39,987 nt of DNA. Source: Prosthecobacter sp. (GTDB lineage: Bacteria > Verrucomicrobiota > Verrucomicrobiia > Verrucomicrobiales > Verrucomicrobiaceae). The first letter of the stretch is position 1. Every line of letters starts with the position of its first letter. The position numbers were made by a program, and so were the translations under genes. Positions 1 to 39,987 of this stretch are shown here, piece by piece. The DNA lies in NCBI RefSeq assembly GCF_029946185.1, contig NZ_JAQSEA010000140.1, positions 1-39,987 of the forward strand, written 5' to 3'. The notes under the pieces are model-generated. The model had not been told where the DNA came from, ran no database searches, and saw nothing but the letters and a program-made list of their open reading frames with translations.

Positions 1-1216
1 CCTGCCGGTTCTGACTCATGCCGGCGTAGTTTTTCAGCAGCGCCACGTAGCGATTGAGCTGGCTTTCCGGCGCGGTCATGATGGTCTTCATGGTGCCGTC
101 CATGCGCGCACGAAACCGCGTGAAACTGTAAAATTTCTCCAGATGCAAGTCTGAGGCGCGGCAGCGGATGGCGGTGAAAAGCGCCCACTGCACGAGCTGC
201 TCCGGTTCGTGGTTGGGATTCTGCGGATTGATCCGCGCCATGTCTTCGGGGGAGATTTCAACGACGCTGGAGTCATCCGCGATGGAGAGCGTGCTCCCCT
301 CCATGGATGCCACCGCACCGGGATCAAAGGTGGCTCCCGCGCGGTTGATGGCCTCACGGATGCTGACGAGATCTGCCAGCACCGGGACGATTTTCACCGA
401 CGGATTGCCCATGGAGAGCCATTCGTCCTCGAAGGCGTAGCAGTCGCTGCTCTCACTGAGGAGGAAGACGACCTGCTTGCCGATGTAGAGCGGGTAAACA
501 TTATGCCGCTCCAGCAGGGGGATAGGAAAGAAAGTCTGGCGCTGCGCCTCGGTGGCGCTGTAAACCAAGGTGCGGCAGCCGCTGACGAGGTGCTGCAATG
601 CGATGCCCAAATTGCGCTGGACGACATTGAATTGCGTGACTCCCAGGGCCTCCGTCTTGCCGGACTGCGCCTCATAGAAGCCTTTCAGCTTGGTGATCTC
701 AGCCGGTTCATACGGATAGTGCTCGAGGAGCCACTGAAAGGTGCCGTCCAGGCCGAGATCGGAAAACACCTGCGGCTGGAGCTGCTCCATCGCGTTCGAC
801 TGCGAGATCGGCATCTGGCCAAAGCGCTGCACCAGATCTTTGCGGGTGTTTTGATACTGCTCGGGTGTGATGAGCACCCGGATTGTGAGGAAGTGTGGCA
901 CGCCCCACAGATCTCCGGCCCGTGGATTGTGATGCGCCATGACGAGCAGCGGGCCGATGGTGCTCACGGGGAGCCAAGGGTCCGCCACGTAGGGCACGCG
1001 GCCGAGCTTGCGGATGAGCCGCTCCGCATCGGGAGAGCAGCTTTCACGCAGGAGGGTGACGGGCAGCATTCCATGCTGAAGGGCGAGGCCTTCGATGGAT
1101 TGAATCGCCAAGATAGCCGTCTGCCTCGCCTCAACAATCGTGTTAGGTGGATTACTCACAGCACCAAAGGATTTGGTTGCTAGTGGGTTCATTGGGCTCT
1201 GTAATGTGACAGACAT
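1..1216 (-). CDS. gspE: GspE/PilB-type secretion ATPase, N-terminal part (cut by window edge)
   Basis: I read this frame directly from the reverse complement; it stays open for about 405 codons and runs off the left edge. Near the end of the visible part (about residues 335-395) is the region that opens the GspE/PilB ATPase core: RASDLHLEKF followed by RFRARMDG, matching the family's 'R(A)SDIHxE...xRxRxDG' signature. Walker A and B lie outside the window. The roughly 330 residues before it do not obviously match the usual GspE/MshE N-terminal domain. The ATG at 1216 is 19 bp after the upstream pseudopilin stop; another in-frame ATG is at 1192 and neither has a clear ribosome site. As the last visible gene of a pseudopilin operon, it probably powers pseudopilus or pilus assembly at the inner membrane. 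PilB and GspE cannot be told apart from this fragment. Confidence 0.8.
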   Translation of the reverse strand, partial: MSVTLQSPMNPLATKSFGAVSNPPNTIVEARQTAILAIQSIEGLALQHGMLPVTLLRESCSPDAERLIRKLGRVPYVADPWLPVSTIGPLLVMAHHNPRAGDLWGVPHFLTIRVLITPEQYQNTRKDLVQRFGQMPISQSNAMEQLQPQVFSDLGLDGTFQWLLEHYPYEPAEITKLKGFYEAQSGKTEALGVTQFNVVQRNLGIALQHLVSGCRTLVYSATEAQRQTFFPIPLLERHNVYPLYIGKQVVFLLSESSDCYAFEDEWLSMGNPSVKIVPVLADLVSIREAINRAGATFDPGAVASMEGSTLSIADDSSVVEISPEDMARINPQNPNHEPEQLVQWALFTAIRCRASDLHLEKFYSFTRFRARMDGTMKTIMTAPESQLNRYVALLKNYAGMSQNRQ

Positions 1217-1235
1217 TGGGTGTGGCGTGGCTGGC

Positions 1236-1760
1236 TCAGCGCCCAGCCGTTTTAAAGTTCGGCGGGAACACAAATGCCGTGGTGAAGTCTGTACCTTCGA
1301 AATTCATGAGTATTCCCGTGCCGCTCTTTCCTGGTTTGAGCAGTTCAAACAGTTTCCCCGTCCATCGCAGACGATGCACAGAGGCATCGCTGGAGGAGAC
1401 TGGATTGTAGCGTGGGTCCATGAAGGGGGAGCCCGGCTGTGCGCGTTTGATATTGGGATCGCGATATTGCAGTGTGCGCAGGATGACCAGCTCATCCGCC
1501 ACGGAGCCATTCATGGCATCAAACAGCAGTTCGTAGTTCTGCTGGGCGAAACGATGCACCGACTGGTTGAGTGTCTCCTGCCGTGACATGGCGAGTGCAT
1601 CTTTGGAACCGCCTAAAAATTGGCCGAACGACAGCACGGCGATACCAGCCAGCGCGCCCATGATGGAAATAACAATGACCATTTCCGACATGGAAAAGCC
1701 ATGCTCTCCGCCGGCAGGCAGGAAGGTGGTGCGATGTCCTCGATGTGCGGAGGGGGTCAT
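1236..1760 (-). CDS. Prepilin-type pseudopilin with long leader
   Basis: A 174-residue protein with a type IV pilin/pseudopilin N-terminus: a charged leader of about 21 residues ending in Gly, the prepilin peptidase site G|FSMSE with Glu at +5, then a hydrophobic helix (MVIVISIMGALAGIAVL). The rest is a soluble domain with no motif I can name. The frame is open upstream to 1949, but that part overlaps the preceding pseudopilin and does not resemble protein, so I start at the ATG at 1760, 11 bp after the preceding stop. It is the fourth pilin-like gene in the operon and lies just before the ATPase gene. Likely a minor pseudopilin of a type II secretion-like or pilus machine; which GspG-K class it belongs to is not clear. 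Confidence 0.8.
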   Translation of the reverse strand: MTPSAHRGHRTTFLPAGGEHGFSMSEMVIVISIMGALAGIAVLSFGQFLGGSKDALAMSRQETLNQSVHRFAQQNYELLFDAMNGSVADELVILRTLQYRDPNIKRAQPGSPFMDPRYNPVSSSDASVHRLRWTGKLFELLKPGKSGTGILMNFEGTDFTTAFVFPPNFKTAGR

Positions 1761-1771
1761 GCCGGAGTGCG

Positions 1772-2176
1772 TCAGTAATAAATGATTCCGGTCGGGCTGG
1801 AGAGCGAGACCTTGGTCATGGACGTGATGGAGGGAGGAAAAGTGACGGTGTAACCGGACGGCATGTAGGCAGTCAGCGTCGTCTCCGCGAAGCTCAGGTA
1901 GTCGCGCAGCAGTTTGTACTTGGAGTCGGCAGATGAGGCCGCGACCCATTCCAGCGCGGCCTGGCTCCGGCCACGCACCTGGATGAAACTCGCCTGCGCC
2001 AGATTCAATGACTCCGCACGGGCGATGGCCAGATTGCGTTCGCTGTCACCCCGCATGCGGGTGACGGAAGGGATCGCCATGAAGGCGATGATGCCAATGA
2101 TCGACACGCAGGCCATCATCTCTACCAACGAGAACCCGCGAATGAACGAGTGAGATTTTGAAGTGGTGGCGTGCAT
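1772..2176 (-). CDS. Prepilin-type pseudopilin
   Basis: A 134-residue pilin-like protein. A 14-residue basic leader ends in RG, cleavage is expected at G|FSLVEMM (Glu +5 present), and a hydrophobic helix follows (CVSIIGIIAFMAIP) with the Pro common in pilins. The remaining ~95 residues form a small soluble head rich in Ser, Thr and Ala, ending in aromatic residues. The start ATG is 21 bp after the stop of the upstream pseudopilin, and the next gene starts 11 bp after this stop, so the set is probably co-transcribed. By length and the intact motif it could be GspG- or GspH-like. Export needs a prepilin peptidase, which is not encoded in this window. Confidence 0.85.
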   Translation of the reverse strand: MHATTSKSHSFIRGFSLVEMMACVSIIGIIAFMAIPSVTRMRGDSERNLAIARAESLNLAQASFIQVRGRSQAALEWVAASSADSKYKLLRDYLSFAETTLTAYMPSGYTVTFPPSITSMTKVSLSSPTGIIYY

Positions 2177-2197
2177 GGTGCTCAGCGGGAGGGCAGA

Positions 2198-2680
2198 TTA
2201 TTGATTGACCAAGTCCACATGGGGGAAATCTCCGGTCTCCCAGTCAGGCAGGGAAAGGTACTGCTGTGCATTGCTTAAAGCAGCGGTCTGCAGTTGAGAG
2301 GCATTGCTCGTGTAATCCGCGAAGTGGTCTGCGGTGGTCTGATCGAGGAAGCCGACGCGCAGATTGGGATCCGGCGAGGATGCATTGGGAGCCAGCAAAT
2401 TGAAGCGAGCCTGGCTTGAGGCCAGTGCGTTGTAACTGGTGCGGACGCTTTCGAGGCTGCGAAACTGGGCGGTGTTGCTGACGCGCATCTGCGCCATTAC
2501 CCAAGCGGTCAGGGCACTCTGCACTGAGGCCTGCTGCTGCCGCGCCATGACACGGTGGGCATCTCGCGAGGCATTCGAAATGGCGGCCACCACGATCGAT
2601 GACATGATGCCGATGATGGCAATGGTGAAGATCGCCTCAACAAAGCTGAAACCTGCCCTTCTCTGTTTGCGAATTGTCAT
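2198..2680 (-). CDS. Prepilin-type pseudopilin
   Basis: A 160-residue pilin-like protein when started at the ATG at 2680 (leader MTIRKQRRAG). The frame also reaches an upstream start at 2716, but that start falls in the T-tract of a terminator and would give an odd leader. The expected prepilin peptidase site is G|FSFVEA with Glu at +5, followed by the membrane helix IFTIAIIGIMSSIVVAAI. The soluble part contains Gln/Ala-rich helix-like sequence and a Ser/Asn-rich C-terminal half. It lies downstream of the major pilin gene beyond a terminator hairpin, so its expression probably depends on read-through or its own promoter. Likely a minor pseudopilin (GspH/I-like), exact class uncertain. Confidence 0.82.
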   Translation of the reverse strand: MTIRKQRRAGFSFVEAIFTIAIIGIMSSIVVAAISNASRDAHRVMARQQQASVQSALTAWVMAQMRVSNTAQFRSLESVRTSYNALASSQARFNLLAPNASSPDPNLRVGFLDQTTADHFADYTSNASQLQTAALSNAQQYLSLPDWETGDFPHVDLVNQ

Positions 2681-2714
2681 GTTGATAACCAGCGCCGCCT
2701 TATTTCCCTGTTGC

Positions 2715-2747
2715 AAAAAAACCGCCGGGGAGTCACCTCCCCGGCGG
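2715..2747 (-). terminator. Rho-independent terminator after the major pilin gene
   Basis: A perfect 10-bp stem (CCGCCGGGGA pairing with TCCCCGGCGG) with a 6-nt loop lies 60 bp past the pilin stop. On the minus strand it is followed directly by seven T's. It sits inside the pilin operon, between the first and second pilin-like genes, so it probably lets the major pilin be made in excess over the minor pseudopilins and the ATPase. Confidence 0.85.
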
Positions 2748-2806
2748 ACGTGAATCGTCCGAAACTGAAGTATTAAACTCCAGCGCCGAGCGCGTCAGTA
2801 CCGGTA

Positions 2807-3202
2807 TTAGTAGGAGCCGGGGTTATAGACGACCTGGCTGTTGGCGGAGTCCCAGGTAAGGTAGGCAGCAGCTGCAGCCTGCTCCGTAGGATTGATCGGG
2901 CCAGAGGTGAATTTCTTGCCGCTGAAAGCTCCGGTCGAGGGAGTGAGGCCAGCGATCGCTGTGGTGATGAGCGTGGTGCTGCTGAGATCGGTGGTGGGTG
3001 CACCTGCTGCGATAGCGGCGTTGAGCACGGAAGCAACGGTCTGCGCATTGCGCTTAGCCGTAGCGTCTTTGGCGCTCGCGTTCAGGTTACCGATGTTCGG
3101 GATGGCGATCGCGGCGATGATGCCGATGATTGCGATGACGACGAGCATTTCAACGAGGCTGAAGCCTGCTTTGCGGGAGGTGTTGAGCTTAATGTTTTTC
3201 AT
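2807..3202 (-). CDS. Major pilin / GspG-like prepilin
   Basis: A 131-residue protein with a textbook type IV pilin N-terminus: short basic leader MKNIKLNTSRKAG, cleavage site G|FSLVEM with Glu +5, and the helix LVVIAIIGIIAAIAIP. The soluble head is rich in Ala, Thr and Ser with few charges. The gene is first in its operon, has a good sigma70-like promoter about 80 bp upstream and is followed by a strong terminator. That suggests the most abundant subunit of the apparatus, equivalent to GspG or PilA. The start codon is preceded by an A/C-rich leader (a run of alternating CA) instead of a Shine-Dalgarno site. A pilus and a type II pseudopilus cannot be told apart from this gene alone. Confidence 0.88.
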   Translation of the reverse strand: MKNIKLNTSRKAGFSLVEMLVVIAIIGIIAAIAIPNIGNLNASAKDATAKRNAQTVASVLNAAIAAGAPTTDLSSTTLITTAIAGLTPSTGAFSGKKFTSGPINPTEQAAAAAYLTWDSANSQVVYNPGSY

Positions 3203-3569
3203 AGTGTGTTGTGTGTGTGTGGCTGTTGGTATTGCTTCGAGTCGATCAACTCTGTGGAGATAATCAGCCTCGAATTATAAAAATTATAATTCACTGTGAA
3301 TTTGTATTCAAGATTAATTTTCGTATTTTTTACATTTTCCATACAGTTAACCATCATCCGAACTCCCCTTATGCTTGGCTCCATGGGGATATCGTGTCGG
3401 GAGGGGGCGAGTGGGAACGTGTTTGATGCATGCTGTGCAAGAGCATTTAAGAGGTAAAGACCCGTTGATTGAATGCCATTTTTTTGAAATCAGAGAAAAC
3501 ACCTCATGGAGAGAAAAGGAAAGTCAGAATCAGTTTGATCAAAATAAATTTATGGTTATTTTAATATAA
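3203..3569 (-). other. AT-rich divergent intergenic region with inverted repeat
   Basis: About 367 bp without a credible gene separate the divergent pilin and phosphoethanolamine transferase genes. The base composition is clearly more AT-rich than the flanks, especially from 3270 to 3570. At 3272-3292 there is a perfect 9-bp inverted repeat (GAATTATAA, 3-nt spacer, TTATAATTC) that covers the -10 element of the pilin promoter and could be an operator. Just upstream of the ATG at 3570 is more AT-rich sequence, but I could not define a convincing plus-strand promoter. Confidence 0.5.
3283..3311 (-). promoter_or_regulatory. Sigma70-like promoter of the major pilin gene
   Basis: On the minus strand a TTGAAT -35 element (3311-3306) and a perfect TATAAT -10 element (3288-3283) are separated by exactly 17 bp. 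Transcription would start near 3276, giving a leader of about 74 nt before the pilin ATG. The -10 hexamer lies inside the 3272-3292 inverted repeat, so binding there could block the promoter. Confidence 0.55.
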
Positions 3570-5375
3570 ATGGATATTAAACAATTTTTCAAAGCGCGCC
3601 TACTTCCAGAAATGGTCAGTGATCGCCGCGCCTGGCTTTCGATATTTTTAGCGGTCAATTTGATCAATTTGCCAAATCTGGTCACTTGCTTCATTCCCTG
3701 CTTCACGTGGCTGGCCTTAAATCTGTGGATTTTCAGCATGGCATTGACCTTACTGGCCTGCGTTTTCGGCATGCGCGCTCGTCTCATGCTTTGGATTGCA
3801 GTGCCGCTGATATTGCTGGTCCCGGCCTGTCTGGCCAGCCTGTTTTCTATTCAGAATCTGCCCACCACGTTCTTGATTCTCGCCCTGCTAGAGACCAACC
3901 AAGCAGAACTGAGCGCATTGCAAGTTCCGGTGCTATTTTCGGGTTTAGGCACCCTGATTCTGGTCACGCTGTATGTGTGGTTTGTCAAAACACGGGTGCC
4001 CTCCAGCTTTCGACTGGGTCCTGTTGGCCGGGGGGTTATCATCTCATCGCTGCTCATCCCGATCAGCTACGACATACTGGCGCAGGGTCATGTGGTCGGA
4101 CTCGCTGGTATCAAACAGCGTTGTCTCACCACCTTCCCATGTTCAACTTTGTACGGTGCCTATGAGGCCTTCGATATTCGATCCCGTGTCCAAAACCGCA
4201 AAGAGTTGGTGGAAGACCTTGCCCTCAAACAGGAGCAGGCGTTCCAAGATGAGCCGAACCGGCAGGTTCACATGCTTGTCATTGGCGAAAGCGCCACCAA
4301 GAGCTGCTTTGGGCTCTATGGCTATGACCGCCAGACAACGCCTCTGCTGGAGCGCACCGCCGGGCTGATGACGTTCCGCGACGTTTCCTGTACTGCCCCA
4401 TGCACCCTGCTTGCCGTGCCTGCATTGCTCACCGCTGCAACACCGGGCAAATTGCTTGAAGCCACGCGGCAGGCCAGCATCCTCACAGCTTATAAGAAAG
4501 CAGGTTTTCGAGTTTACTGGCTTTCGGCACAAAAAAAACACGGCACCTATGACACCCTGACTTCCATTTTTTCCGCAGAGTCGGATGAAGACATCTTCTT
4601 GAGTGGACGATTTGATGACAATGGAAGAGGTGCTTATCAAGGTGCATGGGATGCCAGTTTGCTGCCTTTGGTGCGAGGCATCATGCAACGAAAGGAGCCC
4701 AAAGTGCTCTTTGTGCTGCACACCATCGGCAGCCATGGACCATACCCGACGCGCTATCCGCCTGAACTTGCCCGATTCCCTGCGGAGCCGCAGACGGTGA
4801 TGGATACTTTATTTCGTATTTCTCTTGGTGGAGCCAGCACTCCAGAGGAATTGGAACTCGCACAGAACTCCTATGACAACACCATCTGCGCCACGGATTT
4901 CCTGCTCGCCAATCTGATCAACGAATTGAAGAACGCGCAGGCCTCCTCCTGGCTATGTTATGTCTCTGACCACGGTGAAAACACCTCCACCGCCCGCTTT
5001 GGAAAATTTCTGCACGGCATGATCACGCGTCAGGTCGTGGAGGTGCCCATGCTCATGTGGGTCTCCCCTCTCTATGAGCAGGCGCATGCTGGAAAAGTCG
5101 CCGGCTTGAAAGCCCACCTCAACACCCCCTTCAGCGCTTCCTGCACCTTCCACACCCTTCTCGACATGGGCGGTCTCTCCTGCCCAGACTTCAAGAAAGA
5201 GAGGAGCAGTGCCTCGCTGCAATTCTCTCCCGGCCCAAGAATCGTGTGCGATGCCAATGGCAACCTCATGGATTATGACGAAAAATTCCCCGTGCGACAG
5301 GATGCCGCCAATGTGCCGCCGCCGCAGAGCGCTGAAAAGATTCAACAGATTGCGGCTGGAGTGCAACGCCCATGA
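3570..5375 (+). CDS. Phosphoethanolamine transferase, CptA/EptA-like (copy 1)
   Basis: A 601-residue inner-membrane enzyme of the alkaline-phosphatase superfamily that by family moves phosphoethanolamine from phosphatidylethanolamine to lipid A, core or another surface glycan. Residues ~20-190 hold about five membrane segments; the C-terminal ~380 residues form the sulfatase-like periplasmic domain. The metal/nucleophile motif reads VIGES (Glu240-Ser241) followed by LYGYDRQTTP; the second metal motif is SDHGEN (Asp467-His468). Ser replaces the Thr nucleophile of EptA, as I recall for CptA-type members, and other stretches (WLSAQKKHG, VLHTIGSHGPY, NSYDNT) also resemble CptA. No Shine-Dalgarno site is visible. 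The substrate is unknown; a related gene follows 52 bp downstream. Confidence 0.88.
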   Translation: MDIKQFFKARLLPEMVSDRRAWLSIFLAVNLINLPNLVTCFIPCFTWLALNLWIFSMALTLLACVFGMRARLMLWIAVPLILLVPACLASLFSIQNLPTTFLILALLETNQAELSALQVPVLFSGLGTLILVTLYVWFVKTRVPSSFRLGPVGRGVIISSLLIPISYDILAQGHVVGLAGIKQRCLTTFPCSTLYGAYEAFDIRSRVQNRKELVEDLALKQEQAFQDEPNRQVHMLVIGESATKSCFGLYGYDRQTTPLLERTAGLMTFRDVSCTAPCTLLAVPALLTAATPGKLLEATRQASILTAYKKAGFRVYWLSAQKKHGTYDTLTSIFSAESDEDIFLSGRFDDNGRGAYQGAWDASLLPLVRGIMQRKEPKVLFVLHTIGSHGPYPTRYPPELARFPAEPQTVMDTLFRISLGGASTPEELELAQNSYDNTICATDFLLANLINELKNAQASSWLCYVSDHGENTSTARFGKFLHGMITRQVVEVPMLMWVSPLYEQAHAGKVAGLKAHLNTPFSASCTFHTLLDMGGLSCPDFKKERSSASLQFSPGPRIVCDANGNLMDYDEKFPVRQDAANVPPPQSAEKIQQIAAGVQRP

Positions 5376-5427
5376 GTCGCTCCATCAGTATGAATTGAGA
5401 TTTTAAAATGCATCATTTATTGGTTTC

Positions 5428-7188
5428 ATGAAACAACGGCCTCTCAATGAATTCACCCAAACCAGCCGCGTCTGGTTTTCGGTATTTCTGGCCCTCAATC
5501 TGATCAACCTGCCGAATCTCGTCGCTTGTTGTTACTGGCTGCCCGCAAGCCAGTGGCTTTTCAGCCTGGTCCTGCCCTTGCTTGCCTGCGCATTTGGGAT
5601 GCGCGTTCGTCTCATGCTCTGGCTGGCGATCCCGTTTATCCTGCTGGTCCCTGCCTGCCTGGCCTGCCTGCTCTCCATTCAAAATCTGCCCAGTACCTTT
5701 TTGATTCTTGCCCTGCTTGAAACCAATCAAGCCGAGCTTTCAGCCTTTCAAGCTCCGGTGATTATGACGGGATTAGGCACACTTTTGCTGCTAGCCCTCT
5801 ACGTCGTCTTCGTCAAATCACGAGTGCCCGCTGATTACCGGCTGGGCCTCGTCGGGCGGCTTTTGGTCTTTTTCACCTTGCTCGTCCCAGCCGTCTGGGA
5901 CCTGACATTCTATGGTCAAATTGTCAGCGTGGGGGCCATCAAGGAGCGTTTTCTTTCCACATTTCCATCCTCCACTCTTTACTATGGCTATGAGGCGCTG
6001 AGCATTCGCTCTCGGGTTCAGAATCGCCAAGATCTGCTGCAACAATTAACGGTCAGCCAAGAGCCGGAATTCCGCAATGATCCGCACCGTCAGGTACATA
6101 TGATGGTCATCGGTGAGAGCGCGGCTAAAAGCTGCTTCAGCCTCTATGGCTACGAACGCGAAACCACCCCGCTTCTGGAGAAAACACCTGGCCTGCTGCC
6201 GTTCCGCGAAGTTGCCAGCACCGCCACGGTCACCCTGGTGGCCGTCCCCACATTGCTCACCTCTTCGCCAGCAGGCAAAGTGATCGAGGCCACACGTCAG
6301 CCGAGCACTCTTTCAGCCTACAAAAAAGCAGGCTTCCGTGTTTACTGGCTCTCGGCTCAAAAAAAACACGGCACGTTTGACACTCTGACCTCCATTTTTT
6401 CCACGGATGCGGATGAGGCTGTTTTTTTGGGGGGCAAAATCGACCTTGAAGGAAAAGGCATCTACGATGCGACAGATGCCAGCCTACTGCCCTTGGTTCG
6501 CGGCATTCTCCAACGCAACGAGCCCAAAGTGCTTTTCGTCCTGCACACCATCGGAAGTCATGGCCCCTACCCTGCACGCTATGCACAGGAACAGACCCGA
6601 TTCCCTGCGCCCAAAGAGGCGGTTACGCTTGCCTTGCAGCGTATCCGAAGCGGCATGGCTGGCGATCCTCAGGATTTGGAACTCGTCCAGAACTCGTATG
6701 ACAACACCATCTGCACCACGGATTTCCTGCTTTCCAGCCTCATCAGCGATTTGAAGCAAATTCAAGCCTCTTCCTGGCTGTGTTACATCTCTGACCACGG
6801 TGAAAACACCTCCAAGGCCCGCTTGGGAAAATTCATGCATGGGATGGTCAGTCGGCAGGTTATTGAGGTGCCGATGCTTATGTGGGTCTCTCCCCTGTAT
6901 GAGCAGGCCCATGCAGGCAAGATGGCTGGCTTGAAAGCCCACCTCAACACTCCCTTCAGCGCCACCTGCACCTTCCACACGCTGCTCGACATGGGAGGCC
7001 TGTCCTGCCCGGACTTCAAACCCGAGTGGAGCGCCGCCTCCCCTCGCTTCGCTCCCGGCCCGCGTCTGGTCTGCGATCCCAAGGGAACCGTCATCGACTA
7101 CGACCAAAGATTCCCTGCCCGCCAAGATGTCAGCCAAGTGCCACCGCTGCAGACGCAAAAGCTTGCCCCGAGTGTGACAGGCCCTTGA
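5428..7188 (+). CDS. Phosphoethanolamine transferase, CptA/EptA-like (copy 2)
   Basis: A 586-residue paralogue of the preceding gene, very similar along its length (roughly two thirds identical by eye), so the pair arose by tandem duplication. It has the same layout: about five N-terminal membrane helices, then the periplasmic sulfatase-fold domain with VIGES (nucleophile position Ser231), LYGYERETTP and SDHGEN (Asp456-His457). It lacks a ~14-residue N-terminal extension found in copy 1. Both copies keep all visible metal and nucleophile residues, so neither looks degenerate. They differ mostly in the N-terminal membrane part and around the conserved block that follows LYGY, which may mean different acceptors. 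Likely in one transcript with copy 1 and possibly with the rhodanese gene 80 bp downstream. Confidence 0.88.
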   Translation: MKQRPLNEFTQTSRVWFSVFLALNLINLPNLVACCYWLPASQWLFSLVLPLLACAFGMRVRLMLWLAIPFILLVPACLACLLSIQNLPSTFLILALLETNQAELSAFQAPVIMTGLGTLLLLALYVVFVKSRVPADYRLGLVGRLLVFFTLLVPAVWDLTFYGQIVSVGAIKERFLSTFPSSTLYYGYEALSIRSRVQNRQDLLQQLTVSQEPEFRNDPHRQVHMMVIGESAAKSCFSLYGYERETTPLLEKTPGLLPFREVASTATVTLVAVPTLLTSSPAGKVIEATRQPSTLSAYKKAGFRVYWLSAQKKHGTFDTLTSIFSTDADEAVFLGGKIDLEGKGIYDATDASLLPLVRGILQRNEPKVLFVLHTIGSHGPYPARYAQEQTRFPAPKEAVTLALQRIRSGMAGDPQDLELVQNSYDNTICTTDFLLSSLISDLKQIQASSWLCYISDHGENTSKARLGKFMHGMVSRQVIEVPMLMWVSPLYEQAHAGKMAGLKAHLNTPFSATCTFHTLLDMGGLSCPDFKPEWSAASPRFAPGPRLVCDPKGTVIDYDQRFPARQDVSQVPPLQTQKLAPSVTGP

Positions 7189-7268
7189 GGCATCCGCTTC
7201 CTTCCCCCAGCAAAGGTCTGTGAGTTCCGCTCGCCAACTCGCCACAAGGAGGCACATTTCAGCACTTC

Positions 7269-7706
7269 ATGATCTCTCTTCTCATGCCTGCGCTCCTGAT
7301 CTTCGGGCTCTGCACGACTGCCTTCGCAGCCGTGCCTCCCGGCAACCCGTTGCTACCACCGGCTGTGGTTGTTCCACCGGACATCCACGAGATCGCGCCG
7401 GATCAGGTGATGCGCCAGATGGTGGATCACCCAGAGACGGTGATCATCGACGTCCGTACAGAGGATGAGCGGCACACGCGCGGCTACATCCTCAATTCAC
7501 TGAACCTCGACTATTTCCTTGGCCAGAGAACGCTGGAGGCACTGGGCAAGCTCGACAAGACCAAGCCCTGCATCGTGCATTGCGCGATCGGGGGCCGTGC
7601 GCAGTTCATCGCCGTGCAGATGCATCAACTCGGCTTTAAAGACATTTTCTTGCTCAAGGGCGGCTTCAACGCTTGGGCGGCCACCGGGCAGGCCATCGCG
7701 AAATGA
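7269..7706 (+). CDS. Secreted single-domain rhodanese
   Basis: A 145-residue protein with an N-terminal signal peptide (MISLLMPALLIFGLCTTAFA, cleavage probably after AFA) and one rhodanese domain. Recognisable parts are the VIIDVRTEDE strand and turn, the active-site loop HCAIGGR with the catalytic Cys of the six-residue CxxGxR loop, and the C-terminal LKGGFNAW motif. It should bind or transfer sulfane sulfur in the periplasm; the natural substrate cannot be read from the sequence. It lies 80 bp downstream of the second transferase on the same strand and is followed at once by a hairpin shared with the convergent gene. PspE-like single-domain periplasmic rhodaneses are the closest known type. 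Confidence 0.85.
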   Translation: MISLLMPALLIFGLCTTAFAAVPPGNPLLPPAVVVPPDIHEIAPDQVMRQMVDHPETVIIDVRTEDERHTRGYILNSLNLDYFLGQRTLEALGKLDKTKPCIVHCAIGGRAQFIAVQMHQLGFKDIFLLKGGFNAWAATGQAIAK

Positions 7707-7735
7707 TGGAGGACAGGCCGGAGGCCTATCCTCCA
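7707..7735. terminator. Bidirectional hairpin between convergent genes
   Basis: A 13-bp stem with one mismatch (TGGAGGACAGGCC against GGCCTATCCTCCA) and a 3-nt loop begins right after the rhodanese stop and covers the last codons of the opposite gene. The T-tract on the plus side is weak (CGTTTCATTT), so this is a probable rather than certain terminator. Confidence 0.55.
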
Positions 7736-8574
7736 CGTTTCATTTCCAGATGCTCGCCACATTGCAGCACGCAAAAGGGCTGATCGAGACGATTGCAGGA
7801 GTCCACAAATTCGTCGGGCGTTTCGGTGTTGAACTCAAACATGTCGTAATGGCAGGGAACGACGAGCCTTGCTTCACCGACTTTGCCAAGTGCTGCGGCC
7901 TCGGTGCCGTTGAGGTTTCCCGCCACGCGGCGCTCGGGTCTGTTGCCATTGATCGGCAGCAGCATCAGATCGCAGGCGTACTCACGCGCCATTGCAACGA
8001 TGTCATCGTGCCAAAGCGTGTCGCCGCTGTGGTAGATGGTGAACGGTCCGCAACGCACCAGAAATCCGGTGTAGTGGCAGTTGTCATGCTCATCACGCAG
8101 CACTTCATTGTGTTTGGCAATGATGCCGCGCAGCTCCCAGCGGTCTTCGAAATACACGTCATGATCCCCGATGCCGCAGTAGCTCACGCTGACTTCTCCC
8201 AGCCGCTTTCGCGCCTCGGGAATGATGGGGTGCGGCAAGTAGAGCCGGAAACCTGGATTCGCCGCCGCGAGCGGCACCAGCGTGGCAGCGTCCAGATGAT
8301 CTGTGTGTAGGTGGCTCGCCGTTACACGGCTGATGCCGGTGAGCCGGCGCGGGTCGATGCAGCGCTCCGTCATCCGCACATGCGGCTTGTCGGTGGCGGC
8401 GTACTTTGCCGTCAGTGAATCGGAGAGGTAGGGGTCAACCAGGAGCCGCTCCCCTGCCCACTGCACGAGGAAGCCACTCTGCCCCAGCCACCAGACATGC
8501 AGCGTGTCTTCGTCCGTGGAAGCTGCAGCGATGTCCGCGAGGAGTGCGTCGTCTTTTTGAAAGGCTGATATCAT
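7726..8574 (-). CDS. Metallo-beta-lactamase-fold hydrolase, UlaG-like
   Basis: A 282-residue cytoplasmic protein (no signal peptide) of the MBL fold. It starts with the WLGQSGF strand typical of the UlaG-like family and carries the metal motif HLHTDH (His88, His90, Asp92, His93), a bridging-Asp motif HSGDT and a late His in PCHYD. UlaG opens the lactone of L-ascorbate-6-phosphate, but members of this broad family act on many lactones and phosphodiesters, so the substrate is unknown. Its ATG overlaps the stop of the NAD-gene fusion by four bases (ATGA), so the two are translationally coupled. That suggests a role linked to NAD metabolism or repair, which is inference from context only. Confidence 0.85.
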   Translation of the reverse strand: MISAFQKDDALLADIAAASTDEDTLHVWWLGQSGFLVQWAGERLLVDPYLSDSLTAKYAATDKPHVRMTERCIDPRRLTGISRVTASHLHTDHLDAATLVPLAAANPGFRLYLPHPIIPEARKRLGEVSVSYCGIGDHDVYFEDRWELRGIIAKHNEVLRDEHDNCHYTGFLVRCGPFTIYHSGDTLWHDDIVAMAREYACDLMLLPINGNRPERRVAGNLNGTEAAALGKVGEARLVVPCHYDMFEFNTETPDEFVDSCNRLDQPFCVLQCGEHLEMKRGG

Positions 8575-9953
8575 GCACCGAACTGGATGGCTGCGATTTT
8601 TTCCGCCATGTCATGGCTGGCGCAGAAGACCAGCTCAGCAGCCGCAGCACGCGACAGCCGCGCATGCAGCGCCACCACGCGCCCCATGCTAAGGCCGTCC
8701 ACATACGCCTGTACGGGACGGTGCTTGGGGTCGATGTTGCGGATCTCCACCGTGGTGTCGGGAGAAAGCAGAGCGCTGCGCCAGTGCGCAGGTTGAAGTA
8801 CATTGGAGCCCACAAGCAACCATGCTGGCGTATCCGCCAGCAGCGGTGCCGCCCCCATGCTGCGCGCGTAGGCTGTCGATCCGGCGGCGGTGGCCACGAG
8901 GGCCCCGTCGCACACGAGTTTGGGAATACGACGCACGTTGTTCACTGTGATCTCCAACCATGCGGATTGGCTGGTGGCGCGCTCCAGCCATGAATCATTG
9001 AATCCATGCGCAGGGTGCCTGCGCCCCTCTTCGTCCTCAAATTCGAGGAAGAGCATGGGCATTTGACGAAAAATGACATCGCTCGGCGGAAAGGAATGTG
9101 CCGTTACTTGTTCCTGCGCATTCAGCAGAAAGCCGAGGTGCCCGGCATTGATGCCAAAGAACGGCAACCGGGTACGCCAGTGCTCGCGGATGCTGCGCAG
9201 CATGGCGCCGTCCCCCCCGATCACGTTGATGAAATCGGCATCTCCAGCGGCCACATGCCTGCCATCCAGCAGGGTGCTCAGCGCACGTACTTTGGGGATT
9301 TCGACGTCCGCCTGCAGAAAAAATTTCGCATCTTCCAGCGTCCCCCGCGCCCAGTTCCCCGGCACCGGTGCGCGATAGAGGCCGTAACGCGCCAGGTAGG
9401 CCTCCGCCCGTGGCGGCACCAGATCACGCACGCACTTCCCATGGCTCAAATGCTCGCGGATCTCTGTGCTGGAGCCTTCCACCAGATGCTCGATAAGCTG
9501 GGCGTGCGGTGGCAGATCATCGGCATGCAGCGTGTAGCCGGGCCGTTTGAGCACGGCAAAATTTGCCTGCTCCCACAACTCGAGGCCATGGGCCCAGGTC
9601 CGCTGGATCAGCGACTCTCCGCTTGCCCCCCCCGTGACCAGATCGGCACCCACCACATGCCACAGTTCCCCTTCGGCTTCAAAGCGCCGCTGCAACTCGT
9701 AATTCCGCGTGAAGGTCTCCTGCTCGAAATCGGAGAGATCGACCGTCACTTTGGCCAGACCGCCGAAGACGATGTCCGCCAATGCCGCCCGATACACTGA
9801 AGGCACGCTGTCGGTGACCGGTTTGTCTGGCCGGGGGCCGCATGGGATCACCCGCACTTCGTCAAAATCCTGCGCTAGCCGCAGGGCTATAGCGGCATGG
9901 TGGTTCCCTGGGGGATTGAAGCTGCCTCCAAAAATGGCGATGCGCTTGGGCAT
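8571..9953 (-). CDS. nadD-nadK: Fusion of nicotinate-nucleotide adenylyltransferase (NadD-like) and NAD kinase
   Basis: A 460-residue protein with two enzyme domains. Residues 1 to ~195 resemble NadD/NMNAT: nucleotide-binding start IAIFGGSFNPP (5-15) and the late SSTEIREHL motif. The family HxGH is here GNHH (16-19), so the second catalytic His is kept but the first is Gly. Residues ~205-460 are NAD kinase: GGDGAMLRS (~246), FFGINAGHLGF, GFNDSW and AAGSTAYARS. Together the domains would make NAD (or its acid form) and phosphorylate it to NADP. I chose the ATG at 9953; the frame also has a TTG at 9986 adding 11 poor residues. The next gene overlaps by ATGA. Confidence is high for the kinase half, moderate for catalysis by the first half. 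Confidence 0.82.
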   Translation of the reverse strand: MPKRIAIFGGSFNPPGNHHAAIALRLAQDFDEVRVIPCGPRPDKPVTDSVPSVYRAALADIVFGGLAKVTVDLSDFEQETFTRNYELQRRFEAEGELWHVVGADLVTGGASGESLIQRTWAHGLELWEQANFAVLKRPGYTLHADDLPPHAQLIEHLVEGSSTEIREHLSHGKCVRDLVPPRAEAYLARYGLYRAPVPGNWARGTLEDAKFFLQADVEIPKVRALSTLLDGRHVAAGDADFINVIGGDGAMLRSIREHWRTRLPFFGINAGHLGFLLNAQEQVTAHSFPPSDVIFRQMPMLFLEFEDEEGRRHPAHGFNDSWLERATSQSAWLEITVNNVRRIPKLVCDGALVATAAGSTAYARSMGAAPLLADTPAWLLVGSNVLQPAHWRSALLSPDTTVEIRNIDPKHRPVQAYVDGLSMGRVVALHARLSRAAAAELVFCASHDMAEKIAAIQFGA

Positions 9954-10072
9954 GCCGCACGGTGCCAGTGGTCCAAACGAGTGCAAGCTGTGAGAAGGCG
10001 TCGTTTAATCGAGGCGGGGTCCAGATTGGAACGCAGTGATGTATAGACACGGGCGTGAATACCAGGTGAAAC

Positions 10073-10108
10073 AAAAAGCCGTGCCATCCGGTATGGACAG
10101 CACGGCTT
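10073..10108 (-). terminator. Rho-independent terminator of the YciE/YciF gene
   Basis: A perfect 9-bp stem (AAGCCGTGC with GCACGGCTT) with a 15-nt loop lies 30 bp past the stop of the minus-strand ferritin-like gene. On that strand it ends in five T's. It separates this gene from the NadD-NadK fusion downstream. Confidence 0.75.
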
Positions 10109-10137
10109 GTGCGGGGAGAGGTGGAAACGGGAGCTGA

Positions 10138-10641
10138 TTATGCATCAGCCAACGCTGCGGCCTCTTCATTCACCGTGGAGGTGGCGAGGTCGGTCAGCTT
10201 TTCGTCCGTCTGCTTTTCTTCTTCCAGGGTTTGGCTCAGGAGGTCCGCTGCTTCGTCATAGCCGAGGCGAATGGCCAAGGCCCGTGCGGTGCCGTAGCCG
10301 GCAATTTCGTAGTGCTCGACCCGCTGGGCGGCACCGATGAGTCCGGCGTCACGGACGGCATCTTCAGCGTCCTCGCTTATGAGCTCGCAACCTTCTTCAA
10401 GGAGTCCTTCCATGGCCTTGCACTTGTGGCCGGCGAGCTTGAAGTCGCCCGCTTTGGCGATGGTTTCAAGCCTGGTGACGTGGTTGCGTGTTTGCTCCAG
10501 GTGCTCTTCAAAGCCGGAGCGCAGTTCTGCATTGGTGGCGGCCTTGGCCATTTTTGGCAGAGCTTTCACGAGTTGGTTTTCGGCGCTGTAGAGATCTTTG
10601 AGTTCTTGAACGTAAAGATCGTGGAGGGTGTTGAGTTTCAT
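10138..10641 (-). CDS. YciE/YciF-type ferritin-like protein (DUF892)
   Basis: A 167-residue, mostly helical, acidic cytoplasmic protein that matches the DUF892 family. The N-terminus LHDLYVQELKDLYSAE is diagnostic, followed by helices with metal-ligand-type Glu and His (FEEHLEQTRNH, QRVEHYEIAGYG) and a C-terminal EEEKQTDEKLTDL helix. Family members have a ferritin-like four-helix fold and are linked to stress responses; iron binding is suspected more than shown. It is a single-gene unit: its own terminator lies downstream and a 296-bp divergent gap lies upstream. The start has an A/C-rich leader (ACACCACACATAAACAAACC) instead of a Shine-Dalgarno site, a feature shared with several other stress genes here. 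Confidence 0.9.
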   Translation of the reverse strand: MKLNTLHDLYVQELKDLYSAENQLVKALPKMAKAATNAELRSGFEEHLEQTRNHVTRLETIAKAGDFKLAGHKCKAMEGLLEEGCELISEDAEDAVRDAGLIGAAQRVEHYEIAGYGTARALAIRLGYDEAADLLSQTLEEEKQTDEKLTDLATSTVNEEAAALADA

Positions 10642-10937
10642 GGTTTGTTTATGTGTGGTGTTGGACTGGGGTCGTTGTCTTTTTCGAGAGTAACAGCTCT
10701 TTCGGCCGTATGTGGAGCCCCCCTGATGATCGCTTCATGCCGTTGCTGTAGGCATTGACGGAATTTAAGCCTCTCGCTCACATGCGTCGGCTATTGGGGA
10801 AACCGGTGAGGACCGCAGACAATCTTCCCTGTGACAGTTTTGCGTTTCACACTTGCTGGGTGTTCTGACAAGACCGCGAGTCGGTAGTGCAACGATAAAA
10901 ATGCAAGAACTGCACGCTGATTTGTCCATCCCCCAGC

Positions 10938-11762
10938 ATGGGCAGTTCCCCACAATACCATCTCATGATCCTCGACGCCTCCTGCAACCTTGAATATGTG
11001 ATCCACGAAGAGGTTTCGGCTATATTCATGCTTCGGCCCCGCAGTGGGTGGGCACAGTGGATCATGCGAGAGGACTTCGCGCTTACACCCCGCGTACCCG
11101 TTGTGGAATACATGGACCTCTACGGCAACTGCTGCCAGCGGATCGTGATGCCTCCCGGCAATTTTCATTTCTCGATGAAATGCCGGGCATGGGCGCCGGA
11201 TGATCTGGACAGCAGACCTCTGGCCCCCCTGCAGTCTGTGGCGCAACTGCCCGTGGAGGTGCTGCATTACCTGCTGCCAAGCCGCTACTGCCAGTCTGAC
11301 AAGCTGGGTAGCATCGCGAATTCCATCGTAGGCACAACGCCGCACAATCACCACCAAATCTCCCGCATCCGCACGTGGATCAATGAAAACATCTCCTATG
11401 AGCGAGGTTCGAGCGATTCGTCCACCTCTGCGCTGGAGACGGCAAACACGCGACGCGGCGTGTGCCGGGACTTTGCGCATTTGGGCATCGCCCTGTGCCG
11501 CGCGATCAATGTGCCTGCGCGCATGGTGGTGGGTTTTGTGCACGAACTGGAACCGATGGACCTGCATGCGTGGTTTGAGGCGTACATCGGCGGGCGATGG
11601 TACACCTTTGATGCCACGGAAAACAAGTCATGTGTCGGGCGGATCGTCGTGGCCTATGGGCGTGACGCGGCGGATGTGGCGCTGGTGTCGCTCTTCGGAA
11701 ATTTTACATGCACGTCCATGCGTGTAACCGTCGAAGAAGTGGTGGAGGCCGTGGAAAAATGA
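10938..11762 (+). CDS. Transglutaminase-like cysteine protease-fold protein
   Basis: A 274-residue protein (265 if the ATG at 10965 is used) with two parts: an N-terminal beta domain of the kind found before bacterial transglutaminase-like domains, and a catalytic domain. The Cys-His-Asp triad is visible: Cys176 in RRGVCRDFAHLG, His210 in DLHAWFEAY, Asp225 in TFDATEN. There is no signal peptide, so it acts in the cytoplasm. The next gene, 29 bp downstream, is an Anbu-type proteasome homologue. Known Anbu operons contain a transglutaminase-like protein of this type, usually with an ATP-grasp and an alpha-E protein; those two are not next to it here. Function is unproven; protease or peptide-modifying activity is likely. 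Confidence 0.85.
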   Translation: MGSSPQYHLMILDASCNLEYVIHEEVSAIFMLRPRSGWAQWIMREDFALTPRVPVVEYMDLYGNCCQRIVMPPGNFHFSMKCRAWAPDDLDSRPLAPLQSVAQLPVEVLHYLLPSRYCQSDKLGSIANSIVGTTPHNHHQISRIRTWINENISYERGSSDSSTSALETANTRRGVCRDFAHLGIALCRAINVPARMVVGFVHELEPMDLHAWFEAYIGGRWYTFDATENKSCVGRIVVAYGRDAADVALVSLFGNFTCTSMRVTVEEVVEAVEK

Positions 11763-11791
11763 AACGCTGAACTGCCTTACCCCATCCAATC

Positions 11792-12586
11792 ATGTCCTAT
11801 TGTCTTGGCATCAACACAGCAGACGGCCTTGTGCTGGCTTCAGACTCACGCTCCAGCTCCGGTGCCGACCAGGTGAACACCTGCCAAAAGATGCACCAGT
11901 TCAGCATTCCAGGGGAGCGCGTCTTCGTCATTCTCACCACGGGCAGCCTATCGCTGAGCCAGTCCATCATCACGCTGCTGAGGCAGGATTTTGATGCAGG
12001 GCTGGGGCTGGCAGCCGTAGCGAACATGTATGAGGCGGCGCGAGTGCTGGGTGCTATGATGCGCCGCATTTCGGACCTGGACCGGGCAGCGCTGGAGAAG
12101 GACAATTTTCGCTTCAATGTGAACCTGATCCTGGGTGGTCAGATCTTGGGCCAGCCCCACGAATTGTACATGGTCTATCCTCAGGGCAACCCGCTGCGCT
12201 CCACGCCGGACGCGCCATTTCTACAAATTGGGGAGAGCAAGTATGGCCGCCCGATTCTTGACCGGGGGATCAGCCATCACAGCACAACCATCTACCAGTC
12301 CGCAAAATACGCGCTGCTCTCGCTGGAGGCCACAATGCGCTCCAACGCCACAGTAGGCCCGCCAGTGGACCTCCTGCTCTACCAACTTGATGGTCTGCAG
12401 GTGACACACTACCGCCGCTTCTACAGCCAGGACATGGATCTGATCGAGATCCACAACGCGTGGGAGAAAGCGCTGCGCAACGCCGTGCATCAGCTACCGG
12501 AGATTTGTTTTGACGGTGGTGATGCCCGCTCTTCCCCACCCTACCCCGAAGCTGCAGGATGGCGGGAATCGACGGAAAAGAGCTAG
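11792..12586 (+). CDS. Anbu-type proteasome/HslV-like peptidase (COG3484)
   Basis: A 264-residue protein of the Ntn-hydrolase fold matching the 'ancestral beta subunit' family. The start MSYCLGINTADGLVLASDSR gives an N-terminal Ser after Met removal, at the position of the Thr1 nucleophile, then Asp and the SDSR loop with a KMHQF segment holding the expected Lys. Later blocks (LILGGQILGQPHELYMVYPQG, IGESKYGRPILDR split here only for description) follow the family pattern. Anbu proteins form ring or spiral oligomers, and their substrates are unknown. The last ~20 residues, Pro/Ser-rich and charged, look like a disordered tail. It is probably co-transcribed with the transglutaminase gene upstream. 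The Ser-for-Thr nucleophile is worth noting. Confidence 0.88.
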   Translation: MSYCLGINTADGLVLASDSRSSSGADQVNTCQKMHQFSIPGERVFVILTTGSLSLSQSIITLLRQDFDAGLGLAAVANMYEAARVLGAMMRRISDLDRAALEKDNFRFNVNLILGGQILGQPHELYMVYPQGNPLRSTPDAPFLQIGESKYGRPILDRGISHHSTTIYQSAKYALLSLEATMRSNATVGPPVDLLLYQLDGLQVTHYRRFYSQDMDLIEIHNAWEKALRNAVHQLPEICFDGGDARSSPPYPEAAGWRESTEKS

Positions 12587-12633
12587 CGCGGATTATGGTG
12601 CTCTCTGCAGACTGAATGGCTCACATTGAGCGC

Positions 12634-12650
12634 CAGCCTATTCCAGGCTG
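12634..12650. terminator. Short hairpin between convergent genes
   Basis: CAGCCT and AGGCTG flank a 5-nt loop in the 69-bp gap between the Anbu gene and the convergent esterase gene. No T-tract follows, so a terminator role is weakly supported. Confidence 0.3.
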
Positions 12651-12655
12651 CCTCT

Positions 12656-14278
12656 TCATGGCTTGAGTGTGCCAGACTTCGGTGGGAGGGATGCATTGTC
12701 CATCGGCCAGTCATCAGTCCGAAAGGGAGCCGCAGGCAAAGCCGAGCCATTGATCAGATTGACATCTGGATTGTTAGCCCAAGCGTAGCGCACGGCCACG
12801 GGCTTTTGAATGCCAGCATGAGACACAATGATCTGCTTCCCCTCGATGCGTGCTTCCGCCCACTGCCAATGCTTCGTCTCATCGGCAATGGCAAAACCCT
12901 TCACGGCTACGCTGCCGTCTGCTGTCTTGAGTCCATCAGCATGCTGAAAATGCACCACCACTTTTCCGTCCTGAATGGCGTGACTTTCAAACTGCGGTCC
13001 ACTCCACTGGATCTTCTCGCCATAGACCTTCGCCCGGGCCCACAGAGCGAGTCGATGACCGATCTGCTGTTTGTTGGTGGGATGAATGTTCGCGGCGTCG
13101 CCGATGTCGAGATTGATGGTCATGCCGGTGTGTGGCGTGGCTTGCGCCTTGGCCTGAGCCTCCCGCAGTCGCGCCCAAGTGGAGGGAGCCATGGGGTCAG
13201 TCTCGCGCTTTTGGAAATTGGGCAGTTGCACCCAAGCGAAGGGCATCTCCGCACCCCAACGCGTGCGCCAGTCACGGATCATGAGCGGAAGCTGAATGGC
13301 ATAGAGCGGGCCGTTGCCTGCATTGGATTCGCCCTGGTACCAGATCACGCCACGCATCGCGAAGGGGATCAAGGGTGCGATTTTGCCATTGAACAGATTG
13401 CCGGGACGGTTTGGGTTGAGCGGATCGCTGCCTACGTAGGCGGGCTGGCGAGGTGCGGGTTTCTTAGCCGCGAGTGCTGCCTTCGCAGCATCCTGCCATT
13501 GTTTTTTAGAGGCATCGTTCTTTGCCCGGTTGTCCGGCTTCTCGAACAAATCCACATCCTGCTGCCAGCGCTTCAGCAGCGGCTGCAGTTGGGGTTCCTT
13601 CTGCATGGCTTCCATGCTGGTCCAAGATTCAATCGTGGTGCCACCGACCGATGAATTGATCAATCCCACAGGCACCTTCAGTGTCTGGTGCAACTCCCGG
13701 CCAAAGAAATAAGCAGCGGCAGAAAAATTCGCAATCGTACGAGGAGAACAAGCCTGCCACACGCCCTGGCACTGCTCCTGCGGCGTCGTGGCCGTGAAGG
13801 ACTGCACAAAGAACATGCGAATTTGGGGGAAATCTGCAGCGGCCATTTCCTTTTCAGCGCCCGCCACGCCTTTAACCGTCATGGCCATGTTTGACTGGCC
13901 GGAACAAAGCCACACTTCACCCACGAGCACATTCCGGACCACCACCGTACTTTGGCCGGAGACACGGAGGATTCTAGGGTCGATGCTCGCGGGCAGCGGA
14001 TTAAGAACCACCTTCCAGCGGCCATTTTTATCAGCCTTGGTGATCTTGGTCTGATCCGCAAACTTCACATTGATCTCGTGCCCTGCCTCGGCCAAGCCCC
14101 ACACGGGGATGGGCTGGTCACGCTGCAGCACCATGTGATCTTTAAAAATGGCGGGCAGAGTGACTGTGGCGTGGGCGCAAAGCGTCAGGCCAGTGCCAAG
14201 AATTACCATCAGGCAGGTGCGCATGACACGCGAAGGGAGCTGGTTCACAGGACGATTGAGTTCGGAGCATTGTTTCAT
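12656..14278 (-). CDS. Secreted sialate O-acetylesterase-type SGNH hydrolase
   Basis: A 540-residue exported esterase. Counting from the internal ATG at 14224, which begins a clean signal peptide (cleavage near AHA), the catalytic Ser is S111 in WLCSGQSNM. Other family blocks are MVLQRDQPIPVWG, SVGGTTIESW, GVIWYQGESNAG and the Asp/His region DAANIHPTNK. This is the SASA/DUF303 pattern, typical of 9-O-acetyl sialic acid esterases and acetylxylan esterases. About 45 Ala/Lys-rich residues (roughly 230-275) form an insert between conserved blocks. Planctomycetes and Verrucomicrobiota carry many such enzymes for sulfated or acetylated glycans. I list the longer start at 14278; the ATG at 14224 gives a better signal peptide and may be the true start. 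Substrate unknown. Confidence 0.87.
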   Translation of the reverse strand: MKQCSELNRPVNQLPSRVMRTCLMVILGTGLTLCAHATVTLPAIFKDHMVLQRDQPIPVWGLAEAGHEINVKFADQTKITKADKNGRWKVVLNPLPASIDPRILRVSGQSTVVVRNVLVGEVWLCSGQSNMAMTVKGVAGAEKEMAAADFPQIRMFFVQSFTATTPQEQCQGVWQACSPRTIANFSAAAYFFGRELHQTLKVPVGLINSSVGGTTIESWTSMEAMQKEPQLQPLLKRWQQDVDLFEKPDNRAKNDASKKQWQDAAKAALAAKKPAPRQPAYVGSDPLNPNRPGNLFNGKIAPLIPFAMRGVIWYQGESNAGNGPLYAIQLPLMIRDWRTRWGAEMPFAWVQLPNFQKRETDPMAPSTWARLREAQAKAQATPHTGMTINLDIGDAANIHPTNKQQIGHRLALWARAKVYGEKIQWSGPQFESHAIQDGKVVVHFQHADGLKTADGSVAVKGFAIADETKHWQWAEARIEGKQIIVSHAGIQKPVAVRYAWANNPDVNLINGSALPAAPFRTDDWPMDNASLPPKSGTLKP

Positions 14279-14338
14279 GTTTAAGTCTATACGCCGCGCC
14301 TGCGGCCAATTCCTCAGCGATTGGAAAGCACTCTCCGG

Positions 14339-14800
14339 TCAATCCTCGACGATGACAGGATTGTCGATCCCCAATGCTTCGGCGAGCTCCATGAAATGAT
14401 CCTGCTCCTGAGCGATGATTTTTCGCAGCACTTCACTCAGCCCATACTCGCCCATGGCCTCTGCCTGCCGGATTCTCTGCCGGTAGTTTCGGATGGTTTC
14501 CATTTCATTGTCGAGGTCAAATTGCAGCATGTCCTTCGGCTGGTCTGAGGTCTTCACCGCTTTGGGTGTTGTCGTTGGAGCGCCATTGAAGTAGTCGATT
14601 TGTTTTGCGATCAGAATGGCATGGTTGAGCTCCTCTGCTGCATGCACAGCCAACTCGTCTGCAATGCTCTTGTATTCAGCACCTTTGAGAGTCTGGCTGT
14701 AAACAACGTAGGCAATGATGGCTTGGTATTCGCGGGAGAGATCTTCATTCAGAAGATCAATCATTTCCTGACGGCTGGGGATCGGGAGATCTTTTCTCAT
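14339..14800 (-). CDS. Ferritin-like diiron protein (bacterioferritin/Dps-like)
   Basis: A 153-residue four-helix protein. Ligand-type motifs fall in order: NEDLSREYQAIIAY, HAAEELNHAILIAKQID, NEMETIRNYRQRI and AQEQDHFMELAEAL, which is the Glu / ExxH / Glu / ExxH pattern of the ferritin superfamily diiron site. No signal peptide is present. It may store iron or remove peroxide; the exact subfamily is not certain. The start is preceded by the A/C-rich leader ACCACCAAACACC rather than a Shine-Dalgarno site. Upstream is a 179-bp divergent gap to the CsbD gene. The esterase gene lies 60 bp downstream on the same strand, but the two functions look unrelated. Confidence 0.85.
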   Translation of the reverse strand: MRKDLPIPSRQEMIDLLNEDLSREYQAIIAYVVYSQTLKGAEYKSIADELAVHAAEELNHAILIAKQIDYFNGAPTTTPKAVKTSDQPKDMLQFDLDNEMETIRNYRQRIRQAEAMGEYGLSEVLRKIIAQEQDHFMELAEALGIDNPVIVED

Positions 14801-14979
14801 GGTGTTTGGTGGTTACCACCAGCCATCGTTTTCAGCCCGCGAGATGGATGTGCTTAATTACAGCCGCGCAAGATGACTTCACCACGTCCAGATGTGCAAG
14901 GAGGACCGATGTTTCTTGTGGAGTGAAGTGCTGCGGAAAAGCGGCACGTCATTCCAATCAACCTACACCCCCAACGAAT

Positions 14980-15180
14980 ATGAACACGACGACAGCCAAA
15001 GGCGACTGGAACATCATGAAGGGCAAGCTCAAGCAGAAATGGGCCCAGCTTACAGATGACGATCTGAAAGACTATGAAGGCAAGACCGATGAACTCATCG
15101 GCAACATTCAGAAACGCACCGGCGAATCACGGGAGGCCGTGGAGAAAGCTATGAAAGAATGCGATGACTGCAACTGCTGA
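14980..15180 (+). CDS. csbD: CsbD family stress-response protein
   Basis: A 66-residue hydrophilic protein with the CsbD signature: GDWNIMKGKLKQKWAQL, then TDDDLKDYEGKTDELIG and IQKRTGESREAVEKAM. CsbD proteins are general-stress (sigmaB-controlled in Bacillus) small helical proteins of unknown molecular role. The C-terminus ends in CDDCNC, giving three Cys that are not part of the usual family core and might bind metal or form disulfides. The frame is open upstream to 14806, but only the ATG at 14980 gives a family-like start. A bidirectional terminator follows 60 bp downstream. Confidence 0.92.
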   Translation: MNTTTAKGDWNIMKGKLKQKWAQLTDDDLKDYEGKTDELIGNIQKRTGESREAVEKAMKECDDCNC

Positions 15181-15243
15181 GCCTCGCCTTTAAAAAGGTT
15201 CTAGCAGGACAACATGGGGCATGCCTGTGTTTAACTGCAAGCC

Positions 15244-15283
15244 AAAAACCCCGTCCTGCCTTTTAGGTCGAACGGGTTTTTTT
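15244..15283. terminator. Bidirectional terminator between csbD and the cardiolipin synthase gene
   Basis: AAAACCCCGT (15245-15254) pairs with ACGGGTTTTT (15272-15281), with one bulged C, around a loop that contains a short inner stem. Seven T's follow on the plus strand and an A-tract on the left gives T's on the minus strand, so it can stop both convergent transcripts. Confidence 0.7.
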
Positions 15284-15316
15284 CATGTGACGGATGGGAC
15301 GCCGCGAAAAGAGCCT

Positions 15317-16540
15317 TCAATGACCGGGTTGGCTGTGGGATCGGCGAACGGTGGTTTCACGTTTCTGAACGAATAACTGCGCCACCCCGAGATCAAGTCG
15401 TGTGAAGATGAAGCGGGCCACTTTTTGTTTGAAACGCTGCCACCAGTTGGAAGGCTTTTTCCAAGACAAGGGCTTCACCCGTATGCTGTGACCCAGATCT
15501 CGAGCAAAGGTGCGGCGAGCCTGCTGTGCGAGTGAGGCGCTGCGTATGCGCAACATGATTTCAAAATTGATGGCGAGGCTGCGCGGATCGAGGTTTGAGG
15601 AGCCGATGTAAACAATGTCATCTACGATGAAGACTTTAGCGTGCAGGACCTGGGGCTGGTATTCGTGGATCTGCGCGCCACGCCGGAGGAAGCCTGAGTA
15701 AAGCGCACGCGCGGCTATCTGGAGCAACGGCACATCACTTTTCCCCGATAGCAGCATGCGGAATGTTCCGGTCCGCTTGGCGGCGTGGAGCAGCATGCGC
15801 TTGACGCGCCCCACCGGCAAAAAATAGGCAACGGTGATAGCGACGTTACGCGCGTGAAGCAGGTCACGGTGCAGAGCGCGCTGAAAGTCGCCGCGATGCA
15901 GGCCCGGTCGCGTGAGCAGCAAGGACACATCGGCACCTGCTCCCATCCAACCGCTGGGAGTCTTTTTGCGTACGCGCCATATTTTATTTCCTGCGATTTC
16001 GACCTGGGATTCAAAGGATGCGATGAGGTGCTGCACCACCGGACCTGAGATGGCGATGCCTCCATCCCGCCAGCCTTTGTGGATGCCGTCCCCGGCGTAT
16101 TCGGGAGCGATGTTGCATCCGCCGATGAATGCCTGGGTGGTGTCCACCACCAACAGCTTGCGGTGATCCCGGAACGACCAGAAACGCCACCGCACGGGAT
16201 TGAACCAGATGACCTTTCCGCCCAGATGGGTGATTTCACTGAAGTAATTTCTCGGCAGCCCCCAGCAGCCCACGTCATCGAGCAGCAGTGTCACCTGCAC
16301 GCCCCGGCGTGCAGCGTCTGTCATGGCATCCCGGAAACGTTCCCCCACCGCCGAGGCGCGAAAGAGGTAGTATTCAAAGAGGATGCTGGTCTTTGCCTTG
16401 GCGATGGCGTCGAGCTCCGCCTGCAGATATTTCTCTCCCGAGTCATACCAGTGCATAGCATGACCGTCCGGCGTGGTGATGGGCGTTTGGGGCTGCACAT
16501 GCATGCCGGGGTAAAACGCGCATGGCTGGGAAATATTCAT
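15317..16540 (-). CDS. Cardiolipin synthase-like phospholipase D protein (ClsB type)
   Basis: A 407-residue protein with two HKD motifs: HRKLLVVD (His126-Lys128-Asp133) followed by GGCN, and HAKVFIVD (His300-Lys302-Asp307) followed by GSSNLDPRS. The second motif with SSNLDPRS is typical of cardiolipin synthases. It has no N-terminal membrane segments, as in ClsB rather than ClsA; the C-terminus ends in a basic amphipathic region that may bind membranes. The frame is open far upstream, but the ATG at 16540 lies one base after the stop of the permease gene (TGA-C-ATG), which supports translational coupling and this start. It probably makes cardiolipin from phosphatidylglycerol or phosphatidylethanolamine at the inner membrane. 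Confidence 0.87.
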   Translation of the reverse strand: MNISQPCAFYPGMHVQPQTPITTPDGHAMHWYDSGEKYLQAELDAIAKAKTSILFEYYLFRASAVGERFRDAMTDAARRGVQVTLLLDDVGCWGLPRNYFSEITHLGGKVIWFNPVRWRFWSFRDHRKLLVVDTTQAFIGGCNIAPEYAGDGIHKGWRDGGIAISGPVVQHLIASFESQVEIAGNKIWRVRKKTPSGWMGAGADVSLLLTRPGLHRGDFQRALHRDLLHARNVAITVAYFLPVGRVKRMLLHAAKRTGTFRMLLSGKSDVPLLQIAARALYSGFLRRGAQIHEYQPQVLHAKVFIVDDIVYIGSSNLDPRSLAINFEIMLRIRSASLAQQARRTFARDLGHSIRVKPLSWKKPSNWWQRFKQKVARFIFTRLDLGVAQLFVQKRETTVRRSHSQPGH

Positions 16541-16541
16541 G

Positions 16542-18344
16542 TCATTCGAGTCGGCGCTCCAGCACCTCACGCGCCTCCTTGAGCGAAGAAACGACCCACG
16601 TTGCGCCGGCTTCACTGAGAGATTTGGGATCATGCTCCTGTCCGGGAAGACCCCAGCGGCAGACAAGGATCTTGAGATCAGGCCGTTTACTGCGCAGTCT
16701 GCGGCAGAGAGTCTTGGCATCCAACTGAGCACGCTTGGGCATCGCGCTGATACAGACCATGGCGGGTTTTTTGTTTTCAATATCGAGCATCACTTCTCCA
16801 ATGAGGCGGGGTTGGGCGGACACCTCCATTGCCAGGGTTTTAGGAAGCAGCAGGGCAAGCATCTCAAGTGCCTGCGCGTCAGGCTCTCCATGCAACGCGC
16901 GACCATAAATCTGGAGCGCTGGTTGAGGCGGGTCCGATGGGCCTTCTGCCAGCGCCAGTTCAGCAGCGGCGCTTTCCACCTCATCTTTAAGAAGGGTCAA
17001 GGATGCACGCATGCTTTGATAGATATGCTGCGCCTCATCATGATCGAGCTTGCCGAGAACCTCCTCATGCCGAGTCAAGGCCAAAGCGGGAAGGACCAGG
17101 CCTTCCAGCGTGGATTCCAGCCCGTCATTTCGCAGCGAGCTTTCAAGGAGAATTTGCGCAGAGTCTTCCTTGCCAGCCAGATGGTCTTGGTAATAGTTAA
17201 GGTGCGGCTGTGGCGGAGGATTGTCCGCCATCAGGATTCCCACCCATTCGAGCGAAGGTGCCTGCTTGCAGAACACTACGATGCACACGGTGAGCGGCGT
17301 GGCCAGCAACAGCCCGACCCCGCCCCATAGCCAGGTCCAGAAAGCCACGGCCAGGAGCAGTGCAAAGTCCGACAGTCCCACGCTATGCCCGTACAGCATG
17401 GGTTCCAGAAACATATTCGTCAGCAGTTCCAACGTGGCAACGAATGCAATGACCAGTAGTGGCTGCTGCCAGCCGTCAAAAATGGCCAGACTCAGGCCGA
17501 CGAGCAGCACGGTGACAATCCACGGTCCGACATACGGAATAAAGCGCAAGATGGTTGCCAGTACGCCCCAGAGGAGGACATAGGGGAGACCGATCACGGT
17601 CAGCCCTATGCCGAGCACGAGACCGTAGATGGCATTCACCGTGCCCTGCATGAGGAGGTAACGGCTGATGCGGTCTCCAGCCTCATCAATGGCCTTGGTC
17701 GTGAGCGTGAGCCGGCTATACCCCACCAGGCGAACGACGCGCTGGCTAATGTCATTCAGACGTAGCAGCATGAAAACGACGAAGAGAATGACCACTGCGG
17801 CCATTCCCAGCGAATCCGCCAGCGTGGACACAACCATGTTCAATGCTTTCATCAGCACGGACTCACCATTTTGTGGTGGAGCGGCAGGCGGGGGTGGCGT
17901 GGGCGTGGCTGTGGGGTTAGGCGTGGGCGGTCCCACCAATGCTTCTGCATCAGGGAGAGTGGAGGGCTGGCTCACATCTCCGACCAACTGGCGCATGCGC
18001 TGGATGATTCCGGTTTCACCAATTTTCTGCAACGATTCGATGCGGCGCTGGATGTTGGACCGATGATTGGGCAGCTCATTAGCGAGATTCGCCAGTTCAC
18101 CGCCCAACAACCAGCCCAGGAGCGCCAGGCTGGAAAAGCACACGATGGTGACCGTAGCCAGGCTCAGCACACGTGGAATCCCCCATCGGCAAAGCCGCTT
18201 GACCAAAGGATTGAGCAGGAAGGTGAAGAGGCTGGCCAGCGCCAGAGGAATCAGGATGTCCCTGCCAAGATAGAGGGCTGCGATGGCCAGCAGAGCGCCG
18301 GCAAACTTCAAAAAATATGATAGCGTGCGGTTGATAGGGTCCAT
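16542..18344 (-). CDS. AI-2E family permease with long soluble C-terminal domain
   Basis: A 600-residue membrane protein of the AI-2E/UPF0118 exporter family, with about eight helices up to residue ~365, including the family block RFIPYVGPWIV and the LEPMLYGHSVGLS loop. Residues ~137-160 form a Pro/Thr-rich insert. The tail of about 240 residues is soluble: a helical acidic part, then about 95 residues of alternating strands and helices (VCISAMPKRA, ILVCRWGLPG, GATWVVSSLKEA) resembling a B12-binding or receiver-like Rossmann fold without visible cofactor residues. I use the ATG at 18344; a TTG at 18401 is in frame. It is coupled to the cardiolipin synthase gene. Transported substrate unknown: family members include autoinducer-2 exporters and Na+/H+ antiporters. 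Confidence 0.85.
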   Translation of the reverse strand: MDPINRTLSYFLKFAGALLAIAALYLGRDILIPLALASLFTFLLNPLVKRLCRWGIPRVLSLATVTIVCFSSLALLGWLLGGELANLANELPNHRSNIQRRIESLQKIGETGIIQRMRQLVGDVSQPSTLPDAEALVGPPTPNPTATPTPPPPAAPPQNGESVLMKALNMVVSTLADSLGMAAVVILFVVFMLLRLNDISQRVVRLVGYSRLTLTTKAIDEAGDRISRYLLMQGTVNAIYGLVLGIGLTVIGLPYVLLWGVLATILRFIPYVGPWIVTVLLVGLSLAIFDGWQQPLLVIAFVATLELLTNMFLEPMLYGHSVGLSDFALLLAVAFWTWLWGGVGLLLATPLTVCIVVFCKQAPSLEWVGILMADNPPPQPHLNYYQDHLAGKEDSAQILLESSLRNDGLESTLEGLVLPALALTRHEEVLGKLDHDEAQHIYQSMRASLTLLKDEVESAAAELALAEGPSDPPQPALQIYGRALHGEPDAQALEMLALLLPKTLAMEVSAQPRLIGEVMLDIENKKPAMVCISAMPKRAQLDAKTLCRRLRSKRPDLKILVCRWGLPGQEHDPKSLSEAGATWVVSSLKEAREVLERRLE

Positions 18345-18440
18345 GGAGGGATGTGCAAATTGCCAGGACCGCCCATGCCTTCCTGTCTTTATCAATCTCA
18401 ATCAGCGGTGGAAGTGGCCGTATAAAAACCATGCACCTTT

Positions 18441-18461
18441 GCCATTCCAGCGATGAATGGC
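18441..18461 (-). repeat. 7-bp inverted repeat between two minus-strand genes
   Basis: GCCATTC and GAATGGC with a 7-nt spacer lie 33 bp past the small membrane protein stop and about 100 bp before the permease start. There is no immediate T-tract (a TTTTT run comes about 10 nt later on the minus strand), so it may be a weak terminator or an operator. Confidence 0.35.
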
Positions 18462-18493
18462 ACGGCTTCTCCCAAGCACGCCTGACTAAGCAT

Positions 18494-18709
18494 CTATTTT
18501 CTCTTCGATGTAATCAGCATGATGATGCCCCCCACGAGCAATGCACCCCCGATGACCGGCGGCAGGGAAACGTAATGCTGCCTTTCCGTGGTCACCTGAA
18601 GAGGGCCGAGATCAATCGCCTTCTCTTTGGTGGTGTATGTGAACCCCTGATAGGCCAGCATGACGGCGCCAATAACGATGAGGAGGATGGCAATAACGGA
18701 AGGTTTCAT
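18494..18709 (-). CDS. Small two-helix membrane protein (DUF3185-like)
   Basis: A 71-residue protein with a membrane helix at each end (SVIAILLIVIGAVMLAYQ and PPVIGGALLVGGIIMLI) and a charged ~25-residue loop containing KEKAIDLGPLQV between them. Small proteins of this pattern occur widely in Gram-negative bacteria and are usually called DUF3185 or hypothetical; no role is known. The start has the A/C-rich leader AACCAACACACACC and no Shine-Dalgarno site. It sits in a run of small envelope and stress genes. Confidence 0.8.
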   Translation of the reverse strand: MKPSVIAILLIVIGAVMLAYQGFTYTTKEKAIDLGPLQVTTERQHYVSLPPVIGGALLVGGIIMLITSKRK

Positions 18710-18872
18710 GGTGTGTGTTGGTTAAAGGGCCATTTCAGGGAGCAACTGCAAAAAACTGCGCTCTGGCCAGCCTGGTTTTTGCGACAGTGGATGACAAAGC
18801 CCGTACCGACCAAGTGTTGCTGATAAGACTGAGAAGCTTTATCAACAACGCTTGGAAAGCTGGTGTATTCGA

Positions 18873-19016
18873 CTAGCGGGAGGCGCGCTCAATGTGACCA
18901 CCCACATGCTCGACGTCCTGGCCGAAGCCACGCACGGTGCGGCAGCTGGTGCCGACAAGTGTCCAGACGGTGGAAGCGAGGAGGAGAAGAGCGAGGCGTT
19001 TGATGGATGTTTTCAT
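18873..19016 (-). CDS. Entericidin A/B family small lipoprotein
   Basis: A 47-residue gene, shorter than most ORF cut-offs, read directly from the minus strand. The start MKTSIKRLALLLL is a signal peptide, followed by a lipidation Cys and the entericidin core CRTVRGFGQDVEHVGGHI, which closely matches the CNTxRGxGxDI/V family pattern. Entericidins are small outer-membrane-associated lipoproteins; in E. coli the EcnA/EcnB pair was described as an antidote/toxin in stationary phase. The residues before Cys (VGTS) are a loose fit to a lipobox. Only one family member is present, so this is not a recognisable toxin-antidote pair here. It is flanked by a hairpin at 19081-19109. Confidence 0.88.
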   Translation of the reverse strand: MKTSIKRLALLLLASTVWTLVGTSCRTVRGFGQDVEHVGGHIERASR

Positions 19017-19080
19017 AACGATGTTACAGTGTTCGCAGATTGTTGGTATTCGGGAAAAGGGAACCCCTTATGGAAGCAGG

Positions 19081-19109
19081 ATCACGTGGTGAAGGTGCTT
19101 CCACGTGAT
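19081..19109 (-). terminator. Hairpin between the coiled-coil lipoprotein and entericidin genes
   Basis: ATCACGTGG and CCACGTGAT form a perfect 9-bp stem with an 11-nt loop, 6 bp after the lipoprotein stop. No T-tract follows on the minus strand, so it may act as a weak terminator, mRNA end-protecting structure or operator before the entericidin gene. Confidence 0.45.
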
Positions 19110-19114
19110 GTCAA

Positions 19115-19417
19115 TTACTTCTGCACAGCATCCACCTTGGCCTTGGCGGCTTCCGCATCGGCATCAGCCTTCTTTTTTTCTGCATCGAGCTGGGCCTGAT
19201 CGGACGCCTGCTTGGCTTCGATATTGGCCTTGGCGATCTTGGCGTCGATTTCAGCCTGCTCTTTGGCATCTTTGGCGGCAGCATCCACGGCATCCTTCTG
19301 ATGCTCGATCGCGTTTTGGGTGGCGTCGTTTTGGGCGTCGATGGCTTGTTTCTGCTTGTTGCAGCTGACAGTGAGGAGAGTTGCAGATGTAAGTAGTAAG
19401 AATATGATGTGTTTCAT
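19115..19417 (-). CDS. Small coiled-coil lipoprotein (Ala/Lys/Asp-rich)
   Basis: A 100-residue protein with signal peptide MKHIIFLLLTSATLLTVS and lipidation Cys19. After it comes one long uninterrupted helix of Ala, Lys, Asp, Glu and Gln with heptad-like Ala/Ile spacing and no Pro or Gly, ending in KAKVDAVQK. The layout recalls Lpp-type or YgdR-like outer-membrane coiled-coil lipoproteins, but I see no sequence match to Lpp. It probably spans part of the periplasm or packs against the peptidoglycan. The first gene of a minus-strand group with entericidin, downstream of a 227-bp divergent gap to the GlsB-like gene. Confidence 0.75.
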   Translation of the reverse strand: MKHIIFLLLTSATLLTVSCNKQKQAIDAQNDATQNAIEHQKDAVDAAAKDAKEQAEIDAKIAKANIEAKQASDQAQLDAEKKKADADAEAAKAKVDAVQK

Positions 19418-19644
19418 GGGTATCAGGGTTGGACATTAGCGAATCGTCAGGGAGAGATCAGATGGATGGGTGAAACTTTCGAAAATCACATTCAACGCTC
19501 ATCAGGGGATGCAACCCTGCCCTGTTCAAATTGCCGGACAATCGCTATAAAAGGGTAAATAATCACGCATTCTGATGCAGCCGCCTCCCAACAATGCGGC
19601 GATGTGACACTGTCAGATTAAACATTACACCCCAAACTTGATTT

Positions 19645-19893
19645 ATGACCTTTCTCTGGATGCTTCTCATCGGACTCTTTGTTGGAGCTATTGCCAAATT
19701 CCTCACGCCCGGCAAAGACCCCAGCGGCTGCCTGGTAACTATGATTTTAGGCGTGGTGGGCTCAATGCTCGCGGGGTTTCTCGGGCGATCCGCAGGCTGG
19801 TATGCCGAAGGTGAACCCGTCGGCTTCATCGCATCAGTCATTGGTGCCGTGCTGATCCTGCTGGTGTTTCGTATGATCAAAGGGCGTTCCTGA
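19645..19893 (+). CDS. GlsB/YeaQ/YmgE family stress membrane protein
   Basis: An 82-residue, very hydrophobic protein with three membrane helices and Gly-rich packing motifs (GLFVGAIAKFLTPG, TMILGVVGSMLAGFLG, GAVLILLVFRMI). This is the transglycosylase-associated/GlsB family, known in Enterococcus and enterics as a general-stress and envelope-stress marker; the molecular role is not settled. The last 60 bp overlap, on the opposite strand, the end of the next gene. No Shine-Dalgarno site is visible before the ATG. Confidence 0.92.
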   Translation: MTFLWMLLIGLFVGAIAKFLTPGKDPSGCLVTMILGVVGSMLAGFLGRSAGWYAEGEPVGFIASVIGAVLILLVFRMIKGRS

Positions 19894-20286
19894 GCCACCG
19901 GTCTTCGGCACCTCCCCGCCTTGTGGGGAAGGTGCCTTCCAAGGTTTCACTTTTGAAAGTGCCTGCGTGACGGCATGCGGAACCTCCAGGCATTTTTGCT
20001 CCGCAGGAATCACATGATTGATGAGTTCCGCGATCCACTGGCGTGATGATTTCACTTCTGAAATCTCAAGCATGGTGGAGCTGATCACACGATAACGCAT
20101 TGTGAGTTCAACCGACGCCTCTTCTCCATGGAGATCGAGACTCACGGAAATTTCCTGCGCCATGCTGTCAAGCCTGAGATTGGTGATACGCCCTAGCGGC
20201 TTGAGATGATAGCGATTGGCGAACCATTTGGCCAGTTGTTGCAGGGCGGCATCTTTGACCTTGTTGGCGAAAACATTGAAAAGCAT
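19834..20286 (-). CDS. Conserved hypothetical protein, overlapping the glsB-like gene
   Basis: A 150-residue protein. Residues ~1-110 read like a real folded domain: KWFANRYHLKPLGRITNLRLDS, alternating strands (EISVSLDLHGEE, VELTMRYRVIS) and a helix (RQWIAELINHVI). The last ~35 residues are Pro/Gly/His-rich and lie over the 3' end of the convergent glsB-like gene, so the tail may be dispensable. There is no signal peptide or membrane helix. I do not recognise the family; the N-terminal beta-rich part suggests a small binding domain. Upstream is a 157-bp divergent gap to the DUF1328 gene. Confidence 0.65.
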   Translation of the reverse strand: MLFNVFANKVKDAALQQLAKWFANRYHLKPLGRITNLRLDSMAQEISVSLDLHGEEASVELTMRYRVISSTMLEISEVKSSRQWIAELINHVIPAEQKCLEVPHAVTQALSKVKPWKAPSPQGGEVPKTGGSGTPFDHTKHQQDQHGTND

Positions 20287-20432
20287 GCTGATATATCGTT
20301 TGTGAGCGGGTGCCAGGCGGTCTTGCAGGCTGCAACTTTGCAGATTTTTTTCACAGTCATGTCATTCAGCATGCGATTCTGCAAAGACATACGGTCAAGC
20401 AAAGCCTGGGATGCGATATGATTGAAAACAAA

Positions 20433-20438
20433 AAGGAG
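20433..20438 (+). promoter_or_regulatory. Strong Shine-Dalgarno site
   Basis: AAGGAG, 5 nt before the ATG at 20444. It is one of very few clear ribosome sites in the window and fixes the start of the DUF1328 gene. Confidence 0.75.
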
Positions 20439-20443
20439 TCATT

Positions 20444-20611
20444 ATGTTATCTTGGGCTATCACATTTCTCGTCATCGCACTCATTGCAGGAGTCCTCGGC
20501 TTCGGCGGCATCGCAGGAACAGCCACAGGCATCGCACAGGTGCTGTTCGGTCTGTTTCTCATCCTCTTCATTGTGTCGCTGCTTATAGGGCGTCGTTCGC
20601 CGCCAGTTTAG
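20444..20611 (+). CDS. DUF1328 (YtjA-type) small membrane protein
   Basis: A 55-residue protein with two membrane helices, read directly from the plus strand because it is short. It matches DUF1328: [20 protein letters not shown], then a [12 protein letters not shown] loop and [17 protein letters not shown]. Members are common stress-induced envelope proteins of unknown function. A consensus ribosome site precedes it. A 6-bp inverted repeat (CGCCAG/CTGGCG, 20601-20617) overlaps the stop codon and may be a weak terminator. Confidence 0.93.
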
Positions 20612-20925
20612 CTGGCGTGTTTGCAGATCTTGAAAAGAACCTAGCCAGTCTTCGTTGCAGACGAAGGATGACATGAGGTATTACGCCTAGATGAGCGGAA
20701 GCTGGGGCTTCTGCTCAAATCAACCATGGGATGCACGAATTTGAATGCTCCATGCATGAGCGGACAATCGGGAAAAACTGCTTAGATGCGATGGGTACTA
20801 CATCTTGGCAGGTGTGATGGGCGCGAGGATGAATACCTTGCCTTTTGCTTGCTCGCGAGGATCAAAGGCAAAGCGCAAAACAGAGAGATTGTGAGCTCCC
20901 TGTTCTGCGAAAGTTCCGGACCAGT
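20612..20925. other. Non-coding gap between convergent genes
   Basis: Apart from the 6-bp inverted repeat at its left end and an imperfect GCCTTT/AAAGGC pairing near 20840-20875, I see no gene, promoter or clear terminator in these ~314 bp. Short open frames here have no protein-like composition. Confidence 0.4.
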
Positions 20926-21306
20926 TTATGGCAGACGATCGAACACCTTGATGGATTCCACCTCGTCATCCATTTCCCCGAGTTTGGCGGTGGTCGTGTT
21001 CGGGCCTATGACCATGCTGGTGTCTTTGAAGTCCTTGTCCTTATAAAGAACCAACCAGCAGCCAGGTCCAGTTTGAATACTGCTGATCATGCTGTCCCAA
21101 TCGCGCCCTTTCAGGTGCTTCAGTGATGAAAACGATGCGGGACCCTGGATTTGCACCACTTCGCCGTGGAGGTCCGAATCTTCGTAAATATTCGCGTAGC
21201 AATTGGGATTGTAGTAAGCGGGGGATGTGTTTGGCAGATGCCCCGAGCAGCTCGCCAAGGTGAGAAGTCCGAACAGAGTGAGGAGAAGAGTGTGATGCAG
21301 TTTCAT
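20926..21306 (-). CDS. Lipoprotein with beta/gamma-crystallin-like domain
   Basis: A 126-residue protein with signal peptide MKLHHTLLLTLFGLLTLASC carrying a classic LASC lipobox (Cys20). The mature part, ~residues 35-125, shows two crystallin-type Greek-key halves: ANIYEDSDLHGEVVQI ... DWDSMISSIQTGPGCWLVLY and YKDKDFKDTSMVIGP ... DDEVESIKVF. The W-D-S-M-I-S-S-I block and the YxDxDFxD repeat are typical of microbial betagamma-crystallins and the related I36-type inhibitors, many of which bind calcium. It is probably anchored to the outer membrane facing the periplasm or surface. Calcium binding is inferred from family, not shown. Confidence 0.78.
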   Translation of the reverse strand: MKLHHTLLLTLFGLLTLASCSGHLPNTSPAYYNPNCYANIYEDSDLHGEVVQIQGPASFSSLKHLKGRDWDSMISSIQTGPGCWLVLYKDKDFKDTSMVIGPNTTTAKLGEMDDEVESIKVFDRLP

Positions 21307-21484
21307 TGTCGTATGGGGTTAGATTTCCGTCCATGAGCTATCGGGTGAGTGTGTTGGTGTGGATGGGATAAACTCTTCATTGCCACTGTGCGCACATTGG
21401 TTTGAGAATTAATCCGGCCATTCAGGCGTTGAATTACGAAGCAAAGCTGAGCATCCAGCTCTAAACATTGGGGCACATTGCTCC

Positions 21485-21790
21485 ATGAACCGCCCACTCT
21501 CCGTCCCACTGAACCTTATGAAAATAGACCCCACACCGAAACCCGCTGAACAGTTTGTCCACCGTCTGGTAAATGATGCGGAAACAATGGCCCGAAATGA
21601 ACCCGCGAAAGCCATGGCTGTTGCCTTGGGACTGGGCCTCGTTCTCCATGTGCTGCCCACCCGCTTTCTCGTGGCAAGTGTGACCGCCGTCACACTCACC
21701 GTACTGCGTCCCGCGCTGCTGACTCTCGGCGTGGTCAAGGCCTTTGAACTCTGCACACCGCCCGTCAAACCCCAAATCCTGCTGCCATGA
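21485..21790 (+). CDS. Small protein with one or two hydrophobic segments
   Basis: A 101-residue protein (90 if the ATG at 21518 is used). The N-terminal half is polar (KPAEQFVHRLVNDAETMARNE), followed by AKAMAVALGLGLVLHVLP and a second hydrophobic stretch, ending in PPVKPQILLP. It overlaps the next gene by ATGA (21787-21790), so the two are translated together. I do not recognise the family; layout and partner suggest a small membrane-associated complex, perhaps of the DUF883/YqjD kind, but that is only an analogy. Confidence 0.68.
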   Translation: MNRPLSVPLNLMKIDPTPKPAEQFVHRLVNDAETMARNEPAKAMAVALGLGLVLHVLPTRFLVASVTAVTLTVLRPALLTLGVVKAFELCTPPVKPQILLP

Positions 21791-22152
21791 ACGATCCCTC
21801 TGTCATTCCGCCCACCGACGAAGAAGTCCCTGTGCCTCAGCCACTTCCGCATACGCCCATCGGTCAGATCGAGGGCATGATACGTCGTCATCCAGTCATT
21901 GCCGCTTTGGCCACCATTGGCGTCGGCTGCGCCGTGGGCATTGTCGCACGGGAATTGCTGACACCTCCGCCGCCTCGACGTCGCGCGCTGCAACTGCTGG
22001 AGGATATTCAGCATCGCCTCGCGGAATTCGCCGAACCTGCGCATGACCGCGCCAGCCATCTGGCGGATGAAGGCGTCAGCGCTGTGAAGCGTGGACTGAA
22101 TTCCGTGAGCTCCTCCAAATGGGGCAGCCGATTCAGTCATCTGTTTTCGTGA
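21787..22152 (+). CDS. Small single-pass membrane protein coupled to the preceding gene
   Basis: A 121-residue protein: a Pro-rich N-terminus (PPTDEEVPVPQPLPHTP), GQIEGMIRRHPVIAA leading into a membrane helix (LATIGVGCAVGIVARELL), then PPPPRRR and a basic helical tail with HRLAEFAEPAHDR and a Ser-rich end. The start overlaps the preceding stop as ATGA. 'Arg-Arg-His-Pro' before the helix resembles the region before the C-terminal helix of ElaB/YqjD-type proteins, but here the helix is central. Function unknown. A strong terminator follows. Confidence 0.72.
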   Translation: MNDPSVIPPTDEEVPVPQPLPHTPIGQIEGMIRRHPVIAALATIGVGCAVGIVARELLTPPPPRRRALQLLEDIQHRLAEFAEPAHDRASHLADEGVSAVKRGLNSVSSSKWGSRFSHLFS

Positions 22153-22179
22153 CAGCGACTGCGTTTTTCGAAAAGCTGA

Positions 22180-22213
22180 AGAGCTGAAGTCCCTGACTTC
22201 AGCTCTTTATTTT
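22180..22213 (+). terminator. Rho-independent terminator of the two-gene membrane protein operon
   Basis: A perfect 12-bp stem (AGAGCTGAAGTC with GACTTCAGCTCT), 3-nt loop and a T-rich tail (TTTATTTTC) lie 28 bp past the stop. It lies between convergent genes; the minus-strand side has only a short T-tract. Confidence 0.85.
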
Positions 22214-22259
22214 CACGATGTTTTCGAAACAATGAGCCAGCCGTAAGCGAGGCATTGAG

Positions 22260-23345
22260 TTACTTTTTTTTGCTTTGTTCAGGATGCACCAGATTTTCGA
22301 AATTTGAGCCGTAGGCACGCACGAAGGCATTTTTGAAGATGTTGCCGATCATGGGCAGCACCATGGGCTTTGCAGCATCCACACGGCCCGCCAGAGGAAT
22401 TACGGTGGCGAAACGTTCTTTGCGCTGATTGCGAAAGAGCCGCGTCATCGTCCCGACAATTCCTTCCCAGGCCAGCTTGAGCGGGTGCTTAATGTCCTCC
22501 TTCACATTTACGATGGCGACGTTGTCCATCAAGGGTTTCAAATAGCCAGTCATGCCGCCATTCACGGCAGTGAGTTCCGAAGTGATGGCGAGCGTGCCTT
22601 TTTCAAAATCAAACTTCGCGTAGGCACGGGCAAAGTCGTTGAACTTGACAATAGGGACAGGGCTCAGTTTGAAATCAAGATTGAAGGTGGGTTGTGATGT
22701 GAAAGGATTCACCTTCATAGCCAGATCCACCTGACCTGATTCAAAGGCGCGGCCCTTTGCCTGAATGTCAGCGGCGAGTTTTTTAGACAACTTCTGACTG
22801 TTGGTGAAGTTCGAACCGAGCATGTGAATTTGATCGATCTTAGAATCGACCTTCGGATGGCTGTGGAAATCACGGTAGTGAATAGTGCCGTTAAAAACTT
22901 CAAAGCGATTGAGTTCGAGCGGGAATAGGCGGGTGATGACATCAAGCCAGGGTTTGTCCACCCCGACTTGGGTTGTGGATTTCGAGGTACCATTCACAAA
23001 GTTGATGACGGGAGAGTCGAATACAATCTCACCCACCCAGGCACCGTCGAAAAGCGCCTTCCATTCAACGGAGAACTTTACCGCTTTGGCGGCAAAGAAG
23101 GGCACGGGAATCTTGCCGGTTGTTTTGATGATCTCGATGTCCTGAATCTCATAGGCCCCTTCCCAGAGCTTCATGTCCACATCACCCACCTGACCGGCGT
23201 AGTCGGGCATTTCATCCAGCACCCGGTTCACATAGCGTTGAACCAAGTGCGGCAGTGCGATGCGCAGACCAATGAGTGCCGCTACGAGGCAAACCAGAAT
23301 GGTGTTCTGCCACTTTAAGTATCGTTTGAGGCGCTGAAAATTCAT
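22260..23345 (-). CDS. AsmA-like / DUF748 domain membrane-anchored protein
   Basis: A 361-residue protein with one N-terminal membrane anchor (WQNTILVCLVAALIGLRIALP) and a large beta-rich periplasmic part. Blocks such as WEGAYEIQDIEIIKTTGKIPVPFF, VFDSPVINFVNG and GTIHYRDFH followed by NPFTSQPTFNLDFKL fit the DUF748/AsmA-like repeated beta pattern seen in proteins thought to carry lipids or sit between membranes. It ends in basic SKKK. I start at the ATG at 23345 just before the anchor; a TTG at 23396 is in frame. It stands alone on the minus strand; its role in outer-membrane lipid balance is inferred from family only. Confidence 0.78.
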   Translation of the reverse strand: MNFQRLKRYLKWQNTILVCLVAALIGLRIALPHLVQRYVNRVLDEMPDYAGQVGDVDMKLWEGAYEIQDIEIIKTTGKIPVPFFAAKAVKFSVEWKALFDGAWVGEIVFDSPVINFVNGTSKSTTQVGVDKPWLDVITRLFPLELNRFEVFNGTIHYRDFHSHPKVDSKIDQIHMLGSNFTNSQKLSKKLAADIQAKGRAFESGQVDLAMKVNPFTSQPTFNLDFKLSPVPIVKFNDFARAYAKFDFEKGTLAITSELTAVNGGMTGYLKPLMDNVAIVNVKEDIKHPLKLAWEGIVGTMTRLFRNQRKERFATVIPLAGRVDAAKPMVLPMIGNIFKNAFVRAYGSNFENLVHPEQSKKK

Positions 23346-23557
23346 AACGTACGTTCTTGGTAAAGAATCGAATGGCTGTGGGATGGCTTCATGCAAAGTG
23401 CAACGTACCTCGCGCCTCTGGCGGCTGTATCATGCAGCATGCGATGAACACACTGGAGACTCAGGTGATGGCCATGGAATTTCTTTTCATGTGAACGATG
23501 CAGCCAGCGCGGAGCCCAGACGCGAATTCAATGAAGTTAACAATCCTTCAAATAATC

Positions 23558-23842
23558 ATGAAAACATGTCTCATTACCTGTCTTTTGTTCAGCAGCATGC
23601 TGTGTCTTTCCTCATGTGATTATGGCGGTTACCCCGTGGGAGGTGTCGGCGTGAGCGCGGGATACTACAACACCCTGCCACGTGGGTACAACTCACCCTA
23701 CTACCGACATAACAACCGCTACTATTATGGCGGGCGTTATGAGCCCGGCCGCTACAATTATAACGGACATTCTTACCACGGTCGTTACAACCACGGCGGG
23801 CACTACCTGTACGGTGGAAATCATTACGGCCATCGTCATTAA
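23558..23842 (+). CDS. Gly/Tyr/His-rich small lipoprotein
   Basis: A 94-residue protein with signal peptide MKTCLITCLLFSSMLCLSSC (lipobox LSSC). The mature part is low complexity: repeated Tyr-Gly, Arg-Tyr and His-Gly units (YYRHNNRYYYGGRYEPGRYN, then NGHSYHGRYNHGGHYLYGG), ending HYGHRH. Around ten His and over fifteen Tyr in 75 residues suggest metal binding or a cross-linkable surface layer, but no known family fits exactly. In-frame ATGs at 23498 and 23531 would add residues in front of a good signal peptide, so I prefer 23558. Spacing to the amidase gene downstream is 87 bp. Confidence 0.7.
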   Translation: MKTCLITCLLFSSMLCLSSCDYGGYPVGGVGVSAGYYNTLPRGYNSPYYRHNNRYYYGGRYEPGRYNYNGHSYHGRYNHGGHYLYGGNHYGHRH

Positions 23843-23929
23843 ACGTGGATCTGATGCGGACGGCTTGATGCCACTGCCCATGGACGTCGATTTTGACCTG
23901 AACAAGTCTCGATACAACGCACCCACTTG

Positions 23930-25219
23930 ATGAAAAAACGTCCCCGCGCCACTGCGCATTCCTGGGTTTCAGCAGTCCTGATAGCATCCTTGCTCTCAAG
24001 TTGTTCCATGGAAAAACATCGCGCAAAAGTCGCCCGCGAAAATGCTTTCATCGAATACCGTCCGCTGCTGGATAGCAGCGGACGGTTGCGTCTAGCGGTC
24101 AAAGACAACATTGACATGAAAGGAGAGGTCACCACGGCCGGCTCTGAATATCTGGCCCGTAACCAGCCACCGGCGACTCGTGACGCCCCCTGCCTCGCGA
24201 TCGCGCGTGAGCGCAACGTGGTTATCGTTGGAAAGACGAACATGACGGAATTTGCGGTGACGGTCTCAGGCGAGAACAAACATTTTGGCACACCACGCAA
24301 TCGCTTCGATGGCCAGCACGAAGTGATTCCGGGAGGATCCTCCAGCGGCTCTGCTGTGGCGGTGAAGACGGGCATGGCGGACGTAGCCTTTGGCACCGAT
24401 ACGGCTGGGTCCATACGCGTTCCGGCGGCGTGCTGCGGTGTGTATGGATTAAAAACGACGTTCGGCCTCGTGCCCATCAAGGGGGTGTTTCCCATTTCAC
24501 CGAAGTATCTGGACACAGTGGGGCCACTGGCCAATGACATCGACCATTTGGTGCAGGGCATGGAGCTGCTGCAGCGCGGCTTCGCAGGGCTCTACGCCAA
24601 AGCACGCGCGGCGAAGCCTACGGCAAGGCAGATCAAAATAGGGAGGCTCTATCTCGATGGCACCGATGCAGCCATCGACAAAGCCATTGATGAAACCCTC
24701 GCAGCTAAACACTTTAGGGTGGTCCGCCTCTCCTCCGAATTCAAGAAGCAGTGGGAGCAGGCGCAGAAGGATGGCAAGGTGGTGGCCGCGGTGGATGCCT
24801 GGCTAAGTGACCGACAGTATGAGAACAAAAATGGCGTCAGTTTTTTGACGAAAGCGGTCTTTGCGCTGGGCGAGCTGCAGTACCACATAAGCTACGATGG
24901 TGCGCTCAAACGCCGCGCACAGTGGCAGCGCACACTGCGGGAGACATTCAAAGACGTGGATATCATCGCCGTACCGACTCTGCAAAGTCTGCCGCCCAAA
25001 TTTCCATTCTGGGGTTCTAACGTGTTGTTTGAACTGAAAGTGTTCGACATGCAGAACACGGTGGGTGTGAACTACGCTGGCAATCCTGCATTGGCGCTGC
25101 CCATCCTGCTGCCAGCTCACAAAAAAGCCATTCCGGCGACGAGTCTGCAACTGATCGGTCGCCCACGCAGTGAAGCGGAATTGCTGAATGCGGGCCGCCT
25201 GATCGAATCCAAAACCTGA
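23930..25219 (+). CDS. Amidase-signature lipoprotein
   Basis: A 429-residue enzyme of the amidase signature family (GatA/fatty-acid amide hydrolase type). The Ser-cisSer-Lys triad is visible: Lys58 in LAVKDNID, cis-Ser137 in PGGSSSGSA, nucleophile Ser161 in DTAGSIRVPAACCGVYG. The N-terminus has a signal peptide with LLSSC lipobox (Cys25), so unlike GatA it is a periplasmic or outer-membrane lipoprotein. It is shorter than GatA and lacks flanking gatB/gatC, so a role in tRNA amidation is unlikely; hydrolysis of amides or peptides in the periplasm is more probable. The ATG at 23930 is directly preceded by an in-frame TTG. The TPR protein gene starts 7 bp after its stop. Confidence 0.87.
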   Translation: MKKRPRATAHSWVSAVLIASLLSSCSMEKHRAKVARENAFIEYRPLLDSSGRLRLAVKDNIDMKGEVTTAGSEYLARNQPPATRDAPCLAIARERNVVIVGKTNMTEFAVTVSGENKHFGTPRNRFDGQHEVIPGGSSSGSAVAVKTGMADVAFGTDTAGSIRVPAACCGVYGLKTTFGLVPIKGVFPISPKYLDTVGPLANDIDHLVQGMELLQRGFAGLYAKARAAKPTARQIKIGRLYLDGTDAAIDKAIDETLAAKHFRVVRLSSEFKKQWEQAQKDGKVVAAVDAWLSDRQYENKNGVSFLTKAVFALGELQYHISYDGALKRRAQWQRTLRETFKDVDIIAVPTLQSLPPKFPFWGSNVLFELKVFDMQNTVGVNYAGNPALALPILLPAHKKAIPATSLQLIGRPRSEAELLNAGRLIESKT

Positions 25220-25226
25220 CCAAGCC

Positions 25227-26000
25227 ATGCAACTGCGATTACTCATTCCTATTTGGTGGGCCACCTTTTTGCTGTTGGGGGCAGGTGCCCTCTCCTGCCC
25301 GGCCCAGACCGCAGACGAACTCATGGGGAAGGGAGACAAACATGATCTCACCTTCGAGCCAAACCGGGCGCTGAACTATTATCTGAAGGCGGCAGAAACG
25401 GAGCCGAACAACGTACCGCTGCTGCTACGCATCGCACGGCAGTATCGATATCTGATGGCTGAGGCCAAGTCTCATGAAGAAAAGCTCAAGCTCGGCAATT
25501 CAGCGCTGGGATATGGACAGCGTGCGGCGAAGCTCGCGCCACTGAATTCCGAGGCGCAGCTTTCCCCCGCCATCACCTACGGGAAGATGCTGCCCTATGA
25601 AGGAAGTAAGGCGCAGGTACAACTCTCGCCGCTGATCAAAACCGCCGCCGACAAGGCGATCCGGCTTGATCCGAACAACGACACCGCCTGGCACGTGCTG
25701 GGCCGCTGGCACCAGGTGCTCGCCAAAGTGGGCGTGGTCAAGCGCGCTCTGGGCGGCCTCCTTTACGGCAAGCTTCCTGTCACCACCCAAGAAGCAGCGG
25801 CGAAGTGTTTCACCCAAGCCATTGCCATCAATCCCAGTCGCCTGCGGCACTATATTGAACTCGGCCATACCTACGCCCTGATGGGCAACAGCACTGAAGC
25901 AAAGCGCTTTCTGAAAAAGGGCCTGTCCATGCCAAACCACGAGTATGATGACCCTGAACTGAAAGTGAAAGGTCGCGAAACACTCGCAAAGCTGCCTTAA
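25227..26000 (+). CDS. Secreted TPR-repeat protein
   Basis: A 257-residue protein with a signal peptide (first ~27 residues, cleavage near PAQ|TAD) and helical repeats of TPR type: RALNYYLKAAETEPNNVPLL, YGQRAAKLAPLNSEA, ADKAIRLDPNNDTAWHVLGRW, CFTQAIAINPSRLRHYIELG. The pattern resembles the regulator-of-microtubule-dynamics (RMD1-3) TPR family, common in bacteria as exported proteins. It likely serves as a protein-binding scaffold in the periplasm. The 7-bp spacing after the amidase gene implies one transcript and possibly a shared task. Confidence 0.82.
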   Translation: MQLRLLIPIWWATFLLLGAGALSCPAQTADELMGKGDKHDLTFEPNRALNYYLKAAETEPNNVPLLLRIARQYRYLMAEAKSHEEKLKLGNSALGYGQRAAKLAPLNSEAQLSPAITYGKMLPYEGSKAQVQLSPLIKTAADKAIRLDPNNDTAWHVLGRWHQVLAKVGVVKRALGGLLYGKLPVTTQEAAAKCFTQAIAINPSRLRHYIELGHTYALMGNSTEAKRFLKKGLSMPNHEYDDPELKVKGRETLAKLP

Positions 26001-26100
26001 GATGGGCGGTGGATTAAGAGAACGAAGCTCTAAGCGCGAGGTGCAGAAGCCATTCCGCATTCGCCCGCAGCACACACAACCAACGGGACAAGCAGCGGCG

Positions 26101-26490
26101 ATGCTCAAGCATCCACTCTTACTTATGAATACCCACGTTGCCGATCTCACTGAGGAGGAATGCCTGAAGTATTGCCTCGACTGTCACCACATCTGCCTGG
26201 AAATGGCGATGCGTCACTGCCTGCAAAGCGGTGGCAAACACACCGAACCGATGCATTTCAGGCTTATGCTCAATTGTGCGGAGATGTGCCAGACCAATGC
26301 GAGCTTCATGCTCAGCAGCTCAGATCTGCATGTGCTCACCTGCGGTGTGTGCGCCGAGATCTGCAGACGCTGCGCAGCGAGCTGCGCAGAAATCGGCGAG
26401 ATGGAGGCCTGTGTGCAGGCCTGTATCGACTGTGCCGAATCATGTGACCGCCTGGTGGCCCTGCACGCGCTCGAAGAGGCTGTTGTGTGA
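26101..26490 (+). CDS. Four-helix Cys-rich copper-binding protein (Csp/DUF326 type)
   Basis: A 129-residue protein (121 if the ATG at 26125 is used) with about 16 Cys in a helix pattern: CLKYCLDCHHICLE, CAEMCQTN, TCGVCAEICRRCAASC, CVQACIDCAESC. CxxxC and CxxC spacing along amphipathic helices is the mark of the copper storage proteins Csp3 and the DUF326 group, in which Cys residues line the core of a four-helix bundle and hold many Cu(I) ions. No signal peptide or Tat motif is present, so it is the cytosolic (Csp3-like) type. The frame is open upstream to 26002 but that part is not protein-like. A probable decayed cupredoxin lies just downstream. Confidence 0.88.
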   Translation: MLKHPLLLMNTHVADLTEEECLKYCLDCHHICLEMAMRHCLQSGGKHTEPMHFRLMLNCAEMCQTNASFMLSSSDLHVLTCGVCAEICRRCAASCAEIGEMEACVQACIDCAESCDRLVALHALEEAVV

Positions 26491-26572
26491 TTCCGCAGCC
26501 GGATCTTTCGTTCAGGCAGTGGCCGAATGGACCTGATGCGTGCGCCGCTCTCACCCGATTTGATCTACGGGC

Positions 26573-26956
26573 ATGAAAGCTACAAACGTTATCATACTCG
26601 CTTGCGCAGCAGCTTTATCATTCACTGCTGCCGAAGATAAAACAACTGGCGAAAAAGGCCGAGGATAAACCCTGGCAGCCGAACATGCGGTGGTAAACGG
26701 CAGCAAAAAAGCCGACCGTGCCATCGCCGATGCAGTCACCAAGGACTCGAACGCCGCGAAAGTCGATGTGACGATCAATGACAGCGACATCTCCCTGCCG
26801 ATGAAAGCAGGCGCACGAAAGACCGCGTTCATGGTGAAAAACACCGGCAAAGAAACACAATTCCCGCATCCAAGGCAATTGGAAATGTGGGGGACACGTC
26901 GCTGCCATGAAGCAGGCTCGATAGCTCGCAGTAAACATGGAAATAAAACTCCCTGA
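26573..26956 (+). pseudogene. Decayed secreted cupredoxin-like gene
   Basis: An ATG at 26573 starts a good signal peptide (MKATNVIILACAAALSFTAAEDK) but the frame meets TAA at 26666. The same frame then continues open from 26669, giving VDVTINDSDISLPMKAGARK and FMVKNTGKE, which resemble a cupredoxin strand pair. At ~26856-26860 the next bases in the other frame read HNSRIQG if one base is restored, giving the expected cupredoxin 'NTGKETHN' continuation. So there is at least one stop and one likely frameshift. Another frame around 26643-26693 gives QLAKKAEDKPWQPN, which could mean a further shift. Alternatively two short real genes; the fit to one broken gene is better. Confidence 0.5.
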
Positions 26957-27058
26957 TAGCGCAATGGGGTGAAACCCTCACTTTTTTCACTCTATCAAGG
27001 CCAACGCCACCCGCAGTTCCGAATACTAGGCCGTAGCAAAGACGAAAAAACACACATC

Positions 27059-30000
27059 ATGGAAACAAACCGTAACGAAGGTGTCGCTATCATTGGCATG
27101 GGCTGCCGTTTTCCGGGAGGAATCAATGATGCTGAATCATTTTGGAAGCTTCTCATCGAAGGCCGCGATGCGGTCTCTGAGGTGCCCGCGAGCCGCTGGA
27201 ACGTCGAACGTTTTTATGATGCCGAACCCGGCGTGCTTGGCAAAACCATCGCCAAGCGTGGCGGCTTCATTGAAGGCATCGAGCAGTTTGATCCACAATT
27301 TTTCGGCATCTCCCCACGCGAAGCCCCCTACATTGACCCGCAGCAGCGCCTGCTGCTGGAGACGGCGTGGGAAGCGATCGAAGACGCAGGCCTGGTGCTG
27401 AATTTTGAGAAAGGTACGGACATCGGTGTGTTCGTCGGCATCTCGCACAATGACTACCAGGGCATCCAGCACACCTCCACGGACCGCAGCGGCATCAGTG
27501 CGCACACCCCAACCGGCAGCGCGCACAGCATCGCCGCCAATCGCATTTCCTATTGCCTCAATCTGCACGGACCCAGCCTGGCCATGGATACCGCGTGCTC
27601 ATCCGCACTGACGGCTGTGCATGTGGCCTGTGAGCATCTTTTGTCTGGTCGCTGTAAAACCGCCATGGCTGGCGGCGTGACGGTGATGATCAACCCGGAT
27701 GGCTTCATCGGCTTCTCGCAGGCGGGGATGCTGTCTCCTGATGGGAAATGCCAGGCGTTTGCGGCCGACGCCAATGGCTTTGTGCGAGGTGAAGGCGCCG
27801 GGATGGTGCTGCTGAAGCGGTTGGAAGATGCCATCAACGACGGCGATCCGATCCAAGGCGTGATCATTGGCACAGCCATCAATCAAGACGGCCATACCAA
27901 TGGCATCTCCCTGCCCAGCGGTGAGGCTCAGGCGCGACTCGTCTGTGATGCCTGTAATGATGCGCAGATTGATCCTTGGGAAGTCGGCTATGTTGAAGCC
28001 CATGGCACCGGCACCGCCGTGGGAGACCCCATTGAAGCCATTGCCCTTGCTGACGCCCTCTGCGCCGAACGCACTGCGGAAAACGCGCTCGTCATTGGCT
28101 CCGCCAAGACAAACCTAGGGCATCTGGAAACCGCCGCAGGTGTGGTGGGACTCATTAAGGCGGCACTGGTGCTACGGCATGGTCAGGTGCCTGCCAGTCT
28201 GCATTTTAAGGCACCCAGCCCGCACATCGATTTCGAAGCGCTGAAGCTGCGTGTGCCTACCGCAATGGAACCGCTGGCCGGGAAACCAGGCTCGCGGATT
28301 GTCGGCGTCAATTCATTTGGTTTTGGTGGTGCCAATGCCCACGTCATTCTCAAAGAGGCACCGCCGCAGCAGCAGCGGGCCTTGCTAAGCGCTGCCACGG
28401 ACCGCACCTGGCCGCTGATGATTTCTGCCCGTTCCGAAGCTGCGCTGCTGGCTAATGCCTGGCGCCTCAGCACCTGGCTGGAGGATCACTCACACATGAA
28501 TGGCAGCTCCCCCCTGCTGCCAGACATGACTTACATGCTCGGCGCACGCCGCAATCACCACTCGCACCGCCTCACGCTGAACGCACGCACCATGGCGGAG
28601 GCCGTGCAGGAACTCCATGCCTTCGCCACCGGCCAGCCAGGGCCCAAGCTGCGAACCACCTTCACGCCACGGCGTGAGCAACCCGCGCGCGTGGTTTTTG
28701 TGATGAGCGGTCAAGGCCCACAGTGGTGGGGCATGGGCCGCGAGCTCATGCAGCATGAATCCGTGTTCCGTGGCATGATCGAGGCCTGCGAGGCCGCCAT
28801 CAAGCCATGGGCGCGCTTCTCACTCATGGAAGAACTCGCTCGCGTGGAAGCGGAGTCAAAAATGCAGCGCACCGAAATCTCACAGGTCGCCATCTTTGCC
28901 ATGCAAATGGGACTCGCCGAATTGTGGAAGTCGTGGGGCGTTCGTCCTGCGGCAGTCATCGGCCACAGTGTGGGGGAAGTCGCTGCCGCATGCGTGGCGG
29001 GCATCCTCACTCTGGAAGAGGCAGCTAAGATCATCGTCTATCGCGGACGATTCATGGATGAATGTGATGTGCAGGATGGCACCATGCTTGCCGTCGGCAT
29101 GGCACCCGACGAAGCACGCGCCGTCATAGCCCGGCATGGCCGTGCAGTGAGCATCGCCGCATTTAATGGTCCACGTTCGCTGACCTTGTCAGGGCCGCGC
29201 CTTGAACTGGACGCCATCGCCAGCGAGTTGGAAGCCCAAGGCGTCTTTGCGCGCTTCCTCAAGGTGAGTCACCCCTTCCACCATGCACTGATGCAGCCCG
29301 CTGCAGATGCGCTCAAGCGGGTGCTGGGGGATCTCCAGCCGCAGACAGAAACAGTGCCATTTTTCAGCACGGTCACAGGCAAGCAAATGGACGGACAAGA
29401 CTGCACCGCAGATCATTGGTCTAACGGCGTGCGGCAGCCGGTGGAGTTTGCCGCCGCAGTGGGTGCCGTGGCGGACTTTGGCGCGGATGTGTGGCTGGAA
29501 CTCGGCTCCCACCCTGCCCTGGTGCGTTCCATTCAGGAATGCCTCGGCGACCGTGCCGCCAAGCAGTCCATCCTCGCTTCAGTGCGTCGGGAACGCGAGC
29601 ATGAGTCGCTGCTCGACACGGCTTTGGAGCTTCACCTCGCCGATGTCGCGCTGCAGTTTGCGTCAATGACCCCATCACGCCGCATCCTCACGCTGCCTAC
29701 GTACGCCTGGGACAAGAGCGTGTGGTGGCATGAGTCCCCCGAAGTGCGCGAAGGTCGTCTCTCACCAGGGGGCAGCGGGCTCCTCGGCGTGCGGATCTCA
29801 CGCGCAACACCCACCTGGGTGGCACGCCTTGATAACCGTCACATGGCATTCCTGAAAGATCATAAGGTCGAAAACCTCGTCGTGTTCCCGGCTGCAGGAT
29901 TTGTCGAGATGGTGCTCGAAGCCGGTGTGCAACTTTTTGAAGGCCGGCCGTTTGTGGTCGAAGATTTCGAGATCCGCAAGCCGCTTATCGTGCCTGATCC

Positions 30001-33000
30001 CCCCACCGGACTGCAACTGGAGCTGTCCTATGAGCCCAATGAGCGCACCTTTCTGATCCAGAGCCGCTTTGACAATACGTCTTCGTGGTCGGTGCATGTG
30101 GTGGGCTCCATGCGTGGTGAACGCACCGAGTCACCCTTTGCCACGTCAGCGTGGAATGACACGCCCGCCTCCACCCTGCCCGAGGTGAAAGTGGACACCT
30201 TCTATGAACACATGAATGACATGGGCCTCCGCTATGGCGAGGAGTTCCGCCCCATTCGTGAACTCACCGCCGGAGACGGCAAATCCACGGGCAGGGTTTC
30301 CTTGTCCGAAGCCATCGCCCATCGCTCCCCCGAGTATCCGCTGCATCCCGTTCTCTTTGACGGCGCGCTGCAGATTTTCTCCGCCGGAGCAGCCACAGTG
30401 GAAGGCCGCACTGCCGGCATGCGGCTCCCAGTGCGCTTCGCCAGAATCGTATTCCTGCGTTCCCCTGGAGCATCCAGCCTTGTTAAAGCTGGCGTCAAAG
30501 TGGCCAATGATGAACTGGTGGAAGGTGGTATCGACCTTTATGACGAAACCGGCAGCCCCTGTGTCCGCATCGACGGCTTCCGAGCCATCAGCGTGGAAGG
30601 TGCGCGCAAATCAAGCAAGACCGGCAAGGGCCGCGATCTCGTCTACAACGTCGCCTGGGAGCGCACACCCGCTGCTGCCAAGCCCGCGCCGCTCGCCCCT
30701 CTGCCCCTGAACCACCTGCAAACGGCAGCCCAGCGCGCGCTGGACTCCGCCATGGACATGCGCGGCCGCGATCATCTCCAGACCGCCAGCGCAGCGGTGG
30801 ATGACCTCACCGCCACCCATGTGTGCAGCGCCTTGAATGAAATGGGCGCGGAAGGCGTCTTCACCGCGGAATCTCTCGGCGTCGCGACACCCATGCGTCC
30901 CGCTTTCCATCAATTAATGGCAGATCTTGTTCATCGCGGTCTGTTGGTGCATGCAGAAAACGGCTATCAGCCCACCCCTGCCTTCCTCACCACGGCGTAC
31001 TCCACCGCAGAAGTCTTTCGTTCCACCCTCGCCGCGCACCCCGGACATCTTCCGGACGCGCTGCTCAGCGAAGCCGTCAGCGCAGAGCTCGGTCCCATCT
31101 TGCGTGGGGAGAAGGAAGCCGTGCAGGTGCTCTTCGGCGGAGTTCACTCCGATGTACTGGATCAGTTCTACGGCGACGGCCTTTTCTCCAGCACCTGGCT
31201 CTCAGCCATTGCCAGTGCAGTTGAGGAAGCCGCGCGTCATCTTCCCGAAGGGCGGGGCCTGCGCATCCTCGAGATCGGCGCTGGCACCGGCGGTCTGGCC
31301 TCACAACTACTGCCCCTCATTGAGCGCGGACTGCACACCTATGTGTTCAGTGACGTTTCCGCAGGATTCTTCCCTGGAGCCAAGCAGAAGCTGGCGGCCT
31401 TTCCTGAGGTCGAATACCAAATTTTTGATCTGGAAAAACGCGGCACGGAGCAGGAGCTTGAAGCCGAATCCTTTGACATCATTCTTGGCTCCAATGTGGT
31501 TCACGCCGTGAGCGATGTCCGCTCCGCACTGCGCAACATTCGTGATCTCCTCACCCCCGGCGGCACGCTGATGTTTGTGGATGTGGCCACGCCTCACCTC
31601 TGGCTGAACGCGGTCTTCGGCCTCACCAGCGGCTGGTGGCTCTTCACAGATCGTGATCTGCGTCCGCATCATCCGTTGCTCCATCGCCCGCAGTGGGAAA
31701 AGGTGCTGCACGAAGCAGGCTTCAGCGAGACAGCCTCCCTGCCCGGCTTGCTGCGCACGGACGGCGGCGAAAGCCTCATCGGCCTCTTCGCACGCAAAGA
31801 ATGGGTCGCACCGAAAGTCCCGACGCCAGATGCATTCGAAGCACCCGAAGAAAAGTCCTGGCTGGTGCTCGCGGATCGCGGCGGCCTCGGTGACCGGCTC
31901 GCCACAGAGCTGAAGCTCCACGGCATGCGCTGCCGAGTTGCCTATCGCGGCAGTTCGTTTGAGTCGGACGAGACCGATGTCTTCATGCTCCGCGCCGAAG
32001 TGCAGGAGGATTGGAACCGCCTGCTCGAAGCATGCGCTGAGGAAGCACCTGAGCGCTTTGTCTGCCTGTGGAATCTAGATGACAGCATGGCCGACGTGAA
32101 AGACGACGCCACCCAGCTCGGCACCGATGCCCTGTTCCACCTGACCAAGGCCCTCGAAAACCACAACCCCGCTACCAAGCGCCGCATTGATCTCATCACA
32201 CGCGGTGCCCAGGCCGTGGGCAGCCAGACCCAGTCCGTGGCCATGGCACAGTCAGCCGTCATCGGTTTGCTGCGCGTGGTGGCCAATGAGCACCCGCAAA
32301 TCACCTGCCGCAGCATTGATCTCCCCTCCCTCGCATCACCTGCGGACCCCCGCATGCTTTGGAGCGAGCTGCTGCAAAAAGATTCTGAACGCGAAGTCAC
32401 CTTCCGCGGCGATGGGCGCTACGTCCGTCGCGTGAGTCGTGGGCTGGCCTCGCGTGAGCAGATGCTTGATCATTCAGCGCCCCTGCGTCTGGAGTCCCGC
32501 GAGCGCGGCCTGCTGGATTCCCTGCGCCTGAGTTCTTTCGCCCTGCCCGAGTGTTCTGCTGGCGAAGTCATGATCGAAGTCAAAGCCGCCGGCATGAACT
32601 TCCGCGATGTGCTCAAAGCACTCGCACTCTATCCGGCGGAAACGGCGGACGCCCGCATCTTTGGGGACGAAGTGGCCGGCATCGTCAGAGCCGTCGGCAC
32701 TGACGTCACTCATGTGAAGCCCGGCGACAGCGTGTTTGGCCTCGCCGTCTTCGGTCTTGCCACACATACCATGGCACGTGGTGGCGATGTTCGCCTCATG
32801 CCTGAGTCCCTGTCATTTGAAGCCGCGGCAACTCTCCCAGTGGTCTTCATGACCGCATGGCACGCGCTCAAAACCGTGGCGCAGATGAAGCCGGAAGAAT
32901 GCATCCTCGTCCATGCTGGCGCAGGCGGGGTCGGCATGGCCGCCATCCAGATCGCTCATCATTTGGGCGCGGTGGTGATCGCTTCGGCTGGCAGCCCGGC

Positions 33001-34777
33001 CAAACGCAAGCTGCTGAAAGACTTGGGCGTGCGTCATGTCATTGATTCACGTCGTGCGGACTTTGCAGAAGCCGTCATGGACCTCACCAACGGCAAAGGC
33101 GTGGATGTAGTTCTAAACTCTCTCGCCGCAGAAGCCATCCCCATGGGCCTTTCCTGCCTGGCTCAGTTCGGCCGCTTCATCGAGATCGGCAAACGCGACA
33201 TCTACCAAAACTCGCGCATCCCATTGTGGTCACTGCGGAAAAATGCCTCGTTCCATGTCGTGGCCATGGATGCCATCTTCAGCGGCGATGAAGCGCAGAC
33301 GCGCCAGATCCTTCAAACCATCGCCGATCTGGTGGATCAGGGCTCCCTGCATCCGCTGCCGTTCCGTTCCTTCCCTGCCTGCCGTATCGACGCGGCATTC
33401 CGTCTCATGGCTCAGGGCAAGCACACCGGCAAGGTCATCGTTTCTTTCCCAGATCCTTTTGTGCCGCGCCGTGGCGAGCCGCTCGCTTCTGGCTTCGCCG
33501 TCCAGACAGAGGGTGCCTACCTGATCACCGGAGCCTTCGGTGGCTTTGGCAAAGTGCTGGCCGAATGGCTGACCGACTGCGGTGCCCGTCATCTTGTGCT
33601 CACCAGCCGCAAGGGTGCCTCCACACCGGATGCCAAAGCCTTTGTGGAAAAACTGCGCGGGCGTGGTGTTAAAGTTCAAGTCGTATGCGCAGACGTTGGC
33701 TCCGCCGCCGATGTGAAGGAGCTGTTCAAGGAGATCGCGACCGCCGGACACGCGCTCAAGGGTGTGTTCCATCTGGCGATGGTGATTGATGACGCCCCCA
33801 TGGCAGCACTCAATCGTGAACGCATGCACAGCGTCCTGGCACCCAAGGCCTATGGTGCATGGCTGCTTCATGAAGTCACCCGCAACATGAAGCTGGACTG
33901 CTTTGTGATGTTCTCCTCCGTATCCAGCATCTTTGGTAATCCGGCCCAGGCCAACTACGCTGCGGCCAATGCTTTCCAGGATGCGCTGGCACATCACCGC
34001 CAGGCCGTCGGTCTTCCTGCGCTGGTCATCAACTGGGGTGCGCTCGGTGGGGAAGGCTACGTGGCGCGCAATGAGCGTGTGGCGGAGTTCCTCGCCCGTC
34101 AGGGCACCACGGCGCTGTCTCCGCGCGAAGTCGTGGGGCTGTTGGAAATGTTCCTCGCCACCGGTGCCACGCAAGCCATGGCCCTGCGGGTGGACTGGGC
34201 CAAATGGCGGCAGTCGTTCCGCAGCAGCCAGGATAGCCCGCTGCTGGAGCGTGTCTTCGCCGCAGGCGTCGAAGGCGCGGAAACCAGTGGCACCAAGAGC
34301 GACTGGCGCCGCAAGATCGAGTCCGCCGCCCCCGAAGAGCGCAGCGAAATTGTCGGCCACGCAGTGCGTGATGTGGTGGGCGGTGTTCTACGCGTGAAGC
34401 CTGAGGGCTTGCGCGATGACCAGCCGCTCACCGATCTGGGACTTGATTCCTTAATGGCCGTCGAGATCGAAAACTCGATCGAAAGCGTCATCGGGGTGGC
34501 ATTGCCACCGGCCAGTCTGATGCGTGCGCGCACCATCGGCCAGATTGTGACGCTGATCGCCGAACATGTCGGTGGCACCGCCGCAGCCCCGGCAGCGGCA
34601 GCAGCGCCTGTGCAGACAGCGGAACCGGTGGATGCCGGGACCGTGGATCTGGAGGCGCTATCAGACGAGGATATCGACCTACTGCTGGAAGATGAAGCGG
34701 TGCATGAAGACCAGGCCCCGCAGTGGAACCCCGAGCCCGAAACACCCGCATGTCCCAAGACACTCGATCGCGTTTAA
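27059..34777 (+). CDS. Highly reducing type I polyketide synthase (KS-AT-DH-cMT-ER-KR-ACP)
   Basis: A 2572-residue single-module synthase, probably iterative. KS: Cys180 in DTACSSA, His315 in EAHGTGT, His355 in NLGHLE, all intact. AT: Ser637 in GHSVGE and HPFH (His741), a malonyl-type motif. DH: His935 in HKVENLVVFP (usual Gly replaced by Asn939) and Asp1101 in LFDGALQ. C-methyltransferase: EIGAGTGG at ~1405. ER: LVHAGAGGVGMAA at ~1950. KR: GAFGGFG at ~2157, IDD (B-type-like), Tyr2300 in QANYAAAN. ACP: Ser2464 in LGLDSL. An Ala/Pro linker and acidic tail LEALSDEDIDLLLEDE follow. I start at the ATG at 27059; the frame extends to a GTG at 26969. No thioesterase is present; a condensation protein gene overlaps the end. 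Product: a reduced C-methylated acyl chain, structure unknown. Confidence 0.93.
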   Translation: METNRNEGVAIIGMGCRFPGGINDAESFWKLLIEGRDAVSEVPASRWNVERFYDAEPGVLGKTIAKRGGFIEGIEQFDPQFFGISPREAPYIDPQQRLLLETAWEAIEDAGLVLNFEKGTDIGVFVGISHNDYQGIQHTSTDRSGISAHTPTGSAHSIAANRISYCLNLHGPSLAMDTACSSALTAVHVACEHLLSGRCKTAMAGGVTVMINPDGFIGFSQAGMLSPDGKCQAFAADANGFVRGEGAGMVLLKRLEDAINDGDPIQGVIIGTAINQDGHTNGISLPSGEAQARLVCDACNDAQIDPWEVGYVEAHGTGTAVGDPIEAIALADALCAERTAENALVIGSAKTNLGHLETAAGVVGLIKAALVLRHGQVPASLHFKAPSPHIDFEALKLRVPTAMEPLAGKPGSRIVGVNSFGFGGANAHVILKEAPPQQQRALLSAATDRTWPLMISARSEAALLANAWRLSTWLEDHSHMNGSSPLLPDMTYMLGARRNHHSHRLTLNARTMAEAVQELHAFATGQPGPKLRTTFTPRREQPARVVFVMSGQGPQWWGMGRELMQHESVFRGMIEACEAAIKPWARFSLMEELARVEAESKMQRTEISQVAIFAMQMGLAELWKSWGVRPAAVIGHSVGEVAAACVAGILTLEEAAKIIVYRGRFMDECDVQDGTMLAVGMAPDEARAVIARHGRAVSIAAFNGPRSLTLSGPRLELDAIASELEAQGVFARFLKVSHPFHHALMQPAADALKRVLGDLQPQTETVPFFSTVTGKQMDGQDCTADHWSNGVRQPVEFAAAVGAVADFGADVWLELGSHPALVRSIQECLGDRAAKQSILASVRREREHESLLDTALELHLADVALQFASMTPSRRILTLPTYAWDKSVWWHESPEVREGRLSPGGSGLLGVRISRATPTWVARLDNRHMAFLKDHKVENLVVFPAAGFVEMVLEAGVQLFEGRPFVVEDFEIRKPLIVPDPPTGLQLELSYEPNERTFLIQSRFDNTSSWSVHVVGSMRGERTESPFATSAWNDTPASTLPEVKVDTFYEHMNDMGLRYGEEFRPIRELTAGDGKSTGRVSLSEAIAHRSPEYPLHPVLFDGALQIFSAGAATVEGRTAGMRLPVRFARIVFLRSPGASSLVKAGVKVANDELVEGGIDLYDETGSPCVRIDGFRAISVEGARKSSKTGKGRDLVYNVAWERTPAAAKPAPLAPLPLNHLQTAAQRALDSAMDMRGRDHLQTASAAVDDLTATHVCSALNEMGAEGVFTAESLGVATPMRPAFHQLMADLVHRGLLVHAENGYQPTPAFLTTAYSTAEVFRSTLAAHPGHLPDALLSEAVSAELGPILRGEKEAVQVLFGGVHSDVLDQFYGDGLFSSTWLSAIASAVEEAARHLPEGRGLRILEIGAGTGGLASQLLPLIERGLHTYVFSDVSAGFFPGAKQKLAAFPEVEYQIFDLEKRGTEQELEAESFDIILGSNVVHAVSDVRSALRNIRDLLTPGGTLMFVDVATPHLWLNAVFGLTSGWWLFTDRDLRPHHPLLHRPQWEKVLHEAGFSETASLPGLLRTDGGESLIGLFARKEWVAPKVPTPDAFEAPEEKSWLVLADRGGLGDRLATELKLHGMRCRVAYRGSSFESDETDVFMLRAEVQEDWNRLLEACAEEAPERFVCLWNLDDSMADVKDDATQLGTDALFHLTKALENHNPATKRRIDLITRGAQAVGSQTQSVAMAQSAVIGLLRVVANEHPQITCRSIDLPSLASPADPRMLWSELLQKDSEREVTFRGDGRYVRRVSRGLASREQMLDHSAPLRLESRERGLLDSLRLSSFALPECSAGEVMIEVKAAGMNFRDVLKALALYPAETADARIFGDEVAGIVRAVGTDVTHVKPGDSVFGLAVFGLATHTMARGGDVRLMPESLSFEAAATLPVVFMTAWHALKTVAQMKPEECILVHAGAGGVGMAAIQIAHHLGAVVIASAGSPAKRKLLKDLGVRHVIDSRRADFAEAVMDLTNGKGVDVVLNSLAAEAIPMGLSCLAQFGRFIEIGKRDIYQNSRIPLWSLRKNASFHVVAMDAIFSGDEAQTRQILQTIADLVDQGSLHPLPFRSFPACRIDAAFRLMAQGKHTGKVIVSFPDPFVPRRGEPLASGFAVQTEGAYLITGAFGGFGKVLAEWLTDCGARHLVLTSRKGASTPDAKAFVEKLRGRGVKVQVVCADVGSAADVKELFKEIATAGHALKGVFHLAMVIDDAPMAALNRERMHSVLAPKAYGAWLLHEVTRNMKLDCFVMFSSVSSIFGNPAQANYAAANAFQDALAHHRQAVGLPALVINWGALGGEGYVARNERVAEFLARQGTTALSPREVVGLLEMFLATGATQAMALRVDWAKWRQSFRSSQDSPLLERVFAAGVEGAETSGTKSDWRRKIESAAPEERSEIVGHAVRDVVGGVLRVKPEGLRDDQPLTDLGLDSLMAVEIENSIESVIGVALPPASLMRARTIGQIVTLIAEHVGGTAAAPAAAAAPVQTAEPVDAGTVDLEALSDEDIDLLLEDEAVHEDQAPQWNPEPETPACPKTLDRV

Positions 34778-36108
34778 AACAGTGGCTGGAAAGCGGAGAG
34801 GCCCGTCTGCAGCCGCTAACATTCCCCCAGCAGGAATTGTGGCAGGCATCTCCGGTGCCTGCCGGAGATGTGGCGAACCATATCTGCGCCTTGATCAATG
34901 TGCGAGGGCCTATCACACCGCAAGGGTGTGAGGCGGCAGTGCAGAAGGTCTCGGAACGGCAGGAGGTGTTTCGTCTCTCCTTCCTGCCAGGCAAGGAGCA
35001 GCCCATGCAGCTCATCAGAAGGAGCAGCCGTCAAATACTGCAGTTCCGTGAGCTTTCACCTGAGCAGCAGGAGCCTGAAGCAGTGGAAGAACTGGCGCAG
35101 GAGATTTTCCGCAAGCCCTTCAACATGGTCGGCGGCCCGCTCTTTCGAACGGAAGTATTGCGGCGCAGTGCCGACGACCACGTGCTGGTGGTGGCCATCC
35201 ACCACGCCATTGCCGACGGCTGGACCGTGGGGGTATTCGTTCAGGATCTCTTTGCAGCCTACATGCAGGAGCTGCGCGGCATCCCTGGCGGGCTGCCGCC
35301 GGTTCCCCTTTCCTACTCAGATTGGGGCGCAGCCGAACGCGCTTACTGGCAGCCTGCGCTGCTGGGCGAGCGCAGCATTTTTTGGAAAGAACGTCTGGCC
35401 AACATCACGCCGCTGTGGTCCCCGCCCACGGGCCCTGCAGCACTCTCAGGCGAACGTCGGCGCTGGGTCTTCTCCGCCCCTGCCGACGTGGGCCGGGCGG
35501 TGCGTGAACTGGCCAAGCGTAATGGAGCCACACTCTTCAGCACCCTGCTGGCCGCGTTTCAGGTGACGCTCTCCAAATGGACGGGCAAAGATGACATCCT
35601 CGTGGGCACACCCGTCGCCAATCGCAACAAGCAGGCGGTGCGTGAAACCATGGGCTACTGCGCCGGCATCGTTCCCTTGCGGGGTCACATCGACCGGGAT
35701 CGCACCTTCTCCGAACGTTTGCGCAAAGTCCATGAAGACACGGTGGACTCCTTCGCCAATGCGATGCCTTTTTCCGAACTGGTAAAAGGGTTGGGAATGA
35801 CGCCCGCCCCCGGGTGCAACCCTATTTTCCAGGTGCGCTTCGCGCTGCAAAATCATCCCGTGCCAGACATTTCCGTGAATGGCATGTCCCTTCAGTTGCG
35901 GATGCGCTCCACTGGCACCCCACGCTTTGACCTCGCTTGTGAAGTCACCGAAGAAGGCGATGCCTTCGAAGTAGTCTGGCTGTGCCGACCGGGCATGTTT
36001 TCCGGGGAAGACATCCACCACCTGCACCGCATGTACCTCGGGGTCCTGACGAACGTTTGCAGTTCGCCTGAAATCCTGACCGCCGCACTCATGACGACCA
36101 CCCTGTGA
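34750..36108 (+). CDS. Stand-alone NRPS-type condensation domain protein
   Basis: A 452-residue protein consisting of one condensation domain. The active motif is HHAIADG (His151-His152-...-Asp156-Gly157). Other C-domain blocks are LTFPQQELW near the start, PFNMVGGPLFR, DILVGTPVANRN, MGYCAGIVPLR, and NPIFQVRFALQNHP. The length is full, with no adenylation or carrier domain attached. Its ATG lies 28 bp inside the PKS gene in another frame, so the two are tightly coupled. It most likely takes the chain from the PKS carrier domain and joins it to an amine or alcohol, doing the release step, as the terminal CON domain does in fungal LovB-type synthases. The acceptor is unknown. Confidence 0.9.
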   Translation: MSQDTRSRLKQWLESGEARLQPLTFPQQELWQASPVPAGDVANHICALINVRGPITPQGCEAAVQKVSERQEVFRLSFLPGKEQPMQLIRRSSRQILQFRELSPEQQEPEAVEELAQEIFRKPFNMVGGPLFRTEVLRRSADDHVLVVAIHHAIADGWTVGVFVQDLFAAYMQELRGIPGGLPPVPLSYSDWGAAERAYWQPALLGERSIFWKERLANITPLWSPPTGPAALSGERRRWVFSAPADVGRAVRELAKRNGATLFSTLLAAFQVTLSKWTGKDDILVGTPVANRNKQAVRETMGYCAGIVPLRGHIDRDRTFSERLRKVHEDTVDSFANAMPFSELVKGLGMTPAPGCNPIFQVRFALQNHPVPDISVNGMSLQLRMRSTGTPRFDLACEVTEEGDAFEVVWLCRPGMFSGEDIHHLHRMYLGVLTNVCSSPEILTAALMTTTL

Positions 36109-36127
36109 GCATCATGGACAAACTATC

Positions 36128-36436
36128 ATGCACATGATCCAACTGCTACTGCCGCTCTACACGCGCGATCAGCCGATGACGCCGGCTGATGTTCTGCATG
36201 CCATGGTCAAAGCGGAACTGACGCGATACTTTGGCCGTTGCGAGGCCCACACCCGTTCACCTGCAGGAGGCCGGTGGCTGGAAGAAGGTCTGGGCAGACG
36301 CGATGAAATCGTCATCTACGAAGTCATGGCCCGCCTGCTCGATGCCCGATGGTGGAACTGGTACCAAGAAGTGCTTGAGACCCGATTTCGCCAGCAGCAG
36401 GTGATCATTCGCGTGCTGCCGCTGATTCATTTGTGA
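36128..36436 (+). CDS. Small conserved protein after the PKS/condensation pair
   Basis: A 102-residue cytoplasmic protein starting 19 bp after the condensation gene, so probably in the same operon. It begins with IQLLLPLYTRDQ, has a helix (ADVLHAMVKAELTRYFG), a central GGRWLEEG turn, a conserved DEIVIYEVMARLLDARWWNWYQE block and ends with a strand (QQQVIIRVLPLIHL). I have seen similar small proteins in many proteobacteria without a known function; the alpha/beta pattern suits a ferredoxin-like dimer. It may be a pathway helper or simply a neighbour. Confidence 0.72.
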   Translation: MHMIQLLLPLYTRDQPMTPADVLHAMVKAELTRYFGRCEAHTRSPAGGRWLEEGLGRRDEIVIYEVMARLLDARWWNWYQEVLETRFRQQQVIIRVLPLIHL

Positions 36437-36633
36437 TCATCAGATGCACGTCACAAAAACCACGTTTTTATACAACCAGAGTGGATGACCTGAGCGTTCT
36501 CTCCGCAGTTAATCCAGCTCCCATTACCGGACCTATTTGTGATCGCGGCAGGGGCAGGTTTTCTGCGGTCACTCGCAGGTGTGAATGCTGCCAGCCTCGT
36601 CCGAAAATACCCCAACCCCCAGTTTCCCCTAAC

Positions 36634-37059
36634 ATGTCTGCACCTGCCCCAACAAGCTCTCCCATTTCCCGAGTGCGACTCGCAGTCGTAGATGATCACG
36701 CCATCATCCGCGGTGTGTTTGTGACGCTCGTAGAGGACGCGCCGGAACTGAACATGGCGTGGACGGCCTCCTCTCTGGCCGAAGCAGCGGATAAAATCCA
36801 ATTGGATATTCCCGATATTCTGGTGATCGACGTAGGTCTGCCCGATGGCAATGGTTTTGACTTCACCAAGGAATTGCTAACCCGCGTACCGGGATTGCCG
36901 GTTTTGATTGTGTCAGCTGATACCGAGTCCAGTTATGTGGAACGTGCTGCGGCCAGCGGTGCTAAAGGATTCATTGCCAAAGAAGCGTCACTTGAACTGC
37001 TCGTGGAGGCCGTTAACACCATCCAACAGGGCGGCCAATGGTTCCACCCAGCCGGGTAA
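36634..37059 (+). CDS. Receiver-only response regulator (NarL-type receiver)
   Basis: A 141-residue protein with one receiver domain: acidic pair Asp20-Asp21 in VVDDH, phosphorylation site Asp66 in LVIDVGLPDGNG, switch Ser94 in IVSAD and Lys116 in IAKEAS. The sequence up to GGQWFHPAG is that of a NarL/FixJ receiver, but it stops exactly where the linker to a LuxR-type DNA-binding domain would begin. No helix-turn-helix is visible in any frame after the stop, so it is either a natural single-domain regulator or a truncated one. The frame is open upstream to 36433, but the ATG at 36634 gives the family start. No partner kinase is adjacent; the kinase/regulator pair at the window end is 2 kb away. 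Confidence 0.85.
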   Translation: MSAPAPTSSPISRVRLAVVDDHAIIRGVFVTLVEDAPELNMAWTASSLAEAADKIQLDIPDILVIDVGLPDGNGFDFTKELLTRVPGLPVLIVSADTESSYVERAAASGAKGFIAKEASLELLVEAVNTIQQGGQWFHPAG

Positions 37060-37107
37060 ACGCGGCAAACACAACCGATTGGGCGTTCGGCGGCGATTCA
37101 TTTATTG

Positions 37108-37305
37108 ATGGAAACCGATCTCACAGTTCTTGCACACCGTTCGACCTTGGTTGAATCGATGCACCTCACCCTTCAAAAGGCCGTGGAGCTTAAGGGTCTT
37201 CATCTGAATGAGCTGGGCATTGAGAACGTGGCCGATACCGAAGCCATACGCAGCTCTGTTCACCCAGGGTGCCTGGAATGGAATTTGGACATCAGATTTA
37301 ACTGA
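37108..37305 (+). CDS. Possible small hypothetical protein
   Basis: An open frame of 65 codons from the ATG at 37108 (TTG at 37105). It reads as a soluble, helix-rich peptide (LVESMHLTLQKAVELKGLHLNELG) with no signal or membrane segment. I recognise no family. It lies 48 bp after the receiver gene and 25 bp before the next small gene, so the arrangement is operon-like, but the frame could be chance. Confidence 0.35.
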   Translation: METDLTVLAHRSTLVESMHLTLQKAVELKGLHLNELGIENVADTEAIRSSVHPGCLEWNLDIRFN

Positions 37306-37330
37306 CGAGAAACCTTACCCCATACACACC

Positions 37331-37594
37331 ATGAGCCCGCATTTAATCCCCAACTACCGCCACACCACGGAACTGGCAGCCGATGCCATGATCAGTGAAG
37401 GCGGTGCGATCCGACAACCTACCATGAGAGATGCTCAAGCCGTCTATGCTCGTCTTCACACGCCCTGTGGCGGATTCTCAGCCGCACTGCGTGAATGGGT
37501 GCAGAACCCCGCCGCCATGTTCTTGACAGGCCTCGCGACCGGACTCGCACTCGCGCTAATCAATCAAAAAATCCATAGGGACACGCAGGCATGA
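37331..37594 (+). CDS. Small protein with C-terminal membrane helix
   Basis: An 87-residue protein. The N-terminal part is polar (NYRHTTELAADAMISEGGAIRQ, RDAQAVYARLHTPCGGFS), followed by LREWVQNPAAMFLTGLATGLALALI, a membrane helix near the C-terminus, and a short polar end. 'WVQNP-AA-hydrophobic' resembles the tail anchor of ElaB/YqjD-type proteins and of the small protein at 21485, but no named family is certain. The start has an A/C-rich leader (ACCCCATACACACC) and no Shine-Dalgarno site, like other stress genes here. Confidence 0.62.
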   Translation: MSPHLIPNYRHTTELAADAMISEGGAIRQPTMRDAQAVYARLHTPCGGFSAALREWVQNPAAMFLTGLATGLALALINQKIHRDTQA

Positions 37595-37675
37595 CTGGTT
37601 GGAGGAGAAGGAGAGTAAACTCCGGCGTCAAAGCAAGAACCTGTGGCACAAAGAAAAAGGTAGAACCTAATATGC

Positions 37676-37702
37676 AAAAAACCCGCCCATCGCTGGGCGG
37701 GT
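37676..37702 (-). terminator. Rho-independent terminator of the DUF4142 gene
   Basis: A perfect 9-bp stem (ACCCGCCCA with TGGGCGGGT), 4-nt loop, then six T's on the minus strand, 34 bp past the stop of the DUF4142 gene. The plus-strand side lacks a T-tract. Confidence 0.9.
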
Positions 37703-37736
37703 CAAGTTGCATTAAGGAATGAACCGTTGACCGGGA

Positions 37737-38258
37737 CTACTTGGCAGCCATTTCTTTGATCTTGTTCAGATGCGTACGCAGAACGGGCAGCGTTGCACTG
37801 GCAAAGGATTTCACCTCACCGTCTGCTGCATTTTTCTCCGCATCCTCGAAGGTGGAGATGGATTCCTTATGGGAACTCTCCAAGTGGTCGAGAAATGCTT
37901 TGTCGAAGTCCTTGCCGCTTTCCTTTTCCAAGTCTTTGAACATCCCGGCGGAATCAGGATTGATGACTGCGGAAAGTTCGACCTTCTTGGCCTCAGCGAG
38001 TGCGGTGAGCTCTGCATTCGCCTTGGTGTGATCTGTAACCAGCATCGTGGCGAAATTTTTGACATCGGCGCGTTCAGCTTTCTGAGTTCCGAGAGTTGCT
38101 ATCTTCACTTCAGCCATTCCTGCCGCGCCGGCCTGCTTGACGAACTTTTCATCTGTGGAATTCAAGCTGGACTTTGTGTCTGCCGCGCAAAGCATGGTTG
38201 AAAAATTACCTGCGGCGATGGCAAGCAGAATGGCGAAGGTGACGGGGTTTGTTTTCAT
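37737..38258 (-). CDS. Secreted DUF4142 ferritin-like protein
   Basis: A 173-residue protein with a signal peptide (MKTNPVTFAILLAIAAGNFSTMLCA, cleavage near CAA|DTK) and the helical DUF4142 domain: STDEKFVKQAGAAGMAEVKIATLGTQKA, VKNFATMLVTDHTKANAEL, FDKAFLDHLESSHKESISTFEDAEK, LPVLRTHLNKIKEMA. These are hallmark positions (DH, H, H) of the family, which has a ferritin-like four-helix fold; many members are periplasmic and induced by stress. Metal binding is likely but unproven. Single-gene unit with its own terminator; the start has the A/C-rich leader ACACACAACACACCAAACC about 10 nt before the ATG. Confidence 0.9.
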   Translation of the reverse strand: MKTNPVTFAILLAIAAGNFSTMLCAADTKSSLNSTDEKFVKQAGAAGMAEVKIATLGTQKAERADVKNFATMLVTDHTKANAELTALAEAKKVELSAVINPDSAGMFKDLEKESGKDFDKAFLDHLESSHKESISTFEDAEKNAADGEVKSFASATLPVLRTHLNKIKEMAAK

Positions 38259-38379
38259 GGCATTAAGTGGTTTGGTGTGTTGTGTGTGCGAAGCTTTTAG
38301 TTAGCAGCTCACGCAACCAAGTCATCGGCACGAACTTTCCGTCCGGATGTGTTGCTGATAACACCATTCCTTCCCGCCC

Positions 38380-38430
38380 AAAATGCCAACGAGCTGTTTC
38401 ACCGGGAAAACCGCCATTATTTGGCATTTT
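38380..38430. repeat. 10-bp inverted repeat with 31-nt loop
   Basis: AAAATGCCAA and TTGGCATTTT are exact complements; on the plus strand the right arm runs into TTTTTT. No gene ends upstream on that strand, so if it is a terminator it would end a small RNA; it could also be an operator pair for the DUF4142 gene. Confidence 0.4.
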
Positions 38431-38483
38431 TTAGCGAGGTCCCTGATGCGCAACTCAGGTGGAAAGACCATGTCTTCCAAGAC

Positions 38484-38519
38484 AAAAAAAGCCCTGGCCA
38501 ACATATCATGCCAGCCAGG
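38484..38519 (-). terminator. Probable terminator after the response regulator gene
   Basis: CCTGGC and GCCAGG pair around a 15-nt loop that itself can fold (TGGC/GCCA); on the minus strand GC and seven T's follow. It lies about 145 bp past the regulator stop, a long but reasonable 3' end. Confidence 0.55.
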
Positions 38520-38665
38520 ACCAAGGGCACTTCGGTTACTCAGTCCATCGCTGGTCGAGCTGCTTTTCATGCCTCATCCGTATATCGCCGCAGTCATGAA
38601 TACGGATGTGTATCGCACACAAAAACACAACCACCTAAATCGAGAGGACCGCATTCGGCTAGCGG

Positions 38666-39388
38666 CTACAAATTGGCCTCGCGATTGACCCATTCGACAG
38701 CGGCGCGCACGAGTTCAGGGGCGGTCTTCAACTGGAGCTTCTCCTTGATATGCGCACGATGAGTTTCGACGGTCTTAACACTGAGGAAGAGCGTGCGGGC
38801 GATTTCGCGTGTGCCTCGGCCTTCCCCAACTGCGCGGAAGACTTCGATCTCGCGGTCGCTAAGCTGTTCAATGGTCGAGGTTCCGACGTTGGTAGCTCGG
38901 CCATTGAGGAAGGTGTCAAGCAGCCGCCCGCCAATGGCCTCGCTGAGATAGAGGCCGCCGCCGAGTACGCGACGGATGGCTTCGATGACTTTTTCTGATG
39001 GGGCCGCCTTCATCACATACCCCCGGGCACCGGCGCGCAGCGCCCGCTCGGCGTAAACGCTCTCGTCATGCATGGAAACCATGAGAGCGGGCAGCTGGGG
39101 GTGCAGGGCACGGATGGACTTCATCAGTTCAATGCCGTTGGTGCCCTGGATGGAGATGTCTAGAACGGCAATGTCCGGCTTGAGTTGTTCCACAGCGCCG
39201 AGGGCCTCGGCGGCGGAGCAAATTTCTCCGCAGACGTGTAGATCAACCTCATGATTGATAAGTTGCGTGATGCCATTGCGAAAAATGGGATGGTCATCCA
39301 CGATCAACACCCGTCGCTTGACCTGCTTCACAGCGGGCGGCGTGGCGTTGGCAATGTCGTTGGAAGATTTGGAAGGGGTTTTCGCCAT
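38666..39388 (-). CDS. NarL/FixJ-type response regulator
   Basis: A 240-residue two-domain regulator. Receiver: Asp31-Asp32 in IVDDHP, phosphorylation site Asp77 in AVLDISI, Ser in MVSMHD and Lys127 in VMKAAP. Output: LuxR-type helix-turn-helix at ~175-235 (LSDREIEVFRAVGEGRGTRE, then IARTLFLSVKTVETHRAHI and KEKLQLKT). It binds DNA as a dimer after phosphorylation; target genes are unknown. The start is the ATG at 39388, just after the kinase gene (53-bp gap), with about 25 N-terminal disordered residues. The next gene upstream on the same strand encodes the matching kinase, so this is one two-component operon. Confidence 0.93.
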   Translation of the reverse strand: MAKTPSKSSNDIANATPPAVKQVKRRVLIVDDHPIFRNGITQLINHEVDLHVCGEICSAAEALGAVEQLKPDIAVLDISIQGTNGIELMKSIRALHPQLPALMVSMHDESVYAERALRAGARGYVMKAAPSEKVIEAIRRVLGGGLYLSEAIGGRLLDTFLNGRATNVGTSTIEQLSDREIEVFRAVGEGRGTREIARTLFLSVKTVETHRAHIKEKLQLKTAPELVRAAVEWVNREANL

Positions 39389-39441
39389 ATAAGCAAGATG
39401 GAGTTCGGGACCAGAGCAGGGATATTGCAAAAGGACAGAGA

Positions 39442-39987
39442 TCAGGCCTTGGCGGGCAAGCTGCACCGCACCACGGTACCGCCGGTGGGACGGGCTGTAA
39501 TCGAGAGGGTGGCTCCAATGGAGCTGGCACGGCAGCGCATCAACTTCAGTCCTATTCCGGCGGACTGGTCGTGGTCTGGCGGCAGGCCGACACCGTCATC
39601 AGTGATGGAAAGGATGATGTCCTGCTGCCGGACACCCAAATGGACGTTGATATGGCGGGCTTGTGAGTGGCGGGAGGCGTTAACCAATGCCTCCAAGACG
39701 ATGCGGTATAGATGCATGGCGACATCATTGTCCCGGACAGGGATGGCTTCGTGACAAAACAGCGCGCACCGGACACGTCCCGGCACGTCATAACTGCTGA
39801 CGAGATTTCGCAGGGAGGCAACCAGACCACTTGCATCCACATCCATGGGATGGAGCGCCCTGGCGACGTCTCGTGCATCATTCGTGGCGCTGCGGATGAG
39901 GGTGGCGATCTCCTTGAGCTTGCCAGCCATTTCAGGGTCGGATCTCTGGCCGCAGACATCACTCAGAGTGGTGGCTATCATGACGAC
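39442..39987 (-). CDS. NarX/DegS-type sensor histidine kinase, C-terminal part (cut by window edge)
   Basis: About 181 residues are visible, open to the right edge. They cover the end of the HisKA_3 dimerisation region (IATLIRSATNDARDVARALHP, GLVASLRNLV) and the HATPase_c domain: N-box LYRIVLEALVNASRHSQ, Asp-Gly-Val-Gly in ITDDGVGLP, and a GIGLKLMRCRA lid/G2 region, ending GGTVVRCSLPAKA. The phospho-accepting His and the sensor part lie outside the window. This family pairs with NarL-type regulators, which fits the next gene. An in-frame ATG at 39981 is internal and not the start. Confidence 0.9.
   Translation of the reverse strand, partial: VVMIATTLSDVCGQRSDPEMAGKLKEIATLIRSATNDARDVARALHPMDVDASGLVASLRNLVSSYDVPGRVRCALFCHEAIPVRDNDVAMHLYRIVLEALVNASRHSQARHINVHLGVRQQDIILSITDDGVGLPPDHDQSAGIGLKLMRCRASSIGATLSITARPTGGTVVRCSLPAKA

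Follow-up and report, generated by a model that had tools for sequence, protein, structure and literature searches.

In the mycobacterial surface lipid systems, MAS and Pks2 are reducing single-module polyketide synthases (PKSs), PapA is a releasing enzyme of the condensation (C) superfamily, and LppX is a carrier with a LolA-like fold. MAS is not known to have a C-methyltransferase (cMT), and the ER of fungal LovB is inactive. In Serratia plymuthica, the free-standing C protein Zmn19 of the zeamine cluster has been suggested to terminate the chain by amide formation (PMC3547906). OaaC, another free-standing C protein, couples acyl-ACP with amines in vitro (preprint PMC13142362). For aryl polyene lipids, transport by homologues of Lol proteins has been suggested (PMC8253772). 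An uncharacterised clade of monomodular KSs, with Verrucomicrobia among its members and no MIBiG relatives, was reported in 2023 (PMC10308959).

The stretch of DNA analysed here (39,987 nucleotides of a Prosthecobacter sp. contig, hereafter the window) contains a single-module PKS gene that overlaps the gene of a stand-alone C protein by 28 bp, counted from ATG 34750 (Table 1). Other possible starts are GTG 26969 for the PKS, giving 2602 aa, and GTG 34723 for the C protein. MAS is the best full-length PDB match of the window PKS (990 bits), and the mycobacterial and verrucomicrobial sets share a single-module reducing PKS, release by the C superfamily and a carrier of LolA-like fold; on the other hand, the KS of MAS groups with modular KSs in our tree, and homology of the gene sets is not claimed. 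LppX itself matches the model of the LolA-like carrier weakly (TMq 0.28) and does not appear among the best 50 matches of the fold search. With LovB and MokA, the window genes share the domain order up to the ACP and the CON/C fold, but CON is fused to the PKS there and is a separate gene here.

Zmn18 and Zmn19 show the same succession of a PKS module, a free-standing C protein directly downstream and then ABC transporter genes, but Zmn18 is a KS, AT, KR, ACP extension module ending a hybrid NRPS/PKS, Zmn19 has PHxxxDG instead of HHxxxDG, and neither a desaturase nor a LolA-like gene is given for the zeamine set in the available part of PMC3547906. OaaC is likewise a stand-alone C protein acting on acyl-ACP; its donor, however, is a discrete fatty acyl-ACP with no PKS, it falls in a separate clade close to starter C domains, and its motif is (D/H)HxxxDS, with S or A commonest after the Asp and G there in only 17% (PMC13142362, in part). 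The window HHxxxDG and this low share of G count against the transfer to a free amine or alcohol that is favoured below. Aryl polyene clusters (with the Lol homologues ApeL/ApeN) are similar in that LolA-like transport genes accompany a lipid built on acyl carrier proteins; they differ in having separate FAS-like enzymes instead of a type I PKS, an RND-family transporter and, in the gene table, no C protein (PMC8253772, in part). The clade of PMC10308959 is comparable in being monomodular, but its members are described as PTM-like architectures, and the available part of that paper does not describe a PKS–C pair or operon. A PTM synthase proper (KS-AT-DH-KR-ACP-C-A-PCP-TE in one protein) was considered and rejected, since the window PKS stops after the ACP and the C protein has no A, PCP or TE. 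We recognised no description of the pair, the operon or a product in the open-licence PMC literature, which agrees with the sequence-only reading on the lack of a described product; the available part of PMC13291983 holds nothing on Verrucomicrobia.

Pfam places the PKS domains in the order KS-AT-DH-cMT-ER-KR-ACP with a probable structural SDR part before the ER and with intact motifs, as the sequence-only reading had it from motifs, and every residue that it cited is present (C180, H315, H355, S637, H935, D1101, S2464). The same residues occur in all three large PKSs of this genome. The E-values (ketoacyl-synt 4.5e-97, Acyl_transf_1 8.5e-72, PKS_DH_N 8.4e-19 and PS-DH 7.5e-29, Methyltransf_12 1.8e-17, ADH_zinc_N 2.4e-24, KR 7.6e-67 and PP-binding 3.1e-13), like that of the C protein below, are of a strength that chance cannot explain. 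HAGAGGVG in the ER is intact, again as first read, while the HxxxN motif of the DH (N939 in place of the Gly of HxxxG) is a deviation absent from that reading. The SHPFHH motif of the AT presumably indicates malonyl-CoA as substrate. Among 50 complete PKSs, the KS, AT, ER, KR and ACP motifs were each detected in 46–49 (the DH was left out of this count) and the G-rich motif of the cMT in 38. A C-terminal tail like that of the window PKS ends 38 of 40 PKSs by pattern, and a 39th (L032) by eye.

Table 1. Features of the PKS–C locus in the window (positions are those of the window)
Feature	Position	Strand	Basis or remark
Amidase	23927..25219	+	PF01425, E 1.7e-58; upstream in 11/28 loci with room
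TPR protein	25227..26000	+	TPR models; upstream in 17/28 loci with room
Single-module PKS	27059..34777	+	2572 aa from ATG 27059; ORF, Pfam
KS and KS C-terminal extension (aa 7-481)	27077..28501	+	PF00109, PF02801, PF16197; Cys180/His315/His355
AT (aa 546-863)	28694..29647	+	PF00698; Ser637 in GHSVGE; SHPFHH
DH (aa 908-1184)	29780..30610	+	PF21089, PF14765; His935/Asp1101; HxxxN
C-methyltransferase (aa 1396-1556)	31244..31726	+	PF13489, PF08242; EIGAGTGG
Probable structural (psi) KR part (aa 1629-1757)	31943..32329	+	PF21394; putative role
ER (aa 1834-2128)	32558..33442	+	PF08240, PF00107, PF13602; HAGAGGVG
KR (aa 2152-2329)	33512..34045	+	PF08659; GAFGGFG and NYAAAN
ACP (aa 2435-2500)	34361..34558	+	PF00550; Ser2464 in GLDSL
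Conserved PKS tail VDLEALSDEDIDLLL (aa 2529-2543)	34643..34687	+	possible C docking element
Stand-alone C protein	34750..36108	+	452 aa from ATG 34750; PF00668; HHAIADG at 35200-35220
Apparent deletion junction	36109..36134	+	relatives carry desaturase-ABC-permease-LolA genes here
102-aa conserved hypothetical	36128..36436	+	tblastn: after LolA in L102 (contig shared with L021) and L106

The separate gene after the PKS indeed encodes a full condensation domain with HHAIADG, as ORF, Pfam and motif agree. The Pfam Condensation match (E 5.6e-68) spans residues 19–441 of 451 and covers positions 4–439 of 456 of PF00668, so that the protein is a complete C domain with its catalytic motif and probably falls in the class of free-standing condensation enzymes (SgcC5, Zmn19, OaaC). 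HHxxxDG is typical of carrier-protein-dependent C domains; of 64 distinct C genes, 62 retain it, the exceptions being L035 (QHAIADG) and L055 (broken frame). The structure model (pLDDT 88.3) has the C-domain fold and matches SgcC5 (TM 0.78) and the CON of MokA (TM 0.79). By bit score, the bacterial NRPS protein Txo2 (169) ranks above the C domain of fungal psoA (88) and LovB (63), and bacterial NRPS C domains are, by these sequence matches, the nearest relatives.

Three PKS-sized frames of the draft genome (95.9% complete) contain one KS each and account for three of its four PF00698 matches, the fourth lying in a 341-aa frame; no further PKS-type modules occur among its PF00698 and PF00109 matches. 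A modular cis-AT assembly line was thus rejected. The window PKS is a single-module reducing type I PKS, one complete, fully reducing module with a cMT and no partner modules found in the draft, in line with the earlier reading, and it is probably iterative. It aligns at 74% with a paralogue on contig C262 and at 40% with the PKS on C252. Contig C262 carries a complete paralogous operon, and both C domains of the draft genome are stand-alone proteins.

What looked like an isolated PKS–C curiosity belongs to a gene set conserved in Verrucomicrobiota, and the setting suggested earlier holds. Of 63 distinct loci long enough to show it, 62 have the PKS next to the C gene, and a desaturase-family gene follows the pair in 57 of 59. 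The three exporter genes (LolD-like ATPase, FtsX/LolC-E-like permease, LolA-like carrier) occur together in 39/45 loci with room, part of this exporter being missing in the other six; a divergent AsnB-like gene lies upstream in 31/45. These counts come from tblastn with few queries, by which diverged genes can be missed, and each takes, from 65 distinct loci, only those with enough room; the window locus (3.9 kb after C) was counted for the desaturase and AsnB and left out for the exporter. The loci are largely MAG contigs, and duplicates from two sources were merged by sequence under different rules (65 distinct for neighbours, 64 for motifs). Broken frames occur within the C gene in L052 and L055; L055 also has a split PKS, as does L056. 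The named strain Brevifollis gellanilyticus NBRC 108608 has the PKS and C genes together with the desaturase-family gene and the three genes for export. The pair is found in 32/68 genomes of the family, 43/288 of the order sample and 17/384 of the class sample. At the level of the phylum, 47/387 genomes match at E 1e-30 but only 5/387 above 680 bits, the remaining matches scoring at most 278 bits in frames of at least 606 aa, as expected of NRPS C domains. The contig scan for C relatives relied on a pair of peptide patterns taken from two closely related C proteins and hence does not imply absence outside Verrucomicrobiota. The conserved operon, and the reduced state of the window copy, had been missed in the sequence-only reading.

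In complete operons, the ABC ATPase has LolD as its best NCBIfam model (243.5 bits, below the cut-off of 307.75), whereas the permease scores far below every cut-off (ADOP 79.2, MacB 54.8 and lolCE 52.9 bits, the last against 362.45). The AsnB-like protein passes the TIGR01536 cut-off (400.9 vs. 267.1). The carrier has a Pfam LolA_like match, and its best model (pLDDT 85.6; three of five models are below 60) gives Z 23–28 to the four nearest LolA-superfamily proteins and about 9–15 to LolA/LolB, so that it is predicted to be a periplasmic carrier of LolA fold.

The gene set, chemically uncharacterised so far, probably builds a methyl-branched polyketide chain that the C protein joins to another molecule. 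With moderate confidence, we favour an iterative PKS whose chain is moved by the C protein to an amine or alcohol, the resulting lipid being exported to the outer membrane. The fully reducing, C-methylating PKS would lengthen an acyl chain on its single ACP, probably from malonyl-CoA. The C protein, perhaps docked on the PKS tail, would collect the chain from the ACP and pass it on to a molecule with a free amine or hydroxyl group, so that the lipid leaves the enzyme as an amide or ester. Where the operon is complete, the fatty-acid-desaturase-family enzyme would desaturate or hydroxylate a component, the AsnB-like enzyme would amidate one, and the LolA-like carrier, together with the LolD-like ATPase and the FtsX-type permease, would bring the lipid across the periplasm as far as the outer membrane. 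The permease scores, the six loci with an incomplete exporter and the lack of export genes after the window C gene speak against this reading, and the export set could also act on lipoproteins or in self-protection.

It is possible, though we put it short of an even chance, that many Verrucomicrobiota make an undescribed class of outer-membrane lipid in this way: a single iterative module would build a methyl-branched polyketide, C would release it onto an amine or hydroxyl head, and a dedicated Lol-type ABC transporter with LolA would deliver it. Such a system would be a Gram-negative, independently reached counterpart of the mycobacterial PKS-PapA-LppX systems. The gene set offers two testable cases: a polyketide lipid that comes with dedicated Lol-like delivery genes, and a probably iterative PKS of bacteria that is off-loaded by a stand-alone C domain.

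An antibiotic-like metabolite, a small polyketide amide that is secreted or acts as a signal, with the ABC and LolA proteins serving self-protection or helping secretion, would suit the patchy distribution in family, order and class, the response regulators beside the window copy, an amidase next to the pair that could process an amide, and a permease nearer ADOP and MacB than lolCE. We regard it as rather unlikely, since a carrier of LolA type kept with the pair and an ATPase nearest LolD fit lipid delivery better.

Relative to L102 and L106, two related loci, the window locus is without the desaturase, ABC, permease, LolA and AsnB genes, and no export genes occur in the 3.9 kb left between the C gene and the contig end. 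The tail genes were apparently lost by a deletion of about 3.6 kb, as judged from the alignments: window positions 36116 and 36135 correspond to 13154 and 16798 in L106, and 36108 and 36129 to 13331 and 17027 in L102. A short remnant at the junction resembles, by eye, the start of the relatives' desaturase. The 102-aa hypothetical protein that follows has no Pfam match. Response-regulator genes lie beside the window copy.

The absence of AsnB and the four downstream genes could point to the window copy as a relic on its way to losing function, with the working system on C262, whose complete operon holds the single LolA that a genome search for this family brought up (the rest-of-genome search for missing genes covered LolA alone). 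This we judge unlikely: the PKS and C frames are open and complete in motifs, and dN/dS against L102 and L106 is 0.085–0.102 with no significant difference in rate, so that both genes look to be under purifying selection, with the reservation that dS is already 0.8–1.1 and a recent loss of constraint would be invisible. On the lipid reading that we favour, the window copy would be a reduced paralogue that still makes the chain and may rely on C262 for its export and tailoring proteins.

The sequence-only reading had likened the locus to LovB and proposed a KS tree as a check. The likeness stands for the domain order; KS and C both score higher against bacterial sequences. For the KS alone, CurL (479 bits), PikA1 (429), MAS (410) and the DEBS KS all exceed LovB (330) and psoA (329); the top row, 7zma (722.6 bits), is the sum of two trans-AT KS domains (about 361 + 372), and single-KS rows are compared instead. 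In the tree, 12 sampled Verrucomicrobiota KSs form one clade of their own (100/99); the mixed group around it, with several bacterial KSs and the fungal ones (only two in the tree), has weak support (80/93). In AU tests, a joint clade goes unrejected both for the fungal KSs (p 0.353) and for the modular KSs (p 0.257). KS similarity by itself was not taken as a guide to ancestry. This reduced tree has 12 of 30 Verrucomicrobiota KSs picked by hand and one extra trans-AT row; a first tree of 48 rows gave the mixed group 95/93, with long-branch warnings.

That the pair is a bacterial relative of LovB-type HR-PKSs, with CON kept separate and acting as in LovB, is very improbable, for although the domain order, the mixed KS group with its unrejected joint clade, the cMT (98 bits to LovB) and the psoA match speak for it, the KS prefers bacterial rows, the C protein, neither fused nor LovB-like, matches Txo2 far above LovB, and neither KS tree nests Verrucomicrobiota or fungal KSs inside the other. 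Nor is the fungal-type order diagnostic, because a bacterial PKS from Caballeronia (L066) has the same KS-AT-DH-MT-ER-KR-ACP order. A Deinococcus plasmid PKS with a "condensation domain-containing protein" (L063) was rejected as a second pair, as it looks like a PKS-NRPS: an overlapping frame carries the C region on into adenylation-like sequence (by eye), and an annotated adenylation protein follows in its sister L070. Among plasmid KSs, each the sole KS place in its record, those of L063, L064, L066, L070 and L071 fall in the mixed group and those of L062 and L065 outside it.

The contig with the PKS and its companion condensation gene (C140, 39,987 bases in all) comes from a 6.19-Mb draft genome in 317 contigs. 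According to Pfam, the PKS has the domain order KS, AT, DH, cMT, ER, KR, ACP, and the C protein is a single Condensation domain over almost its full length. All the residues listed in the sequence-only reading are present.

Coordinates of the genes and frames discussed
Sequence	Feature	Position	Remark
C140 (window)	PKS gene	27059-34777	reading frame open, complete
C140 (window)	C gene	34750-36108	reading frame open, complete
C140 (window)	apparent deletion	36108-36135	short remnant resembling desaturase start
C140 (window)	genes after 102-aa gene	36433-39987	response regulator, DUF4142 gene, then to contig end LuxR-type response regulator and histidine-kinase-type ATPase domain
L010 (on C252)	PKS	1352-10168	third single-module PKS of the genome
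L055 (Chthoniobacter flavus Ellin428)	PKS and C	2288-11328	broken frames
L052	C	9998-11303	broken frame
L056	PKS	2303-9989	broken frame
L043	recurrent operon neighbour, cluster c8	15114-16220	368 aa
L043	recurrent operon neighbour, cluster c18	732-2084	450 aa

Such pairs recur among the Verrucomicrobiota. A scan of 84,980 species genomes, with the alignment of both C proteins of this genome as query, gave 41 loci, all labelled as Verrucomicrobiota or members thereof (Brevifollis gellanilyticus NBRC 108608 and Chthoniobacter flavus Ellin428 are among them). Another 36 stretches from relatives, on contigs partly overlapping with the scan set, bring the number of distinct loci to 65, window and C262 included. 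Scores set the C family clearly apart from the C domains of NRPSs (at least 588 bits, with one partial match at 422, vs. at most 278). With a cut-off of E 1e-90, it is present in 32/68 genomes of the family; in wider samples, it is present in 43/288 genomes from the order and 17/384 from the class. G427 (L103, L104) and G404 (L108, L109) are further genomes with two copies.

Among the loci with room on the contig for the gene in question, the PKS lies directly 5′ of C in 62/63 (the exception is L061) and a desaturase-family gene follows the pair in 57/59 (the exceptions are the window and L033). The three export genes are all present in 39/45, and the upstream side carries AsnB in 31/45, a TPR gene in 17/28, and an amidase gene in 11/28. 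The proteins of clusters c8 and c18 have no Pfam match at E 0.001. The broken frames in the table are either pseudogenes or draft sequence errors.

In 50 complete relatives, with DH left out of the count, the KS, AT, ER, KR, and ACP motifs are found in 46–49. Since the cMT motif is present in only 38/50, not all lineages may methylate alike. By the usual motif rule, the AT would probably use malonyl-CoA. At its C-terminus the PKS has a conserved acidic tail (38/40 ends by pattern), and the C protein starts with a conserved stretch modeled as a helix; together they could form a docking pair. The modeled C protein has the C-domain fold, with matches including Txo2, TomBC, and the free-standing SgcC5. 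The desaturase-family protein matches the models of guanitoxin arginine hydroxylase (40.5 bits) and DesA (23.2 bits) weakly, both far under cut-off, so that the enzyme may be a desaturase or a hydroxylase. For the LolA-like protein, modeled on the L021 sequence (pLDDT 85.6 for the best model, 82.0 for the second, 57–59 for the other three), the predicted fold matches the LolA superfamily (Z 23–28 to the four nearest and ∼9–15 to LolA/LolB).

Of the four PF00698 matches in the genome, one is in a frame of only 341 aa, whereas the frames on C140, C262, and C252 are of PKS size; PF00668 has two matches, each in a stand-alone frame. The C262 pair is paralogous to that of the window (PKS 74%, C 69% identical) and is followed by an FA_desaturase-family protein, an ABC ATPase, a MacB/FtsX permease, and a LolA_like protein; upstream, a divergent asparagine-synthase-like gene is truncated by the contig end. 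The C252 PKS (40% identity) terminates instead in NAD_binding_4, of thioester-reductase type. Thus, no assembly line was found in the draft genome. Up to its NAD_binding_4 end, the C252 PKS has the domain order of the others; upstream of it a divergent MacB/FtsX-type permease gene is truncated by the contig end.

The window copy is reduced. It is colinear with loci L106 and L102 across PKS and C; from the end of C it passes straight on to the 102-aa gene located in both behind LolA, skipping ∼3.6–3.7 kb, an apparent deletion of the desaturase-ABC-permease-LolA block. AsnB is missing from its upstream side in the locus map, and C262 carries the sole member of this LolA family found in the genome. 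Against L102 and L106, dN/dS of the window PKS and C is 0.085–0.102 (dS 0.80–1.07), and relative-rate tests with outgroup L103 detect no significant acceleration (χ2 1.31 and 2.82 for PKS, 0.23 and 0.18 for C). Thus, either the copy is functional, or the gene loss is recent, or the contig was misjoined in assembly.

The pair had been likened to the fungal highly reducing PKS LovB. The domain order is indeed common to both, but common ancestry is not demonstrable from KS scores (CurL 479, PikA1 429, MAS 410, LovB 330, psoA 329 bits) or from KS trees, where the sampled KSs of Verrucomicrobiota form a clade of their own. The nearest precedents found are Zmn18–Zmn19 (PMC3547906) and OaaC (PMC13142362) for the function of the pair, and aryl polyene clusters (PMC8253772) for transport. 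PMC10308959 describes an uncharacterized monomodular KS clade with Verrucomicrobia among its members, to which the PKS–C pair may belong. Deinococcus plasmids (L063, L070) carry a further large, reducing, single-KS PKS beside a PPTase gene and NRPS-type genes.
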